DNA of 64,000 nt from Leucothrix arctica (lineage in GTDB: Bacteria; Pseudomonadota; Gammaproteobacteria; Thiotrichales; Thiotrichaceae). Shown one piece after another: positions 1 through 64,000 of this stretch (position 1 is the stretch's first letter; each line of letters begins with the position of its first letter). Both the position numbers and the translations under genes were made by a program. The stretch spans positions 496,001 through 560,000 of the forward strand of contig NZ_QGKL01000042.1 in NCBI RefSeq assembly GCF_003172895.1, given 5' to 3'. The notes under the pieces were generated by a model. That model made no database searches and was not told the origin of the DNA. It saw nothing but the letters and a program-made list of their open reading frames with translations.

Positions 1-248
1 GTGAACTCTTCTTCTTGTGTAGCTCTATCAGCAGGGTCGGAGAAGTTGCTAGCATCTTCTTGCATGTGACCTACAGTACGATTCACTTCCTGGACTAAAG
101 ACTCACTCCACTTGGCTAAAATAGCTCTAAAGTGTGCTAGTTGGTCATCATTCATGTATTCCTCACCTTCGGTGGAAACATATGGCTCGATGCCGTCAAC
201 GGGAAGTGCAGATTTGCGAGTAATTTGTGCTGTCATTGCTAAATCCAT
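1..248 (-). CDS. dksA: RNA polymerase-binding transcription factor DksA, N-terminal part (cut by window edge)
   Basis: The minus strand reads MDLAMTAQITRKS, then a stretch ending in DASNFSDPADRATQEEEF, which is the N-terminal coiled-coil region of DksA, including the family's characteristic DPxDRAxQEEEF segment. DksA binds the RNA polymerase secondary channel and works with ppGpp in the stringent response. The C-terminal zinc-finger half lies outside the window. Two in-frame ATG codons exist at 248 and 236; neither has a strong ribosome site, so the exact start is open. The family assignment is firm, because the order of the motif and its distance from the start match DksA. Confidence 0.9.
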   Translation of the reverse strand, partial: MDLAMTAQITRKSALPVDGIEPYVSTEGEEYMNDDQLAHFRAILAKWSESLVQEVNRTVGHMQEDASNFSDPADRATQEEEF

Positions 249-757
249 CTAAGAGTATTGAAGGGGTACTTTATAAACTTTATTGTCCCTTGTAACCTTC
301 ATCTAAAAAGCCGATAAAAGGCGCGGGGATTATAGCTTATTTTCTTACCACGTAAAGCTTTGATTACTGTGATATTAATTATTGCGATTAAAATCCATTA
401 ATTTTGTATCACTAACCTAACCATAAAAATCTCAATATGTTCAAAATATTATCAATGGTCTAATAAAACACCATAACGAATATTTGTGTTAACGAACTGA
501 GTTATTTTGATAAACGACATAGTTGTACTGCTCAATGGCAATTAAAACCACACCAAGAAAGTCATATGAGCGGATTATATTTAAAGTTACTCATATAAGT
601 ATGACGGGACTCATTTTGACCCGATAGCACCTTAGTGTCACTAACGCTCATTAAAGTTCCAAGATGTGATTTTTATGTTCAACCGAATCTTTTTTAAAAA
701 AAGTAATATGAGCAGTTGACAGAGTAGGGATGCATTCGTAATATACGCCACCTCGAC
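249..757. other. intergenic region between dksA and the tRNA cluster
   Basis: No open frame here is supported by a ribosome site or recognisable protein. The left part must hold the dksA promoter (minus strand) and the right end holds the tRNA promoter listed separately. It is AT-rich with no repeat that I could see. Confidence 0.6.
716..744 (+). promoter_or_regulatory. sigma70 promoter of the tRNA cluster
   Basis: A perfect -35 hexamer TTGACA (716-721) is followed after 17 bp by a near-perfect -10 TAATAT (739-744). Transcription would start about 7 bp later, just upstream of the first tRNA-Gly at 758. This is the strongest consensus promoter noticed in the window, as expected for stable RNA. 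Confidence 0.8.
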
Positions 758-832
758 GCGGGAATAGCTCAGTGGTAGAGCACAACCTTGCCAAGGTTGG
801 GGTCGCGAGTTCGAATCTCGTTTCCCGCTCCA
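758..832 (+). tRNA. tRNA-Gly (GCC), copy 1
   Basis: Full cloverleaf: acceptor stem GCGGGAA pairs with TTCCCGC, anticodon loop TTGCCAA gives GCC, and the T loop is TTCGAAT. CCA is encoded. The T stem reads GCGAG/CTCGT. First gene of the cluster, directly behind the consensus promoter. Confidence 0.97.
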
Positions 833-919
833 GAGATGATAGGTTTTATGATTTACTTTGAGTTACCACACATAGTAGATACGTATTACAAGAATATATA
901 TATACCACGTAGTACAGTT

Positions 920-994
920 GCGGGAATAGCTCAGTGGTAGAGCACAACCTTGCCAAGGTTGGGGTCGCGAGTTCGAATCTCGTTTCCCGCTCCA
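920..994 (+). tRNA. tRNA-Gly (GCC), copy 2
   Basis: Identical in sequence to the copy at 758, with encoded CCA. It lies 87 bp further on and is probably cotranscribed with it. Confidence 0.97.
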
Positions 995-1022
995 AATTTA
1001 TATCTTTGTTAGGAAGTTTTTT

Positions 1023-1096
1023 GGCTGGATGACAGAGTGGTGATGTAGCGGATTGCAAATCCGTCAACCCCGGTTCGATTCCGGGTCTAGCCTCCA
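1023..1096 (+). tRNA. tRNA-Cys (GCA)
   Basis: Acceptor stem GGCTGGA pairs with TCTAGCC (one G-T pair), the anticodon loop TTGCAAA gives GCA, and CCA is encoded. It is 28 bp behind the second tRNA-Gly, in the common Gly-Cys-Leu order of gammaproteobacterial tRNA operons. Confidence 0.97.
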
Positions 1097-1125
1097 CATA
1101 TAGAGATATTAATTGTATGTCACCT

Positions 1126-1212
1126 GCCCTGGTGGCGAAATTGGTAGACGCAAGGGACTTAAAATCCCTCGCCTTAACGGGCGTGCCGGTTCGATTCCGG
1201 CCCAGGGCACCA
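1126..1212 (+). tRNA. tRNA-Leu (TAA)
   Basis: A class II tRNA of 87 nt with a long variable arm. The acceptor stem GCCCTGG pairs with CCAGGGC, the anticodon loop CTTAAAA gives TAA, and CCA is encoded. It follows tRNA-Cys by 29 bp. Confidence 0.97.
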
Positions 1213-1316
1213 TATTTAGTATGTAGTTCATATACATACGATTTTGTAGAATTCTAATTGATTCCTATTTGGAATAAAATAAGAGTTCTACAGAATAAAT
1301 ACCACGTTTTTTTGTT

Positions 1317-1391
1317 GCGGGAATAGCTCAGTGGTAGAGCATAACCTTGCCAAGGTTGGGGTCGGGAGTTCGAATCTCCTTTCCCGCTCCA
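1317..1391 (+). tRNA. tRNA-Gly (GCC), copy 3, variant T stem
   Basis: Same anticodon and acceptor stem as copies 1 and 2, but the T stem reads GGGAG/CTCCT, a paired change from C-G to G-C. A further C-to-T change turns the outermost anticodon-stem pair into a T-G wobble. The 15 bp in front of it are nearly the same as those in front of copy 4, so copies 3 and 4 arose by duplication including the leader. Confidence 0.96.
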
Positions 1392-1505
1392 TTCTTAATA
1401 AATAATCATATTTCAACAAAACTTGCTTCTGTAGTCTTTACTATAGAGATTTTTTATTGCATATGATTTGACTTAAGTCAGTTTCAAATACCATGTTTTT
1501 TTGTT

Positions 1506-1580
1506 GCGGGAATAGCTCAGTGGTAGAGCACAACCTTGCCAAGGTTGGGGTCGGGAGTTCGAATCTCCTTTCCCGCTCCA
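1506..1580 (+). tRNA. tRNA-Gly (GCC), copy 4, variant T stem
   Basis: Carries the GGGAG/CTCCT T stem of copy 3 but the normal C-G anticodon-stem end of copies 1 and 2. CCA is encoded. Last tRNA of the cluster. Confidence 0.97.
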
Positions 1581-1944
1581 AGTTCTTTAGCCTCTTTCGT
1601 AGGCTAATTATCCAATATCATGCTAAATTCAATTTTTAATCTCTGCTAAATATCTTCTCAGTTTTACATAATTAGTCTGCCTGCCTGTTCCTTCTTCAAA
1701 CACACTTTATTTGTTATTCCTTTTGGTTAACTCTACTCATTCTAGTTTTGGCTACCTCTAACTCCTTCATTCATAGCACTGCCAACAATCCTCAAAACTT
1801 ACACAAATCATTCACTTCTTAAGCCAGATCACTACATACCTAAGTACTTCCCACACAAAATTACGTATAACACCGAATGGTTTATTAGCTCTGTATCATC
1901 GATTATCAAGTTATTGATTAATAATTTTATGATGGAGAGTTCTC
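1581..1944. other. intergenic region after the tRNA cluster
   Basis: Noncoding, AT-rich. It holds the first copy of the repeated direct-repeat element (1840-1878) and a TATCAT hexamer at 1894-1899 that could be the -10 of the following gene. No obvious terminator for the tRNA operon was found. Confidence 0.6.
1840..1878 (+). promoter_or_regulatory. direct-repeat element, copy 1
   Basis: Left half CTAAGTACTTCCCACA, 6 bp spacer, right half TACGTATAACACCGAAT. It ends 66 bp before the GTG start at 1945, and TATCAT begins 15 bp behind it. The paralogous gene at 47318-48088 has the same element 67 bp from its start, so this spacing is conserved. Candidate binding site of the FixJ-type regulator encoded at 39847. 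Confidence 0.8.
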
Positions 1945-2718
1945 GTGAGTACAAAAAAACCAAACAAAGACTTTAAAAATGCGTATCAAGAGTTGGTTGA
2001 TGCGGTTGAAGAGCTCGTTGTAAAAGAAGGAAAAAGCTTACAAGAAGCATTTCAGCTAGCAGAATATAAGCTAGACAAATGGGAAGAGTTAACCCAAGAA
2101 GAAGTACAAGAAATTAGTCATGGACTAAAAAAGGACTTTCAAAACCTTGGTCACGGCTTAAATCTGGTCAAAGAATCCTATAAAGAAGAACTAAAGCTCG
2201 ATGCAGCTTATATAACGGACTCCATCTGGGATAAGTTATTAAACATCATGGATTCAAATACTGCTCAATTATTGGCTTTTGAGAAAAACCTTGATGAGCA
2301 GGTTCAAGAACTAACTACGGCCGAGCACATCGCTAGCCACCAGGAACACAGCCAGTGGGACTCAGAACATAAGCTATGGCTTTCTGAAATCGCACTTTGG
2401 AAAAAAGAAAGTATTCAAGCACAGAGTCAATTAGAAGCCATTGAAGTTGCAATTAAAAAGTATTCCGATGCTTTAGATGAGCATGCTCAAGTTGTTCAGG
2501 CTCATGACGCAAGCGAGCATGACCACGAAAAGGTAATGTCTAAGGCAGAAAAAGATCCCACTAGCCAAGTTTATGCAGACGCTGATGAAGATAGTATTGA
2601 AGTGCATAAACAAGAAAAGCACGAACATAGTCAACACGCTGAATTACATCAGTCTATGAAAAAACACCATGCTGAAATGATGTCATTGATTAATAGACTC
2701 TATAAAAAAGTCATTTAA
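1945..2718 (+). CDS. YbeL/DUF1451-like helical protein with His/Glu-rich C terminus (copy A)
   Basis: 257 aa, all-helical and highly charged. Residues about 10-115 resemble the helical N-terminal part of the DUF1451 (E. coli YbeL) family, with AYQELVDAVEEL and later SIWDKLLNIMDSNTAQL. The C-terminal zinc ribbon of that family (CxxC pairs) is missing and is replaced by a long coiled-coil-like region rich in His and Glu (residues about 125-250). The start is GTG at 1945 with GGAGAG upstream. It heads a likely operon with the SpoIIAA-USP fusion 16 bp behind, and sits behind a copy of the direct-repeat element. A paralogue with the same architecture lies at 47318-48088. Function unknown; co-regulation with USPs suggests a stress role (inference). 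Confidence 0.75.
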   Translation: MSTKKPNKDFKNAYQELVDAVEELVVKEGKSLQEAFQLAEYKLDKWEELTQEEVQEISHGLKKDFQNLGHGLNLVKESYKEELKLDAAYITDSIWDKLLNIMDSNTAQLLAFEKNLDEQVQELTTAEHIASHQEHSQWDSEHKLWLSEIALWKKESIQAQSQLEAIEVAIKKYSDALDEHAQVVQAHDASEHDHEKVMSKAEKDPTSQVYADADEDSIEVHKQEKHEHSQHAELHQSMKKHHAEMMSLINRLYKKVI

Positions 2719-2734
2719 TAGCAAGGAGTAGGCC

Positions 2735-3589
2735 ATGCTGCAGTTTATCCCCATAATTGATGAAAATATCATTGCTGTTCGAGCATCGGGTAAGTTAACT
2801 CATGAAGACTACCAGCGTTTTCTTCCACAGCTAGAAGATGAGATTAATAAGCTCCAGAAGGCTTCATTACTACTTGAGTTCGATAATTTCTCAGGGTGGG
2901 AGATAGAAGCAGCCAAAGACGACTTCAAATTTGCACTCAAGCACCTTAGTGAACTTGATCGTATTGCAGTCGTTGGAGATAAAGCATGGGAACATTGGAT
3001 GGTTTTGATGATTAAGCCATTCCTACCCTTTGGTAAGTCTCAGTACTTTAACCGTGAGAATTTGCAAGATGCTTGGGACTGGCTTCGTGAAAAGCAAGAA
3101 ATGCAAAAAGCCGCTGAACAACTACGCCCTTATAAGCATATAGTCGTTGCCGTCGACTTTTCCTTACAGTCAATACACGCCTGTAAACGCGCCATTGAAT
3201 TAGCAAAATCTTATAAAGCATCCGTGACTTTGTTAAACGTAACACGCGAAATGCTTGCTTACCCACCTTATGATGACATGGGGATGTACGACACCATTCC
3301 AGAAAGTCTTAAAGAACAGAACCAACAGTTTATGGAGAGTGCGGAGTCTCAAATGGTGGCCTTCGTTGCCAACTTGAAAATAGATTACCCCATTGAAACT
3401 CAAGTACTTGGTGGTGAGAAAGACCTTAGTATTACCTCATTCTTGGCAACGAAAAAAGCTGACTTAGTAGTCTTTGGCGCTAAAAAGAAGAAGGGCATCG
3501 ATAAGCTATCATTATCAACACCACATTACGTTCAGAATCATAGTCGCTGCGAGTTATTAATCGTTCCTATCCCTGATTCTAGCCTTTAA
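2735..3589 (+). CDS. SpoIIAA-like domain fused to universal stress protein domain
   Basis: 284 aa. Residues about 1-125 match the SpoIIAA-like/STAS-type fold (DUF3478 type), with LLEFDNFSGWEIEAAKDDFKFAL and a C-terminal DAWDWL. Residues about 130-280 are a USP domain beginning YKHIVVAVDFS. The USP ATP-loop signature (G-x2-G-x9-G-S/T) is degenerate here: the equivalent segment reads FGAKKKKGIDKLSLST. ATP binding is therefore doubtful. AAGGAG lies just before the ATG. It follows the DUF1451-like gene by 16 bp, so the two are almost certainly cotranscribed. The role, probably stress sensing or signalling, is inferred from the family. Confidence 0.85.
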   Translation: MLQFIPIIDENIIAVRASGKLTHEDYQRFLPQLEDEINKLQKASLLLEFDNFSGWEIEAAKDDFKFALKHLSELDRIAVVGDKAWEHWMVLMIKPFLPFGKSQYFNRENLQDAWDWLREKQEMQKAAEQLRPYKHIVVAVDFSLQSIHACKRAIELAKSYKASVTLLNVTREMLAYPPYDDMGMYDTIPESLKEQNQQFMESAESQMVAFVANLKIDYPIETQVLGGEKDLSITSFLATKKADLVVFGAKKKKGIDKLSLSTPHYVQNHSRCELLIVPIPDSSL

Positions 3590-3639
3590 ATTATTACCCT
3601 TAAGCTATGTACAGCGGGTAATCGCAATAGGTAATTAAA

Positions 3640-3825
3640 ATGAGCAAAGTACAGAATATAGAAATTGCCCGATACCAGGACAAGATCACTAAAGATTTAA
3701 GCGAATTAGTTGAAAGATATAGAGAAATTATGGCTTGGGATGTGCCTGAAAATGACCCTGTAGAAGCCGACAGACTTATATTCAAAGCTATTCATACCTC
3801 TCTTTTAGAAATAGAGAAAACTTAA
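3640..3825 (+). CDS. small hypothetical protein, 61 aa
   Basis: An acidic helical protein, beginning MSKVQNIEIARYQDKITK and ending LLEIEKT. I do not recognise a family. It follows the SpoIIAA-USP gene by 50 bp on the same strand and probably forms the end of that operon. The ribosome site is weak (AGGTAA), and the frame could be chance, but its amphipathic composition looks protein-like. Confidence 0.55.
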   Translation: MSKVQNIEIARYQDKITKDLSELVERYREIMAWDVPENDPVEADRLIFKAIHTSLLEIEKT

Positions 3826-3911
3826 GCACTGAAGGTGTAGCGGCTGACTCCATTCAGCCTTTTTGAAAAGTTAAACTGGATTGATCGACAGCAAACTTCT
3901 TTGAGGCACCT

Positions 3912-3943
3912 AAAAAAATACACACCAGAAAACTGGTGTGTAT
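3912..3943 (-). terminator. rho-independent terminator of the Spy-like lipoprotein gene
   Basis: An 11-bp perfect stem (3918-3928 with 3933-3943) and AAAA loop. On the minus strand the stem is followed by a run of T (3917-3912). It stands 17 bp beyond the stop codon of the minus-strand gene at 3960-4364. It may also stop plus-strand transcription, but without a T run. Confidence 0.85.
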
Positions 3944-3959
3944 TGACTAATATACCTGA

Positions 3960-4364
3960 CTAAACAATACGGTACTCTTCCCAAAACTCTGCACTAACAG
4001 CATGCCACTTCGTTATTTGGGCGTTGTTTAAGACCTTTTTCAATTCAATATCTTTTTCATTCGTTAGTTTTATAAACTCTTCACGTTTATTTAGTTTAGG
4101 GTTTGTAGACTCTGCCAAGATATTGTATCGAGTCGAAAAGTCTTCATTGATCATCATGACCTTCACTTTTTGTACTTCATTCAAAGACAGCACTTCAACC
4201 ATCTTAGTTGTAATAATTAAAGCTCGCTCACTTGGATCTGTCGCATTGATTGAGTTCTCTATCATTTGTTCTTTTTGCTTCTCATGCTTCAAACTTTGAT
4301 ATTGAGTACATGCTGTTAGGCCTGACACAGCAACAAGACACATGATCGTTATAATCTTTTTCAT
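3960..4364 (-). CDS. Spy/CpxP-like (LTxxQ-type) lipoprotein, copy A
   Basis: 134 aa. The signal peptide ends in lipobox LTAC with the lipidated Cys at residue 19. The mature part is helical with two spaced motifs of the Spy/CpxP sort: LSLNEVQKVKVMMINEDF and ELKKVLNNAQITKW. These resemble the LTxxQ repeats of periplasmic chaperones such as Spy, although the match is loose. A close paralogue sits at 43917-44321, with the same Cys19. Its upstream region carries a partly degenerate copy of the repeated element (4462-4495, minus strand). Likely an envelope stress protein; the exact function is unknown. Confidence 0.8.
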   Translation of the reverse strand: MKKIITIMCLVAVSGLTACTQYQSLKHEKQKEQMIENSINATDPSERALIITTKMVEVLSLNEVQKVKVMMINEDFSTRYNILAESTNPKLNKREEFIKLTNEKDIELKKVLNNAQITKWHAVSAEFWEEYRIV

Positions 4365-4461
4365 AATAAATCCTTATGTATATAAATTTTCAAATACGAC
4401 TTCTACTACAGATGTAAATAAGGCGTTAGGAAGATTATATGGCTTGGTTATAAGGTTTTTA

Positions 4462-4495
4462 ATTAGTAGATATGCGTAGGGTAGTACGTACTTAA
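4462..4495 (-). promoter_or_regulatory. direct-repeat element, degenerate copy
   Basis: On the minus strand the right half reads TACGCATATCTACTAAT, close to the other copies. A TTAAGTA sequence lies upstream of it but about 5 bp nearer than in the standard copies, so the left half is displaced or decayed. It ends about 97 bp before the lipoprotein start at 4364. The paralogous lipoprotein at 43917 has a good copy at the matching place. Confidence 0.5.
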
Positions 4496-4691
4496 CACAA
4501 TCATGTAGCTAGCATCAGTAGTACAAAACCAAACGAGCATGAACAGTGCTAATGACAGCCCCAAAGCTATCCTTGAAGCACATTATTAATACGAAAAACA
4601 TGCTTACATTTCTCGATAGTCACAGACTTTTTAGAAAAAAACACCACTAAACCATTGAAAATACTCTTTTCGGCTCATAAAACGACAATAA

Positions 4692-4731
4692 CTAAGTAGT
4701 TTCCACAGAGCGCCTACGCACATCTCCGAAT
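4692..4731 (+). promoter_or_regulatory. direct-repeat element, copy upstream of oleate hydratase 1
   Basis: Left half CTAAGTAGTTTCCACA, 7 bp spacer, right half TACGCACATCTCCGAAT. It ends 99 bp before the ATG at 4831, and TTCAAT begins 15 bp behind it. This left half is the closest in the window to the FixJ-type core TAAGTAGTTTCC. Confidence 0.8.
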
Positions 4732-4830
4732 TAAATTGTCACGCTTTTCAATAGATCATGGTTCACATGTTCAGGTTCTTTGAAACCTTGTATCAAAAAT
4801 AAAGTTACAATTTAAACGAAGGTAGAAACA

Positions 4831-6405
4831 ATGACTATTGATAAGAAAGCATATTTAGTGGGTGCAGGTATTGGCTCTTTGTCAGCTGCAGCATTTATGA
4901 TTCGTGACGGTGACATGGCCGGTAAAAACATCACCATTTATGAATCGTTACCTGTCCTTGGTGGAAGCTTAGATGCCGCAGGAAATGCAGAGAGTGGCTA
5001 CACAATGCGTGGTGGCCGTATGCTTACGACAGACAATTACGAGTGTACCTGGGATTTGTTCAAGACTATTCCAACACTGTCTGACCCTGATACAACTGTT
5101 TATGAAGAAATTATCAAGTTTAATAAGCGCGTCAAAGCTGACTCTAAAGCACGACTAGTCGATAAGAGCCGCCATATTATTGATGTATCAACCATGGGTT
5201 TCACCATGCAAGATCGCTTGGAGCTCGTCAAACTGACTGAAGCTAGTGAAGAAAAGCTAGGGACAAGCGTTATCACCGATTGGTTATCACCTGAGTTTTT
5301 CACTACTAATTTTTGGTTTATGTGGCAAACCACTTTTGCCTTCCAACCTTGGCACAGCGCGGTAGAGTTTAAACGCTACCTACACCGATTTATGAAAGAG
5401 TTCACACGTATTGAAACTCTCGCGGGTGTAAAAAGAACTGTTTATAATCAATTTGATGCAATGGCTCTCCCACTTATTAAATGGTTAGAAGGCCAAGGTG
5501 TGCAATTTCAGCAAGAGTGTACCGTCACCGACTTGATACTCGCTCCAAACACCACACAGCACACGGTTACTGGTATTACATTAAACCGTGCGGGTGTAGA
5601 AGAAACTGTCGCGGTTGATGCTGATGACCTCGTTTTCTTCCAAAATGGTTCAATGACCGATGCAACAAGCCTTGGAACAATGACTAGTCCTCCTAAACAT
5701 TTAACGAAAGTTGAAAGCGGTGGCTGGAAGCTTTGGGAAAAATTAGCAAAAGGTCGCCCAGAGTTTGGTAACCCTGCAGTATTTAACTCAAGCATCCCTG
5801 AGTCTTACTGGCACTCATTTACAGCTACGCTAAAAGACACATCGTTCTTTGACCAAATGGAAGCCTTCACTGGTAACAAAGCCGGTACTGGTGGTTTAGT
5901 GACATTCAAAGACTCGAATTGGTTAATGTCTGTTGTTTTATATCACCAACCACACTTCATCAATCAGCCTTCTGATGTCCAAATCTTATGGGGTTACGCA
6001 TTACATCCAAACCGTATCGGTGACTTTGTTGCGAAACCAATATCAGAGTGCTCAGGCGAAGAGATACTTCAAGAGCTTTGTGGGCATCTAAATTTTGATA
6101 TGGATGAGACTTTTTCAGCAGCTAACTGCATTCCATGCCGCCTGCCTTACATCACCAGCATGTTTATGCCACGAAAACTGTCTGACCGTCCTTTACCCGT
6201 TCCAACTAACTCAACAAACCTAGCGCTAGTGAGTCAGTTTGTTGAAGTGACTGATGATGTTGTGTTCACCGTTGAGTACTCAGTGCGTGCAGCGCAAATG
6301 GCTGTTTACCAATTGTTAGGAATAGATCGAGAAATCCCTGAAATCTCACGCCATGATAAATCACTTAAAGTGAATATAGATGCGGTTATCAAAGCATTTA
6401 AATAG
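4831..6405 (+). CDS. ohyA: oleate hydratase, copy 1
   Basis: 524 aa, FAD-dependent fatty acid hydratase (myosin-cross-reactive antigen family, EC 4.2.1.53 by family), which adds water to cis double bonds of free fatty acids to give hydroxy acids such as 10-hydroxystearate. The nucleotide-binding fold is GAGIGSLSAAAF at residues 11-22. The substrate-gate motif is RGGRM at 60-64, where many characterised members have Glu in place of this Met. The conserved YNQ(Y/F)D segment at 205-209 has Phe where the two paralogues downstream have Tyr. AAGGTAG precedes the ATG. Copy 2 follows after 58 bp, so they probably form one transcript driven by the element at 4692. Confidence 0.92.
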   Translation: MTIDKKAYLVGAGIGSLSAAAFMIRDGDMAGKNITIYESLPVLGGSLDAAGNAESGYTMRGGRMLTTDNYECTWDLFKTIPTLSDPDTTVYEEIIKFNKRVKADSKARLVDKSRHIIDVSTMGFTMQDRLELVKLTEASEEKLGTSVITDWLSPEFFTTNFWFMWQTTFAFQPWHSAVEFKRYLHRFMKEFTRIETLAGVKRTVYNQFDAMALPLIKWLEGQGVQFQQECTVTDLILAPNTTQHTVTGITLNRAGVEETVAVDADDLVFFQNGSMTDATSLGTMTSPPKHLTKVESGGWKLWEKLAKGRPEFGNPAVFNSSIPESYWHSFTATLKDTSFFDQMEAFTGNKAGTGGLVTFKDSNWLMSVVLYHQPHFINQPSDVQILWGYALHPNRIGDFVAKPISECSGEEILQELCGHLNFDMDETFSAANCIPCRLPYITSMFMPRKLSDRPLPVPTNSTNLALVSQFVEVTDDVVFTVEYSVRAAQMAVYQLLGIDREIPEISRHDKSLKVNIDAVIKAFK

Positions 6406-6463
6406 GCAGCGACATGATTAATGTTCAATTTAAATCATTGATAATGTATGTGAGGGATAAACC

Positions 6464-8050
6464 ATGAATACAAACAACAAAGATATTCAAGCCTATTTAG
6501 TGGGTGGCGGTATTGGCTCCATGGCGGCTGCAGCATTTATGATCCGCGATGGTGGTGTTCCAGGCGAAAACATAACGATTTATGAAGCGCTACCTGTGGT
6601 AGGTGGCGTTCTTGATGCAGCGGGCACTCCCGAAGACGGGTACTCTATGCGTGGAGGGCGTATGTTGTGCGCCGACATTTATGAGTGCATGTGGTCACTA
6701 TTAAAAACAATTCCATCTCTGACTGACCCTACCAAGTCAGTATTTGATGAAACGGTCGAGTTTAATAAAATAGTCAAAACGGATGCTCACGCACGGATTA
6801 TCAACAAAAACCGTGCAGTTCCAGACCTATCTTCATTAGGTCTCTCAATGCATAACCGGCTTGAGTTGCTTAGGCTACTGGAAACGAGTGAAGAAAAGCT
6901 AGGTAATGACAGAATCACTGATTGGCTGTCACCAGAGCTATTAGAAACAAATTTCTGGTATATGTGGATCACCTCATTTGCCTTTGAGCCTTGGCACAGC
7001 GCGGTAGAGTTCAAGCGTTATATGCACCGTTTCTTATTCCAGTTTACTGAAATTTCAACGATGAGTGGAATTTCACGCACGGTTTATAACGAATACGATT
7101 CGATTGTCCGACCTCTTGAAGCGTGGTTATCTGAAAAGGGAGTGACGTTTTTAAACGAGCACACCGTGACAGACCTAAACCTTATACAGGATGATGACGG
7201 CAAGTGGACTGTAAACAAACTTGAATACACGGCTGAAGGCAAGACTGACACGGTTCTAGTAGGTAAGAATGACCTTGTCTTCTTCCAAAATGCGTCAATG
7301 GGCGATGCATCTAGTCTTGGCTCAATGACTAATCCACCTCAGCACTTGACTAAAGAAGATAGCAAAGGCTGGGTTCTATGGGAAAAACTGGCAGAAGGAC
7401 GTCCGGAATTTGGTAATCCTGCTGTGTTTAATTCCAGTATTCCAGAGTCTAACTGGGAGTCGTTTGTAGTCACTTTAGAAGACCCCGAGTTTTTCAAACA
7501 AATGGAAGAGCTGACTGGAAACAAACACGGTACAGGGGCTTTAGTCACTTTTAAGGATTCAAATTGGTTATTGTCAATTGTATTAAAACACCAGCTACGC
7601 TACCCAGATCAACCAGAGGGGATACAAGTATTTTGGGGATATTCTTTACGACCAGATCGCATTGGAGACTTCGTTAATAAGTCCATGACTGACTGTAATG
7701 GTAAGGAGATTCTTCAGGAGGTTTGTGGCCACCTTCGTTTTGATAAGGATAAAGTGTTTACAACAGCGAACTGTATCCCTTGCAGAATGCCGTATATCAC
7801 CAGTATGTTTATGCCACGTAGCAACACTGATCGCCCGTTGCCTGTGCCTAAAACGTCTAGAAACTTGGCCTTTGTCAGTCAGTTTGTAGAGATAGAAAAC
7901 GACTGTGTTTTTACGGTTGAGTATTCTGTTCGTGCGGCACAAATGGCGGTTTATGAGTTACTGGGTATTGATAAAGAAATACCGCCTATTACACGTCATG
8001 ATAAAAGCTTAAAAGTTAATCTTGAAGCAGCCCTCAGAACGTTGAAATAA
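6464..8050 (+). CDS. ohyA: oleate hydratase, copy 2
   Basis: 528 aa, clearly most similar to copy 1 over its whole length (for example shared FNSSIPES, LTGNK-GTG and NCIPCRxPYITSMFMPR segments), so it is a recent tandem duplicate. FAD-binding GGGIGSMAAAAF begins at residue 14. RGGRM lies at 63-67 and YNEYD at 208-212. A GAGGG ribosome site precedes the ATG. A strong hairpin follows the stop, so copies 1 and 2 form a two-gene unit separate from copy 3. Substrate preference cannot be read from sequence. Confidence 0.92.
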   Translation: MNTNNKDIQAYLVGGGIGSMAAAAFMIRDGGVPGENITIYEALPVVGGVLDAAGTPEDGYSMRGGRMLCADIYECMWSLLKTIPSLTDPTKSVFDETVEFNKIVKTDAHARIINKNRAVPDLSSLGLSMHNRLELLRLLETSEEKLGNDRITDWLSPELLETNFWYMWITSFAFEPWHSAVEFKRYMHRFLFQFTEISTMSGISRTVYNEYDSIVRPLEAWLSEKGVTFLNEHTVTDLNLIQDDDGKWTVNKLEYTAEGKTDTVLVGKNDLVFFQNASMGDASSLGSMTNPPQHLTKEDSKGWVLWEKLAEGRPEFGNPAVFNSSIPESNWESFVVTLEDPEFFKQMEELTGNKHGTGALVTFKDSNWLLSIVLKHQLRYPDQPEGIQVFWGYSLRPDRIGDFVNKSMTDCNGKEILQEVCGHLRFDKDKVFTTANCIPCRMPYITSMFMPRSNTDRPLPVPKTSRNLAFVSQFVEIENDCVFTVEYSVRAAQMAVYELLGIDKEIPPITRHDKSLKVNLEAALRTLK

Positions 8051-8057
8051 ACCAACT

Positions 8058-8097
8058 AATCCTCAAGGAAAGCGCTACTTTTCTTGGGGATTAATTT
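8058..8097 (+). terminator. rho-independent terminator after oleate hydratase 2
   Basis: A stem of about 14-15 bp (TAATCCTCAAGGAAA against TTTTCTTGGGGATTA, with one or two wobble or mismatched pairs), then ATTTT. It separates the copy 1-2 unit from the element and promoter of copy 3. Confidence 0.75.
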
Positions 8098-8107
8098 TGC
8101 CCGATAA

Positions 8108-8146
8108 CTAAGTACTTTCCACAGGTACCTAAGCACATTCCCGAAT
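8108..8146 (+). promoter_or_regulatory. direct-repeat element, copy upstream of oleate hydratase 3
   Basis: Left half CTAAGTACTTTCCACA, 6 bp spacer, right half TAAGCACATTCCCGAAT. It ends 89 bp before the ATG at 8236 and begins 11 bp after the preceding terminator, so it is promoter-proximal to this gene only. Confidence 0.8.
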
Positions 8147-8235
8147 TAAATCCCCAACGTTTTTGCGTAACAATAAATTCCATGATGAGGCGCTTCTAAA
8201 GCCTAAAATAAACAATCGTTATTGGAATATCTGAC

Positions 8236-9828
8236 ATGAAAAATACACACTCCAAAAACCCAAAAGATGCACATGTATACCTAATCGGTAGTGGAATAGC
8301 TGGTCTGGCCAGTGCTTTCTATTTAGAAAAAGATGCAGGCGTTCCTGGTGAGAACATTCATATTTTAGAAAAAGATATGATCGCTGGTGGCGCTACCGAC
8401 GGTGCTGGTGATAACGAGAAAGGCTTTGTGGTTCGGGGTGGCAGAATGCACGAGATGCATTACGAGTGCTATTGGGAACTACTTTCTCACATTCCTTCGT
8501 TAGAAGACCCTAACGTGTCGGTTCGTGACGAGTCCTATGAGTTTAATGAGCGTTTTGTCTCTAACGGTCAAGCTAGACTATTAAAAGACGGCAAGAAGCT
8601 CGATGTATCATCCTATGGCTTATCCTTAGCTCAACAAAAGGACTTCATCAAACTCACCTATATGTCTGAAAAGTCCTTAGGCGATAAGCGCATAGAAGAC
8701 TGGTTTGACCAAGATTTCTTTGAAACCAACTTTTGGTATATCTGGACCTCTATGTTTGCTTTCCAGAAGTGGAGCAGTCTTGCTGAAATGAGACGCTACA
8801 TGAAACGCTTCATACACCTTGTCCAAGGGCTATACAAATTGGGCGGCGTAATGCGTACCAAGTATAACCAATACGACTCGGTGGTTAGACCGATGAAACG
8901 ATACCTTGAAAGCAAAGGTGTTCATTTTGATATGGGTAGGGAAGTCATCGATATCGATTTCAACTTATCCGCTGACAAAGTAACCGCCACTGTTCTACTT
9001 ATGAAAGATGGCTCTGAGATCGTACTTGGGGAGAATGACTATGTATTTTTCACTAATGGCTCAATCACTGAAAGCACGGATAACGGCACCTTCAATACTC
9101 ACGCAAAATTAAAAGGGATTGAAGAATCAGGCTCTTGGAAGCTCTGGAAAAAGATCGCAGCAAAAGACCCGTCCTTTGGTAACCCAGCACCGTTCTGTGA
9201 CAATGTTGATTTACAAAAATGGTACTCATTTACTGCAACCATGAAAGACAGCACCTTCCACGATTACATGGAAAACTTCTCCGGTAATGTTGACGGTACA
9301 GGTGGCTTAGTAACACTTACTGACTCTAACTGGTTGATGTCGATTGTAATCGCTCGACAACCACATTTTCCTAACCAAGATGCTGACGTCAAAGTCTTTT
9401 GGGGATATGGCTTATACCCCGATCGCAAAGGTAACCATGTCTACAAAACGATGGCGGAATGTACTGGTGCAGAAATGCTGGAAGAGCTGTATTACCACTT
9501 GAATATTCAAGACTTAATGAAGCCAGTAACAGCCGCAGGGAAGGTCAACTGTATTCCTGTTTCTATGCCGTTTATTGATAGCCTCTTTATGCCGAGACTA
9601 GCGGGTGACAGACCTGATGTCGTTCCCGCTGGCTCTACAAACTTCGCCTTTTTAGGGCAGTTTGCTGAAGCACCTAAAGATTGCGTGTTTACGGTTGAAT
9701 ACTCGGTGAGAACCGCTCAAATGGCCGTTTATGGACTGTTTGATACAGATAAGGAAGTACACCCTATGTACGAACCTACACACCATCCGAAGCATTTAAT
9801 TGAAGCACTTAAAGCCATTAGCAACTAA
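8236..9828 (+). CDS. ohyA: oleate hydratase, copy 3 (divergent)
   Basis: 530 aa, same family as copies 1 and 2 but more distant. The FAD fold is GSGIAGLASAFYL at residues 18-30, RGGRM lies at 67-71 and YNQYD at 210-214. The C-terminal part keeps NCIPVSMPFIDSLFMPR and FTVEYSVRTAQMAVY. The shorter DxGAGD segment (residues 55-59) and the missing Cys of the NCIPC motif distinguish it from the other two. It has its own regulatory element upstream and its own terminator. The divergence suggests a different chain length, double-bond position or membrane association (inference). Confidence 0.92.
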   Translation: MKNTHSKNPKDAHVYLIGSGIAGLASAFYLEKDAGVPGENIHILEKDMIAGGATDGAGDNEKGFVVRGGRMHEMHYECYWELLSHIPSLEDPNVSVRDESYEFNERFVSNGQARLLKDGKKLDVSSYGLSLAQQKDFIKLTYMSEKSLGDKRIEDWFDQDFFETNFWYIWTSMFAFQKWSSLAEMRRYMKRFIHLVQGLYKLGGVMRTKYNQYDSVVRPMKRYLESKGVHFDMGREVIDIDFNLSADKVTATVLLMKDGSEIVLGENDYVFFTNGSITESTDNGTFNTHAKLKGIEESGSWKLWKKIAAKDPSFGNPAPFCDNVDLQKWYSFTATMKDSTFHDYMENFSGNVDGTGGLVTLTDSNWLMSIVIARQPHFPNQDADVKVFWGYGLYPDRKGNHVYKTMAECTGAEMLEELYYHLNIQDLMKPVTAAGKVNCIPVSMPFIDSLFMPRLAGDRPDVVPAGSTNFAFLGQFAEAPKDCVFTVEYSVRTAQMAVYGLFDTDKEVHPMYEPTHHPKHLIEALKAISN

Positions 9829-9881
9829 TGAAGCTTTAGCCCCTATAACAACTTAGCTTTCTCTTAAGCTTTTATCGTTCG

Positions 9882-9930
9882 AATGCCAGTGAACTAGGAC
9901 ATTTGTCTTAGCACTGGCATTTTGCATTTC
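9882..9930 (+). terminator. rho-independent terminator after oleate hydratase 3
   Basis: Nested hairpin: AATGCCAGTG pairs with CACTGGCATT (9882-9891 with 9912-9921), and the inner segment CTAGGAC pairs with GTCTTAG. It is followed by TTGCATTTC, a weak T run. Confidence 0.7.
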
Positions 9931-9984
9931 AGACAGCCTGGTCGTCATTAAAAGTTATTAATAAGCGCAGCTAAACAGCCAAAA

Positions 9985-10024
9985 CTAAGTACTTTCCACA
10001 ATCCTATTACGCACAACACCGAAT
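9985..10024 (+). promoter_or_regulatory. direct-repeat element, copy upstream of the ALDH-ADH-pnt operon
   Basis: Left half CTAAGTACTTTCCACA, 7 bp spacer, right half TACGCACAACACCGAAT. TATGAG begins 15 bp behind it. It ends 133 bp before the ATG at 10158. The remaining sequence of this 329-bp gap is noncoding apart from the preceding terminator. Confidence 0.82.
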
Positions 10025-10157
10025 AGTAAGCCGCGACGCTATGAGTGATTATCTAGTCCGTGTTGGAGATATTTTGTGACGCTAAACATATCGCATAAAT
10101 ACCCACCAAAGTCGTTCTTAATAATGTTGAAAGACATCTATTTAACAGGATATTGAA

Positions 10158-11549
10158 ATGAGTTACGCAACAACAAATCCGTACACCGGTGAAGTTTTAC
10201 AGACGTTTACTGACGCCACTGACTCTGAAGTAATTCAGGCAATTGAAGATGCTAATACGGCATTCCTTTCTTGGAGAAAGACCTCATTTGCTGAACGCGC
10301 CAAAATCATGCAAAACGCAGCTGATTTACTACGCAAAGACGTTGCTGGTTACGCCAAATTATTAACACTTGAAATGGGCAAGCTAACACCTGAGGCAGAA
10401 GCCGAAGTCGAGTTATCTGCTGCTATTTTTGAGTACTACGCTAACAATGCTGAGAAGTTGCTAGCACCAGACAAACTTGAGGTTGCTGACTCCGCTGAAG
10501 GTGAAGCGGTTATCGTTCATGACCCTCTCGGTGTTCTGCTAGCGGTTGAGCCTTGGAACTTTCCGTACTATCAAGTCGCTCGTATCATTGCACCGCAATT
10601 ATCAGCGGGGAACGCGATGCTTCTAAAGCATGCGGGGATTGTTCCGCAAAGCTCAGCGGCTTGCGAAAAACTGATGCTTGATGCTGGGTTGCCAAAAGGT
10701 GTCTTCCAAAACCTATACGCCAAACATTCTCAAACTGAGTTAATTATCAATCATCCGTTAGTACGTGGTGTTGCTTTAACAGGCTCAGAAGGTGCGGGTT
10801 CGGTCATTGCATCGACAGCAGGCAAGGCACTTAAGAAATCAACACTAGAACTCGGCGGTGCAGATGCGTTTGTTGTACTCGCCGATGCCGACTTAGAAAA
10901 AACCGTTAATTGGGCAGTCTTCGGACGTCACTGGAACGGCGGTCAGGTGTGCGTTTCCTCTAAGCGAATGATCATTGCTGATGAGATATACGATAAATTT
11001 CTTGAGCTCTATACCGAGGGCGTAGCCAACCTGAAAGCAGGCGACCCGTTTGATTCAGAAACCACGCTAGCACCTTTGTCATCTCAAAGTGCAGCCGATG
11101 ATCTTAAGTTAAAGATTCGTGAAGCGGCTGAAATGGGCGCTACGGCGACAGAAGTAGGCCCTCAAGTGCCAAGCCAAGGGGCTTTTGTACAGCCTACTAT
11201 TCTAACCAATATTAGTGAAAAGAGTCCTGCACGTAACTGGGAGTTTTTCGGGCCCGTCTCGATGATATTCCGGGCAAAAGATGAAGAAGATGCCATCCGT
11301 ATCGCCAATGACTCACCGTTTGGTTTGGGCGGCTCAGTATTTACTTCTGACCCTCGTCATGGTGCCGAAGTAGCGAAGAAAATCTCTACAGGAATGGTAT
11401 TCGTTAATCACCCAACCATGGTGAAAGCTGACTTACCGTTTGGTGGCATTCGTCACTCAGGTTATGGCCGTGAGTTACTCGGTCTTGGTATCAAAGAGTT
11501 TGTGAATCACAAGCTAATCGATGTTGTTGATATTGACGCACCATTCTAA
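10158..11549 (+). CDS. aldehyde dehydrogenase, succinate-semialdehyde dehydrogenase type
   Basis: 463 aa, NAD(P)-dependent ALDH superfamily, of the short SSADH (Sad/GabD-like) group. Catalytic Cys265 is in GGQVCVSSKR, general base Glu231 in LELGGADAF, and the oxyanion Asn134 in EPWNFP. Family reaction: oxidation of an aldehyde (often succinate semialdehyde) to its acid with reduction of NAD(P). It is followed by a Zn alcohol dehydrogenase after 17 bp, so it may oxidise the aldehyde made by that enzyme. First gene of a five-gene unit ending in NAD(P)HX repair. AGGATA precedes the ATG. Confidence 0.88.
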   Translation: MSYATTNPYTGEVLQTFTDATDSEVIQAIEDANTAFLSWRKTSFAERAKIMQNAADLLRKDVAGYAKLLTLEMGKLTPEAEAEVELSAAIFEYYANNAEKLLAPDKLEVADSAEGEAVIVHDPLGVLLAVEPWNFPYYQVARIIAPQLSAGNAMLLKHAGIVPQSSAACEKLMLDAGLPKGVFQNLYAKHSQTELIINHPLVRGVALTGSEGAGSVIASTAGKALKKSTLELGGADAFVVLADADLEKTVNWAVFGRHWNGGQVCVSSKRMIIADEIYDKFLELYTEGVANLKAGDPFDSETTLAPLSSQSAADDLKLKIREAAEMGATATEVGPQVPSQGAFVQPTILTNISEKSPARNWEFFGPVSMIFRAKDEEDAIRIANDSPFGLGGSVFTSDPRHGAEVAKKISTGMVFVNHPTMVKADLPFGGIRHSGYGRELLGLGIKEFVNHKLIDVVDIDAPF

Positions 11550-11566
11550 TTTAAGAGGACATTATT

Positions 11567-12604
11567 ATGACAAACAAAATGCAAGCAGCAGTGGTTGAAG
11601 CATTCGGTAAACCATTAGCAATCGTTGAATTAGATATTCCTTCTCCGGGCGCTGGCCAAATTTTGGTTAAAACAGAAGCCTGTGGTGTATGCCACACAGA
11701 CCTTCACGCAGCACATGGAGACTGGCCATTAAAACCAACACCACCATTTACACCAGGACATGAAGGTATTGGTCTTGTTACTGAGATCGGCGCAGGTGTT
11801 ACATCGGTGAAAGTCGGCGACCGTGTCGGTGTGCCATGGCTTTACTCAGCGTGTGGTCACTGTGAGTTTTGCTTAAGTGCACAAGAGCCAGTATGTGGTG
11901 AAGCTGAGTTTGGTGGTTATACCAAAAATGGTGGTTTTGCCGAGTACATCATTGCTGACCCAGATTATGTGGCTCACATTCCAGATGGTTTATCAGCCAT
12001 TGATGCAGCTCCAATCATTTGTGCAGGTATCACTACTTACAAAGGTATTAAAGAAACAGCGGCAAAACCGGGTCAATGGATTGCGATTTCTGGTTGTGGT
12101 GGTCTAGGTCATTTAGCAATTCAATATGCTAAAGCGATGGGCTTAAAAGTCTGCGCGGTGGATATTGATGATAGCAAGCTTGAACATGCTAAAACAAATG
12201 GCGCTGATGTCGTCGTTAATGCAAAAACTGAAGGTGACAAAACAGCAGAAGTGGTTAAGCAACTGACTGATGGTGGCGCACATGGTGTGTTAATTACAGC
12301 ACCATCACTACCGGCATTTGAACAGGGCGTTTCTATGACGCGTAAGCACGGTACCTGTGTACTTGTTGGTTTGCCACCGGGTGAGTTTCCTACTCCGTTG
12401 TTTGACGTGGTCGCCAATTGCATCACGGTACGTGGCTCGTTTGTTGGTAACCGTAAAGACATGGCCGAAGCACTAGCCTTTGCTGCGGAAGGCAAGGTTA
12501 AAGCTGACATCGAGCTACAACCATTGACGGCTATCAATGACATCTTTAACCGTTTAGAGAAAGGTGAAGTTGCGGCACGTGTTGTTATCGATTTTAGCAA
12601 ATAG
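11567..12604 (+). CDS. adhP: zinc-dependent alcohol dehydrogenase (AdhP type)
   Basis: 345 aa medium-chain dehydrogenase. Catalytic zinc ligands are Cys42 (CGVCHTD), His65 (GHE) and Cys152. The structural zinc is held by Cys96, Cys99, Cys102 and Cys110. The Rossmann motif GCGGLG is at 176-181, with Asp199 at the end of strand 2, which favours NAD over NADP. Family reaction: reversible oxidation of primary alcohols such as ethanol to aldehydes. Strong GAGG ribosome site. It lies between the ALDH and pntA in one transcript, suggesting fermentation or detoxification of alcohols and aldehydes linked to NAD/NADP balancing. Confidence 0.9.
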   Translation: MTNKMQAAVVEAFGKPLAIVELDIPSPGAGQILVKTEACGVCHTDLHAAHGDWPLKPTPPFTPGHEGIGLVTEIGAGVTSVKVGDRVGVPWLYSACGHCEFCLSAQEPVCGEAEFGGYTKNGGFAEYIIADPDYVAHIPDGLSAIDAAPIICAGITTYKGIKETAAKPGQWIAISGCGGLGHLAIQYAKAMGLKVCAVDIDDSKLEHAKTNGADVVVNAKTEGDKTAEVVKQLTDGGAHGVLITAPSLPAFEQGVSMTRKHGTCVLVGLPPGEFPTPLFDVVANCITVRGSFVGNRKDMAEALAFAAEGKVKADIELQPLTAINDIFNRLEKGEVAARVVIDFSK

Positions 12605-12620
12605 TTAACTACCCATAATG

Positions 12621-12649
12621 CGTCATGCGGGAGGTGATCCCGTGTGACG
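12621..12649 (+). other. intercistronic hairpin between adh and pntA
   Basis: CGTCA and CGGGA (12621-12632) pair with TCCCG and TGACG (12638-12649) around a TG/TG internal loop and a 5-nt loop. There is no T run, so it is more likely an mRNA-processing or stability element than a terminator. Confidence 0.6.
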
Positions 12650-12670
12650 TAATAGATAAAGGACATCACT

Positions 12671-14203
12671 ATGAAAATCGGTGTACCGAAGGAAACTCAT
12701 AAGGGCGAACGACGTGTCGCAACGACACCCGATGTAGCCACCCAACTATTAAAACTAGGCTTCACTGTGTCAGTAGAAGCTGGAGCAGGGGCTGAAGCCA
12801 GTTATACCGATGCGGCTTATATCGCTGCAGGCTGTGAAATCATCGAGTCAGCAAAAGACCTTTGGGCAAAGTCAGACATCATCCTTAAAGTGCAAGCACC
12901 TGAAGCTGATGAAGTTTCATTACTCCATTCTGGACAGATACTCATTTGCTTCCTCTGGCCAGCACAAGCACCAGAACTACTCAATAAACTCTCTGAGCTT
13001 GAGGTCACTGCTATCGCAATGGATAGTGTTCCTCGTATTTCACGCGCCCAAAAAATGGATGCTCGAAGCTCCATGGCTAATATCTCAGGCTACCGCGCAA
13101 TTATTGAAGCCGCAGAACATTTTGGTCGGTTCTTCGCTGGACAGATCACCGCAGCAGGCAAAGTGTCACCAGCAAAAGTATTGGTTATTGGCGCTGGCGT
13201 AGCAGGCTTATCGGCAATAGGGACAGCAAAAAGTATGGGGGCGATTGTTCGCTCATTTGATACCCGCCCAGAAGTAAAAGAACAAATTGAAAGTCTCGAT
13301 GCCGAGTTTTTGATGCTCGACTTTAAGAATGAAGGCGGCTCTGGTGAAGGTGGTTATGCCAAGGTAATGAGTGACGAGTTCATTCAAGCTGAAATGGCCT
13401 TATTCGCTAAACAAGCTAAAGACGTCGACATTATTGTTACTACTGCACTAATTCCCGGTAAACCCGCACCTAAGTTGATTACGGCCGAGATGGTTAAATC
13501 AATGAAGCAAGGGAGTGTGATCGTCGATCTTGCGGCTGAACAGGGTGGTAATTGTGAACTGGCTGTACCCGGCGAAGTGACAGTAAAACACGGCGTATCG
13601 ATTATTGCTTATACCGACTTGCCTAGTCGTATGGCTGCTCAGTCCAGCCAACTCTATGGCACCAACCTTCGCCACTTACTACATGACATGACGCCGCAAA
13701 AAGACGGTGAAGTCGTGGTCAATATGGAAGATCAAGTAGTACGAGGGGCAGTGATCTGTAAAGAAGGAAAAATAACATGGCCGCCACCAGCACCCACGCT
13801 ATCTGTGAAACCGAAAAAACCTGTAGTCGCTCCAGCGCCAATTGTTGCTGAGAAAAAGAAGTCACCTACAGGAGCAATCATTGGAGCCGCCATTGCTGCC
13901 GTCGCTTTACTTGCCGTCGGCTCTGTCGCGCCAGCGGATTTCATGGCGCACTTTACGGTGTTCGTGCTCGCTTGTTTCATCGGTTACACCGTCATTTGGA
14001 ATGTATCTCCGTCGTTGCATACACCCCTAATGAGCGTCACCAACGCTATTTCTAGCATCATTGTAATTGGTGCTCTGATACAAATTAGCTCGGAAGACAA
14101 CACCATAAAATGGATAGCTGTTTTCACCCTATTAATCACGGGCATTAACATGGTTGGTGGCTTTGCGGTCACTCATCGCATGCTCAACATGTTCCGTAAG
14201 TGA
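12671..14203 (+). CDS. pntA: NAD(P) transhydrogenase, alpha subunit
   Basis: 510 aa, the usual length for an undivided PntA. It starts [17 protein letters not shown], typical of PntA and alanine dehydrogenase, with the NAD-binding fold [13 protein letters not shown] at about residue 176. The C-terminal quarter (residues about 395-510) holds four membrane helices after a Pro/Lys-rich linker. With PntB it forms the proton-motive-force-driven enzyme that moves hydride from NADH to NADP in the inner membrane. AAAGGAC precedes the ATG. The presence of pntAB behind ALDH/ADH suggests converting the NADH formed into NADPH. Confidence 0.95.
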
Positions 14204-14210
14204 GGTTGTC

Positions 14211-15608
14211 ATGATTAGCACTGGTCTCATAAGCATGGCCTACATCGCGGCCATGATTCTTTTTATAATAGCGCTAAGTGGTCTATCCAATCAGGAAACA
14301 GCTCGACGCGGTAACTGGTTTGGAATCTCGGGCATGGTTATCGCGTTACTCGCAACTGTGCTTGGCGTTGTCAGTAAAAACTACGTTGAATTAATGTTGG
14401 CATTAGTCGTCGGCGGCAGTATCGGCTTAGTCGTTGCTAAGCGAGTACAAATGACGGCGATGCCTGAGCTTATTGCTAGCTTACACAGCCTCATTGGTCT
14501 AGCAGCAGTGATGGTGGGTTATGCCAATTTTGCCGATAGCGCAGCGACTCACACCGGTGTTGCGTTAACCATTCACGACATCGAAACCTACCTTGGGGTG
14601 CTGATAGGGGCTGTGACGTTCTCAGGCTCAGTAGTTGCGTTTGGCAAGCTCTCTGGACGCATAGGTAGCAAGCCGCTGACTTTGCCGGGTCGTCACCTGT
14701 TTAACCTCGGCTTATTGGTTGCTGTTATTTTTCTAGGCTACCTATTTGTTGCTCAGTCTGCTGCGGGTGGTGGCATGTTGCCGCTATCGATTATGGCGCT
14801 GATTGCATTGGTCTTTGGTGTTCACATGGTGATGGCGATTGGCGGTGCCGATATGCCAGTAGTAATCTCTATGTTAAACAGCTACTCGGGCTGGGCTGCG
14901 GCAGTCACTGGCTTCATGTTGAACAATGATTTGTTGATTGTCACGGGTGCGTTAGTGGGCTCAAGCGGTGCTATTTTAAGCTACATCATGTGCCAAGCGA
15001 TGAATAGGAAGTTCCTGTCTGTCATCGCAGGTGGTTTTGGTGGCAGCAAAAGTAAGGCTGTTGCTGTGGATGATAGCGAGCAGGGCGAAGTCATTACCAT
15101 TAACGCTAACGAAACCGCTGAACTACTGCTAGATGCCAAAGAAGTCATGATCATTCCTGGTTACGGAATGGCCGTTGCAAAAGCGCAGCTAGTTGTCGCT
15201 GAGCTCACCAGTGCGTTAACCGCGAAAGGCGTTAACGTTCGTTTCGGTATTCATCCCGTTGCAGGTCGTATGCCGGGACAAATGAATATATTATTAGCTG
15301 AAGCAAAAATCCCCTATGACATTGTGTTTGAGCTAGATGAAGTGAATGAAGACTTTCCACAGGTTGATGTTTCTCTGGTTATCGGTGCAAATGATATCGT
15401 TAACCCATCGGCATTAGATAACCCTGACAGCCCCATTGCTGGCATGCCTGTTTTAGAGTGCTGGAAAGGCAAAACATCTATCGTGCTTAAAAGATCCATG
15501 GCAACAGGTTACGCGGGTGTACAGAACCCACTGTTCTTCAAAGACAATACACGCATGTTATTTGGTGATGCTAAAGAAACCCTTACTGCAGTTGTTGGAG
15601 CCCTGTAA
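14211..15608 (+). CDS. pntB: NAD(P) transhydrogenase, beta subunit
   Basis: 465 aa from ATG 14211, which has GAGG upstream and begins [15 protein letters not shown]; a longer in-frame extension overlapping pntA is not needed. Several membrane helices fill residues 1-260. The NADP-binding domain III follows, with [10 protein letters not shown] near residue 317 and GANDIVNP further on. Partner of PntA, starting 7 bp after its stop. Confidence 0.95.
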
Positions 15609-15610
15609 AT

Positions 15611-17131
15611 ATGTCCGTTAAAGCTAAATCACTGGATACACCTTGTTCAATCTTTAGACTGCTGACTAACGCTGAAACACAGACTGTTGATCAGTTAGCC
15701 ATTACCAAAGGCATTGATGGATTTGAGCTTATGCAAGCTGCGGGTGCAGCAGTCGCGGAAGCCATCATTGCCCGTTGGTCTATTCGCCCTATAACCGTGC
15801 TGTGTGGGCCCGGTAATAATGGCGGTGATGGCTTTATCGCAGCCAGTGTTTTACGCACTGCTGGCTGGCCGGTGACCCTTGCATTACTTGGCTCATCAAA
15901 AGGCCTCAAAGGCGATGCCGCTAAAGCTGCAAAAATATGGAATGACACGATTGAGCCATTTTCCCAAAAATGCCTCTATAACGCTGAGATTGTGATTGAC
16001 GCAATCTTTGGTGCTGGTCTATCACGCCCAATCAGTAGCGATGCGCTGAACATTATAAAAGCGCTCAAGAAAAGCCTCATACCGGTATGTGCTATCGATG
16101 TGCCTAGTGGTATTGATGGGTCTACTGGCAAAGTTTTGGGGCGTGCCGCAGTCGCAGACCTTACCGTTACTTTTTTTCGTAAAAAACCAGCGCATCTGCT
16201 TTACCCTGCAAGACGCATTTGTGGTGACGTTGTTTTGGCAGATATCGGAATACCTGACTCATTACTTCATGAGTTACCGACGAAACATGATCACAAAACA
16301 TGGGAAAACAATCCGCAATTATGGATGGCTAAGTACCCCTGGCCAAGAGCAGAAAATTACAAATACCAACGCGGTGAAGTGTTAGTGCTAGGCGGTGAAA
16401 GTATGACTGGCGCTAGTCGAATGACTGCGATGGCGGCAGGTAGAGCAGGTGCTGGAATAATCACCGTGGCAGCGCCTGCCAAAGTATGGAGTATTTATGC
16501 TACCTCACTACTTAGTGCCATTGTGCGTAGTATCGATAACGTTGAAGACTTTAACGAATTACTGCTAGATGTTCGTCGCAACGTCATTGCTATTGGCCCT
16601 GGCGCCGGTGTTAATGACAATACGAAACAATATGTACTCTCAGCCTTAGCTACAAAGCGGGCAGTGGTGCTTGATGCTGACGCCTTGAGTGTCTTTGCCG
16701 ATGACCCTAAACAACTATTTAACGCCATTAGAGGACAGTGTGTTTTAACACCTCATACCGGTGAATTTAACCGTCTGTTTGATTTTGATGGCGACAAACT
16801 GGATTGCGCTAGAAGTGCCGCCAGACAAAGTAATGCAGTGATTGTACTAAAGGGTGCAGATACCGTGATTGCAGCGCCAGATGGCCGTGCCATTATTAAC
16901 TCAAATGCCCCACCACAGCTTGCAACGGGTGGCAGCGGTGATGTACTGACAGGATTTACAGCCGCGCTGTTGGCCCAAGGTATGCCGCCTTTTGAAGCTG
17001 CGGCCGCAGCAGTCTGGTTACATGGCGAGGCTGCAACCGAGTTTGGCCTTGGCCTTATCGCAGAAGACTTACCAAATACACTTCCAGCTGTTTTACAAAA
17101 GCTCAAAGCCTCATTTGAGGCAGCAGAATAA
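15611..17131 (+). CDS. nnr: bifunctional NAD(P)H-hydrate epimerase / ADP-dependent dehydratase
   Basis: 506 aa YjeF-type fusion. The N-terminal epimerase domain (about 1-225) has GPGNNGGDG at 66-74 and Asp130 in DAIFGAGLSRP. The C-terminal ribokinase-like dehydratase (about 240-500) has TPHTGEFNRL and ATGGSGDVLTG. It repairs hydrated NADH and NADPH, first interconverting the epimers and then dehydrating the S form. It begins 2 bp after pntB stops, so it is translated from the same mRNA; GGAG lies at the end of pntB. Linking cofactor repair to the transhydrogenase makes biochemical sense because both act on the nicotinamide pool. Confidence 0.93.
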   Translation: MSVKAKSLDTPCSIFRLLTNAETQTVDQLAITKGIDGFELMQAAGAAVAEAIIARWSIRPITVLCGPGNNGGDGFIAASVLRTAGWPVTLALLGSSKGLKGDAAKAAKIWNDTIEPFSQKCLYNAEIVIDAIFGAGLSRPISSDALNIIKALKKSLIPVCAIDVPSGIDGSTGKVLGRAAVADLTVTFFRKKPAHLLYPARRICGDVVLADIGIPDSLLHELPTKHDHKTWENNPQLWMAKYPWPRAENYKYQRGEVLVLGGESMTGASRMTAMAAGRAGAGIITVAAPAKVWSIYATSLLSAIVRSIDNVEDFNELLLDVRRNVIAIGPGAGVNDNTKQYVLSALATKRAVVLDADALSVFADDPKQLFNAIRGQCVLTPHTGEFNRLFDFDGDKLDCARSAARQSNAVIVLKGADTVIAAPDGRAIINSNAPPQLATGGSGDVLTGFTAALLAQGMPPFEAAAAAVWLHGEAATEFGLGLIAEDLPNTLPAVLQKLKASFEAAE

Positions 17132-17152
17132 TTAGTCCTGACTTTGCTGATT

Positions 17153-17170
17153 AGACAAAAAGTGTCTTTT
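17153..17170 (+). terminator. weak terminator-like hairpin after nnr
   Basis: AGACA pairs with TGTCT over a 5-nt loop and is followed by TTT. The stem is only 5 bp, so the lipoprotein gene downstream may still be part of the operon. Confidence 0.35.
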
Positions 17171-17184
17171 ATTGGAGAAATAAA

Positions 17185-19626
17185 GTGAACAAATTAATGC
17201 TGTCATTAGCGATGATACTCGCACTGAGCGGGTGCTCTGATGACGTAAGTTCTATTAATTCAGCTAAAGCCGGCACTCACAAAAGCAACACTAGCACCAG
17301 TGATGTCACCACTAAGAAAATCTTCTATGTCGATTTAACTAATATCACCGATGTTGAAGACGGTAACAACTGGGAAACAGCATTTTCTACCGTACAAAGT
17401 GCGATTGATAAAGCCGCTATTAGCGGTGGAGAAGTTTGGGTCGCTAAGGGGACTTACTATCCTACTGATGGCACAGATCGCAGCATTTCATTTCAAATGA
17501 AAGAAAATGTAGCGGTATACGGTGGTTTTACCGGAAAAGAAACGCTACGTGATACTCGCAACTGGAATCAAAACCTCACAGTCTTAAGTGGCAATATTGG
17601 TGACAAAGCGCTTAATAGCGATAACAGCTATCACGTCGTTATCGCTGCTACTCATGCTTATCTGGATGGGTTTACCATCAGTGGTGGTCAAGGCTCTACA
17701 GCAGGTGAGGCACTACATAAGCAATCATCACCAACCGCTATCGTGAGTGGTTTAAATAACAATACCGGTATTGGCATCGCTTTCTACAAAGCCAGTATGG
17801 ATGTCAGCAACTGCATCATCAAAGATAACAAAGGTGACAAGGGGGCAGGTGCTTACATTATGACTTACCCTGACACTGAAATACCGCCAGCAGCCGGTAC
17901 CGTTTTTGACTCACCGACCTTCACTAATGTCGACTTTATTAATAACGTTGCCGACAGCCGTGGCGGTGGTGTTTACGTTGACCTAGTTAGCTCACCCGTT
18001 TTTATAGATGGCAAATTTTTCGGTAACATTAGTGCCACAAAAGGTGGCGCAATTTATAGTGACTACGACGCTGACCCACAATTTTATAATGTGTTGTTCG
18101 CTGAAAATAAAGCCTACACCGGCTCAGCAATAGCACTCGATGGTAGTAAAACAGCGGTTGTTTTAAATGCAACGATTGTTAATAACCACTCGACAGACTT
18201 AGGCCCTGCAATCTACCTCGGGTCAGGTCCAGCCGCTGTTCCTTATGTTAGTCATTCAGTGATCTGGAATAACAAATCTGATCTGGCCGAAGATAGCTTT
18301 GAAACGTTTCATGGCGACTGGATATTTTTAAATAACAGCACGCTGGATAAAGGCACGGGTTGGGTCGGTGATAATGTTATTCAAATTGCTCCCAATTTAT
18401 CGGGCAAGTATGAAGTCAAGAATAAACAACTCAGTGCCAGTGCTTGGGGCTGGAATGAGTCACTCTCTGGTAAAGACCTTCGTAACAACTTTAAAGTAGC
18501 AAACTGGTGGCTACCCGTTACTAATGACGGCTTAGTCGTTTCAAAACTAGACAAAGTAGCCTCGGGGCAGACAGTCGTTTATGTCGATGGGGATGCTAAG
18601 TCTGGTGTTAATGGTAAAGGCTGGAAGACTGCGTTCAACACACTACAAAACGGTATTGATCTGGCTTACCAGACAGGCGCTCAAGTATGGATTGCTGAAG
18701 GAAGTTATTTCCCTAACGAAACACTAGGGAGAAAGTCGACCTTTATTTTGCGTGATGATGTTGAAATCTATGGCGGGTTTAAAGGCATTGAAAGCAAACT
18801 AGAGCAACGCAGTGTGGGTTTATACCCAACTATTTTAGACGGTAATATTGGTAATAAAACACTTGCGACAGATAACAGTTATCACGTTGTTTCAGCACTC
18901 GACAATACGGTAATAGACGGCCTCACAATCACGGGTGGTTATGCTGATGGCACATTACTTGATAACCGTGGTGGCGCTTTAACTACCGCATTAAGAACCT
19001 GGGATAATAGTTTTGGTGGACACTCTAAAGGTGGTTACAACATCACTATCGCTAATAGCACATTTCACAATAATTACGCAGAGTTAGGTGGTGCTTGGTA
19101 CGCCATCGGTAAAGCAAACAACACCGTCACAAATACCCAATTTAAGAACAATAGTGCGCTTTACGGTGGGGCACTGATGAGCAAGATCGCGGTGACTACC
19201 ACAATGAATGACGTTGAGTTTTCTGGCAACCATGCCGAGTACACAGGAGGGGCTGCTTTCCTAGACTATGGCTCAGTTATCAACGGTGATGAATTACAGT
19301 TTGTTGATAATAGTGCAGGGACATCCGGTGGTGCTATTCACTTACTCACTCGCGCCTCTCAAGAAGGGAATAGTCAAGCAAATATAAAATCAACGCTGTT
19401 TGCTAATAATACGGCTGGCGTAAATGGCGGAGCTATCTCAAATACCGACCAATCAATTGTCCAAGTGAGTAAGTCTCAATTCATCAGTAATGTTGCAGAA
19501 AACAAAGGGAATGACATTGCGACGACACAGGCAAGTTATAGCGCTGTTGAGGGTATCAGTTTTAGTAACGCCGAAATCGAAAACTCGGAGTACACCGACG
19601 ATCATTCGACCTTTGAAAGCAAATAA
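17185..19626 (+). CDS. duplicated right-handed beta-helix lipoprotein
   Basis: 813 aa. The GTG start has GGAGAA upstream. The signal peptide ends in lipobox LSGC with Cys17. The mature protein consists of two homologous halves: each begins with a FYVD/VYVD strand, continues with A-x-S-G-G/A-x-VW(V/I)A-G-x-YFP, a VYGGF/IYGGF strand, then N-x-SYHVV and DG-T-I-(S/T)-GG. These are repeats of a parallel beta-helix of the polymorphic outer-membrane or DUF1565 kind, followed by Asn/Gly-rich rungs such as GGGVYVD and GGAFLDYG. It probably sits in the outer membrane or at the surface and may bind or cleave polysaccharide; no catalytic residues could be assigned. It follows the nnr gene by 53 bp. Confidence 0.8.
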   Translation: MNKLMLSLAMILALSGCSDDVSSINSAKAGTHKSNTSTSDVTTKKIFYVDLTNITDVEDGNNWETAFSTVQSAIDKAAISGGEVWVAKGTYYPTDGTDRSISFQMKENVAVYGGFTGKETLRDTRNWNQNLTVLSGNIGDKALNSDNSYHVVIAATHAYLDGFTISGGQGSTAGEALHKQSSPTAIVSGLNNNTGIGIAFYKASMDVSNCIIKDNKGDKGAGAYIMTYPDTEIPPAAGTVFDSPTFTNVDFINNVADSRGGGVYVDLVSSPVFIDGKFFGNISATKGGAIYSDYDADPQFYNVLFAENKAYTGSAIALDGSKTAVVLNATIVNNHSTDLGPAIYLGSGPAAVPYVSHSVIWNNKSDLAEDSFETFHGDWIFLNNSTLDKGTGWVGDNVIQIAPNLSGKYEVKNKQLSASAWGWNESLSGKDLRNNFKVANWWLPVTNDGLVVSKLDKVASGQTVVYVDGDAKSGVNGKGWKTAFNTLQNGIDLAYQTGAQVWIAEGSYFPNETLGRKSTFILRDDVEIYGGFKGIESKLEQRSVGLYPTILDGNIGNKTLATDNSYHVVSALDNTVIDGLTITGGYADGTLLDNRGGALTTALRTWDNSFGGHSKGGYNITIANSTFHNNYAELGGAWYAIGKANNTVTNTQFKNNSALYGGALMSKIAVTTTMNDVEFSGNHAEYTGGAAFLDYGSVINGDELQFVDNSAGTSGGAIHLLTRASQEGNSQANIKSTLFANNTAGVNGGAISNTDQSIVQVSKSQFISNVAENKGNDIATTQASYSAVEGISFSNAEIENSEYTDDHSTFESK

Positions 19627-20244
19627 CAGCTTAAGTAACAGCTGAGCATAAAAACAAACATATTCGTCGGGGTTCAGATACCGTTCATCGGCACTGTGGA
19701 TAATGCAATTCATCCTTAGGGGTAAGGATCACAACGAAAAATAATAAAAATAATCGGATTTGTTGTTTGCTGGTAGGAAAGTGGGAATGTCTTTATGTTC
19801 CCGCTTTCTAAACCACTTTAATTGCACACTACCTCCTCAGTAAAGCGCCAAGCTAATCACATCCAGTTTAAACATCACTTCTTGTGTTCAACACAATATT
19901 CTTACTAGCCCTGAATACCTCAGTTTTCAGCACCGCCGTGTCATGGTCTTTCTTGATTATATTGAGAAGAGTGTTTCATGGCATCAAGGATATCGTATTA
20001 GTTTCTCTATTACGCGATATAGCTGCTCACAATCAACGCTACTTTAGGTAATCGTTGTCATTGTTGATATCTAAATCAAAGAAAACAAGATAACTAAAGT
20101 CAGGCTTGCTGAAAGGCACTTACGATAATTGAGGACTAAGTATTTCACGCACTTTATTAGGTACAACATCCAATAGTAACGCTAGTTCATATAGGGAATT
20201 ATGAGACATAGCTAGAAATTGATGGCCACTTTGGAGGTGCAATA
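19627..20244. other. 618-bp intergenic region
   Basis: No frame with a convincing ribosome site was found. It holds a hairpin at 19777-19808 (GAAAGTGGGAA paired with TTCCCGCTTTC, one wobble, 10-nt loop, no T run) that may end the lipoprotein transcript. It also holds the regulatory element at 20136-20174. The stretch 19920-20100 is featureless to me. Confidence 0.55.
20136..20174 (+). promoter_or_regulatory. direct-repeat element, copy upstream of USP-ndvB-xfp
   Basis: Left half CTAAGTATTTCACGCA, 6 bp spacer, right half TAGGTACAACATCCAAT. TATAGG begins 15 bp behind. It ends 70 bp before the ATG at 20245. Confidence 0.72.
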
Positions 20245-21339
20245 ATGTTTCAGCGCATTATAAAACAACTATTCCCCAGCGATGACGCGGAGGTGCAGGT
20301 AAATAGCTTGCTATCTGCGAGCACCGAATGCAGTGATTCTGTATTAAATAGTTCAGTAGGGGCGGAGTTTCGTAATTTGCTTGTTTGCCTAGATCGTTCA
20401 CAACACGCTAAGAACACACTACCTTATATAATTGCGCTAGCCAAAGGCTGGAATGCACATATAACCTTACTCAACGTGTTTGAGACTAATAAAAACCATA
20501 ACATGGAAAAGCCAGCCGACCTCTTTGACTGGAAAATACGTCATAACGAGGCACAGGACTATCTGCGTAAAGTTGCAGAAGAATCTCGGTCTGAGCTGAA
20601 AGACATTGACTATGAGTTGCAAGAAGGACAGGTGATAGAACAAATCTGTTCATGGGGTGTAGAGCACCCAACTGATCTGACTGTTTTTTCCAGTCATAGC
20701 GATAAAGTAGTGACGACCTCATCACTTGGCAGTACAGCGGTAAAGATCCTACAAGAGGTGTCAGGGTCTCTGCTATTGATTCCCGCGACTGCTCACCGAA
20801 TAGATGCAAACACTACAGTCCCTTATTCTCGTATTTTGTTACCACTTGATGGCTCAGTTCAAGCAGAAACTGCCTTTCCTATTGCTTTACGCTTAGCTGA
20901 AATTCATAAAGCAGAGTTGGTACTCGCACACATAATTACGACTCCCCAGTTGGTCAACACTGGTCCACGTTGCAGCAATGACACTGAACTCGTACAACGG
21001 CTTTTCAGGCGCAATGAGGTAACGGCAAAGGCGTATCTAGACGCCTGTCTTGCTAAAATAGATACCCATAAAGTATCAGCTCGAGCGCGTTTAATAAAGA
21101 CGGGGGATGCCCGCGATGTATTACTGCAAATTGCACGGGAAGAAAAGACAGACCTAGTTGTTCTATCAGCGCATGGTATTAGTGGCCGAGTCAATGAACC
21201 CTGTGGAAGTGTCACTGCGCATCTGTTTTCCCACCTTGCTATCCCATTGTTAATAGTACGTGAGTGCGCCAGACAAAACCGCGACGTCCAAGAAGCACAT
21301 CAAGATGAAACACGTATCCCTTTACGTGCTTCAGCATGA
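20245..21339 (+). CDS. tandem-domain universal stress protein
   Basis: 364 aa. An N-terminal tail of about 45 residues is followed by two USP domains: FRNLLVCLDRSQHA (about 47-185) and YSRILLPLDGSVQAE (about 193-345). The second domain keeps an ATP-loop-like segment (SAHG, nine residues, then GS), while the first has FSSHSDKVVTTSSLGST. USPs of this type bind ATP or AMP and are typically induced in stasis or anoxia. GGAGGTG precedes the ATG. The stop overlaps the start of the glucan synthase gene (ATGA), implying translational coupling. Confidence 0.9.
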   Translation: MFQRIIKQLFPSDDAEVQVNSLLSASTECSDSVLNSSVGAEFRNLLVCLDRSQHAKNTLPYIIALAKGWNAHITLLNVFETNKNHNMEKPADLFDWKIRHNEAQDYLRKVAEESRSELKDIDYELQEGQVIEQICSWGVEHPTDLTVFSSHSDKVVTTSSLGSTAVKILQEVSGSLLLIPATAHRIDANTTVPYSRILLPLDGSVQAETAFPIALRLAEIHKAELVLAHIITTPQLVNTGPRCSNDTELVQRLFRRNEVTAKAYLDACLAKIDTHKVSARARLIKTGDARDVLLQIAREEKTDLVVLSAHGISGRVNEPCGSVTAHLFSHLAIPLLIVRECARQNRDVQEAHQDETRIPLRASA

Positions 21340-24300
21340 CGGTTGTTAATGATACTGGCTGTATCACCTCACTAGAATGCGCGGCTCAGGATATCGCCAA
21401 AGATCATGGTTTGATTACCAAAGATCCTAAACCGATAGCGGCTCGTAAACAATTATCCCAACTGCCAAGTTGGTTGAAAGATACCCGTGAAGAATTACAG
21501 TACCCAGCACCAAAAGCACTAAAAGCAGCAGAGTGGTTGCTCGACAATGCATACATTGTGAAGCGTGCAGCACAACAGGTCGAAAAAGATTTGCCTGATG
21601 CTTTCTATGCTCAGTTACCCGCATTGCAAAAGACAGACTATAGCGGCTTACCCCGTGTCTATGTGCTGGCGGTTTCACTGTTACACAGCAGCGAATTAAA
21701 GCTAACCGAGGGTGTAGCTATTGAGTTTATCAATGCCTACCAGAAAGTAACCGTACTTGACATGGCCGAGCTGTGGGCGCTGCCCAGTATGCTGCGGTTG
21801 TTATGTTTGCAAGAAATGTTTAGCGCGCTAGAACGTTTGTCCGTCGACGTTAATTCACCTTTTTCATCTAAGCAGGGACAAGCAGGCGTCCCCATTGAGT
21901 CGCTTGATGACACTGAGTGTGTGGCACGCTGTATCAGTGTATTGCGTCTGCTATCTGAAATCTCATGGATGAAGTTTGTGCATAAGACAAGTGTTGTTGA
22001 GTCAACACTGCGCAATGATCCTGATGGTGTTTATAGCCGCATGGATGATGACACCATTGACCGTTACCGTAACGCAGTAGAGCAACTAGCGCGGGGCAGT
22101 CAACGTACCGAAGTTGATGTTGCAAAGCAGGCAGTCGAACAGGCATTAGCAGGCAAGGGCAAGCGTGAGTCTCATGTGGGTTATTGGTTGATTGATGATG
22201 GGCGCAAAACGTTTGCAACCGTTCTTGGTTATCAGCCTGACTGGCATGAGCGTGTTAGGCTGGGCTTGTTAGATCACGCTACCGCCACTTACCTGAGTGG
22301 CATTATTAGTATCACCATCGCAGCCTTAGCCTTACCCGCAAGCTTGCTGTACATGGCCGATGCCGTTGTCTCTTCTTGGATTATTGCCTTTTTTGTCAGT
22401 CTATTACCAGCCAGCATCCTAGCGCAAAGTGTTGTTAATTGGTTGGTCACACAATGGGTTGAACCACGTGTCTTGCCCAAAATTAAGTTTAGCAATGGCT
22501 TGGATGAAAGCTGCAAAACACTGGTTGTCATTCCCACCTTACTGGACAATAACGCACAATCTAATCATCTGTTGCAAAACCTTGAGCGACACTACCTTTC
22601 CAATCCCGACCCTCAGTTACGCTTTGCATTAGCCACTGACTTTAGAGATGCTCCCACTCAGCACAAGGAAGGTGATGAGCAAGCCATTGAATTTATTGTT
22701 AACGGCATTCAGACACTCAACCAGCGCTACGCACCAGACACACAGCACCTGTTTCACTTATTACACCGTGAACGACGGTTTAATGAAGCTGAGGATTGCT
22801 GGATGGGTTGGGAGCGTAAACGCGGTAAGTTAGAGGAGCTAAATAACTGGCTCGCAGGAAGTTCAGACACTAGCTTTGGCGTTTACCAAGGGGTACGAGA
22901 TAGTCTTGATAAGGTGCGATATGTCATCACATTGGATACTGACACCTTGCTACCTTCAGGTACTGCAGCGCGCCTCGTTGGTATACTCGAACATCCTTTA
23001 AATAAAGCAACCTTTGATCCATCTAATGGGCAACTGATCGCCGGTTTCAGCATCATACAACCCCGTGTAGAAATCTCTCCAGACATTGGCTTGCCCTCAT
23101 TATTTACCCGCTTTTATGCGGGAGATACCGCGATTGATATTTATAGTCATGCAGTTTCAGATGCCTATCAGGATTTTTTTGGTACAGGCATTTTTGTCGG
23201 TAAAGGCATCTATGATGTCGAGGCGTTCCGTAAAATTCTAGGTGGAAAAATACCTGATAATGCGGTGCTAAGTCATGATCTGCTAGAAGGCGTAAGTGCG
23301 CGAGTCGCATTAGCCACAGACGTTATTTTGTACGAAGAGTATCCACCGAGCTATTTAGCCTATGCCCATCGACTGCACCGCTGGATGCGTGGAGACTGGC
23401 AATTGCTGCCTTGGCTGGGTCGTCGCCGAGTGGGTACTAACAAACTGTCACTGATTGATCGCTGGAAAATCGTCGACAATATGCGGCGTAGCCTCGTACC
23501 GCCAGCGTTACTCGCTTTCTTCGTTGTTGGCTGGCTATTCCTTCCTGCCAGTCCGCTCGCGTGGACATTGCTGGCGGCATTTGGCCCCGCAACTGATCTA
23601 TTTTTAAGACTGGGCATTGAAACATCTCAGGGTATCCGTCATTTATCGGGTTGGAAATACTGGTCGACGATCCCTACCAAGCTTAAATCGGGTATTGGGC
23701 GCTGGGTGTTATTACTGGTCTTTCTGCCTTATGAAAGCATGCTCAGCCTAGATGCCATTGCACGCACCTTGTTCCGTCTGCAAGTGAGTAAGCATCACTT
23801 ATTAGAATGGACAACGGCTTCCAATATCGCGGCTCATTTTGCTGATGAAGGATCAAGACGACGTACTTGGCAGGAAATGCAGGCGTCGCCTATTATTGCC
23901 ATATGCCTAGTGACTATCTTGGCATTTTGGAACCCATCAGCGCTTCCGTATGCCTTACCGCTGCTGCTGATCTGGCTTTTAGCACCTGAGATTGCGCTGT
24001 TTATCAGTCGTAAGCCAAGTGTAAAAGTACAGACGTTAAGTGCAACTCAAACTCTCTTTGTGCGTCATCTCGCGCGCAGAACCTGGTTATTCTTCGAGAC
24101 CTTTGTCGGGCCTGATGAGCACTGGTTACCGCCTGATAATTTCCAAGAAGATCCGTATCCATCAACTGCGCACCGAACTTCACCCACTAATATCGGCATG
24201 CTGTTGCTATCGACGTTGTCTGCCAACGATCTTGGCTATATTGGTCTATCAAACCTAGCTACTCGTCTTGAGAATACCTTTGACACGCTCTCGCGTTTGC

Positions 24301-27300
24301 AGCGTTATCGTGGGCATTATTATAACTGGTATAACACTCATGACCTCAATCCTCTACCGCCTAACTACGTCTCAAGCGTAGATAGTGGCAACCTCGCAGC
24401 AGCATTGATTGCCTTGCAGCAAGGCTGCATTGAAGCGGCAAGCAGTACGGTGTCAAACGCTATTCGCTGGCAGGGGCTGGCCGACACTCTGGGTCTTCTT
24501 CGAGAGGATCTTGACCGATTGATTAGCGCAGGTGCTGATGGGCTCACAGTGCGCTTACGTGAACAGGTGGATAAACTGCTTAATGATGCCAAATCTACCA
24601 GCCAAGAAAATAAAGGAGGTGTAGATTTACTAACGCACTTCCTAACAGTAGCGATACCAGAATTTGAGCGAACGCTAGTGGAGTGGGCCGACATAGAAAA
24701 CGCGGCTCTGGACACTACTTTGATGAGCGATGTTCGTCTGTGGGTTGAGCGTATTCATGAGCATGTTAGGGATATGCAGCACGACTGCGATGCACTGTTG
24801 CCATGGATTGTACTCATGACGCAGCGCCCAGCGTCTATACCTAGTCATTCTACCCAGCGCCTACATGAGTTGTTACCTGTAGGCCTACCACTGAATATTA
24901 TCCCTGCGCAGTGTCTTGAGGCGCGTGACGAAATCACCTGTTTACGAAAAAATCCGCAGTTATCTTTTGATAGTAGTCATTGGCTTGATACGCTTGACGC
25001 TGCACTGGAGAAAGCGGCTACTAATGCAATGATTTTACGCATGCAGTTGCTAAGGCTGGCAGAGCGAGCTGAAGCAGACGCCATGGCAATGGACTTTAGT
25101 GTGTTATATGACGATCAAAAGGACCTATTTTACATTGGCTATGATCAGAGCAGTGACCGCATGGATACCCATCACTATGACCTGATGGCTTCAGAGGCAC
25201 GAGTCACCAGTTTTCTTGCCATTGCCAAAGAAGATGTTCCCTTAAAGCATTGGTTTTCATTAGGACGCCCCCTTAGCAAAGCAGCTGGTAAAACGGTCTT
25301 GCTGTCATGGGGTGGTACCTTGTTTGAATACCTTATGCCGCCATTATTGTTAAACAGTCAACACGACACCTTGTTGGCTGTTAGCCAGCGAGCAGCCATT
25401 GCGGTACAGCGTTCTTATGCTAAGCAGCACAAGGTGCCGTGGGGTATTTCAGAATCTGGCTATGCGCACATCAACTTGCACCATCATTACAGTTATCAAG
25501 CCTTTGGAGTACCTGAGCTGGGTCTGAAACGTGGCCTTGCAGATAACCTAGTCATTGCACCTTATGCCAGCGCACTTGCTTTACCGCTAGTCCCCGCTGA
25601 TGCCGCAAAGAATTTAATGGCACTGGCCGATTTATCGCTGATGGGAAATTATGGTTTTTATGAGGCGGCTGACTATACGCCAGATCGAGTACCAGAAGGT
25701 CGTAAAATGTCTGCGGTAAAGTCATACATGGCACACCATCAAGGCATGATACTCACGGCACTGGATAATTTACTGTGTAACCAGGCCATGGTGAGGCGCT
25801 TTCATGCGCATCCGCGCGTGCAAAGTTATGCCTTACTGTTGCACGAACGTGTGCCACATCACCCACCACTGGAAGTACCATTGGAGGCTAAAGATGAAGC
25901 TAAGCTGTCACCTTCAAATAAGATTCCAGATCTGCAGTCATGGCAGCCAGAATCGCCAAGTACTCATCCGCAGGCTCATTTACTGGGTAATGGACGACTG
26001 GGTAGTATTATTAACGCGTCAGGCGCAGGTGGACTGCATTGGCAACAGTATGCGATCACACGCTGGAAAGCTGATACAACACTGGATGATGCAGGCTATT
26101 GGATTTATCTGCGAGATAATGACACGGCTAAACACTTTTCAGCGACAAGCCAACCCGTTGGTGGTGAGCCTGACGCACCCACCGTGACGTTTGAAAGCCA
26201 CCGAGTAGAATCACATCGTCATAGTAATGGCATTACGCTGCGTATGGAAACCACCGTTGCACCGATGGATGATGTCGAGATTCGAGTAATAACCTTACAC
26301 AATCAAACCGACCGCATACGGCACTTGAGTGTCGCTAGTGCTGCTGAAGTGGTGTTAGCACAGCCTGCTGCAGATCAACGTCATCCCGCCTTTAGTAAGC
26401 TTTTTATTGAAAGTGAATATCTGCAGGATGTGCAAGGTTTGTTTTTTCATAGACGCCCTCGTGAGCCAGATGAAAAAGCCCCTATGCTACTGCATACGCT
26501 GATTTTTGATGATACCGCAGTGAGTGCAGGACGCTTTGAAACGAGTCGCCTTAAACTACTGGGTCGTGAAGGTAAAGGCTACAAGCATTATCCTCACTTG
26601 AGTAATACGGCGGGCGTTGTGCTTGATCCAGTGATGTCGTTAGAAGCCGATGTCACGTTGCAGCCTTATGCACAGACCCGAATCGCATTTATGACCCTTG
26701 TTGGTGGTTCTAAAGAACGATTATTGGAAATGGCACGTCGCTATCAAACACTGCCAGCGCTTGACTGGATTATGCAAGATGCGATTACTGAGGCTCGTCG
26801 TGAAGCTCATCGACTAGAAATCCTCGCAGAAGATTTGCCACACTATCAACAATTACTTTCTCTACTGCTGTATCCAAATGCGGCTATGCGTTGCGATACA
26901 TCCACTGTTGCTCACAATCAGATGGGGCAAACGACGCTTTGGGGGCAAGGGGTTTCGGGTGATTATCCTATCCTATTGTTTCGTGTTGATGCGCGTCGAC
27001 AAATGAGTCTACTGATTAAGATACTGCGGGCACAACGTCTCTGGAAGCAGCGGGGAGTGATGGTTGATATCGTGGTGCTTTGGCTCGGTAGTGCGGGTTA
27101 TGCGGATGATGCAAGTAATGCGCTTAATCCTATTTTACAAACACTGGATATGCAGGATTGGCTGGGGGCGCGTGGCGGTGTTCATCTAGTTCGCCTTGAG
27201 CAGATTTCGCAGCAGGAAGCGCAGTTGCTTGAGGTTGCAGCAAGTGTGATTTTGAATGCTAATGCAGGATCACTTGCTGAACAATTATCATTACATCATG

Positions 27301-29792
27301 AGAGCAGGCAGTTACCGCCTGCCTTTACACCCGCGCATCAATGGAGTTCGGAACCCCCAACACCACGACTGGAATGCCCAGATGATTTATTGTTCAACAA
27401 TGGCCTAGGTGGTTTCACCGCCGATGGCCGCGAATACGTCATCCACCTTGATGATAGAAAGCAAACACCAGCGCCGTGGTGCAATATATTGGCGAATTCA
27501 CAATTTGGCTCCTTGGTCAGCGAGTCAGGGCTAGGGTATAGCTGGTTTTTGCACAGTGCTGAAAACCGCTTAACACCTTGGAACAATGACCCTGTACTTG
27601 ATACCCCAGGTGAGATTTTATATTTGCGCGACGAAGAGACTGCCGAGATTTGGAGTCCGACGCCCAAACCAGTGCCGACAGACAGTGCTTATCAAGTTGC
27701 ACATGGCGCGGGTTACACACAGTGGCTTCATAATAGCCACGGGATTGAACAGCAGTTATTAGTGTTTGTACCGCTCGAAAATCCGTTAAAGATCACAAGA
27801 CTTCGCTTGCGTAATACATGGTCTCGAAGACGACGGATTACGGCCACTTTTTATGTCGAGTGGGTTCTGGGTGAATCACGCCAGTCTGGGCTGAACTTTA
27901 TAGCCAGTGAATATGACGTGACACACAACGCCTTACTGGCGCGTAATACCTGGAATGCTGAGTTTTCGGACTGTACCGCCTTTCTGGCCACCAACCACGA
28001 AGTGCATGGTTTTACCAGCGACCGAACGGAGTTTCTGGGACATGAAGGTGATCGTTCAGCTCCTGCCGCACTGAAACGTTGGGGATTGTCGAACCGTGCC
28101 GATACTGGCAATGATCCTTGCGGCGCAATACAAGTGCATATAGACATTGAAGCCAATAGTGAAGCGGAGGTTGTATTCATACTTGGGCAAGGCAATGATC
28201 GACAGCATGCTTTGCAGCTTGTTGACGAGTGGAACAGTCCAGACAAAGTGGACGTCGCATTCAATGCGCTAGGCAAGCACTGGGATAATCTGCTAGGCAA
28301 GATAGAGGTACAAACCCCTGAGCCGGCTATGAATGTGATGTTAAATCGCTGGTTATTATATCAGACGGTTTCATCAAGATTACTAGCACGTTGTGGCTTT
28401 TATCAACCGGGTGGCGCAATTGGATATCGTGATCAGCTTCAAGATGCAATGGCATTAGTACATACCGACCCACGATGGTTGCGCGGATTGCTTATACAGT
28501 GTGCTGGCGCGCAATTTGAAGAAGGCGACGTGTTGCATTGGTGGCATCCACCCGCTCATCGCGGTGTGCGTACTCATTGTTCGGATGATTTACTATGGCT
28601 GCCTTATGCAACAGCTCACTATATTCAGACCACAGGTGATCTGGCTATTCTTGATGAGCAAATTCCGTTTCTGAGTGCTCCTTTGTTACAAGCCAATGAA
28701 GGTGACCGTTATGCAGAGTTTACTCAGGGCGAACAAATGGGTTCACTGTTTGAGCATTGCCATCGCGCATTGCAAAAAGGCGTAACGAGTGGTGAGCATG
28801 GCTTACCGCTAATGGGCGGTGGCGACTGGAATGACGGCATGAGTCGTATTGGTATTGAAGGACGCGGTGAAAGCGTCTGGTTAGGGTGGTTTGCAGTGGC
28901 TGCCATGCAGGAATTTGTTTCACTGTGTCAGCAATTAGATAAGCCCGAGTTGGCCAACGATTGGCAAGTACGTATCACCAAACTTAAGCAATCCATTGAG
29001 GAGAGTGCTTGGGATGGAGAGTGGTACGTGCGTGCGTTTGACGATGATGGATTGCCATGGGGAGCTGCCCGCTCAGAAGAATGCAAAATCGATTCGATTA
29101 GCCAATCTTGGGCGATGTTCTCAGGCGCAGGTAACCCCGAAAGAACCGCTCAGGCACTGGCGTCCGCTAAGCGTCGACTCATCAACGAGCAGGATGGTCT
29201 GGTGTTATTACTAGACCCGCCGTTTAACAAGACTCACCGTGACCCCGGTTATATCAAAGGCTACCCACCTGGCATCCGTGAAAACGGCGGGCAATATACC
29301 CATGCGGCAACTTGGCTAGGCTGGGCTTATACACAGCTCGGTGATGGCGATCAGGCAATGCGTATCTTGCAACACATTAATCCCATTATGCACGCCACCA
29401 CACTCGAAGCGGTCGAACGTTATCAGGTTGAGCCTTATGTGATGGCCGCCGATATTGCATCGGTAGCGCCGCATGTTGGTCGAGGTGGATGGACTTGGTA
29501 CACCGGCTCTGCTGCATGGGCATGGCGTCTGGGAGGTGAGGCTATTTTAGGATTAAGGCGCGTTGGCGATTCTTTGTCTATTGACCCTTGTATCCCTGCA
29601 ACATGGGAAGGGTTTAATGCAACCGTTTATGGGCAAGGGGACAACCCAACTCGCTTGAACATAAAGGTATTGAATACCTCAGGCACCGGGCATGGCGTCA
29701 AAGAAGTTCGACTGGATGGTGAGTTGTTTACCTCAACTCTTATTCCGTTAAGCGAAGCAGGGGCTGTCCATGATGTTGATGTGGTTCTTTAA
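21336..29792 (+). CDS. ndvB: cyclic beta-1,2-glucan synthase (NdvB/ChvB type)
   Basis: 2818 aa, matching the usual size of NdvB. Order: N-terminal helical region, membrane helices at about 315-370, a GT84 glycosyltransferase domain with LVVIPTLL near 390, DTDT near 534 and HRWMRGDWQ near 680, further helices at about 720-890, a central domain with ESGYAHINL and YMAHHQGM, and a C-terminal GH94-type phosphorylase domain with GGDWNDGMSRIG near 2495. Family role: makes beta-1,2-glucan from UDP-glucose on a protein-linked primer at the inner membrane, trims and cyclises it, and releases it to the periplasm as an osmoregulated glucan. It overlaps the USP stop by 4 bp. No ndvA-type exporter is adjacent; the ABC exporter at 34496 is of a different family. 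Confidence 0.93.
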   Translation: MTVVNDTGCITSLECAAQDIAKDHGLITKDPKPIAARKQLSQLPSWLKDTREELQYPAPKALKAAEWLLDNAYIVKRAAQQVEKDLPDAFYAQLPALQKTDYSGLPRVYVLAVSLLHSSELKLTEGVAIEFINAYQKVTVLDMAELWALPSMLRLLCLQEMFSALERLSVDVNSPFSSKQGQAGVPIESLDDTECVARCISVLRLLSEISWMKFVHKTSVVESTLRNDPDGVYSRMDDDTIDRYRNAVEQLARGSQRTEVDVAKQAVEQALAGKGKRESHVGYWLIDDGRKTFATVLGYQPDWHERVRLGLLDHATATYLSGIISITIAALALPASLLYMADAVVSSWIIAFFVSLLPASILAQSVVNWLVTQWVEPRVLPKIKFSNGLDESCKTLVVIPTLLDNNAQSNHLLQNLERHYLSNPDPQLRFALATDFRDAPTQHKEGDEQAIEFIVNGIQTLNQRYAPDTQHLFHLLHRERRFNEAEDCWMGWERKRGKLEELNNWLAGSSDTSFGVYQGVRDSLDKVRYVITLDTDTLLPSGTAARLVGILEHPLNKATFDPSNGQLIAGFSIIQPRVEISPDIGLPSLFTRFYAGDTAIDIYSHAVSDAYQDFFGTGIFVGKGIYDVEAFRKILGGKIPDNAVLSHDLLEGVSARVALATDVILYEEYPPSYLAYAHRLHRWMRGDWQLLPWLGRRRVGTNKLSLIDRWKIVDNMRRSLVPPALLAFFVVGWLFLPASPLAWTLLAAFGPATDLFLRLGIETSQGIRHLSGWKYWSTIPTKLKSGIGRWVLLLVFLPYESMLSLDAIARTLFRLQVSKHHLLEWTTASNIAAHFADEGSRRRTWQEMQASPIIAICLVTILAFWNPSALPYALPLLLIWLLAPEIALFISRKPSVKVQTLSATQTLFVRHLARRTWLFFETFVGPDEHWLPPDNFQEDPYPSTAHRTSPTNIGMLLLSTLSANDLGYIGLSNLATRLENTFDTLSRLQRYRGHYYNWYNTHDLNPLPPNYVSSVDSGNLAAALIALQQGCIEAASSTVSNAIRWQGLADTLGLLREDLDRLISAGADGLTVRLREQVDKLLNDAKSTSQENKGGVDLLTHFLTVAIPEFERTLVEWADIENAALDTTLMSDVRLWVERIHEHVRDMQHDCDALLPWIVLMTQRPASIPSHSTQRLHELLPVGLPLNIIPAQCLEARDEITCLRKNPQLSFDSSHWLDTLDAALEKAATNAMILRMQLLRLAERAEADAMAMDFSVLYDDQKDLFYIGYDQSSDRMDTHHYDLMASEARVTSFLAIAKEDVPLKHWFSLGRPLSKAAGKTVLLSWGGTLFEYLMPPLLLNSQHDTLLAVSQRAAIAVQRSYAKQHKVPWGISESGYAHINLHHHYSYQAFGVPELGLKRGLADNLVIAPYASALALPLVPADAAKNLMALADLSLMGNYGFYEAADYTPDRVPEGRKMSAVKSYMAHHQGMILTALDNLLCNQAMVRRFHAHPRVQSYALLLHERVPHHPPLEVPLEAKDEAKLSPSNKIPDLQSWQPESPSTHPQAHLLGNGRLGSIINASGAGGLHWQQYAITRWKADTTLDDAGYWIYLRDNDTAKHFSATSQPVGGEPDAPTVTFESHRVESHRHSNGITLRMETTVAPMDDVEIRVITLHNQTDRIRHLSVASAAEVVLAQPAADQRHPAFSKLFIESEYLQDVQGLFFHRRPREPDEKAPMLLHTLIFDDTAVSAGRFETSRLKLLGREGKGYKHYPHLSNTAGVVLDPVMSLEADVTLQPYAQTRIAFMTLVGGSKERLLEMARRYQTLPALDWIMQDAITEARREAHRLEILAEDLPHYQQLLSLLLYPNAAMRCDTSTVAHNQMGQTTLWGQGVSGDYPILLFRVDARRQMSLLIKILRAQRLWKQRGVMVDIVVLWLGSAGYADDASNALNPILQTLDMQDWLGARGGVHLVRLEQISQQEAQLLEVAASVILNANAGSLAEQLSLHHESRQLPPAFTPAHQWSSEPPTPRLECPDDLLFNNGLGGFTADGREYVIHLDDRKQTPAPWCNILANSQFGSLVSESGLGYSWFLHSAENRLTPWNNDPVLDTPGEILYLRDEETAEIWSPTPKPVPTDSAYQVAHGAGYTQWLHNSHGIEQQLLVFVPLENPLKITRLRLRNTWSRRRRITATFYVEWVLGESRQSGLNFIASEYDVTHNALLARNTWNAEFSDCTAFLATNHEVHGFTSDRTEFLGHEGDRSAPAALKRWGLSNRADTGNDPCGAIQVHIDIEANSEAEVVFILGQGNDRQHALQLVDEWNSPDKVDVAFNALGKHWDNLLGKIEVQTPEPAMNVMLNRWLLYQTVSSRLLARCGFYQPGGAIGYRDQLQDAMALVHTDPRWLRGLLIQCAGAQFEEGDVLHWWHPPAHRGVRTHCSDDLLWLPYATAHYIQTTGDLAILDEQIPFLSAPLLQANEGDRYAEFTQGEQMGSLFEHCHRALQKGVTSGEHGLPLMGGGDWNDGMSRIGIEGRGESVWLGWFAVAAMQEFVSLCQQLDKPELANDWQVRITKLKQSIEESAWDGEWYVRAFDDDGLPWGAARSEECKIDSISQSWAMFSGAGNPERTAQALASAKRRLINEQDGLVLLLDPPFNKTHRDPGYIKGYPPGIRENGGQYTHAATWLGWAYTQLGDGDQAMRILQHINPIMHATTLEAVERYQVEPYVMAADIASVAPHVGRGGWTWYTGSAAWAWRLGGEAILGLRRVGDSLSIDPCIPATWEGFNATVYGQGDNPTRLNIKVLNTSGTGHGVKEVRLDGELFTSTLIPLSEAGAVHDVDVVL

Positions 29793-29864
29793 GTGGTTAG
29801 TCATTAACGCACAAGAGCCACTTTTTGGGATATCTAAATCCTCAACTGACTATTTGGTGACAAT

Positions 29865-32279
29865 ATGAAAATCGTACACAACACAGAAACACAGGATGAT
29901 CCTCTAAGTCTTGAGGAGTTAGCCAACATAAATGCTTACTGGCGGGCGGCAAATTATCTATCGGTTGGTCAAATCTATTTATTGGATAATCCCTTATTAA
30001 AGAAGCCCTTAAAATTAAAACATATTAAACCCAGATTGCTTGGACATTGGGGGACCACGCCGGGTTTGAATTTTATTTATGTACATTTTAATCGGGTGAT
30101 TAAAAGGCAAAAACTAAATGTTATGAATATCACGGGGCCCGGTCATGGTGGTCCCGGTATTGTTGCGAATGCTTTTCTGGAAGGGACTTACAGCGAGGTT
30201 TACCCCAATATTTCTCAAGATGAAGTGGGTATTAAAAATCTGTTTAAACAGTTCTCCTTTCCGGGTGGCATTCCTAGTCATTGTTCACCGGACACCCCAG
30301 GTTCGATCCATGAGGGTGGTGAGTTGGGTTATTCGGTGTCACATGCTTATGGTGCTGTTTTCGATAATCCAGACCTGATTGCCTGTTGCGTTGTGGGTGA
30401 TGGCGAAGCAGAGACTGGGCCACTGGCTACAGCATGGCACTCAAACAAGTTTTTAAATCCTATTAAAGACGGTGCTGTACTTCCTGTTCTGCATTTAAAT
30501 GGTTACAAGATCGCAAGTCCAACGATATTGGCACGCATAAGCCATGATGAGTTGGAGAAACTTTTTGTAGGTTATGGGTATAAGCCATATTTTATAGAGG
30601 GTTCTGATCCTGAAATGATGCATCAGCGTATGGCAGCGGTCTTGGACTCTGCAATTGCAGAGATCAAGGCTATCCAACATGAAGCTCGTATTAAAGGCGT
30701 TACCGAGCGCCCAATTTGGCCAATGATAATTTTACGAACGCCGAAAGGCTGGACGGGCCCTAAGGAAGTTGACGGTCATAAAGCGGAAGGTTCTTGGCGC
30801 TCGCATCAGGTGCCTTTGTCAGAAATGGCTACAAAACCGGAGCATGTTGCACTGCTCGAAACATGGATGAAAAGTTATAAGCCCGAAGAGTTATTTGATG
30901 AAAATGGCACACTAATTAATGAACTCACTGCGCTAGCACCAACAGGTATCGCTCGTATGAGTGCTAACTTACATGCAAACGGAGGCTTGTTACTTAAAAG
31001 TCTACAGCTGCCAGATTTTCGAAAGTATGCGGTTGAGGTACCAGCGCCAGGTCAGGTGTTAGCTGAAGCGACTCGGGTTATGGGGTGCTTATTACGAGAT
31101 GTCATGACGCTCAACTACGAGGCACAAAATTTTCGCGTAATGGGACCTGATGAAACCAACTCAAATCGATTGGGTGCTTTGTTTGAAGTGACAAACCGAG
31201 CATGGATGGCCAGCAAACTACCCGAAGATGATCATCTTGCGGCAGATGGTCGTGTCATGGAAATTCTAAGTGAACATACTTGCCAAGGTTGGTTAGAGGG
31301 TTACTTGCTAACGGGCCGCCATGGTTTTTTTTCCTGCTACGAAGCCTTCATACATATTGTCGACTCCATGTTTAACCAGCATGCTAAATGGTTAAAAGTA
31401 AGTCGAGAGATACCGTGGCGTCAACCAATTGCATCACTAAATTATTTACTGACTTCACACGTTTGGCGACAAGATCACAATGGTTTCTCTCACCAAGACC
31501 CTGGGTTTATCGACCATGTGCTAAACAAAAAAGCCACGATGATTCGTGTGTACTTACCACCTGATGCTAATACCTTATTAGCCATCACTGATCAGTGCCT
31601 GCGTAGCAAAGATCTTATAAATGTTATCGTTGCTGGTAAGCAGTCACAGCCGCAATGGCTTGATATGAGTTCGGCAATTAAACATTGCACGGCTGGAATT
31701 GGTATCTGGTCATGGGCGAGTAATGATCACAATGACGAGCCCGATGTCGTCATGGCTTGCGCTGGAGACACGCCAACCATCGAAACACTCGCCGCCGTAG
31801 ATTTATTGCGCCAGCATGTTCCAGATATAAAAATACGGGTGATTAACGTAGTAAATTTGATGACGTTGTTACCCAGTGAAGAGCACTCTCAAGGCTTGTC
31901 TGATAAGGACTACGATAGTTTATTTACAACCAATAAACCGATCATTTTTGCCTATCATGGTTATCCTTGGTTGATTCACCGCTTAAGCTATCGACGCACT
32001 AATCATAAAAATCTTCATGTTCACGGTTATAAAGAAGAGGGTACTACCACGACGCCATTTGATATGGTTGTGCTTAACGAGTTAGACCGTTTTCACTTGA
32101 TGGCTAATGTCGTTGACCGAGTGCCACGGCTTACTCAGTCAGGTGCTTACATTAAGCAGTATATTCGCGATAAGCTGATTGAGCACCGTCTTTATATTAC
32201 CGCTCATGGTAAAGATATGCCTGAAATTACAGACTGGAAATGGCCATCTAGACCTTATAATAATAGCGACAATGAGTGA
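29865..32279 (+). CDS. xfp: phosphoketolase (xylulose-5-phosphate / fructose-6-phosphate)
   Basis: 804 aa, the usual size for Xfp. TPP-enzyme features: GPGHGGPG at about 92-99, [24 protein letters not shown] further on, and the TPP/Mg motif GDGEAETGP at about 179-187. Reaction: cleaves xylulose-5-P or fructose-6-P with phosphate to acetyl-phosphate plus glyceraldehyde-3-P or erythrose-4-P, giving acetyl-P without redox change. It follows ndvB by 72 bp with no terminator, so it is probably the third gene of the USP-ndvB-xfp operon. No acetate kinase is adjacent. The carbamate kinase at 46352 is a related phospho-acyl enzyme but lies in another operon. Confidence 0.94.
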
Positions 32280-32322
32280 TCCACCGATTGATGGAATGCT
32301 TGTTGCCAACAATATAGGTATT

Positions 32323-32357
32323 AAAAACATCACCCCCTGAAAAATCAGAAGATGATG
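32323..32357 (-). terminator. rho-independent terminator on the minus strand behind an orphan element
   Basis: On the minus strand CATCATCTTCTGA pairs with TCAGGGGGTGATG (three G-U pairs) and is followed by TTTTT. It resembles the terminator of the outer-membrane gene at 32802-32836, with a shared CATCATCTTCT left arm. No intact gene precedes it, so it ends either a remnant or a short RNA. It also lies 43 bp behind xfp but is oriented the other way. Confidence 0.65.
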
Positions 32358-32442
32358 TATGAGGATCTGAGCTGTAAGGGGAGGGGGCTAGATCCTAAAG
32401 CTGAGCTCAATACAAAGGTTAACAAGTTTCATTTATGAGTAG
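32358..32442 (-). pseudogene. remnant of an outer-membrane protein gene, or short noncoding RNA
   Basis: The stretch lies between a good copy of the regulatory element and a terminator, both on the minus strand. It holds only a 14-codon frame (MKLVNLCIELSFRI then stop). The alternating end of that peptide resembles a final beta-strand of a barrel, and the terminator resembles that of the outer-membrane gene at 32906. I infer a duplicated barrel gene that lost its body; a regulatory RNA of about 100 nt is the alternative. Confidence 0.4.
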
Positions 32443-32443
32443 T

Positions 32444-32482
32444 ATCCGTAAATATGCTTAGTGTTATGCGTTAACTACCTAG
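32444..32482 (-). promoter_or_regulatory. direct-repeat element, orphan copy
   Basis: On the minus strand: left half CTAGGTAGTTAACGCA, 6 bp spacer, right half TAAGCATATTTACGGAT. It is most like the copy at 33673 in front of the outer-membrane gene, but no intact gene lies downstream of it. Confidence 0.65.
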
Positions 32483-32523
32483 ACGCTAGTGCTCTCACAT
32501 AAGCTTAGCCAGTAACTTTTTAG

Positions 32524-32760
32524 CTATATATTTGACGCTTCTTCAAAAGAAACAACCTCATGAATCATATCCATTTCAGATTTACCGTCAGTAGATAATC
32601 CCAGTCGTTTTATTTCAGCTGTTAGAAAGGGGCGTACTGAGGTAATTAGAGATTGCCATTTTTTCATGTCCATTGGTTCTTTAGCAATATTTGAAGGCTT
32701 AATTTCCTCTTGAAAAAGCTCAGGAAAATTAGCGATTAGAATGCGGTGAATAGCGTCCAT
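32524..32760 (-). CDS. hypothetical protein, 78 aa
   Basis: A small soluble protein starting MDAIHRILIANFPELFQEE, with no signal peptide and mixed helical character. A strong AAAGGAGAT ribosome site stands 6 bp before the ATG, so translation is credible. I do not recognise a family. It lies downstream of the outer-membrane gene (same strand) but behind that gene's terminator. Confidence 0.65.
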   Translation of the reverse strand: MDAIHRILIANFPELFQEEIKPSNIAKEPMDMKKWQSLITSVRPFLTAEIKRLGLSTDGKSEMDMIHEVVSFEEASNI

Positions 32761-32801
32761 GTGTATCTCCTTTATTTATACTTAATGTCATGCAATTTTA
32801 T

Positions 32802-32836
32802 AAAAAAAATCACCTTCTAAATAATTAGAAGATGAT
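32802..32836 (-). terminator. rho-independent terminator of the outer-membrane barrel gene
   Basis: On the minus strand ATCATCTTCTAA pairs with TTAGAAGGTGAT (12 bp, one G-U) around TTAT, followed by eight T. It lies 70 bp beyond the stop of the gene at 32906-33526. Confidence 0.85.
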
Positions 32837-32905
32837 GAATGGGGATATTGGATTAGGGGAAAACTATGTTCAAAATCCCGTTTACACTTACTCACATCTT
32901 CCTGC

Positions 32906-33526
32906 TTAGAAATTGAAACGGATATTACTAGAGATAATATCCACATCCTCAGAGGATGTGCTGTAATCAACACCTACAGAAACCTTGTTATTGATGTCAT
33001 AACGAGCACCAACTCCAAACCTTGTATCGTCATTATCATCAAGATCCATATAGTCAATATTTGCATCAAGCTCTACTTTACCCATTAACTTATGTCTTAG
33101 ACCTATGCCAACACCGTAACCATCATCATCGCTAATAGAGTCAATATCTTGATTGATATATTTTATATTAGCGGTTACATCTGTTCTTGGTGCTACTGGT
33201 GTGTGATATCCCAGGCCGATAGCAAACGCTTCATAATCCAGACTGCTTCCACCAGTAGGGTTGTCAATATCGCCATTGGCATATTCACCAATGATATTGA
33301 GCTTTGAAGCAACGTCATACGACATAGATAATCGACCAATATCGGCATCAAGACCATCAAAGTCATAGTTGTCGTATGCACCTTCAACAAAGTTATAGCT
33401 AAACTCTGGTACTTGAGCATCATCTCCATAGCTGTATGCAGCTTGTGCACTTGCTGACAGACCTGAGAAAGCTAATCCTGCCAATACTGCTCTAGAAATT
33501 GATAGTATACATTTGCTTTTCATCAT
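32906..33526 (-). CDS. small outer-membrane beta-barrel protein
   Basis: 206 aa with a classical signal peptide ending in ASAQA (about residues 1-29). The mature part alternates amphipathic strands with acidic loops (DNYDFDGLDAD, DIDSISDDDG, DLDDNDDT) and ends in SSNIRFNF, with the C-terminal Phe typical for barrel assembly. The length fits an 8-stranded OmpA/OmpX-like barrel. The many Asp residues suggest calcium binding or an adaptation to salt. A copy of the regulatory element lies 146 bp upstream. It cannot be assigned to a named family from sequence alone. Confidence 0.8.
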   Translation of the reverse strand: MMKSKCILSISRAVLAGLAFSGLSASAQAAYSYGDDAQVPEFSYNFVEGAYDNYDFDGLDADIGRLSMSYDVASKLNIIGEYANGDIDNPTGGSSLDYEAFAIGLGYHTPVAPRTDVTANIKYINQDIDSISDDDGYGVGIGLRHKLMGKVELDANIDYMDLDDNDDTRFGVGARYDINNKVSVGVDYSTSSEDVDIISSNIRFNF

Positions 33527-33837
33527 AATTTCCTATTTCGATAAATATCATTTTTTTAAAATATGAGATGATAAATAATAATCTCAGTTTTATATTTTAT
33601 TAGACTCTATTAATTAACTTTTTCGTGCTTAGAATCTAGTAAATAGATTATCTAATTTTAATAATATTAAGTATTCGGAAATATACTTAGAATAATGTGT
33701 TAACTACTTAGTGCCTGATTAAACTAAAAAATACCTCTATAGGTATATGTACTTATCTATTCTCGGTATATACCAATATTCATGGTGGCTTATAACTAGT
33801 TAAGTTGTAGTCAAATACTTTTTCCAAGGAGAATAAG
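33527..33837. other. divergent intergenic region
   Basis: Very AT-rich. It contains the minus-strand element at 33673-33711 for the barrel gene and must contain the promoter of the FNR-like regulator on the plus strand; no clear FNR box was seen for the regulator itself. Confidence 0.55.
33673..33711 (-). promoter_or_regulatory. direct-repeat element, copy upstream of the outer-membrane gene
   Basis: Minus strand: left half CTAAGTAGTTAACACA, 6 bp spacer, right half TAAGTATATTTCCGAAT. This copy shows the direct-repeat nature best, since both halves begin with TAAGTA. It ends 146 bp before the ATG. Confidence 0.78.
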
Positions 33838-34503
33838 ATGAATCACTCGGTTAGCCATACGAAAATTAATACACTAAGCAATGTTCATTCCATAGATAGA
33901 AATGACTTTATTATAAGAAATTGCGAAAAACTGTTTAATATTGGTGATCGCCTCAGTGGTATCTATAGGATTAATTCAGGTTCCGTAAAACTGTACAGAA
34001 GCAATGAAGCTGGACAGGAGCAAATTCTTGGATTCTACACGGCGGGTGATATTTTTGGCTTAGATGCCTTGAGTGATGGTAAGAGTCAATCCAGCGCTAC
34101 TATCTTGGAGACTTCAAATATCTCCTTAATTCCTTTTAATACATTGCTGAAAAGAGAAAATAGCGGTGATTATAAAATCTTCATGCAGCAAGTCGGTATT
34201 AATCATAATAGGGATATAGATCACACGATGATGCTACTGCACTGTTCGGCTGGTCGTCGTCTTGCCTGGTTCTTTATCAAGTTTTCAGACAACTTGAGTA
34301 AGCGTGGATACCGTGCAGATGAATTTACCTTGCCTATGACAAGAAAGGATATTGCTTTATATCTAGGGGTTGCCGCAGAGACATTAAGTCGTGTCTTTGC
34401 ACGTTTCTGCGCAAAAGGGTTTATCAGAATCATAGGGCACCAGCGCAGTATAAAAATATTAGAAATTGATGTGCTACGAAATATGATCAACAGGGATGAT
34501 TAA
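33838..34503 (+). CDS. FNR-like Crp-family regulator without the Fe-S cysteines
   Basis: 221 aa. The cyclic-nucleotide-type beta-roll covers about 30-115, the dimer helix about 118-155 and a winged helix-turn-helix about 160-215. The HTH recognition helix carries Glu181, Ser184 and Arg185 (ETLSR), the residues FNR uses to read TTGAT half-sites. The N-terminal cysteine cluster of FNR is absent: only Cys29 lies in that part. It therefore probably does not sense oxygen with a 4Fe-4S cluster, and is more like DNR or another cluster-free group. Strong AAGGAG. It overlaps the exporter operon behind it by 8 bp. FNR-type boxes occur at four other places in the window and are its plausible targets. 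Confidence 0.85.
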   Translation: MNHSVSHTKINTLSNVHSIDRNDFIIRNCEKLFNIGDRLSGIYRINSGSVKLYRSNEAGQEQILGFYTAGDIFGLDALSDGKSQSSATILETSNISLIPFNTLLKRENSGDYKIFMQQVGINHNRDIDHTMMLLHCSAGRRLAWFFIKFSDNLSKRGYRADEFTLPMTRKDIALYLGVAAETLSRVFARFCAKGFIRIIGHQRSIKILEIDVLRNMINRDD

Positions 34504-35701
34504 TTTTTCGAAACTAACGATAGCCGTTTTAGTTATTGTGCTAATCACCGGTTATTTTTCACGCAACACCCTTTTAGGTACGCCAGTAGAAGCCCATGTG
34601 GTAACTCAAGGCGAATTGCGCCAATCGCTTGTTGCTAGCGGGCGAGTGACTTGGCCACAACGCATTTCTGTCGCTTCTGAAGTCTCCGGACGAGTCATTT
34701 CTATTCCGGTGAAAGAAGGCCAGAAAGTCAAACGCGGACAATTGCTTATCCAGCTTGACGACAGTACTGACCGAGCCAGTCTCGCACAAGCCGTCGCGGC
34801 CGTAACGTTGGCGAAGGTCAAACTGAAACAGCAGCAGGATGTGCTATTACCGACTGCCGAAGAAAGCTTACGTCAGGTAAAAGCGGATGTTGAACAAGCC
34901 CGACAGCAATTCGTTCGTAGTCGTACTCTGAATAGCAAAAACTACATCAGCAATAAGGAGCTGCAAACTGACCAGCACAATTATGATATTGCTAAGAGCA
35001 AGCTAACAGCGGCACGTTTACAAGTGCAAAGTAACCAATCCAATGGTAGCGATACACAGCTCCTGCAAAGTTCACTGGACCAAGCCCTAGCCAGTCAAAA
35101 ATTGGCTCAGATCAAGTTGACGCAAGATTCTATCTTGGCATCCGCCGATGGCACGCTGGTGAGTCGCAGTATTGAGCCCGGAGATATTGTCACCACTGGC
35201 AAAACGTTAATGTCATTGGCGGTAAAAGGTGAAACCCAGATCGAAGTGCAAATTGACGAAAGAAATCTAGCTAAACTGGCCCTTGGGCAAGTTGCACTAA
35301 GCTCTGCTGATGCCTTTCCTCAACAGCTTTTTGATGCAGAAATTGCCTATATCAACCCCAGTGTGGATGCTACACGCGGTGCGGTTGATGTGAAGTTACG
35401 TGTCAAACACCCCCCTGATTATTTGATTCAAGATATGACAGTTTCTGTTGATATAGAAACCGCTAAAAAGGCGGAGGCGTTGGTTATACCGACTGATGCA
35501 TTGCATGATGCTAGTAGCGATGCGCCATGGGTGCTAGTGGTACGCAATAAGCATACCGTTCGCCAAGTCGTAACATTGGGTTTGCTTGGTGATGAAAATG
35601 TAGAAGTGCTGAGCGGGATCAAAGAGGGTGAGCCAGTTATTCTGGCTAGTTTGGCGCTCATTAAGGCCGACCAACGAGTGCGGGTGACTTTGCTGCCATG
35701 A
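34496..35701 (+). CDS. MacA-like periplasmic adaptor of an ABC exporter
   Basis: 401 aa. One N-terminal membrane anchor (about 5-20) is followed by a biotinyl-lipoyl-like half (SGRVISIPVKEGQKVKRGQLLIQLD), a coiled-coil hairpin (about 100-190), the second lipoyl half (ILASADGTLVSRSIEPGDIV) and a beta-barrel. This is the RND/HlyD-MacA membrane-fusion family, bridging an inner-membrane pump to the outer membrane. It starts inside the end of the regulator gene and its stop overlaps the permease gene by 4 bp, so the three exporter genes are one operon. Confidence 0.88.
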   Translation: MINFSKLTIAVLVIVLITGYFSRNTLLGTPVEAHVVTQGELRQSLVASGRVTWPQRISVASEVSGRVISIPVKEGQKVKRGQLLIQLDDSTDRASLAQAVAAVTLAKVKLKQQQDVLLPTAEESLRQVKADVEQARQQFVRSRTLNSKNYISNKELQTDQHNYDIAKSKLTAARLQVQSNQSNGSDTQLLQSSLDQALASQKLAQIKLTQDSILASADGTLVSRSIEPGDIVTTGKTLMSLAVKGETQIEVQIDERNLAKLALGQVALSSADAFPQQLFDAEIAYINPSVDATRGAVDVKLRVKHPPDYLIQDMTVSVDIETAKKAEALVIPTDALHDASSDAPWVLVVRNKHTVRQVVTLGLLGDENVEVLSGIKEGEPVILASLALIKADQRVRVTLLP

Positions 35702-36924
35702 ACTCGATAATGCCATTTGAATGGATTTTGGCGACTCGCTTCATGCGCGAAGCTCGTATGCAAACCTTGCTGATTATGTCGGGGGTTGCGCTTGGCGTCT
35801 CAGTGATTGTGTTCATTTCGGCTTTGATTGGTGGTCTGCAAACGAACTTATTTCGTCGGACCCTAGATTTTCAGGCACAAATCGTCATTCTGCCGCCGAA
35901 AGAAGTGTCACGCTCTTTGCGCCAAGCAGGTAATGGAAAGCTAGCTACCTTGGTACAACCCCGAGCGCAACGCATACAGTCGGTTGATCAATGGCAAAAA
36001 ATAATGAAACGAGTAGAGAAAATGAAATCCGTCGAGGTGGTCAGTCCAGTAGTTTCTGGCTCAGGTTTTATCGTGCGCGGGGAAGCCAATAAAGCCATTA
36101 GCCTGACAGGTATTGAGCCTGATACTTACCTGCAACTCATCGCCCTGCGTAATTCAATCATTGCGGGAACGCCTAATATCAGCAGTACGGACATACTCGT
36201 CGGCAGCGACTTGGCTAAAGACTTAGGTGTGTGGACGGGTGATAAACTCAATTTGCAAACGGCCTCAGGTGGTACTGCAACGTTAATCATCCGTGGAATT
36301 TTTGATTTTGGTAATAGTGGCGCAAACTCTCGGTCAGTGTTTATCGCACTACGAACCGCGCAAAGCCTGCTTAATTTATCAGGCGGTGTTACCAGTGTGC
36401 AGCTTAATCTGGATGCGCCATTTACGGCCGAAACCGTCGCTCAAAGCATCCAAGCGCAAACTGGCTTAGAGGTCGAAAGCTGGATTGCTGCTAACGCACA
36501 GTTCTTTAGCGCGCTTGAAGCGCAATCCATGTCCAATAATGTGATCCGTTTTTTCGTCGGACTGACCGCTGCTTTAGGTATCGCCAGCGTACTGGTGGTG
36601 TCAGTAGTACAAAAATCTAAAGCGATTGGTATTTTAAGGGCGACCGGCACGTCACGACGACAAATCTTGCGACTGTTTTTGCTGCAAGGTGCGTTGACCG
36701 GGTTAATGGGATCGTTGCTAGGTGCAGGCGCTGGTTGGTTATTTTTAACCGTGTGGCGCAACGTTGCGATAAACGACGATGGCACACAATTATTCCCGAT
36801 TACCTTTGACCCGATGTTGTTTGTGTATGCCGCTGTTGGAGCGACATTGGTTGGAATACTCGCCGCGCTTTTCCCAGCACTCCAAGCGGCGAGGCTTGAC
36901 CCAGCGGTGGCTATTCGTGGTTGA
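35698..36924 (+). CDS. MacB/LolE-type ABC transporter permease
   Basis: 408 aa FtsX-like permease: one membrane helix near residues 20-42, a large periplasmic domain (about 45-270), then three helices in the C-terminal 135 residues, with the typical GILRATGTSRRQILRLFLLQG loop. It overlaps the adaptor gene (ATGA) and the ATPase gene. Substrate unknown; relatives handle macrolides, peptides, siderophores or lipoproteins. Confidence 0.88.
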   Translation: MNSIMPFEWILATRFMREARMQTLLIMSGVALGVSVIVFISALIGGLQTNLFRRTLDFQAQIVILPPKEVSRSLRQAGNGKLATLVQPRAQRIQSVDQWQKIMKRVEKMKSVEVVSPVVSGSGFIVRGEANKAISLTGIEPDTYLQLIALRNSIIAGTPNISSTDILVGSDLAKDLGVWTGDKLNLQTASGGTATLIIRGIFDFGNSGANSRSVFIALRTAQSLLNLSGGVTSVQLNLDAPFTAETVAQSIQAQTGLEVESWIAANAQFFSALEAQSMSNNVIRFFVGLTAALGIASVLVVSVVQKSKAIGILRATGTSRRQILRLFLLQGALTGLMGSLLGAGAGWLFLTVWRNVAINDDGTQLFPITFDPMLFVYAAVGATLVGILAALFPALQAARLDPAVAIRG

Positions 36925-37633
36925 TTCTAACGCGATTACCCTGCAACTTAAGGACATCCGGAAAGCCTATAATATCGGGTTGCCCGCTGAAACAGAGATC
37001 CTGCATGGCATCGATTTGATCATCAAACGGGGTGAGTTTGTGGCATTGATCGGTCCTTCGGGGTCGGGTAAAAGCACACTGCTTAATCTCATAGGTCTGC
37101 TCGACAAACCCACGTCGGGGGAGCTGTTCATTACTGGACAGGCGACAACCCAGTTACAGGATCGTGAGCTCACAATGTTACGTGCTAAGTCCATTGGTTT
37201 TGTGTTTCAGTTTCACAACCTACTGCCAGAATTCACCGCGTTAGAGAATGTCATGTTACCGATGCTCGCCGCCCGAGGTCGTCCTGATGAAGCGATAGGT
37301 GTACGCGCGGCAGAATTGATTGAGCAAGTAGGGCTTACTAGCGTTGGCAAACACATGAGTAATAATTTATCGGGTGGACAACAACAACGTGTCGCCATTG
37401 CCCGTGCATTGGTCATGCAACCAGCGCTGGTACTGGCCGACGAGCCGACGGGTAACCTAGATACCCAATCCGCCGATACGATATTTGACTTGCTGCGTCG
37501 TGTGAATCAAACCAGTAACACCAGCTTTATTATCGTGACTCATGATCCAAGGTTGGCGAAGCGCTGTGATCGTATTATTGAATTGGTCGATGGCAGGATT
37601 GATTCGGACAAGCCTAATGTTGCGGAAAGTTAG
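36917..37633 (+). CDS. MacB/LolD-type ABC transporter ATPase
   Basis: 238 aa from GTG 36917, overlapping the permease by 8 bp. The in-frame extension upstream to 36779 lies within the permease gene and does not look like an ATPase, so I exclude it. Walker [10 protein letters not shown], signature LSGGQQQR, Walker [12 protein letters not shown] and the His switch THD are all present. It powers the adaptor/permease pair before it. Its last 20 bp overlap the convergent kinase gene. Confidence 0.88.
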
Positions 37634-39185
37634 TCGTCAATATGGCCAGTGCATTTACATCAACAGGGACTTCAGTGCTGACTTCTAAGCAATAGTTAGC
37701 TTCATCGGAGTCAAGAGCTTGCCACTGCCTCAATTGATGCACCAATACGTTCAAATCCGCATCCGATGCTTCTTTCTTTCTCGACACAATGCGTTGTTTT
37801 AAAAGCTCCACACTTGCGGTAAATTCCAGAATAACAAATCGGTATCCCATCTTTTCAGCCAGCCTTTGAAAACTCTGTCGTTGCGCTTTATGCATAAACA
37901 CGGCATCCACAATCACATCAAACCCTGCCGCTAATGTCTGCTCGGTCACTTCTAGTAATCGGTGATACGTATCCTGCGTGGCTTGCTTGCTATATAGACC
38001 AGTCTCGACGGTAGTAGCGGCGGAATCAGTCGCTTTCAAGTTGTTGAGGCGTTTCCGCTCAACATCAGAACGAATACGTATCGCCCCCAGCTCAGCAGCC
38101 AATGGTTTGCTAATGCTGCTTTTACCCGATGCCGACAAGCCACGAGTAATGATCAGTGTTGGTTGCTTGTACTGACTAATTTGCAACGCTAAGTCCATAT
38201 AAGCATGAAGCTCAGTCTCGGTGGCTTTGAATTCTTGCGGGCTAATGCCTGATTGTTGGTCTCTCAGCGCATCAATCTTCGCTCTGACTAATGCACGGTA
38301 ACTAATGTAATAGGGCAGTAACGCAAGGCCAGCGTAGTCTCCGGTTTGTTGCAGGTATTGGTTGAGAAAGGCGTAGGCGAGTGCTGTCTGTTGGCGACTC
38401 AGTAAGTCCATGACCAGAAAGGCGACTTCGCACATTACGTCAATCCACCGTAGTGATTCGTCAAACTCTAGGCAATCAAAAGCGACGGGGTGGTCATCTA
38501 TCCAAATGAGGTTTCTGAGGTGCAAGTCACCGTGGCATTCACGGATAAAACCGTTTTGCTTTCGTTGAATGAAGAAGGGCGCTAGTGCTTTGTTTTGTTT
38601 GTCTATCCATTCCTCAATGCTAGAAAGCGTTGTTTCATCATCTGATAAATAGGCTTTTAGCACGGTTATATTGTCATCAACCAGCTGATGAATCTGCGCC
38701 AGATCGCCATATTCATTTGTTAAAAGCGCGGGTGGAAGTTGAAGATGGAAGTCCGCCAACATAGTGCCGATTGCTTCCATATTTTCAGAACTTAATAAAC
38801 CTTGCTTTAGGCGATTATCCAGCTGTGCTGATTGCGGAAACTCGCGCATAAGAATGGCGTATTCGATGACAGGGCCATCACCCTCAATCATGGGCTTATC
38901 TTCAGATCCGTTGACCGTGTTGACACCCAGGTACACATCCGGAGCCAGTCTAGCGTTAAGGCGTAACTCCTCCTCACAGTAGTATTTACGTTGAGCTAGG
39001 GTACTGAAGTTTAGAAAGCCCAGATCTACCGGCTTTTTAAGCTTATAGGCGATACTACCCGTGAGAATAATCCATGAAATATGAGTTTCCAGTAGCGTGA
39101 CACTATCGGGTGAGGGCGTCTCAGGTGATTGACGAAGGTTTGATAATAAATTTTTGATCAGCGCTGGCTGTACGTTATGTGACAT
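37614..39185 (-). CDS. aminoglycoside phosphotransferase-like domain fused to a P-loop kinase
   Basis: 523 aa from ATG 39185, preceded by AAAGGAG; a TTG 6 bp upstream is too close to that site. The N-terminal part (about 1-330) is a kinase of the APH-like COG2187 type, with ECHGDLHLRNLIW as the catalytic loop and FDCLEFDESLRWIDV as the metal-binding Asp segment. The C-terminal part is an AAA_33 P-loop kinase with RGLSASGKSSISK. Widespread in proteobacteria; substrate unknown. It often accompanies USP genes, as here. Confidence 0.85.
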   Translation of the reverse strand: MSHNVQPALIKNLLSNLRQSPETPSPDSVTLLETHISWIILTGSIAYKLKKPVDLGFLNFSTLAQRKYYCEEELRLNARLAPDVYLGVNTVNGSEDKPMIEGDGPVIEYAILMREFPQSAQLDNRLKQGLLSSENMEAIGTMLADFHLQLPPALLTNEYGDLAQIHQLVDDNITVLKAYLSDDETTLSSIEEWIDKQNKALAPFFIQRKQNGFIRECHGDLHLRNLIWIDDHPVAFDCLEFDESLRWIDVMCEVAFLVMDLLSRQQTALAYAFLNQYLQQTGDYAGLALLPYYISYRALVRAKIDALRDQQSGISPQEFKATETELHAYMDLALQISQYKQPTLIITRGLSASGKSSISKPLAAELGAIRIRSDVERKRLNNLKATDSAATTVETGLYSKQATQDTYHRLLEVTEQTLAAGFDVIVDAVFMHKAQRQSFQRLAEKMGYRFVILEFTASVELLKQRIVSRKKEASDADLNVLVHQLRQWQALDSDEANYCLEVSTEVPVDVNALAILTTNFPQH

Positions 39186-39249
39186 CTTCAAACTCCTTTA
39201 CGGGTGGGTTCGTTCAGTACATTAAACACAGTTATATGCCTTGCTTGTC

Positions 39250-39263
39250 TTGATGCTTGTCAA
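39250..39263. promoter_or_regulatory. FNR-type box upstream of a USP gene
   Basis: TTGATGCTTGTCAA, matching TTGAT-N4-RTCAA with one weak position. It lies 103 bp before the USP start at 39367 and also 64 bp from the divergent kinase start at 39185, so it could serve either. Confidence 0.6.
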
Positions 39264-39291
39264 CCTATGTGCATTTTTATGATTATTGTTT

Positions 39292-39331
39292 CTCCGTAGT
39301 TCCCGCAATAAATTTACGATATGTACGCATT
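39292..39331 (+). promoter_or_regulatory. direct-repeat element, weak copy
   Basis: Left half CTCCGTAGTTCCCGCA matches 12 of 16 positions of the best copies. The right half is recognisable only by TACG at the correct 7-bp spacing. It is 35 bp from the USP start. It may be a half-site. Confidence 0.4.
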
Positions 39332-39366
39332 ACAGTGTCGCCAAGTTTAGAGGATCATAGCCTGTT

Positions 39367-39828
39367 ATGAAGTCGTATAAACATATCCTACTTGCAACCG
39401 ATTTTTCGGAGCTTAGTGAAATAGCAGCCAGTAAAGCAGTCAGTCTTGCTGGGTATTTCAATGCTAGACTCACTTTACTACATGTGGTGGAGCACTTTTC
39501 GGATGAAAGTGCAGTGCCGATGGCAACCTCTGAAAATAAAAATACATCGCAGTTCGTAATGGAAGAAACCCGTGAGCGGCTCAAGCAGTTTAGCAAACGC
39601 ATCAAACACCAAGGCGCAATATTGCTTGTACGGATGTCAATAGATTCTGCAAAGGACGCAATCATCCAAGTTGCCAACGAAACCAAAGCAGACCTGATCG
39701 TTATTGCGACTCATAACAATAAAGGACTCGCTGTATTTCATGACTCCACAACGCAAACTGTGGTCGATAAGGCACGCTGCGATGTGCTGGTTGTCAGGGC
39801 AGAGGCGCTTGAAAAAAGACCCCCATAA
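39367..39828 (+). CDS. universal stress protein, single domain
   Basis: 153 aa, beginning MKSYKHILLATDFSELSEIA. The ATP-loop region reads THNNKGLAVFHDSTTQ, lacking the glycines of the usual motif (the final GS is DS), so nucleotide binding is uncertain. GAGG precedes the ATG. It ends 18 bp from the convergent response regulator gene. Confidence 0.88.
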   Translation: MKSYKHILLATDFSELSEIAASKAVSLAGYFNARLTLLHVVEHFSDESAVPMATSENKNTSQFVMEETRERLKQFSKRIKHQGAILLVRMSIDSAKDAIIQVANETKADLIVIATHNNKGLAVFHDSTTQTVVDKARCDVLVVRAEALEKRPP

Positions 39829-39846
39829 GTATTTATGGAGTGATTA

Positions 39847-40461
39847 TCAAGCTAAGTCTGAATGAATAACGATGCGTACCAGATCAGCTAGCGAACGTGC
39901 GCCCAGTTTATCCATCACCTTAGCTCGATGGGCTTCAACAGTACGCTGACTCAAACCTAGGTCAATAGCGATTACTTTATTAGCTTTTCCGTCTATGACC
40001 ATCCTCATCACCTCACTTTCTCGTGAGGTAAGTTCAAGGAGATGCTGTTGTATTATTTGGCGTTCCTGTTGAAGTTCATAACCCTTGCTACACTTACCAA
40101 GCGTATGGTTGATACGGTCAAGCAAGTCTTGGTCGCGAAACGGTTTCTGGACGAAGTCTTGCGCACCATCACTCATAGCTTTTACAGCCATGGTGATATC
40201 CCCGTGGCCGGTAATGAAAATAATCGCCAGTGAAGTATTGCGTTTGTTGAGTTCTTCTTGTAATTCGAGTCCACTCATCATTGGCATGCGAATATCTAAG
40301 AGAAGGCAGCCTTGTTGTCCCGGTTCATACCTAGTCAAAAAATCTTGGCAACTGGCGAAGGACTCATTCTTGAGTCCAACTGAGTCCATGAGGTCGGTTA
40401 ATGAATCCCTTACCGACTCGTCGTCGTCAACAATATATACCATCAAATCTTCATTGCTCAT
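39847..40461 (-). CDS. FixJ-family response regulator
   Basis: 204 aa. The receiver domain has the acidic pocket VDDDE, phospho-acceptor Asp56 (LLLDIRMP), Thr84 and Lys106. The output domain is a LuxR/FixJ helix-turn-helix: LTSRESEVMRMV, then LGLSQRTVEAHRAKVMDKL and SLADLVRI, which follows FixJ of rhizobia closely in the recognition helix (SPRTVEVHRANVM, from memory). It is translationally coupled to the sensor kinase upstream (4-bp overlap). The repeated element in this window has a left half resembling FixJ sites, so this is the prime candidate regulator. Confidence 0.92.
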   Translation of the reverse strand: MSNEDLMVYIVDDDESVRDSLTDLMDSVGLKNESFASCQDFLTRYEPGQQGCLLLDIRMPMMSGLELQEELNKRNTSLAIIFITGHGDITMAVKAMSDGAQDFVQKPFRDQDLLDRINHTLGKCSKGYELQQERQIIQQHLLELTSRESEVMRMVIDGKANKVIAIDLGLSQRTVEAHRAKVMDKLGARSLADLVRIVIHSDLA

Positions 40462-42320
40462 TTATTACCTCCATCGTTGTTTTTTTCATGCACTATTGGC
40501 AATGTGATATGAAAGCTCACCCCTTTATTGTCATTGCGGCTAAACCATAATTGACCTTCATGTGCTGTCATAATTGTGCGACAGATAGACAGCCCCATTC
40601 CCATACCGGTTTTCTTGGTGGTAAAAAAAGCGTTTAATAACTCTGACTCAGTTTCAAAATCAATACCAACACCTTGATCGATGATAGAAATTTGCACGAA
40701 GTCATCATCAAGCTGCGTACTTCTCAATATAATGATTCGTTCATCAGGTGGCAGTAAATGCATTGCATCTTGTGCATTTCGTAATAGGTTGAGAACGACC
40801 TGCTGTATCTGTATTTTATCAACAAGCACAGGGGGAAGGTCTGGGCTGAACTTGGTTTCAATAGAATTATCAAACCATGCACCATCAATTTTGATGATTT
40901 TAAGTGCTTCTTTAAGTAACTCATTTGGATAAACAGAATCACGCTCACTCTTTTGAACACTTACTAGATCGCGCATCCGTTGAATCACATTACCTGCCCG
41001 AAGTGCCTGCTCAGAGATGGCCTTTAGGGCGCTATCAACTTTCTTCATGTCTGGCGTTAATGATGCAAGACGCCTACGAGCAGCGCCACTGCGTGTGACG
41101 ATTGAGGACAACGGCTGATTTATTTCGTGGGCAATACCCGCAGTCATCTCACCTAGCGTATTGACACGGTTTAGTTGAGCAAGTTGACCCAAGTATTGTC
41201 TTGATTGCTGTTCTGCTTTTTTTTGTTCGATTTCAGCCTGTTTTTGCGAACTGATATCAATAATGATCCCTTCTATCTGGGATTCATCAGTTTTGATTTG
41301 TCGGCCACGATCCAATACCCATTTCACCTCACCCTTACGAGTTAAGATGCGGTAATTAATCGAGAAGCCTTGCTGGTTAGAGACAGAGTATTGAATTGCA
41401 TCCCAGACAAGCTGACGGTCCTCTTGAAAAATGAAGGCTGAAAAGTCAAAACCATCATTAGATATTAATTCTTGAGAGCTATAGCCCGTTAACTTTTCTG
41501 CACCGGCACTGACATACCTCAAATTCCACTGCTGGCTATTATTGTAACGGTAGATCATTCCTTCGATATTATCGGTAATACCTTCTAAAAATCGCTTACT
41601 CTCATCTATCGTGTCGGTTTTATCTCGAATAGCATCAATCATGCTATTGAAATCACTAGAAAGTTGGCCTATTTCATCTTTGCTTGAAACGTTTACTTTG
41701 TTTGTATAGTCGCCAGCGGCAATCGCGTGCGTCCCTATTATTAGCTTCTTTAGTTGGCGCGTTATGCTTAAACCGAAGAGGCCAAAAAAAGCAGCTGTAG
41801 CCAGTAATGCCGACATGGTAACAATGGTACCTTGTCTACGTAATTTGCTTCTGAAGCGAAGTTCATTATCGACACTAAAGCCATATTCAACGCTGCCGAT
41901 TATCAGACTTTCAAGCTTTAAAATATGGTGATCATCGTAGATACCATCCTGTTGTGTCTGCGTCAGGCTAGTATCTTTAGCAGGTATTAAGGCAGGGTTT
42001 ACCAATCCTGCCTGAGCGAAAAGGCTTCCCTTATTGTCATACACTAGGGCATACCTTAAGCTCAATGCTGGCTGTTTAAGTAATCGATTTAATGCCTTGT
42101 TACCAAGCTTTGGGTCGCGTGAAAGTAGCGAGGCTCTAACGGCAGAATCTATTACTCCCGCTAACTCTGAGCTGTGATGACGTATTTGCTCTTCGACGAT
42201 TGAGTCTAATAATTTAAAGGCTCTTGGGACAAGTATCGCAAACACGATGCTGACAATTAAGACCGCTGTCAGCACGGACTTAATCAGTAAGGATTTCTTT
42301 ATTTTTGAAAAAAAGAACAC
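40458..42320 (-). CDS. PAS-containing membrane sensor histidine kinase
   Basis: 620 aa. Membrane helix at about 13-36, periplasmic sensor region to about 160, second helix at about 165-186, HAMP to about 240, a PAS domain at about 243-360, HisKA with the phospho-His near 397 in AGIAHEINQPL, and an ATPase domain with the DQGVGID and GMGMGLSI boxes. The GTG at 42320 is the upstream-most start and has no clear ribosome site, so the true start may be slightly inside. Orientation and overlap pair it with the FixJ-type regulator. The PAS cofactor, if any, cannot be told from the sequence. Confidence 0.9.
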   Translation of the reverse strand: MFFFSKIKKSLLIKSVLTAVLIVSIVFAILVPRAFKLLDSIVEEQIRHHSSELAGVIDSAVRASLLSRDPKLGNKALNRLLKQPALSLRYALVYDNKGSLFAQAGLVNPALIPAKDTSLTQTQQDGIYDDHHILKLESLIIGSVEYGFSVDNELRFRSKLRRQGTIVTMSALLATAAFFGLFGLSITRQLKKLIIGTHAIAAGDYTNKVNVSSKDEIGQLSSDFNSMIDAIRDKTDTIDESKRFLEGITDNIEGMIYRYNNSQQWNLRYVSAGAEKLTGYSSQELISNDGFDFSAFIFQEDRQLVWDAIQYSVSNQQGFSINYRILTRKGEVKWVLDRGRQIKTDESQIEGIIIDISSQKQAEIEQKKAEQQSRQYLGQLAQLNRVNTLGEMTAGIAHEINQPLSSIVTRSGAARRRLASLTPDMKKVDSALKAISEQALRAGNVIQRMRDLVSVQKSERDSVYPNELLKEALKIIKIDGAWFDNSIETKFSPDLPPVLVDKIQIQQVVLNLLRNAQDAMHLLPPDERIIILRSTQLDDDFVQISIIDQGVGIDFETESELLNAFFTTKKTGMGMGLSICRTIMTAHEGQLWFSRNDNKGVSFHITLPIVHEKNNDGGNK

Positions 42321-42490
42321 TTGCAGGCTACCTATTCAGTGTTTTATTTAAAACAACATCCAACGAGGTGAGTTGCTCCTCATCAATCAGGATAAAAGTG
42401 CTTCTTTTCATCAAATTTTAGTATCGACTGTATTTTCAGTATGCTCTTTATGAACCCATTCCCCTAGGAATCAATTAAATCTGGCTGGTT

Positions 42491-42530
42491 TTAAGTAGTT
42501 ACCGAAGTTTGAATACGTACATCTCCGAAT
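42491..42530 (+). promoter_or_regulatory. direct-repeat element, copy upstream of cfa
   Basis: Left half TTAAGTAGTTACCGAA, 7 bp spacer, right half TACGTACATCTCCGAAT. TATAAG begins 15 bp behind it. It ends 85 bp before the cfa start at 42616. Confidence 0.78.
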
Positions 42531-42615
42531 GATAAATCGGTAACTTATAAGCGAAAATATCAACATAATCTGATATGAACTTTAGTTGAGACATTTAATG
42601 GACAGGGAGTCTGGT

Positions 42616-43755
42616 ATGGCAAGTAACCTGACGATGGTGGATGGATATCATGGCGTTATTGAGTCCTTGTTCAATAAAGCAGGAATTACTATTAATGGTC
42701 TACAAGATCTCGATATCACTGTTCATAATGAGCAATTTTATAAACGTATTTTATCCCAAGCCTCACTAGGACTTGGAGAAAGTTACATGGATGGCTGGTG
42801 GGACAGTCGCTCTATCGACCAAATGGTTTCGAACATGTTTCAAGCTGACCTTGACCACGAGGTTAAGCAAAACTCTAAATACTGGTGGCATATTCTCCAA
42901 GCGAGGTTGTTTAACCTCCAGTCTTCAGGGCGTGCCTATCAAGTCGCTGATGTGCATTACAATCTAGGTAATGACTTGTTCATGGCCATGCTTGATCAGC
43001 GGCTTTGTTATTCCTGTGGATACTGGAAAGGAACCAATGACCTTGATATAGCCCAGGAAAATAAATTAGACTTGCTTTGCCGCAAGTTGAATTTACAGCG
43101 AAACGACCATGTACTGGAAATTGGTTGTGGCTGGGGAAGTTTCGCTCAATATGCCGCCGAGAAGTATGGAGCTAGAGTCACTGGTATCACTGTTTCTAAA
43201 GAGCAAGTCAAACTCGCTAAAGAGCGCTGCAAAGGTCTAGAGGTCGACATCTTGCTAATGGATTACCGAGAACTGGAAGGCCAGTTCGACAAAGTCGTTT
43301 CTATCGGTATGTTTGAACACGTGGGCGCAAAAAACTATAACAAGTTCTTCAAAGTGGTCAAAGCATTACTCAAAGATCAGGGGACTTTTGTACTACATAG
43401 CATTGGTGTGGATCAAAAAATTAGTGTGACTGATCCTTGGATTGACCGCTACATTTTCCCCAATGGAAAATTGCCAGCACTTGAGGAGATCGCCACCACA
43501 TGCGAACCGTATTTTGTAATCGATGATGTGCAAAATATGGGGCCAGATTATGATACAACGCTAATGGCTTGGCATGAGCGATTTGAGAACGCCTGGCCTA
43601 AGTTAAGCGAACAGTATGATGAGCGTTTTAGACGCATGTGGCGCTTTTATTTACTGACGTGTGCCGGTGCGTTCCGTAGCGGACAACTGCAGTTGTTTCA
43701 GGTCGTTTTTAAACACCGAAATCAACGGCGTGCTCGATATGATGCAGCGCGTTAA
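42616..43755 (+). CDS. cfa: cyclopropane-fatty-acyl-phospholipid synthase
   Basis: 379 aa from ATG 42616, which has AGGGAG 7 bp upstream; an in-frame TTG at 42586 and an ATG at 42598 lack a comparable site. The SAM-binding motif VLEIGCGWGSFA is near residues 165-176. The catalytic-region segments GESYMDGWWD and CYSCGYW are typical of Cfa. The enzyme transfers a methylene from SAM to cis double bonds of membrane phospholipid chains, usually on entry into stationary phase or acid stress. It acts on the same kind of double bond as the oleate hydratases nearby. Confidence 0.94.
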   Translation: MASNLTMVDGYHGVIESLFNKAGITINGLQDLDITVHNEQFYKRILSQASLGLGESYMDGWWDSRSIDQMVSNMFQADLDHEVKQNSKYWWHILQARLFNLQSSGRAYQVADVHYNLGNDLFMAMLDQRLCYSCGYWKGTNDLDIAQENKLDLLCRKLNLQRNDHVLEIGCGWGSFAQYAAEKYGARVTGITVSKEQVKLAKERCKGLEVDILLMDYRELEGQFDKVVSIGMFEHVGAKNYNKFFKVVKALLKDQGTFVLHSIGVDQKISVTDPWIDRYIFPNGKLPALEEIATTCEPYFVIDDVQNMGPDYDTTLMAWHERFENAWPKLSEQYDERFRRMWRFYLLTCAGAFRSGQLQLFQVVFKHRNQRRARYDAAR

Positions 43756-43765
43756 GTATTTTGGA

Positions 43766-43804
43766 CTAAGTAGTACTCGCACTCATTTACGTATATCCCC
43801 GACT
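43766..43804 (+). promoter_or_regulatory. direct-repeat element, copy upstream of Spy-like lipoprotein B
   Basis: Left half CTAAGTAGTACTCGCA, 6 bp spacer, right half TACGTATATCCCCGACT. It lies 10 bp after cfa and ends 112 bp before the ATG at 43917. Confidence 0.78.
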
Positions 43805-43916
43805 TATAGATAAGCCTGTTTTTAAGGATGATGTAACTCTGGAACAACGTCTTTCAATATCTCCAGAAAAAATCTTAATATTTTACTTAGACACTCAATA
43901 CAAAGGAATAATCGCC

Positions 43917-44321
43917 ATGAAAAAGATTGCGTTAGTTTTAACTGTACTAGCCGTGACAAGTCTAACTGCTTGTTCTAAATATAAAAATGCCACGTATGAA
44001 GATCAAAAAAGACAAAATTTTGCAAATACGATTAACTCTACTTCCCCAACTTTACGTGCCAGCATAATTACGGAAAAAATGGTGGAGGAGTTAAGCTTAA
44101 CGGAGGTTCAAAAAAACAAAGTAGCTTTTATCAATGAAGACTTTTCTACTCGCTACAATATTTTGGCCGCTTCAAATAACCCTAAGATCAACAAGCGCGA
44201 TGAGTTCATCAAATTAACAAGAGAAAAAGACGGAGAACTGAAGAAGATTTTAAACAATTCACAGATTACCAAATGGCATACGATTAGTGAGCTGTTTTGG
44301 GAAGAGTTTCGTATTATTTAA
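43917..44321 (+). CDS. Spy/CpxP-like (LTxxQ-type) lipoprotein, copy B
   Basis: 134 aa, exactly as long as copy A at 3960-4364 and clearly homologous throughout. Lipobox LTAC with Cys19. Shared segments include NEDFSTRYNILA, NKR-EFIKLT-EKD and ELKK-LNN-QITKWH. Strong AAGGA ribosome site. Both copies have a copy of the regulatory element at about 100 bp. Likely an envelope stress chaperone by family resemblance; this is not proven. Confidence 0.82.
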   Translation: MKKIALVLTVLAVTSLTACSKYKNATYEDQKRQNFANTINSTSPTLRASIITEKMVEELSLTEVQKNKVAFINEDFSTRYNILAASNNPKINKRDEFIKLTREKDGELKKILNNSQITKWHTISELFWEEFRII

Positions 44322-44457
44322 TGTCGCTTATCAGTGATGAATAATATGACGATATGCTTGAGTTTGTGATTACCATGCAAAAAAATCCGCCCCTGTCCTC
44401 AGTGTCGTGACAGAGCCTATGTTCATGATGTTGATCGGTGCAGGGGGAAAGTACTGG

Positions 44458-44547
44458 TGTGATGCTGGAAATTTTGCGATACGTGAAAAAGGATGGTGAT
44501 AGTCGTTTCAGGTGGTTTTTAAGCACCTGAAACAATCTTTGCTCTAA
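44458..44547 (+). pseudogene. possible remnant of a cfa 3' end
   Basis: Translation gives C-D-A-G-N-F, two stop codons, then SFQVVFKHLKQ. The intact cfa ends CAGAFR...LFQVVFKHRNQ. The DNA over FQVVFKH is almost the same in both places. It could be left over from a duplicated cfa. The same bases also form a hairpin (44505-44514 with 44524-44533) that may act as a terminator between the convergent genes, so the similarity might be partly fortuitous. Confidence 0.4.
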
Positions 44548-45314
44548 CGGGCAGTATAGCCTCCATCGATTACCAGCTCGCTACCCGTAACAAATTTCGA
44601 CTCATCCGAGGCGAGATACAACACACCATAAGCGACATCATCGGGATCGCCACCATGCCCCATAGGGTGAAGGCTATCGAGATGTTTCTTGAAAGCTTCA
44701 GGACCTATCGGTGACTCATTCGCAAGTGACTCAACGAGCGGTGTCCAGATAAAACCGGGATGTACCGAGTTGACTCTGATGTTGTTCTTGGCATAGGTCA
44801 ATGCATCATTTTTGCTCATCAATCGCACGGCACCTTTTGAGGCATGATAAGGCGGTAAATCTGCGCCTCCAACCAAGCCATAAATCGATGACAGGTTAAC
44901 AATGCTTCCTGCAGAAACTTCCATCATTTGAGGGATAACATGCTTGGTACAAAGAAATACCCCCGTGACATTGATGTTCATGAGGTGCTCCCATTCTTCT
45001 TTTAATATCTCATGCGTTGGTTTATTTACACCAGCAATTCCCGCATTATTCACAAGAATGTCTATTGCCCCAAACTCGCGTTTAACGTCTGCAAACACGT
45101 GTTTGACGTTATCTTCGTCTGCAGTATCGAGATGCCAAAATTTCGCGACGTTGCCAGCCGCAACAATTTCTTCTGCCAGACGATTACCCGCTTCATCATC
45201 TACATCTGTGATGGCGACCGTAGCACCTTGCTTTGCCAAAAGCAGCGCTACTGCCTTGCCGATTCCATTTGCTGATCCAGTTATCAATGCTGTTTTGTTT
45301 TCTACTCTTTTCAT
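44544..45314 (-). CDS. short-chain dehydrogenase/reductase (cyclopentanol or 3-oxoacyl reductase type)
   Basis: 256 aa classical SDR. Cofactor motif TGSANGIG at 12-19, Asp37 pointing to NAD(H), NNAG at 89-92, and the catalytic Ser142/143, Tyr156 and Lys160 (YHASK). Strong AAAGGA ribosome site. The substrate cannot be stated. Candidates in context are hydroxy fatty acids made by the hydratases or small secondary alcohols (inference). Confidence 0.85.
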   Translation of the reverse strand: MKRVENKTALITGSANGIGKAVALLLAKQGATVAITDVDDEAGNRLAEEIVAAGNVAKFWHLDTADEDNVKHVFADVKREFGAIDILVNNAGIAGVNKPTHEILKEEWEHLMNINVTGVFLCTKHVIPQMMEVSAGSIVNLSSIYGLVGGADLPPYHASKGAVRLMSKNDALTYAKNNIRVNSVHPGFIWTPLVESLANESPIGPEAFKKHLDSLHPMGHGGDPDDVAYGVLYLASDESKFVTGSELVIDGGYTAR

Positions 45315-45411
45315 ACTGATGTCCTTTGTAATTCAAATTTAGGGAAGCACTTCTTGAGGTATTTGATACATCATGCGCTTAAGGTGACGAGAATATTATT
45401 AGAAGTTATCC

Positions 45412-45450
45412 CTAGCTAACTGCGGCAAGTACTTACGTATAACTCTGACT
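45412..45450 (+). promoter_or_regulatory. direct-repeat element, copy with a decayed left half
   Basis: The right half TACGTATAACTCTGACT is well preserved. The left half, CTAGCTAACTGCGGCA, matches about 10 of 16 positions at the standard spacing. It is 233 bp from the USP start, farther than other copies. Confidence 0.5.
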
Positions 45451-45611
45451 TACGAAGACACCACGGGGTAAAGGATGATTTATATTTGCTAACAGAGGGA
45501 AGAAGCTCGTTCTTCTACTCAAAAAGCTAACGCGGGTGCACGCTATTATCAGTTTGGAATGAATAAACTAATATTCTATATTGTTGATTTTATTTGTTTT
45601 AAAATAGAAAG

Positions 45612-45625
45612 TTGACCTGTGTCAA
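45612..45625 (+). promoter_or_regulatory. FNR-type box upstream of a USP gene
   Basis: TTGACCTGTGTCAA, with perfectly symmetrical half-sites. A TAAAGT hexamer at 45648-45653 would place the box near -41.5, the classical class II activation position. The start codon is at 45684. Confidence 0.7.
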
Positions 45626-45683
45626 TCCTTAGATGGTTAATAGTTAGTAAAGTAAGTAACTTCAATTACAAAGGAGGTGCTAA

Positions 45684-46052
45684 ATGTATAACACGATTAT
45701 TGTACCAACTGACTTTTCTAATGAAGATCTAACTATTCAATCGCTTAAAAAGGCAGAAAATTTATCTGAACAGGGCCACATCATCTTGTTGCATATCCTC
45801 GAAGACGTTCCTTATGACGTTTTAAAGACACGTTCAACATTGGATGAATGGATTAATAAATCGGGTGTAAAAGCTGAGGTAGAAGTTCGTGATGGCGGCT
45901 CTTATCACAATATTATTGAGTCAGCTAAAGCGAATAACGCTGACTTGATTTTGATTAATCCACACAAGCCAGGATTTGGGGACTATTTACTAGGCTCTAC
46001 AACTTCAAAGGTAGTGCGCCATGCACCCTGTGCGGTATTAGTTGATAGATAA
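45684..46052 (+). CDS. short universal stress protein
   Basis: 122 aa, a compact USP beginning MYNTIIVPTDFSNEDLTI, shorter than usual in the middle helices. The loop NPHKPGFGDYLLGST keeps the final GS of the ATP motif. Strong AAAGGAGGTG ribosome site. It stands alone between an FNR-type box and a terminator. Confidence 0.88.
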   Translation: MYNTIIVPTDFSNEDLTIQSLKKAENLSEQGHIILLHILEDVPYDVLKTRSTLDEWINKSGVKAEVEVRDGGSYHNIIESAKANNADLILINPHKPGFGDYLLGSTTSKVVRHAPCAVLVDR

Positions 46053-46080
46053 TTTTATCTATTTCTATTCATAAAATATT

Positions 46081-46112
46081 TCCACTCACTCCTGAGTGGA
46101 AATATTTATTTG
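46081..46112 (+). terminator. rho-independent terminator of the short USP
   Basis: TTTCCACTCA pairs perfectly with TGAGTGGAAA (46081-46090 with 46095-46104), with loop CTCC, followed by TATTTATTT. Confidence 0.8.
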
Positions 46113-46114
46113 CT

Positions 46115-46153
46115 AAGTATATTCCGCATTAACTTACGTATATCTCCGACTAA
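46115..46153 (+). promoter_or_regulatory. direct-repeat element, copy upstream of the small ORF and carbamate kinase
   Basis: Left half CTAAGTATATTCCGCA, 6 bp spacer, right half TACGTATATCTCCGACT. TTTAGT begins 15 bp behind it. It stands right after the USP terminator. Confidence 0.8.
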
Positions 46154-46232
46154 AAGTGAATGATGTTTTAGTGGATCATTTAGCTCTGTCAATTTAGGCC
46201 TCAGTCGGTCTTGACCTCATTGGAGAAGATCT

Positions 46233-46349
46233 ATGAATGAAACTTATGACGCGACAAAAGACAACTCAAATTTAGTAAACAAAATACAATCTCGATTTCC
46301 AAGTGCTTATACGATTAAAGCAGTGTTAGTCACGATGATAGGAGACTAG
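46233..46349 (+). CDS. 38-aa peptide upstream of carbamate kinase
   Basis: Starts MNETYDATKDNSNLVNKI and ends VLVTMIGD. A GGAGAAG ribosome site stands 5-6 bp before the ATG. Its stop is 2 bp before the carbamate kinase start, and the ribosome site of that gene (GGAG) lies inside its last codons, so the two are translationally coupled. I recognise no family; it may be a leader peptide or a small functional protein. Confidence 0.55.
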   Translation: MNETYDATKDNSNLVNKIQSRFPSAYTIKAVLVTMIGD

Positions 46350-46351
46350 TT

Positions 46352-47269
46352 ATGCTGATAGTGATTGCAGTGGGTGGAAATGCTTTACTTCATCGTGGTG
46401 AACCTCTAACTGCGAAAAATCAACGTGCAAACGTTCAGCTTGCAGCTCGCGCAATTGCTGAGGTTATTAATGCAGGTCATGAGGTTGTTGTCACCCATGG
46501 TAATGGGCCTCAAATTGGCTTGCTAGCCTTACAAGGTGCTGCTTACAACCCCGATGAAATGTATCCATTGGACCTGTTAGGTGCAGAAACTGATGGAATG
46601 ATTGGTTATTTGATTGAACAAGAACTTGAAAATGCCATGCCTGCAGGGTATCAGGTGGCAACGCTAATCACTCAGATTGAAGTAGATGCGGCAGACCCTG
46701 CTTTTAGCACACCTTCAAAACCAGTGGGACCTGTTTATACCAAAGCAGAAGCTGATCAAATGGCATTGACACGAGGTTGGGCAGTTGCTCCCGATGGAGA
46801 AAATTATCGACGTGTAGTTGCCTCACCTTTGCCAATATCAATACCTGATATTCCTATCATAAACCTATTACTGAAACAGCAAGTGACAGTTATTTGTGCC
46901 GGTGGGGGAGGCATTCCAGTTGTCCGTCTAAATGATGGAAGTTTGATTGGGGTTGAAGCTGTGATTGATAAGGATAGGGCGAGTGCATTACTCGCTAAAA
47001 AGCTGGGTGCAGATATGTTGCTTATGTTGACGGATGTAGATGCAGTTTATACTGACTGGGGTGGGCCAGAACAATCAGTTATCAGGCATGGCTGTGCACA
47101 AAAGATGAAAAAAATGAACCTAGCAAAGGGATCTATGGGGCCGAAGGTTGAAGCTGCTTGTGACTTTGCTATGTCTGTAGGTAGAAAAGCTGGTATTGGT
47201 AAATTGCAAGATGCATTACAAATTATTGAAGAAAAAGCAGGTACCGTTATCTATAATCGTTCGCACTAA
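46352..47269 (+). CDS. arcC: carbamate kinase
   Basis: 305 aa amino-acid-kinase family: VIAVGGNALL at the start, THGNGPQIGLL, CAGGGGIPVV, then DKDRASALLAKKLGADMLLMLTDVDAVY. Reaction: carbamoyl phosphate plus ADP to ATP, CO2 and ammonia. No arginine deiminase or ornithine carbamoyltransferase gene is near, so its carbamoyl-phosphate source is unclear; it may salvage ATP from cyanate, ureide or general carbamoyl-P. The direct-repeat element upstream places it with the stress genes. Confidence 0.93.
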   Translation: MLIVIAVGGNALLHRGEPLTAKNQRANVQLAARAIAEVINAGHEVVVTHGNGPQIGLLALQGAAYNPDEMYPLDLLGAETDGMIGYLIEQELENAMPAGYQVATLITQIEVDAADPAFSTPSKPVGPVYTKAEADQMALTRGWAVAPDGENYRRVVASPLPISIPDIPIINLLLKQQVTVICAGGGGIPVVRLNDGSLIGVEAVIDKDRASALLAKKLGADMLLMLTDVDAVYTDWGGPEQSVIRHGCAQKMKKMNLAKGSMGPKVEAACDFAMSVGRKAGIGKLQDALQIIEEKAGTVIYNRSH

Positions 47270-47317
47270 TTTCTTATTCTAGTACCTACCTCATCATTGA
47301 AGGTGTATTGATTACAG

Positions 47318-48088
47318 TTAAGTCGCTTTCTTATGTAGCATATTAATCATCCCCATTATTTTGTAGTGCTGCACTTTTAGCACATGATGCATTTCTGAAT
47401 ATTGCTCGTGTATTTTTCGTTCTTGTTTCTGGTGCACAGCTTCCTTCTGATCTGCTGCTCTAAAGTCTTCATTACCTGGATCTTTCTCAGCATTCGCCAT
47501 GGCGACTTCATAGTCATGATCCCTTTCCTTATGGAACTCGATTGCATGAACATGTTCATGCAATACCTTTGACTGTTGCTTAAGTATTTTTTTAATATCT
47601 GTCAGTTTATCTATGGCTTGATCATGCTCTGATTTCCATAAGTTAGCTTCAGTTACCCAAAAATCGTACTCAGAATTCCACAGATTGTGTTCCTGATGAG
47701 CAGAGAGATGCTCGCTAGTCAGTACTAGTTGTGCTTCTTCACGTTCTCTCTTAAACGCTATTAAATGTGCAGTGTTTGAATCAGATATTTTCAGTAACTT
47801 GTCCCAGATTTCGGTACTTACATAGGCCATATTTAGCTTTATTTGTTCTTTGTAAGCCTCACTAACACCCTCTGCGTTCTCTGCAAGTAAGCGTAATTTA
47901 TCCTTCAAATCTCGTTTAACTTGCTTGATTTCATCTTTGCTTATTACTGATGATTCATTCAGTTTTTTTTCGGCTGCATCAAGGGCCTGCGGTACAGTTT
48001 TACCTTCTTTAACCACAAACTCTTCCACAGCATCAATCATCATTTGATAAGTATTGTGTATATCTGTTGTCAGACTTTTTGTTGTCAT
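47318..48088 (-). CDS. YbeL/DUF1451-like helical protein with His/Glu-rich C terminus (copy B)
   Basis: 256 aa, paralogue of the protein at 1945-2718 along its whole length (shared MxDAVEEFVVKEGK, SYxSEIWDKLLKIxDSNTAxL-type segment and EHxxxHQEHxxWxSE). It lacks the zinc ribbon of the DUF1451 family in the same way and is rich in charged coiled coil. Its ribosome site is weak (AAGGTAAC). The regulatory element lies 67 bp upstream, as in copy A. Confidence 0.75.
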   Translation of the reverse strand: MTTKSLTTDIHNTYQMMIDAVEEFVVKEGKTVPQALDAAEKKLNESSVISKDEIKQVKRDLKDKLRLLAENAEGVSEAYKEQIKLNMAYVSTEIWDKLLKISDSNTAHLIAFKREREEAQLVLTSEHLSAHQEHNLWNSEYDFWVTEANLWKSEHDQAIDKLTDIKKILKQQSKVLHEHVHAIEFHKERDHDYEVAMANAEKDPGNEDFRAADQKEAVHQKQERKIHEQYSEMHHVLKVQHYKIMGMINMLHKKAT

Positions 48089-48155
48089 ATTAAAGTTACC
48101 TTAAAAAAACATAGTTTAATTATGATAATAATCACCCATTCCAGTGCCATATACC

Positions 48156-48195
48156 ATTCGGTATTGTACTTATGAAAGGTGTGGAATCTACTTAG
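48156..48195 (-). promoter_or_regulatory. direct-repeat element, copy upstream of DUF1451-like copy B
   Basis: Minus strand: left half CTAAGTAGATTCCACA, 7 bp spacer, right half TAAGTACAATACCGAAT. It ends 67 bp before the ATG at 48088. Confidence 0.82.
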
Positions 48196-48249
48196 TTAAT
48201 GAAGTCAACAATACAAGTAATCTAGAATCATGAATTTATTATCTAATTG

Positions 48250-48263
48250 TTGATGTGTATCAA
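48250..48263 (+). promoter_or_regulatory. consensus FNR box upstream of the acetyltransferase gene
   Basis: TTGATGTGTATCAA is an exact match to TTGAT-N4-ATCAA. A TTAAAT hexamer at 48286-48291 fits a -10 with the box centred near -41.5. The start codon is at 48350. Confidence 0.78.
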
Positions 48264-48349
48264 GATTTAAATATTTTAAGAATGTTTAAATTAAACATAG
48301 TAAGTAAAGACTTATTTGATACAACCAATATCTAAAAAGAGAGGGAATT

Positions 48350-48874
48350 ATGAATATATTGGAGAAAACTATCGTAATCGATGGTGAAAATATTGTTATT
48401 CGCCCAATTACTCTTGAAGACCTACAGCGAGAAAAAGACTTTGTTACCAATCTTTCATCAGAAACACGACATTTCAGATTTCTTGGCGGAATTCGCGAGC
48501 TAAGTGACGAAATGGCAACGAGATTTTGTGATATTGACTATGAAGATCACATGGCATTTGTTGCAGTTATCAATAACGAAAGTACGGACAATAAACCTCA
48601 AGAGGTCGGAGTAAGTCGTTATGAAGCTGATGATAAAGGAGGTTGCGAATGTGCCTTAACCGTTGCAGATGAATGGCAAAACAAAGGACTAGGTCGAGCA
48701 TTAATGGACACGCTGATTGAGTTTGCCCGATCAAAAAATAAAAAAACAATCTATTCCTACGAGATGCGAGCCAATACTCATATGGAACATTTAGCCAATG
48801 ATTTACATATGAAAAAAACATACGATGACGAAGATACCACCTTAGTCAGATATGAACTATTATTAATAAATTAA
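48350..48874 (+). CDS. GNAT acetyltransferase, Pat-like catalytic domain alone
   Basis: 174 aa. The GNAT fold contains the acetyl-CoA loop in DEWQNKGLGRALM (Q-x-x-G-x-G). The start IVIRPITLEDLQREKDFVTNLSSETRHFRF and the middle FVAVINNES are like the C-terminal acetyltransferase domain of protein lysine acetyltransferase Pat (YfiQ), but the acyl-CoA synthetase-like part of Pat is absent. GAGGG ribosome site. aconitase follows after 67 bp. It may acetylate metabolic enzymes such as acyl-CoA synthetases; the target is not known. Confidence 0.85.
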   Translation: MNILEKTIVIDGENIVIRPITLEDLQREKDFVTNLSSETRHFRFLGGIRELSDEMATRFCDIDYEDHMAFVAVINNESTDNKPQEVGVSRYEADDKGGCECALTVADEWQNKGLGRALMDTLIEFARSKNKKTIYSYEMRANTHMEHLANDLHMKKTYDDEDTTLVRYELLLIN

Positions 48875-48941
48875 TAATAGTTAAATTCAAATAATTTATA
48901 TTCATTTTTTGATAAAAACTTATTAAAACAAGGGAAGTAAT

Positions 48942-51680
48942 ATGGACACTTTTTCAAGCCTAAATACCTTGAATGCCGGTAATTCGAATCATCATTACTA
49001 CTCACTCGATGCACTCCAGCCACGATACAATATCAAGCGCCTCCCATTTTGCTTGAAGATACTTTTAGAGAACCTGCTTCGACATGAGGATGGGCAAATT
49101 GTTACAGACAAACAAATTAAAGCGATTGCTCAATGGCAGCCACAGGTAAAATCTGTTGAGCAGATTGCCTTTACTCCTGCACGCGTAATTTTACAGGACT
49201 TCACCGGTGTACCAGCGCTTGTCGACTTGGCCGCTATGCGAGATGCCATTAGTGAGCTTGGAGGCGATGCGAACCTCATTAACCCGCTTGAAAAAGTAGA
49301 CTTAGTGATTGATCACTCGGTGATGGTAGACAAGTCTGGTACGCCTGATGCTCTGGATTTAAATACTAAACTTGAGTTTCATCGTAACAAGGAGCGGTAT
49401 CAATTCCTTCGTTGGGGTCAAGAGTCCTTCGATAACTTTCGAGTTGTTCCGCCTGGCACTGGTATTGTTCATCAAGTCAACCTTGAGTATTTAGCGGATG
49501 TTGTCAGCACGAAACAGGGGACTCAGCTAGTAGCCTATCCAGACACACTAGTAGGTACAGATTCACACACCACCATGATTAATGGTTTAGGGGTGTTGGG
49601 CTGGGGCGTTGGCGGTATAGAGGCTGAGGCGGCTATGCTAGGACAGCCATTGTCAATGCTGGTACCTGAAGTAGTCGGATTTGAATTTAAGGGCAAACTC
49701 ATCGCAGGTACCACAGCCACAGACTTGGTTTTAATGGTCACTGAACTATTGCGAGACAAGGGTGTGGTCGGTAAATTTGTCGAGTTTTTTGGCGACGGCA
49801 TCAGTTCATTGTCTTTGGCTGATCGAGCGACCATCAGTAATATGGCACCTGAATACGGCGCAACCTGTGGCTTCTTTCCGGTTGATGATGAGACTTTACA
49901 TTACCTCAGGCTTTCAGGACGAAGCGAGGATGCTGTCAATTTGGTCGAAGCTTATTGCAAAGCACAATACCTGTGGCGATCCGATGGTGATACGCCGGCT
50001 GAGTATAGCGACTTGGTTTCATTTGACCTTCATAAGGTGGTACCGAGCATTGCAGGTCCTAAAAGGCCTCAAGACAGAATATCACTTCTGGATGCTGCCA
50101 ATAGTTTCCGTAAAATTCTGGATCATGAATCTCTTGATAAAGAAGTATCCCTTGGGTCCGTCATGAATTTTGAGGATGATGGTGGCAATGCAGACACTGA
50201 CATCAATGAAATAACGAGTCAGTCTTCAGTCAAGATTAATCTGGATGGGTTTAATCACTCCTTAGATCATGGCGATATCGTTATTGCTGCTATTACTTCC
50301 TGCACCAATACTTCTAACCCTGCAGTAATGATTGCGGCAGGTCTATTGGCAAAAAAGGCCATAAATCTTGGACTAACCGCTAAACCATGGGTTAAAACCT
50401 CATTAGCGCCAGGATCACAGGTTGTACCTCAATACCTAGATGATGCAGGACTGATGGAGCCTTTGCGCATGCTGGGGTTTGACGTAGTGGGTTTTGGTTG
50501 CACTACCTGTATCGGAAATTCAGGCCCATTGTCGCCAGTGATAGATCAGGCGATCGAGAAGGGGGATTTGAATGTTGCTGCGGTGTTATCGGGTAATCGC
50601 AACTTTGAGGGGCGAATTCATCAAAGTATAAAGTCTAACTATCTTGCATCTCCACCCTTAGTGGTCGCCTACGCATTAGCTGGGTCTATGCTGCATGATC
50701 TTTACAAAGACCCGTTAGGAAATGATTTTAGTGGCATGCCTGTTTTTCTTGCTGACATTTGGCCTGAGCAACGCGAAATTAATGCCTACATTGAAAAATA
50801 CGTGTCGGCTGAAATATTTAAGTCACGGTATGCTGATGTGTTTGCAGGCACCGAAGATTGGAAGAAACTAGAGACTCCCGAGGGTTCACTCTATACATGG
50901 TCAGAGTCAACGTATGTCAGGCGTCCCCCTTACTTTGAGGGCATGACATTAAAGATAGAACCACTAAAGCCTATAAATGATGCTCGGTGCTTGGTCATGG
51001 TGGGAGATTCAATCACCACTGACCATATCTCTCCGGCAGGCGCGATTGCTGTTGGCAGTCCGGCCGCAGAGTATCTTGCGTCAAAGGGTGTCCAAAAGGA
51101 AGATTACAACAGTCTAGGGTCACGTCGTGGTAATCACGAAGTAATGATGCGCGGCACCTTTGCCAACAACAGGCTTCGTAATCTACTAGCACCCGGTACA
51201 GAGGGCGGATTCACCCGACATTTCCCTGATGCGACTGACACCACTATTTTTGCAGCGGCTATGCTGTATGCCGAAGAAAAGGTACCGTTAATTGTTATTG
51301 CTGGTAAAGAATACGGAACAGGATCGAGTCGTGATTGGGCAGCGAAAGGACCTAAATTATTAGGCGTTCATGCGGTTATCGCGCAAAGCTACGAACGTAT
51401 TCATCGCTCAAATCTGGTGGGCTTTGGTATTTTACCGTTGCAATTTTGTGACAATGACAGTGCTGAGACACTAGGTTTAAAGGGTGATGAACTGTTCTCT
51501 ATTGAGTCACCTGAAGGCCATCCTGACACATTAAAAGTAACCGCAAAACACCCAGATCGCCTATTAATTGAGTTTGAAACTAAGGTTAGAATCGACACTT
51601 ATATTGAGTGGCGATATTACGAACACGGTGGCATTTTGCATTATGTATTACGAGATCTGGCACTTAAACAATCAACCTAA
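48942..51680 (+). CDS. acnA: aconitate hydratase A
   Basis: 912 aa, the length of AcnA/IRP-type aconitases. The three Fe-S ligands are in ITSCTNTSNP (near residue 454) and GCTTCIGNSG (near 520). Domain 4 has GSSRDWAAKG. It interconverts citrate and isocitrate in the TCA and glyoxylate cycles. AcnA in enterobacteria is the stable, stress-induced isozyme. fumC follows after 21 bp. Confidence 0.95.
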   Translation: MDTFSSLNTLNAGNSNHHYYSLDALQPRYNIKRLPFCLKILLENLLRHEDGQIVTDKQIKAIAQWQPQVKSVEQIAFTPARVILQDFTGVPALVDLAAMRDAISELGGDANLINPLEKVDLVIDHSVMVDKSGTPDALDLNTKLEFHRNKERYQFLRWGQESFDNFRVVPPGTGIVHQVNLEYLADVVSTKQGTQLVAYPDTLVGTDSHTTMINGLGVLGWGVGGIEAEAAMLGQPLSMLVPEVVGFEFKGKLIAGTTATDLVLMVTELLRDKGVVGKFVEFFGDGISSLSLADRATISNMAPEYGATCGFFPVDDETLHYLRLSGRSEDAVNLVEAYCKAQYLWRSDGDTPAEYSDLVSFDLHKVVPSIAGPKRPQDRISLLDAANSFRKILDHESLDKEVSLGSVMNFEDDGGNADTDINEITSQSSVKINLDGFNHSLDHGDIVIAAITSCTNTSNPAVMIAAGLLAKKAINLGLTAKPWVKTSLAPGSQVVPQYLDDAGLMEPLRMLGFDVVGFGCTTCIGNSGPLSPVIDQAIEKGDLNVAAVLSGNRNFEGRIHQSIKSNYLASPPLVVAYALAGSMLHDLYKDPLGNDFSGMPVFLADIWPEQREINAYIEKYVSAEIFKSRYADVFAGTEDWKKLETPEGSLYTWSESTYVRRPPYFEGMTLKIEPLKPINDARCLVMVGDSITTDHISPAGAIAVGSPAAEYLASKGVQKEDYNSLGSRRGNHEVMMRGTFANNRLRNLLAPGTEGGFTRHFPDATDTTIFAAAMLYAEEKVPLIVIAGKEYGTGSSRDWAAKGPKLLGVHAVIAQSYERIHRSNLVGFGILPLQFCDNDSAETLGLKGDELFSIESPEGHPDTLKVTAKHPDRLLIEFETKVRIDTYIEWRYYEHGGILHYVLRDLALKQST

Positions 51681-51701
51681 AACGGCGAAGAGGCAGCAGC
51701 A

Positions 51702-53111
51702 ATGAATATTGGGAGTGACAAGGTAATTTCACGAATTGAAATAGATAGTTTCGGCCAGATCGAAGTGGGGGCATCCCGTTATTGGGGTGCGCAGACACAA
51801 CGTAGTTTGCAGAATTTTCCTATTGGAAATGAGCCTATGCCACGCCCAATTATTCAAACATTTGGCCTCGTGAAAGCCGCTGCTGCTAAAACCAATATGG
51901 CACTTGGCGTATTGGACTCAACCATTGGTGGGGTTATCGTACAAGCGGCCAACGAAGTATTTGTCGGTGAGCTAGACGATCATTTCCCTTTGGTCGTTTG
52001 GCAAACTGGCTCTGGAACTCAAACTAATATGAATGCCAACGAAGTGATTGCTAACCGTGCCATTGAGTTATTGGGGGGCGATTTGGGCTCAAAAAAACCG
52101 GTGCATCCGAACGATCATGTCAATCTGGGACAGTCATCAAACGATACTTTCCCAACCGTGATGCATGTGGCATTCACACTGAAGCTTCATCAGGAGTTGC
52201 TTCCATCATTAGCTGCATTCGCTGAGACTTTGCAGTTTAAGGCTGAGCAGTGGAGCGCCATTATCAAAATTGGCCGCACACATGCTCAGGATGCAACGCC
52301 ACTGACTTTGGGGCATGAGTTTTCTGGCTATGCTGAGCAAATAAATGCTTCCATCCGGCGAATAACACAAAGTGCTTCTGAATTACTAATGATTGCTCAA
52401 GGCGGCACTGCGGTCGGCACAGGGCTGAATACCAGCGTTGGTTTTGCCGAAATGGTCGCACAGCAAATAGCCGATGACAGTGGTTATCCGTTTGAAAGTG
52501 CTACCAATAAGTTTGCCTTGCTGGCTGCGCATGACGGCGTGTTAGCCGTGCATGGGTCTATTCATGTTACTGCGATGGCTTGTTATAAAATCGCCAATGA
52601 TATTCGCTTACTTGCTTCTGGCCCCCGTGCTGGATTAGGCGAGTTGGCGCTACCACAAAATGAGCCAGGTTCATCTATTATGCCCGGTAAAGTGAACCCA
52701 ACTCAATGCGAAGCACTGACTCAGGTTTGTGCACATATCCATGGTAATAATGCCGCGATTGCTTTTGCTGCTAGTCAGGGCCAATTTGAGTTGAACGTGT
52801 ATAAACCGATGATTGCCTACAACGTTTTACAGTCCATTCAACTACTCACTGAGGCCGTAGCATCGTTTAATCAGCGCTGTGTTATTGGCATAGAACCGCG
52901 ACTTACTAATATCAGCGCGAACCTTCAACAATCACTAATGTTAGTGACTGCTTTAGTGCCAAAAATTGGTTATGACCAAGCTGCGGAACTAGCGAAACAA
53001 GCTCATAAAAACGATACAAGCTTGCGTGAAGAGGCTGTTAAGAGTGGTGTGCTTAGCGCAGAAGAGTACGATAAATGGGTAAGGCCAGAATTAATGTTAG
53101 GGCCACTTTAG
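51702..53111 (+). CDS. fumC: fumarate hydratase class II
   Basis: 469 aa. Signature [15 protein letters not shown] near residues 322-336, plus [14 protein letters not shown] and the [18 protein letters not shown] segment. It hydrates fumarate to malate without an iron-sulfur cluster, hence resistant to oxidants and iron shortage. Probably cotranscribed with acnA. Confidence 0.95.
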
Positions 53112-53199
53112 CCTAGAACGTTGTTTTAACCATAAATCATGGTGTCGATAGATGTTTCAGTGCAATAGCTAACTCAGTAAGCAAAAAGGAATTTATTCA

Positions 53200-54555
53200 A
53201 TGCGATCAGAGCAAGCGGCAACCCCTAAAAATAAGTTGCAACGTGGGTTGGAGAATATCCACCATCCATTTTCCAACTTTATTCGCACCCAGACTACCTC
53301 AAGTCTGTTCCTTTTGATCGCGACTATAGCAGCCCTTTGGTGGGCAAACTCAGTCTACTCTGCTAGTTATCAAAACCTAATACACACTCCTATTGGTTTT
53401 TCTGTTGGCGAGTTTGAACTGCGAGCGTCACTCAAACATATTATTAATGATGGCTTGATGGTGATCTTTTTCTTCCTACTCGGTTTAGAGATCAAACGTG
53501 AAGTACTCGCTGGTGACCTCGCTCAGCCTGAAAACCGACGTATGTTAATTATCTGTGCAGTGGGTGGCATGGTTTGTCCTGCTGTGATTTACTCCTTATT
53601 CAACTGGTCACTAGATTCACAGGTTGGATGGGGGATACCCATGGCAACCGATGCTGCTTTCGCGCTAGGCGTATTGGCCATTTTACGAAAACATATACCG
53701 GTTGGTTTATTGGCCTTCATTGTCGGTCTCGCTATCGTTGATGACATAGGTGCGATACTGGTCATCGCACTTTTCTACACACAAGAAGTATCGCTAATAT
53801 ACCTATCCAGTGCTTTCGCGCTTATTGCATTTTTGGCGTTGGCTAACTATGCAGGTGTTAGGCAGCCAATCTTTTATATTATTGTCGGTATTGCTGCGTG
53901 GTGGGCGATGCTCAAATCAGGCGTTCACCCGACGGTGGCAGGTGTCGCCATTGCTTTGACTGTACCTGCCAGAGCTAAGTTAGCGTCGGGAAAATTTCTT
54001 GATAAAGAAGAATCGCTGATCACTTCACTGCAAAATAAAACAAAAGAAGTGGATGTCCTGGGTAGCAAACGAGACCATGAGAAATTACTAAAAGTTCGCG
54101 CTTATGCGGAGCTTGCTGGTACACCCTTACGACGCTGGGAAGATGCACTAGATTTGCCCGTCGCATTATTTATCTTGCCGCTGTTTGCTTTGTGCAATGC
54201 TGGCGTTGTATTTAGCGCTAGCTCGATTACTGAGAGCTTCCTGCAACCCACTGGCTTAGGCATTATTACCGGACTCGTGCTTGGTAAGTTTATTGGTATT
54301 TCTGGTGCATGCTGGTTGGGCCTCCGCTATAAGTTCGGCAGTTTGCCTAATGAGGTTACTTTAAAACATGTCATTGGGATCTCGCTCATCGCAGGGATTG
54401 GCTTCACCATGTCCACGTTTATTGCCGCACTGGGTTTTGATGGGCAACCAGAACATCTTCAAACCGCGAAAACATCAATCCTGATTGCCTCATTGTTATC
54501 CGCAATCCTTGGTATTATTTATATCAGAGTTACATCTACCAAAAACGTCAAATAA
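53200..54555 (+). CDS. nhaA: Na+/H+ antiporter NhaA
   Basis: 451 aa, about 12 membrane helices. Ion-binding Asp residues in MATDAAF and AIVDDIGAI match Asp133, Asp163 and Asp164 of E. coli NhaA. It exchanges internal Na+ for H+ across the inner membrane. The loop between about 265 and 310 is longer than in E. coli, with charged KTKEVDVLGSKRDHEK. AAGGAA precedes the ATG. It lies 88 bp behind fumC. A second NhaA, fused to a thioredoxin domain, is at 60736. Confidence 0.94.
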   Translation: MRSEQAATPKNKLQRGLENIHHPFSNFIRTQTTSSLFLLIATIAALWWANSVYSASYQNLIHTPIGFSVGEFELRASLKHIINDGLMVIFFFLLGLEIKREVLAGDLAQPENRRMLIICAVGGMVCPAVIYSLFNWSLDSQVGWGIPMATDAAFALGVLAILRKHIPVGLLAFIVGLAIVDDIGAILVIALFYTQEVSLIYLSSAFALIAFLALANYAGVRQPIFYIIVGIAAWWAMLKSGVHPTVAGVAIALTVPARAKLASGKFLDKEESLITSLQNKTKEVDVLGSKRDHEKLLKVRAYAELAGTPLRRWEDALDLPVALFILPLFALCNAGVVFSASSITESFLQPTGLGIITGLVLGKFIGISGACWLGLRYKFGSLPNEVTLKHVIGISLIAGIGFTMSTFIAALGFDGQPEHLQTAKTSILIASLLSAILGIIYIRVTSTKNVK

Positions 54556-54587
54556 AGCTCAAGCTGAGAGGGGATTTTTTACCCTCA

Positions 54588-54671
54588 TTACAACGTTTTA
54601 TTACGTAACCTGAGCGCATTACTGATCACGGACTCCGAGTTCAATGCCATCGCCGCCATCGCAACGATACG
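54588..54671 (-). pseudogene. C-terminal remnant of a P1B-type metal ATPase
   Basis: The minus strand reads RIVAMAAMALNSESV then ISNALRLRNKTL and a stop. This matches the conserved end of copper or heavy-metal P-type ATPases (AAAAMSLSSVSV...NALRLR). The rest of the gene, with the DKTGT and ATP-binding parts, is gone; hflC stands directly upstream. A deletion scar of a former metal or ion pump. Confidence 0.7.
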
Positions 54672-54709
54672 ACATTGTTGTGCAAGTGCTTATGAGATGA
54701 CTATCAAGT

Positions 54710-55669
54710 CTAATCAACAGGCTTCATTGCATTCAAAAACTCAAACAGATCACTGTCAGTGGAAAGCACCAGCGTGGTATTTTCAGAAATTATGGATTGG
54801 TAGGATTGTAGGGTTCGTGTGAACTCGTAAAATTCCACCGCTTGCTGACTTTGGTTATAAGCATTCGCGTAAATCGCGGCGGCCTTTGCATCTGCGACAC
54901 CACGAATCTCCTCGACTTGCTGATAGGCTTCAGACTGAATTTTATTGAGATCACGTACCCGATTACCTCGGATTCTGGCAGCTTCACCATTTCCTTCTGC
55001 AAGGAAACGTTCTGCGATCTGTCGTCGTTCACTGATCATTCGGTCATAAATCTTCGGTCGCACGCTGGCGTTGTAATGGATTCTCTTGAAGCGGATATCA
55101 AGCAATTCAATACCAAACACTTGCACCTTTTCAGCGGCCTTAGTGAAGATCTCTTTTTCTACCATTTCACGACCCTTGGTAATGGGCACCAATGCTCCAA
55201 AATCCTGTTTGACATCCGACAGTAGAACAACATCACGTAACGGCACACGGCCCTTGGTGGTGCGGATAATTTCAATCAGCTCATGCTTGGCAACGGCGTT
55301 GCGAGTCTCACTGCCTAAAATGTCATCCAACCGTGACTGGGCACTACGCTCATCACGCAGTCGCAGAAAGTACTGAAGAGGATCAACAATACGCCAGCGA
55401 GCAAACAAATCGACGGAGATGTAGAGTTTGTCCTTGGTGGGCATATCTGACGGATTACCGTCCCACTCGAGTACCCGCTTGTCAATAGGGTTAACGTCTT
55501 GGACGAAGGGGAGTTTCAACTTTAGTCCAGCAGAGGTCACTGGGTCACCTACCGGCTTGCCGAACTGGGTAATGATCACCTGTTCAACTTCGCTTACTGT
55601 GTAGACTGAGCCGCTCAACAGATAGACTCCAACCCCGATAATCGCCAAAGTGATAAGGGATTTTTTCAT
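54710..55669 (-). CDS. hflC: HflC, membrane protease regulator
   Basis: 319 aa with an N-terminal membrane anchor (about 5-20) and an SPFH/prohibitin domain. Features include EQVIITQFGKPVG, then NAVAKHELIEIIRT and the SERRQIAERFLAEGNGEAARIRG segment. With HflK it forms a large cage around FtsH that controls its proteolysis. Its start overlaps the hflK stop by 4 bp. Not linked to hfq-hflX, the usual location, so this may be an accessory copy. Confidence 0.92.
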   Translation of the reverse strand: MKKSLITLAIIGVGVYLLSGSVYTVSEVEQVIITQFGKPVGDPVTSAGLKLKLPFVQDVNPIDKRVLEWDGNPSDMPTKDKLYISVDLFARWRIVDPLQYFLRLRDERSAQSRLDDILGSETRNAVAKHELIEIIRTTKGRVPLRDVVLLSDVKQDFGALVPITKGREMVEKEIFTKAAEKVQVFGIELLDIRFKRIHYNASVRPKIYDRMISERRQIAERFLAEGNGEAARIRGNRVRDLNKIQSEAYQQVEEIRGVADAKAAAIYANAYNQSQQAVEFYEFTRTLQSYQSIISENTTLVLSTDSDLFEFLNAMKPVD

Positions 55670-56718
55670 GGTTGTTCTCCATTTAGGCTGCTCAAGTTTA
55701 GTAACGGTAAAATCCCGCGTGTCTTTTCATCGATGATTATTTTTGAGCGAATCTTCGGCAATACGGTTTGCAGGGTTTCAATGTAAATGCGGCGACGAGT
55801 GACTTCTGGCGCCTTGCTGTATTCTGCAAACAGCGCACTGAAGCGGGCAGCATCACCTTCTGCTTCATTGACTCGCTTGAGTCGGTAACCATCGGCTTCA
55901 CGAATACGCTGATCTTTCTCACCTTCGGCTAGAGGAATGACCTTGTTGTAATCGCGACGGGCTTCGTTAATTAACTTCTCTTTCTCTTGCTGAGCTTGAT
56001 TAACCTCGTTAAAAGACGCCTGCACAGGTTTTGGTGGGTTGATGTTTTTCAACTGTACTTGATCGATGCTGATACCCATCGCATATTTGGTTGAGAGACC
56101 CTGCATCTTAGTCAGCGCCTCAACTTCGATTTCTTGGCGGCCAATGGTAATGACTTCATCTACCGTACGGTCACCGACCACTTCCCGCATCACGGATTCC
56201 GAGACGTAACGTAATGTTTCACTCGGTTCACGCACTTCAAATAAAAATTTAACAGGGTCTGCAATACGGTATTGAATGACCCATTCAACCAACGCCGCAT
56301 TGAGGTCACCCGTTACCATTTCTGTTTCAAGTTTTGTTTCTTGAGCGCCACCACGTGGGCTTTGGTAAGGGTCTTTTGCTCCCGGTGTAGTGAAGCCAAA
56401 TTCTTGTTTTAGCTGTCGCTTAACAGGCACAATGGTCGTGACATCTATCCCTAGTGGTAACTTGAAATGTAAACCGGGCTCGACGTTCTTAAGGTATTTA
56501 CCGAAACGTTGCACCACCGCGACTGAGTCACTGGGTACGGTGTACCACGCGGTCATGATGCCAAAGCCGATTAATAGGATTAGGGCAATGGGAATTAGCC
56601 GGCCAACAAGGGAAATTTGTTTAAACTTACTTTGTCCCTTGCTGACTATTTCTTGGAGATTATCAGAATCTGTGGCGATATCTTGCCAAGTGTCTTTACT
56701 ATCGTTCTTTGATGACAT
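55666..56718 (-). CDS. hflK: HflK, membrane protease regulator
   Basis: 350 aa from ATG 56718 (MSSKND), which has AAAGGAG 5 bp upstream; an upstream start at 56736 is less likely. Membrane helix at about 45-65, then the SPFH domain with VVQRFGKYLKNVEPGLHFKLP and the conserved QAYREKVIxEAEG-like coiled coil (NEARRDYNKVIPLAEGEKDQRIREADGY). Coupled to hflC. It lies behind the membrane hydroxylase gene on the same strand. Confidence 0.92.
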   Translation of the reverse strand: MSSKNDSKDTWQDIATDSDNLQEIVSKGQSKFKQISLVGRLIPIALILLIGFGIMTAWYTVPSDSVAVVQRFGKYLKNVEPGLHFKLPLGIDVTTIVPVKRQLKQEFGFTTPGAKDPYQSPRGGAQETKLETEMVTGDLNAALVEWVIQYRIADPVKFLFEVREPSETLRYVSESVMREVVGDRTVDEVITIGRQEIEVEALTKMQGLSTKYAMGISIDQVQLKNINPPKPVQASFNEVNQAQQEKEKLINEARRDYNKVIPLAEGEKDQRIREADGYRLKRVNEAEGDAARFSALFAEYSKAPEVTRRRIYIETLQTVLPKIRSKIIIDEKTRGILPLLNLSSLNGEQP

Positions 56719-56801
56719 TATTGCTCCTTTAATCATAAGATTTAACAGGCCAGGCCTGCTTTATGAAATAACCTCAATGTGTAAGCTCGGTCACGCCGAA
56801 C

Positions 56802-57362
56802 TCACTTTCTCTGCTTGCGGGTACTTCCGAATACATAGTCCCAGAATGTGCTAGTCACACCGAAACAGCTAGGCTGCTTGTTACTGCGGTGATGCAGTGA
56901 GTGCCAGTGCTTGCGCCGTTTTAACCAAGCGCTATTAGTGCTCCAATGGTGAGTTGCATGGTGCACAATGGCGAAGGACAGGTAACCAATGACAATCCCG
57001 AGAGTCAGGGCGCAGGCACTCCACAGATTGTCTGATAACATGAATGCAGGCAGGAAGATCAGGGTTGTGATCAACATCATGCTTAAAACTGTGGGCGTAG
57101 AAATTAGCGCTCTTGGTCGCTGATGATGCTCTGCATGCCAACGGCTAAATGGCTGCAAGCCATGCATCACAAAACGGTGCAATACATACTCTAGAAGCGT
57201 CCAGCTCACCAATCCTATCCCTAATAAAACCAACGACTCCAACCACTGTCCGTGTGGCTCAGCAATAATGATAAAAGCTGCTAGCACCATTACTGCGATG
57301 CCATATAGTGCAAAATCAGCTCGATAAGCTATTTTGCTATGTTCCATGGTAAATAGTTTCAT
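56802..57362 (-). CDS. fatty acid hydroxylase/sterol desaturase-family membrane protein
   Basis: 186 aa, four membrane helices. The di-iron histidine clusters are visible: HRFVMH, HAEHH, HHATHH and HWHSLHH. The family hydroxylates or desaturates lipids, including carotenoids and fatty acids; this short version resembles the beta-carotene-hydroxylase/FAH group. AAGGAG precedes the start. The substrate is unknown; its neighbourhood with oleate hydratases and Cfa further upstream fits lipid modification. Confidence 0.82.
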   Translation of the reverse strand: MKLFTMEHSKIAYRADFALYGIAVMVLAAFIIIAEPHGQWLESLVLLGIGLVSWTLLEYVLHRFVMHGLQPFSRWHAEHHQRPRALISTPTVLSMMLITTLIFLPAFMLSDNLWSACALTLGIVIGYLSFAIVHHATHHWSTNSAWLKRRKHWHSLHHRSNKQPSCFGVTSTFWDYVFGSTRKQRK

Positions 57363-57457
57363 GCATCTCCTTTTGTTTTTACTGTCGTTTTAATCTTGTT
57401 GTTGAGGGTGGGGAACCCTATACCTGACCATGTTTACATAGGGGTGAGATTTGATAG

Positions 57458-57471
57458 TTGATGCAGGTCAA
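57458..57471 (+). promoter_or_regulatory. FNR-type box upstream of the host-attachment-type gene
   Basis: TTGATGCAGGTCAA, one position off TTGAT-N4-ATCAA. A TATAAA hexamer at 57497-57502 is a candidate -10. The start codon is at 57555. Confidence 0.65.
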
Positions 57472-57554
57472 CTTGTAAACACGACAGCCATGCCAATATA
57501 AAAACTCAAGTTGGGTAAATGATTTGCTATTTACCAACTAACAGGAGAATTGAT

Positions 57555-57992
57555 ATGTCAAAGATATGGGTAGTAGTTGCAGACGAGGCTAAAGTGAGAA
57601 TATTTTCTGCCGAGAAGCCGAAGGGAACACTTACGGAAATAAAAGAAATGACTTCGTCAGAGGCGACTATGTTAGAGCAGGACTTAGTATCGGATAAGCC
57701 GGGAAGGGGGGAGAGTAACTCAGGTGCAAGGAAGCACGCTTTTGAAGAAAAAACGTCTCATAAAGCGCAATATGCTATTCGGTTTTCAAAAGAAGTGAGT
57801 GAATATTTAGAAGCTAGTTTGCAGAGCAAATCTTTTGGGAGGTTAACATTGGTCGCAGCACCTCATTTTTTAGGGATGCTTCGTAAAGACTTAAGTGCGG
57901 CCATTGATGAGGTTGTATCATTTCAACTTGATAAGGACTTGACGATGATGACGCCTCAAGAGATTCGTGAGCACCTTCCTGAGTATTTGTGA
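57555..57992 (+). CDS. host attachment-like protein (BaeRF/PF10116 type)
   Basis: 145 aa from ATG 57555, which has AGGAGA 8 bp upstream; a longer frame from 57519 lacks a ribosome site. It starts MSKIWVVVADEAKVRIFSA, has SDKPGRGE followed by HAFEE, and ends LTLVAAPHFLGMLRK...MTPQEIREHLP. This is the family named for Agrobacterium attachment, distantly related to eRF1-type folds. True biochemical role unknown. In aquatic gammaproteobacteria it often occurs beside USPs and HPF. Confidence 0.85.
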   Translation: MSKIWVVVADEAKVRIFSAEKPKGTLTEIKEMTSSEATMLEQDLVSDKPGRGESNSGARKHAFEEKTSHKAQYAIRFSKEVSEYLEASLQSKSFGRLTLVAAPHFLGMLRKDLSAAIDEVVSFQLDKDLTMMTPQEIREHLPEYL

Positions 57993-58058
57993 TCGTGCGC
58001 TATTGGGTAGTGGTGGATAATTAATAAAATATGGTTTGTTTGAAGTGTTAAACAGAAA

Positions 58059-58081
58059 GCCTAGTAGAAAACCTACTAGGC
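58059..58081. terminator. bidirectional hairpin between convergent genes
   Basis: GCCTAGTAG pairs perfectly with CTACTAGGC, loop AAAAC. On the minus strand a TTTCTGTTT stretch follows, so it best serves the SDR gene at 58128, and it may also stop the plus-strand gene. Confidence 0.65.
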
Positions 58082-58127
58082 GTCTCCTGACACTTTGAAG
58101 ATATCATCCTTTTACACTGGTGCTGCA

Positions 58128-58907
58128 TTAGCGATAAACGATTCCGCCATCGATGATGGGTGCCTGTCCGGTCATATAGTCTGAATCCGGACCAGCCAGA
58201 TATGAGACGAAAGCGGCTACATCTTCTGGTGTCTCCGCTCGGCCCAGTGCAATCCCGTCCACATATTTCTTGTAGGTATCGCCTTTTGGCGTACCAGTCA
58301 GTTCTGCAAAGCGTTCGTCAATTTCAACCCACATGTCCGTTCCAACAATACCCGGGCAGTAGGCATTGATAGTTATGCCGTCGCTGGCATATTCGAGCGC
58401 TGCAGCCTGAGTTAAGCCGCGGATGGCGAATTTGGTGGCAGAATACACGCCGAGCATGGCAAAACCGTTATGACCGGCAACCGACGATGCATTGATGATT
58501 TTACCCTTGTGTCCGCGAGCCTTGAATTTCTTGGCTGCCGCCTGAATTCCCCAGATCACACCCTCAATGTTTACTTTAAAAATAGTGTCCACTTCCTGTG
58601 GTGTGACATCGGCCAACGGCTGTACCTGAGCGATCCCTGCATTGTTGACCATTATGTCGAAGCCGCCCAATTCCTTTTCGGCATGGTCAACTGCGGCATA
58701 GACTTGGTCGCGACTCGTCACATCTGCAACGAAAACCGTTGCTTTGCGGCCGAGTACTTGTACCTCTTTGGCGACGGCATCCATTTTATCTTTCTTGAGA
58801 TCGACGATAGCAATATCCATACCATCCTCTGCTAGCCTTAGAGCAATGGCTCGTCCAATTCCCTGACCGGCGCCCGTGATTAGCGCGACTTTGTCTTTAG
58901 TATTCAT
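58128..58907 (-). CDS. budC: acetoin/diacetyl reductase-like SDR (meso-2,3-butanediol dehydrogenase type)
   Basis: 259 aa classical [11 protein letters not shown] at 11-18, Asp36 favouring NAD(H), NNAG at 88-91, Ser141/142, Tyr155 and Lys159 (YSATK). The C-terminal [30 protein letters not shown] is characteristic of the BudC group. Family reaction: diacetyl to acetoin and acetoin to 2,3-butanediol with NADH. No acetolactate genes are near, so the physiological substrate is uncertain. Confidence 0.85.
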
Positions 58908-59243
58908 CTTTTAGTTTCCTTTTTCGTTTTCATAGACATAACTTTTTCTCATTTGGCCTCAGAGTGCCCCTGATTCAGTTGAAAAGTTCAGTAGCGACAC
59001 ATCAGTAGGTGTTTTATAAAACGATATCACTCAAGCATTGCGTCATATGTACGCTAGCGAACATTCTGCTCCACAGTATTTCCTAGGTGTTTGTGGCAGC
59101 CACCCAGCTTGTTCAACACCATAGCTTTTGCTCAAGCGATCGGCAGGTATGTTCGTTGTCGCACAGATGGGTCTACCCGTTTGGCGTATAAAAAACTCTG
59201 TACCGACCCTTTTGGGAAATCTGAAATTCGAAGGAGAGAACCT
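58908..59243. other. 336-bp divergent intergenic region
   Basis: Between the SDR (minus) and the PRC-barrel gene (plus). The plus-strand frame is open from 59091 but has no ribosome site or family similarity before ATG 59244. No direct-repeat element or FNR box was found here. Confidence 0.55.
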
Positions 59244-60077
59244 ATGTTACGCACCATCAATGATCTAGAAGACTACGCCATCCGCGCATCCGACGGCGAC
59301 ATTGGTCACGTGAAAGATGTCTATTTTGATGACCAGACTTGGGCTATTCGATATCTCGTTGTCGACACCGGAACCTGGCTTTCGAATCAAAAAGTATTAA
59401 TCTCGCCAATCGCGATTGGCAATCCGAACTGGGAAAATAAAGTATTACCCGTCTCGATCACAAAAGATCAGGTGAGGAATAGCCCCAGCATCAACACCGA
59501 CATGCCAGTCTCTAGGCAGCAGGAAATGCAGGTTCTAGACCACTACGGCTACCCTTATTATTGGGAGGGTTACGGGAGCATGGGTGGAGGGGTCTATCCG
59601 AACCTGTTGTTGTCGGGCTACGCTAACTTGAGTCCACCACACAATCATGAAGATCCAGAATTAAAGAGGGCTTCTGTAGAAGCCCAAGCCGCGCTACACA
59701 AGGATGATGACCTCCACCTGCGCAGTTGTGAGGCGGTAAAGGACTATCATGTTCATGCCACTGATGGTGATATAGGCCACATACAAGACATGTTAGTCGA
59801 TGACGAGTCTTGGGCTATGCGGTATATGATAGTGAATACAAGTAACTGGTGGCTTGGTCATCAAGTACTTATTCCGCCAAATTGTATCCAAAATATGAAT
59901 TGGCCAGATGCTCAAGTGTCTGTCAACTTAACACGACAGGCAGTGAAAGACTCTCCTCCGTATAACCCAGAGATGCAAGTGGATCGTAAGACAGAAATGT
60001 ATATCTACAAACATTATGGCCTTACTGGTTACTGGATAGAGGCAGTGAAGCATGGCGACTCAAAACCAACCCCCTAA
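59244..60077 (+). CDS. protein with two PRC-barrel domains
   Basis: 277 aa from ATG 59244, which has AAGGAGAG 8 bp upstream. Domain 1 (about 1-75) and domain 2 (about 165-245) are repeats: each has ASDGDIGH/ATDGDIGH, then a (V/D)-(Y/M)-x-D-D-x-(T/S)-WAIRY/WAMRY strand, and V(D/N)T-(G/S)-x-W. The linker has Gly and Pro stretches. PRC barrels occur in photosynthetic reaction centres, RimM and many stress proteins; no function can be given. The strong terminator overlaps the gene's stop codon. Confidence 0.88.
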   Translation: MLRTINDLEDYAIRASDGDIGHVKDVYFDDQTWAIRYLVVDTGTWLSNQKVLISPIAIGNPNWENKVLPVSITKDQVRNSPSINTDMPVSRQQEMQVLDHYGYPYYWEGYGSMGGGVYPNLLLSGYANLSPPHNHEDPELKRASVEAQAALHKDDDLHLRSCEAVKDYHVHATDGDIGHIQDMLVDDESWAMRYMIVNTSNWWLGHQVLIPPNCIQNMNWPDAQVSVNLTRQAVKDSPPYNPEMQVDRKTEMYIYKHYGLTGYWIEAVKHGDSKPTP

Positions 60078-60098
60078 GTTCCGCGGGGTTGGTTTTTT
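60062..60098 (+). terminator. rho-independent terminator overlapping the end of the PRC-barrel gene
   Basis: AACCAACCCC pairs perfectly with GGGGTTGGTT (60064-60073 with 60085-60094), followed by TTTT. The left arm lies in the last codons of the gene. Confidence 0.85.
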
Positions 60099-60114
60099 AG
60101 ATTTTCTTTGCGCT

Positions 60115-60669
60115 TCAATTGTTGAGCAAATCTGCTGGCTTATCTTCTAGTAAGTCAGCAAGCTCATCGGCGTGTTCTTCTTCAACCGCTAAGATAACTT
60201 TCAGCATGTCACTAGTCGTTGTATCTTGATCACCGAGGTATTGAATCATTTCGCGATAGCTATCGATGGCTATACGTTCCGCCACCAAATCCTCCTTGAT
60301 CATATCAAGCAATGAGCTACCTGCCACATATTCAGCATGACTTCGACTAGCAAGACTCTCAGGTGCGAAATCCGGTTCTCCACCCAGCTGTACAATGCGT
60401 TCGGCAATCTGGTCAGCATGTCCTTGTTCTTCATTAGAATGAACAAGGAACTCATTGGCGATACTTTTTGCATGAATACCTCGGGCCATAAAGTAATGGC
60501 GTCGGTAACGCAGCACACAAACAATTTCGGTAGCAAGTGCTTCGTTAAGCAACTTCAGCACTTGTGTCCGGTCTGCAGAATATCCAGCGGTAACCGCCCC
60601 TTGCTCAATATGTTTACGTGCATTGCTACGCAATATTTTGATATCGGTCATTACAGTTTTCTTAGACAT
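60115..60669 (-). CDS. ferritin-like (bacterioferritin-family) protein
   Basis: 184 aa from ATG 60669, which has AAGGAG 8 bp upstream. Four-helix bundle with di-iron carboxylates: ALATEIVCVLRYRRHYF, NEFLVHSNEEQGHADQIAERI, EDLVAERIAIDSYREMI and LAVEEEHADELADLL, the Exx(H) spacing of bacterioferritins. No heme ligand Met could be fixed. Likely stores iron or protects against oxidants in the cytoplasm. Its stop lies 37 bp from the PRC-barrel gene (convergent). Confidence 0.88.
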   Translation of the reverse strand: MSKKTVMTDIKILRSNARKHIEQGAVTAGYSADRTQVLKLLNEALATEIVCVLRYRRHYFMARGIHAKSIANEFLVHSNEEQGHADQIAERIVQLGGEPDFAPESLASRSHAEYVAGSSLLDMIKEDLVAERIAIDSYREMIQYLGDQDTTTSDMLKVILAVEEEHADELADLLEDKPADLLNN

Positions 60670-60735
60670 GAGTGGCTCCTTCTTCAAATTTTTAGTTTGC
60701 TTCCAATCAGTAGCCATGTCGGTGCGCTGCCGCAC

Positions 60736-62568
60736 TTAATGATCTTTAGTTTTGGTTGAATCGCGCCATAACAAAGCAGCTCCTATGCAAGCAGCAATAA
60801 CAGACGCGGCAAAAATTGCTATCTTCGCTGCCGCTAAATCCATTTCAGATTCGAACGCCTCGCCAGCAAAAAATATGGACATGGTGAAACCAATCCCTGC
60901 TAAAGCTGTAGCGCCAATCAACTGACGCCAAGAATAGGTGCCGGGTTTACTGGCGATGCCGGTTCGTACAGCTAATGTCACGGCGGCGATCATTCCTATG
61001 GGCTTACCGATGACTAAACTGGCCACGATTGCCAGCATCAGGCTCGAATGAGTACCGACCACATCCATTGATATTACAACGCCGGCGTTCGCCAATGCAA
61101 AAAGCGGCAGAACTACGTAGCTTGATCGGGTACCGACTTGTCTTAGCAGTCGGGCGGCAGGTGATTCCAGTCGGTTATGCACAGTATCAATTGCGTTGAG
61201 CGCGGGCAAAGAAGGCCCGTCGCGTAACACGTCACCACCGTAGCGCATGTCTGCGGCGAGAATAGCATTCGCTTGTGCGACCAGTGCCTTGAGGTTTGGC
61301 GGTGGTCTGGTTGGGATAAAAATTGCCAGTATGACTCCGGCCAGAGTGGCATGCACTCCAGCCGCATAAATGAAAACCCACAGCAGGACGCCAACAAATA
61401 CGTACGGCGAAAGCCTGTAAACGTGAGCACGATTAAGCAATGCAAGCACGCCTGTAGCCGCGGCTACAGAAATAAGGTAAGTAATTTGTAAATCAGATGA
61501 ATAGAAAATCGCGATAACCAGAATTGCGCCGATGTCATCGACCACCGCAGCAGCGGTCAAGAATACGCGTAGCTCCACTGGGACCCGTGAACCTAATACC
61601 GCAATCACTGCAATTGCGAAGGCGGTGTCCGTTGCCATTGGAATGCCCCATCCAGACGCCCACGGCCCGTCAGGAATGAGCAAGGCATACAATAGTGCTG
61701 GAACCACCATACCACCTAATGCAGCTGCGATTGGTAGTGCAGCTGTGCGGTGATTTGTGAGATGCCCCACGGTAAATTCACGCTTGATTTCCAGACCGAC
61801 GACCAGGAAGAAAAACGTCAGTAATCCATCATTGATCCAATGATGGATTGACATTCCGAACGAGAGATTGCCGAGCGTAAACCCCAAAGGTTGCTGCCAT
61901 AACTCGGTAAACGCACTGCCTAATGATGAATTGGTAAGAATAACGGCCAAAATCGTCGCCAGCAGTAACAGCAACCCAGCGGATGGCCCCCACCGCAGAA
62001 AATCCAGGGTAGCTAGTCGGGAGCGCTGACCAGGCATATGAAGCATTGCGTCACTCAGAGCATGTTGATCCCAAGGCCCTTCGTAGCGACGGTCATCAAT
62101 GAAAAATGTGGGTGTAACCAATACACCGCTTGCCTCTGCGCTATTGATATCACTGTCCACCCTGGCACGGATATCTGCGTCGTTTGTGTCGGGTATTCCC
62201 GATTCGTTCGGCGTTTCCAGTGACGAAGCGACTACTTGCAAATCATTTTCGGTTAGTGGATTGGAGCGCGACATCAGTGCTACATGCATTGTCCAGAATT
62301 GTTCGTTGTCGGTCGTCCGCTCTGTTAATTCCGCGGCACGACGCGCTATGTCGCTGTCCACCAACGGCCGATGCCGAAAAACGTAGCGCAGGCGATCTCC
62401 AAACTGATCGCGTAACCCTGCGATTACATTATTGACAGCTCGGCAGTTCGGGCAGCCATAGCTTCCATATTCGACAAGCGTGATCTCCGCATCCTCGGGA
62501 CCGAGAACATGATCAATCTGCTGATCGACAGGCCGATCAAGTCTGTTGCTTCGCTCGCCCGGAATCAT
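60736..62568 (-). CDS. nhaA: thioredoxin/DsbA-like domain fused to NhaA antiporter
   Basis: 610 aa. Residues about 15-185 form a DsbA-like thioredoxin fold with active site Cys39-Pro-Asn-Cys42 and a cis-Pro loop in VLVTPTFF. Residues about 190-610 are a complete NhaA antiporter with MATDTAF and AVVDDIGAI carrying the ion-binding Asp residues. No signal peptide stands before the thioredoxin domain, so it should be cytoplasmic and could tie antiport to redox state (inference). The DNA looks more GC-rich than the first half of the window. Ribosome site: AGGA at 11 bp. Confidence 0.92.
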   Translation of the reverse strand: MIPGERSNRLDRPVDQQIDHVLGPEDAEITLVEYGSYGCPNCRAVNNVIAGLRDQFGDRLRYVFRHRPLVDSDIARRAAELTERTTDNEQFWTMHVALMSRSNPLTENDLQVVASSLETPNESGIPDTNDADIRARVDSDINSAEASGVLVTPTFFIDDRRYEGPWDQHALSDAMLHMPGQRSRLATLDFLRWGPSAGLLLLLATILAVILTNSSLGSAFTELWQQPLGFTLGNLSFGMSIHHWINDGLLTFFFLVVGLEIKREFTVGHLTNHRTAALPIAAALGGMVVPALLYALLIPDGPWASGWGIPMATDTAFAIAVIAVLGSRVPVELRVFLTAAAVVDDIGAILVIAIFYSSDLQITYLISVAAATGVLALLNRAHVYRLSPYVFVGVLLWVFIYAAGVHATLAGVILAIFIPTRPPPNLKALVAQANAILAADMRYGGDVLRDGPSLPALNAIDTVHNRLESPAARLLRQVGTRSSYVVLPLFALANAGVVISMDVVGTHSSLMLAIVASLVIGKPIGMIAAVTLAVRTGIASKPGTYSWRQLIGATALAGIGFTMSIFFAGEAFESEMDLAAAKIAIFAASVIAACIGAALLWRDSTKTKDH

Positions 62569-62650
62569 CCGTAAGGATCCTGATCAAGGAGGAGAGAGTT
62601 CATGCTCGGCATATTTGCACTCCGGTTGTTAAATGATGAGGGATGGCTAC

Positions 62651-62965
62651 TCAGTGTTCATGCAGCCGTCCGAGAGTGCTGCTCAGCAGATGTTCCAGCT
62701 TTTGCGCGGCTCCATTCACCGCCTGATCGAGCGTCGCGGCATGGTCCGTCACCGCCACCGGTTGGAGGCCTTTGAGACGGGCTTCCAGCATGCAGCGTTG
62801 GTCTTGTTGTCCGCTCTTGTCGCCATTCTCGTCACTCAGATGAACTTCCACTCGGGTGACCCGTTCACTGAAATTCTCCAGCGCTTGCTCGATGGTAGCG
62901 GATACTTGGGCAGCCAGTGACTCGGTGCCGTTGATATGGACGTCGGTGTTGAGTTGGATCTTCAT
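62651..62965 (-). CDS. HPF/RaiA-like ribosome-associated factor
   Basis: 104 aa, beginning MKIQLNTDVHINGTESL, with EVHLSDENGDKSGQQDQRCMLEARLKG, the beta-alpha fold of short hibernation factors. Family members bind the 30S decoding site and store inactive ribosomes in stress. AGGAGA ribosome site. It is 82 bp upstream of the thioredoxin-NhaA gene on the same strand. Confidence 0.85.
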   Translation of the reverse strand: MKIQLNTDVHINGTESLAAQVSATIEQALENFSERVTRVEVHLSDENGDKSGQQDQRCMLEARLKGLQPVAVTDHAATLDQAVNGAAQKLEHLLSSTLGRLHEH

Positions 62966-63023
62966 GAGATTCTCCTGTGGGGTTGTGGATATACGGAATG
63001 TTCTTTATTTCTTGAGGCTAGGT

Positions 63024-63230
63024 TCACTTTCTTTTTTTCCCGATGACCCATCCCATGAAGCCGGCAATCACGGCGATAAGCAAGATCGGCAACCATATTC
63101 CGCCATATCCACCCATCCCCATCATGCCGTAACCGCCTTGGTGCATGTCGGCCAGTGCGCTGGTCGTCACACCACTTCCACCTATCCAGACGGCAACGTT
63201 CAAGTACTTGCGAAGGTTCATGCGTTTCAT
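63024..63230 (-). CDS. small Gly/Met-rich membrane protein
   Basis: 68 aa. A signal-like N terminus (about 1-28, ending in SALA), a Gly-Met-rich segment MHQGGYGMMGMGGYGG, then a membrane helix (about 45-62) and a KKRK tail. AAAAGGAG ribosome site. Met-rich segments can bind copper, and the lost metal ATPase in this island would fit, but this is speculation. Family unknown. Confidence 0.65.
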   Translation of the reverse strand: MKRMNLRKYLNVAVWIGGSGVTTSALADMHQGGYGMMGMGGYGGIWLPILLIAVIAGFMGWVIGKKRK

Positions 63231-63398
63231 GGTTAACTCCTTTTAAGGGTTTAATATTCTTTTTATACAGACCTATCTTTTAAGCGTCTGTACGCCATCG
63301 AACAGAGCTATCCATTTGGAAAGGAGTAATGACTGATATGTTCGACTGAGTAATGTGACATACTTTATGCTCTTTACCCCGCCGTAATAAGGCTCCGA

Positions 63399-64000
63399 AT
63401 GTCAGTTTCCACTGATCCAAAACAAAACCACTTGCTGGCCTCATTACCTGTGGAAGACTTTAAACGCATTGAATTGCATTTGAAGTTAGTTACATTCAAG
63501 TTAGGGGATGTGCTGCACGAATCGGGAGGCAGCATTCACGCTGTCTATTTCCCCATCACCGCGATTGTGTCAAAGCTCAACCTGCTGGCCGATGGTGGTT
63601 CTGCCGAGATTGCCGTAATCGGTAATGAAGGTGTCGTTGGTATGGCGCTGTTTATGGGTGGTGAAACGACCACTAACCGAGCGGTGGTTCAGAGCGCTGG
63701 AATAGCTTATCGCCTGTCCAGCAAAATAATTAAAGACGAATTCACTCGCGGCGGCCCCATGCAGCATTTGTTACTGCGCTTTACGCAGGCGCTGATGACA
63801 CAAATGACGCAGACTGCGATATGTAACCGGCACCATTCTGTTGACCAGCAACTGTGCCGGTGGTTATTACTCAGTCTTGACCGTCTGGCTTCAAATGAGT
63901 TGGTGATGACTCAAGAACTGATTGCCAACATGCTGGGCGTACGCCGCGAGGGTGTCACTGAAGCGGCAGGCAAACTTCAACAAGCAAACCTTATTGCCTA
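63399..64000 (+). CDS. Crp/Fnr-family transcriptional regulator (cut by window end)
   Basis: About 200 aa are visible from ATG 63399. The cyclic-nucleotide-like domain begins KLVTFKLGDVLHESGG and contains IGNEGVVGMALFMGG. The C-terminal part has CRWLLLSLDRL and the helix-turn-helix MTQELIANMLGVRREGVTEAAGKLQ. Its recognition helix (VRREGVTEA) differs from that of FNR, so it reads a different site. This subtype is common in aquatic and soil proteobacteria. The stop codon lies outside the window. Upstream AAGG serves as a ribosome site. Confidence 0.88.
   Translation, partial: MSVSTDPKQNHLLASLPVEDFKRIELHLKLVTFKLGDVLHESGGSIHAVYFPITAIVSKLNLLADGGSAEIAVIGNEGVVGMALFMGGETTTNRAVVQSAGIAYRLSSKIIKDEFTRGGPMQHLLLRFTQALMTQMTQTAICNRHHSVDQQLCRWLLLSLDRLASNELVMTQELIANMLGVRREGVTEAAGKLQQANLIA

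Follow-up and report, generated by a model that had tools for sequence, protein, structure and literature searches.

A gene for a tandem universal stress protein (USP) and ndvB, the gene for a cyclic glucan synthase (NdvB/Cgs), form an ancient, strict pair. In Leucothrix arctica a third gene, xfp, for a phosphoketolase, joined the operon locally, in this lineage. The paired type of NdvB has the same USP in all genomes examined, and this suggests that the USP controls the synthase when oxygen or energy is short. We consider with moderate confidence that the pair is obligate, that the USP is most likely a cytosolic subunit gating synthesis, that the operon serves low oxygen or low energy, and that xfp was added in the lineage.

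The probable operon and its third gene

The window is the whole stretch of DNA that was analysed, 64,000 nucleotides long. The features at the start of the operon and its three genes are the following.

20136..20174, + strand: copy of the upstream element, half-sites CTAAGTATTTCAC and TAGGTACAACATCCAAT (25.3 bits, held out of training)
20197..20202, + strand: -10-like hexamer AATTAT, spaced as in all 12 element copies
20233..20238, + strand: Shine-Dalgarno-like GGAGGT for the USP gene (from the sequence)
20245..21339, + strand: tandem USP gene, 364 aa, two stretches of PF00582 (Pfam)
21336..21339, + strand: ATGA, overlap of the USP stop and the ndvB start (from the sequence)
21336..29792, + strand: ndvB (NdvB/Cgs), 2,818 aa (Pfam domains)
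29865..32279, + strand: xfp, third in the operon here, 804 aa (Pfam, NCBIfam)

An earlier note on this DNA had described a 4-bp overlap of the first two genes, xfp following after 72 bp, and all three behind a copy of the element; the coordinates agree on each point. On inspection of the sequence, no clear Shine-Dalgarno motif precedes the ndvB start. The gap between ndvB and xfp (29793-29864, 72 bp) was searched for a sigma-70-like promoter, a terminator and an element copy, and none was found, so the three genes probably form a single operon, read as one mRNA.

Xfp matches PF09364, PF03894 and PF09363 over their cut-offs, as well as four of six NCBIfam models. The earlier note had expected acetyl-phosphate formation. 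Acetate by way of acetyl-phosphate is doubtful: the genome gave no match to acetate kinase (AckA, PF00871) and a single partial match to PTA_PTB (24.7 bits against a cut-off of 24).

It is very unlikely that the trio represents a conserved carbon-overflow pathway yielding glucan and acetyl-phosphate. Such a pathway would fit the position of all three genes behind one element with no internal promoter match, and five other loci have a phosphoenolpyruvate synthase close to the pair. Against it stand the weak acetate branch and the result of the search for the same trio in other genomes, which the earlier note had proposed: tblastn found xfp near ndvB in 0 of 80 ndvB loci and 0 of 5 plasmid loci. 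The trio was rejected as a conserved unit on this ground.

The earlier note had also remarked that neither a glucan exporter nor acetate kinase is adjacent. This extends to the whole genome, in which no protein of the ChvA family scored over cut-off (best 286 against 585 bits). ChvA over cut-off was seen in none of six genomes with the paired type of NdvB and in three of five with other NdvB, some first-look candidates being unscored in some of the genomes and other exporters being possible. Osmotic adaptation in the classical sense, suggested earlier, requires export, and it is weakened by the lack of ChvA over cut-off here and in five others.

Distribution of the USP-ndvB pair

In a tree of NdvB (79 rows, from which the short NdvB of L073 and L086 had been removed), the 28 USP-paired rows and 8 rows at contig ends form one clade with SH-aLRT support of 100. 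The paired rows are 27 loci, two of which have identical NdvB, and the window. Outside this clade a USP lies upstream in 0 of the 36 rows that have at least 400 bp of upstream sequence. Ten further NdvB outside the tree, assigned to the paired type by score (five on plasmids, five in genomes), all have the USP upstream. The coupling of a stress protein to a 2818-residue glucan synthase, called unexpected in the earlier note, is indeed unexpected, and it is real and conserved, as shown by the clade-wide pairing and by co-occurrence in 398 genomes. Of the outcomes that the earlier note named as refuting, a lack of conserved gene order applies to ndvB-xfp and not to USP-ndvB.

Both ndvB and the USP-family profile were searched for in the same 398 genomes. 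The profile scored at least 344 bits in G000, G746, G460 and G464 alone, the next best score being 106 bits, and all four carry the paired type of NdvB, with the USP upstream and a short N-terminal domain. Among the loci from a survey of the class (369 genomes), many of them ending before the gene start, the USP was seen, besides the window, at the G375 locus (L112) alone.

The arrangement is usually tight. In 25 of 28 loci ndvB has a possible in-frame start no more than about 25 nt from the USP stop, and gaps of 43-204 nt occur in the other 3. No fused USP-NdvB protein was found among the ORFs of the clade, whose lengths were checked. Distances among USPs and among NdvBs correlate (r = 0.82, 33 pairs), a value that co-inheritance alone would also give. 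Five paired loci that are truncated or duplicated are absent from A3, as are the plasmid rows; A4 lacks L026 and L021 as well as the plasmid rows.

Neither 6 other genomes from the genus, of which three are less than 70% complete, nor 17 from the family yielded the paired USP, and related pairs are located on plasmids. From this patchy occurrence and the plasmid locations it follows that the island moves, and the genes could be chance neighbours within a mobile stress island. Retention of the pair in Pseudomonadota, Myxococcota and Chloroflexota, despite deep divergence, speaks against the chance reading, which is refuted for USP and ndvB and possible for xfp; as an account of the locus it is most improbable.

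Alternatively, the two genes may be co-regulated only: one and the same stress calls for both products, and a stable two-gene operon supplies them without any physical contact. USPs are plentiful in such islands, and predicted stress-type promoters precede the operon here and in some relatives. In every locus examined, however, the upstream partner comes from one tandem USP family, this family was not found without the paired type of NdvB in the 398 genomes, and the N-terminal domain of NdvB shows a matching difference (below). The remaining genes around the pair differ between loci: 86 of 166 flanking ORFs were scanned, and each Pfam family had matches in 4 of these proteins at most, so a further conserved neighbour was rejected on this sample. 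Co-regulation without contact is accordingly regarded as possible, though improbable.

The paired NdvB and its USP

Two positions within ndvB bear on its relation to known synthases.

21840..21896, + strand: place in the N-terminal domain, NdvB residues ~169-187, where unpaired Cgs carry ~70 extra residues
23142..23144, + strand: Tyr603 codon, corresponding to Tyr694 in the Cgs of A. tumefaciens (alignment, conservation)

Known Cgs (A. tumefaciens, 8rf0 and 8rf9) match the window's NdvB over almost its full length (1,792 bits), with the same GT, cyclisation and GH94 catalytic residues, primer tyrosine and N-terminal fold. Pfam finds a GT2-type transferase (23.1 bits, under the cut-off of 27), PF10091, the GH94 supersandwich and the GH94 catalytic domain, PF17167 and PF06165 being matched in the GH94 part. 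No NCBIfam model was found for this protein.

Residue conservation was counted in 44 clade rows, omitting L083 (long branch) and L021. The GT residues D534, D536, D648, R682 and W683, whose roles are partly presumed here, show one R>K as their sole substitution and otherwise gaps. The cyclisation residues E1287, E1331, E1373, H1467 and H1468 are present in 44 of 44 rows; they were matched to E1356, E1400, E1442, H1536 and H1537 of italicus by spacing and invariance, with no direct alignment. The Asp of the GH94 motif GDWND at 2496 is found in 41 rows (3 gaps), and Y603 is Tyr in 42 (1 Arg, 1 gap). In A. tumefaciens Cgs, Tyr694 is the autoglycosylated primer (PMC10901819).

The paired NdvB differ from known Cgs in being ~70 residues shorter N-terminally, in always having the USP ahead, and in a ChvA match under cut-off. 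Measured between two positions that every group keeps invariant, the span is 68-94 residues in 38 of 38 paired NdvB; of the 49 unpaired proteins, 48 have 134-155. These counts omit contig-end rows; the 38 include L021 (NdvB identical to that of L015) and L097 (nearly the same as L095), and the start of the gene in the odd unpaired row, L058, was missed by the ORF caller. An artefact of one group was considered and rejected, since the clade's sister group and an Agrobacterium synthase both show the long form. By these sequence features the paired NdvB appears as a variant of the Cgs family rather than a standard member, and is classed as a distinct Cgs subfamily. Either the shortening would be a loss or the longer form a gain.

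The structural model of the N-terminal domain matches A. tumefaciens Cgs with Z 24, and 309 model residues span 379 there. The same domain also gives matches to choline-kinase-like and APH-like folds, with Z about 9-11.

Instead of sensing nucleotides, the USP could help the shortened synthase to fold or assemble, for instance when the primer tyrosine is first autoglycosylated. Coupled translation brings it beside nascent NdvB, the length difference falls in the N-terminal domain, and in A. tumefaciens Cgs that domain holds the primer, whose absence disrupts the interface between the N-terminal and GT domains (PMC10901819). Nucleotide binding is a better fit than a pure scaffold, however, for the near-invariant D-G-S and G...G-S of USP domain 2, and the assembly role is rated rather unlikely.

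The nucleotide motif of USPs is G-2x-G-9x-G-[S/T]. Domain 2 of this USP retains D202-G-S and G311...G321-S322, D202 and G311 being invariant in 33 aligned partners and G311 and G321 almost invariant. It reads S-A-H-G...G-S, with the first Gly replaced; the strict form occurs in 15 of 36 partners, and domain 1 is degenerate. Whether the protein binds ATP is therefore uncertain. Most likely, the USP is the dedicated subunit of the distinct Cgs subfamily, and perhaps it senses ATP.

USPs are very common, and most of them have no known target. Tandem USPs head the Foldseek list for the model of the window's USP (pLDDT 84), and the best solved match is Rv2623 of M. tuberculosis (3cis), itself a tandem USP. 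In PMC5549992, Rv2623 is reported to bind the membrane exporter Rv1747 and to act on surface glycolipids. The likeness has limits: identity is 16-19%, the nucleotide motif in domain 1 of the window's USP is degenerate, and Rv2623 contacts Rv1747 through an FHA domain, which Pfam does not find in NdvB. TeaD of Halomonas elongata (3hgm) is another USP, named in its PDB title for a membrane transport system, TeaABC, though it has about 150 residues in one domain and its partner is a TRAP transporter, with no synthase. TeaABC is an ectoine transporter.

Promoters and the stress setting

The element model was trained on six sites, among which the copy at 20136-20174 was not included. Its 25.3 bits compare with a best score of 17.9 bits in 30 Markov resamplings of the window, and in the six-site scan it ranks third-weakest among 12 copies. 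Downstream of the element, A at +24 and T at +28 are found in 12 of 12 copies. By eye, the better copies look like the published FixJ sites TAAGTAATTTCCC, GTAGTTTCCC and GTAMGTAG; the best read CTAAGTAGTTTCC, near TAAGTAATTTCCC and GTAGTTTCCC, as putative FixJ-type sites. On its letters the element is read as a putative FixJ-like promoter whose -10 keeps the same spacing in all 12 copies.

A literature search with the letters of element block A listed matches that appear unrelated by title. The element was rejected as a general genomic repeat, the exact pattern giving 8 copies in 4.75 Mb, all within the window. Looser copies extend rightwards (L101, L102) in a scan run without a shuffle control.

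Three candidate regulators are encoded nearby.

33838..34503, + strand: Fnr/FixK-like regulator, same island (Fnr model 135 bits, under the cut-off of 228)
39847..40461, - strand: response regulator of NarL/FixJ type, which may read the element (Pfam; NCBIfam)
40458..42320, - strand: HAMP-PAS histidine kinase, likely partner of that regulator (Pfam; NCBIfam)

The response regulator is a candidate for reading the element. Its best NCBIfam model is FixJ (217.5 bits, under the cut-off of 255); the kinase scores 237 against 850 for FixL, matching in the kinase core alone, and carries HAMP. Unlike FixLJ proper, both therefore fall below the cut-offs of these models.

Scanned at 13 bits or more, 11 further paired loci (5 on plasmids, 6 on genome contigs) gave no match to the element model, so FixJ-like control is not common to them, and the element was rejected as a shared feature of USP-ndvB loci; some have FNR boxes instead. 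Among 33 paired loci, counted without those having too little upstream sequence, a perfect FNR/FixK box occurs in 5 (expected 0.00) and one with at most one mismatch in 9 (expected 0.43). For unpaired ndvB the corresponding counts are 0 and 1 of 36. Among the 24 paired loci with no box at one mismatch or fewer are the window, those of Myxococcota and every Chloroflexota locus except one.

The company of the genes is of a similar kind. The window contains USPs, adhP, an Fnr-like regulator and an HPF-like protein, and the plasmid loci contain USPs, adhP, pfkB-type kinases, CBS proteins and P-type ATPases. The energy-stress setting proposed by the earlier note is supported as one of oxygen or energy stress by the FixJ-like promoter, the FNR/FixK boxes of some relatives and this gene company.

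In PMC6127331, the low-oxygen-activated (lxa) locus of Burkholderia cenocepacia is an island that carries six USPs and is linked to low oxygen. Tables on microoxia and FixK2 in Bradyrhizobium list phosphoketolase, USPs and oleate hydratase (PMC6515984, PMC9104804). The apparent likeness to a low-oxygen stress island (lxa/DosR-like) rests on promoters and gene content. It has differences: 'glucan' occurs 0 times in the accessible text of PMC6127331 and PMC9104804, and the element here resembles FixJ sites instead of an FNR box.

In the proposed mechanism, the USP and NdvB would be an obligate functional pair, the USP being made from the same mRNA as NdvB through translational coupling. It would bind the paired NdvB as a dedicated cytosolic subunit and gate glucan synthesis by adenine nucleotide state. 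The operon would be turned on at low oxygen or low energy, by a FixJ-like two-component promoter here and by FNR/FixK in some relatives, and phosphoketolase would have been added in this lineage. The computations show the gene order, the pairing throughout the clade, the co-occurrence, the shortened N-terminal domain, the conserved catalytic residues and the element with its fixed -10. A single mRNA, physical binding, nucleotide sensing, the direction of control and the identity of the regulator that reads the element are the parts that we infer. Several results count against the mechanism: the degenerate nucleotide motif of USP domain 1, the absence of fused proteins among the clade ORFs, the three pairs with wider gaps, the many loci without an FNR box, the low rank of the window's element copy, the regulator's score under the FixJ cut-off, and the element's absence from the 11 other paired loci scanned.

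A bolder version, speculative and unlikely as a whole, is that the nucleotide-gated USP replaces the missing N-terminal part of NdvB. Without ChvA, the glucan would be a cytoplasmic carbon store for low oxygen, filled by the GT when energy is available and otherwise returned by the GH94 phosphorylase as glucose-1-phosphate at no ATP cost; phosphoketolase, in the same operon here, would lead on to acetyl-phosphate. In this version a universal stress protein would serve as a permanent subunit of a polysaccharide synthase.

The USP family described here has kept one partner, fixed and ancient, whose own family includes a solved structure (that of A. tumefaciens Cgs), so that nucleotide sensing and enzyme switching by a USP, a question of long standing, become directly testable. 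The pairing also defines a Cgs subfamily that looks tied to oxygen limitation, and not to host contact or low osmolarity.

Layout of the putative operon and the element in front of it

The earlier note had placed a universal stress protein (USP) gene, ndvB and xfp in one operon behind a copy of the repeated element. The positions of the three genes that it gave are confirmed, as are the overlap and the gap between them.

20136-20174, copy of the element
20197-20202, -10-like hexamer of the operon, AATTAT
20245-21339, tandem USP gene
21336-29792, ndvB, glucan synthase of 2,818 residues
29865-32279, xfp, phosphoketolase

The USP gene and ndvB overlap by 4 bp (ATGA), and 72 bp separate ndvB from xfp. 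No sigma-70-like promoter match, terminator match or element was found in this gap. There is a good Shine-Dalgarno sequence before the USP gene and no clear one before ndvB, which would fit translational coupling of the two.

The element was modelled as two blocks (A and B) trained on six copies, with the copy at 20136-20174 outside the training set. In the window, 12 copies score at least 20 bits; 30 Markov resamplings gave none at 18 bits or more. Each of the 12 copies is followed by an A at 24 bases and a T at 28 bases downstream; these supply the A and the closing T of a -10 hexamer (consensus GATTAT), whose place was chosen post hoc among 40 columns. Because this hexamer follows every copy at a common distance, the element appears to behave as a promoter plus activator site.

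The best block A is CTAAGTAGTTTCC, similar to the FixJ sites GTAGTTTCCC and TAAGTAATTTCCC given in PMC4999443, and the TACGTA of block B is similar to the FixJ motif GTAMGTAG from that paper. For the response regulator in the window, FixJ is the best NCBIfam model (217.5 bits, below the cut-off of 255). FixL is nearest to the histidine kinase, with the likeness confined to the kinase core. We infer that the response regulator reads the element.

Three consecutive oleate hydratase genes lie at 4831-9828, of which the first and the third each have a copy of the element. The regulon seems to extend right of the window (contig C37, 560001-600000), where looser copies precede both a USP accompanied by an ABC exporter and a PLP decarboxylase accompanied by an antiporter-like protein; one more lies in L102, one of the two loci (L101, L102) of this stretch. 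Behind xfp is a candidate small RNA (32318-32482, - strand), with an element copy at 32482-32444 and, at the common distance, a weak -10-like hexamer (TAACCT). It would span about 90 nt, including a C-rich loop, and has a terminator-like hairpin at 32358-32327, followed by a T tail. The fold z-score for 32318-32430 is -3.5, and no Rfam match was found.

The USP-ndvB pair and its trimmed synthase

Conservation was followed in 80 ndvB loci, the best among more than 593 pattern matches of a genome_contigs scan, a choice that skews the sample to the window's NdvB type. A USP akin to the window's is the directly upstream gene in 28 of these best 80. A tree of 79 NdvB rows, made by a quick method without bootstrap, groups the 28 rows with a USP (27 loci plus the window) and 8 rows whose contigs stop before the upstream gene in one clade (SH-aLRT 100). 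The 36 rows that have upstream sequence but lack a USP all fall outside it, together with 7 other contig-end rows. Members of the clade come from Pseudomonadota, Myxococcota, Chloroflexota and Aegiribacteria, plus one Acidobacteriota row cut by a contig end.

An annotated USP is also found right upstream in five plasmid copies (Sinorhizobium fredii, Novosphingobium, Sphingopyxis, Hoeflea and Sphingomonas), and upstream of NdvB in five further genomes. An Agrobacterium synthase scores like unpaired NdvB and has no USP upstream. Among 398 genomes of the phylum, a paired-USP profile reaches at least 344 bits in exactly four; the next best score is 106 bits. Since the profile was built from paired USPs including those of all four, high scores there are expected; what is informative is the wide distance to every other genome. 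When ndvB was sought in the same 398, these four had NdvB of the paired type (USP upstream, short N-terminal domain); the other full-length NdvB there scored lower, and part of them were placed in the tree.

Paired synthases differ in length between E145 and L225, both invariant in all groups. The interval is 68-94 residues in 38 paired NdvB and 134-155 residues in 48 of 49 unpaired ones, the exception being L058, a locus with a wrongly called gene start. An AlphaFold2 model of residues 1-318 (pLDDT 92.9) matches the N-terminal domain of A. tumefaciens Cgs with Z 24 (16.6 to 24 over three entries), 309 model residues spanning 379 in Cgs. PMC10901819 describes that domain as a scaffold in contact with all other parts, its TPR-like part holding the glucan primer on Tyr694. 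The clade conserves the primer tyrosine, and likewise the catalytic residues in each of the three enzymatic domains (for GH189, as given in PMC10834661). NdvB is therefore very likely to be a functional cyclic glucan synthase whose N-terminal domain is trimmed. Residues 1-220 also resemble the C-terminal lobe of choline-kinase/APH-type kinases (Z about 9-11), a score that may be general for such a helical fold.

The USP has two Usp domains. Across 33 aligned partners, D202 and G311 never vary and S204 and G321 hardly do; in this family these are nucleotide-site positions of domain 2. Since domain 1 is degenerate and domain 2 has the strict nucleotide motif in 15 of 36 partners, ATP binding is plausible at most. 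The best solved Foldseek match is Rv2623, for which exporter binding and an effect on surface glycolipids are reported in PMC5549992.

Open-licence PMC literature yielded no report of a cyclic glucan synthase and a universal stress protein together, and, judged by listing, nothing related for NdvB and universal stress. Both the synthase and the USP belong to known kinds; what is new is the fixed pair with a trimmed synthase.

Gene company and FNR/FixK-type boxes

Of 33 loci, 5 have a perfect FNR/FixK-type box, TTGATNNNNATCAA, upstream of the paired USP, where shuffles give 0.00; allowing up to one mismatch raises this to 9, against 0.43 in shuffles. In L030 the box overlaps the gene start as called. 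Among 36 unpaired ndvB, none has a perfect box and 1 has a box with at most one mismatch. Paired-locus DNA (776 kb) has 12 perfect boxes, 5 of them inside the 410-bp stretches upstream of paired USPs. Eight of the nine box-bearing loci are named Pseudomonadota or belong to the window's phylum, and one is from Chloroflexota. The window has no such box upstream of its paired USP.

The plasmid loci contain varying mixtures of other USPs, adhP, pfkB-type kinases, CBS proteins, P-type ATPases, an HPF protein and Crp/Fnr regulators. Like them, the window carries USPs, adhP, an Fnr-like regulator and an HPF-like protein. Similar gene lists appear for the lxa locus of B. cenocepacia (PMC6127331) and in Bradyrhizobium microoxia/FixK2 tables (PMC6515984, PMC9104804).

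A protein joining APH-like and P-loop kinase domains is found in the window (37614-39191), L171 (13173-14687) and L094 (11706-13325), in the latter two beside the USP-ndvB pair or one small gene off. Phosphoenolpyruvate synthase is near the pair in L088, L174, L094, L095 and L097; L088 has phosphoglucomutase too, as if supplying sugar nucleotide.

Six other genomes of the genus, three of which are under 70% complete, and 17 of the family gave no USP match above 25 bits, so the window's lineage probably acquired the island. Six clustered tRNA genes, with four near-identical repeats, lie at the left edge of the window (738-1580). Such clusters are a common island insertion point.

Phosphoketolase, acetyl-phosphate and export

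The xfp product is a true Xfp by family models. The trio proposed in the earlier note did not recur: xfp is in none of the 80 ndvB loci that ranked best among more than 593 pattern matches. Many of these are on short contigs where a downstream xfp could escape, and it is likewise absent from the loci with 10 kb of sequence on both sides. The genome gave no acetate kinase match and one partial PTA_PTB match (24.7 bits against a cut-off of 24). A carbamate kinase gene (46352-47269; arcC model over cut-off) has its own element copy in this genome without an acetate kinase match, and no arginine deiminase is among its annotated neighbours.

The model of ChvA, the cyclic glucan exporter family, finds nothing over cut-off in the window's own genome. 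Nothing reached 1e-100 in five other genomes with paired-type NdvB. With other NdvB, 3 of 5 genomes have ChvA over cut-off. In some of the genomes the scoring covered part of the first-look candidates, and a different exporter may be present. If there is no exporter at all, the glucan would be cytosolic, and a storage role would then be likelier than an osmotic one.
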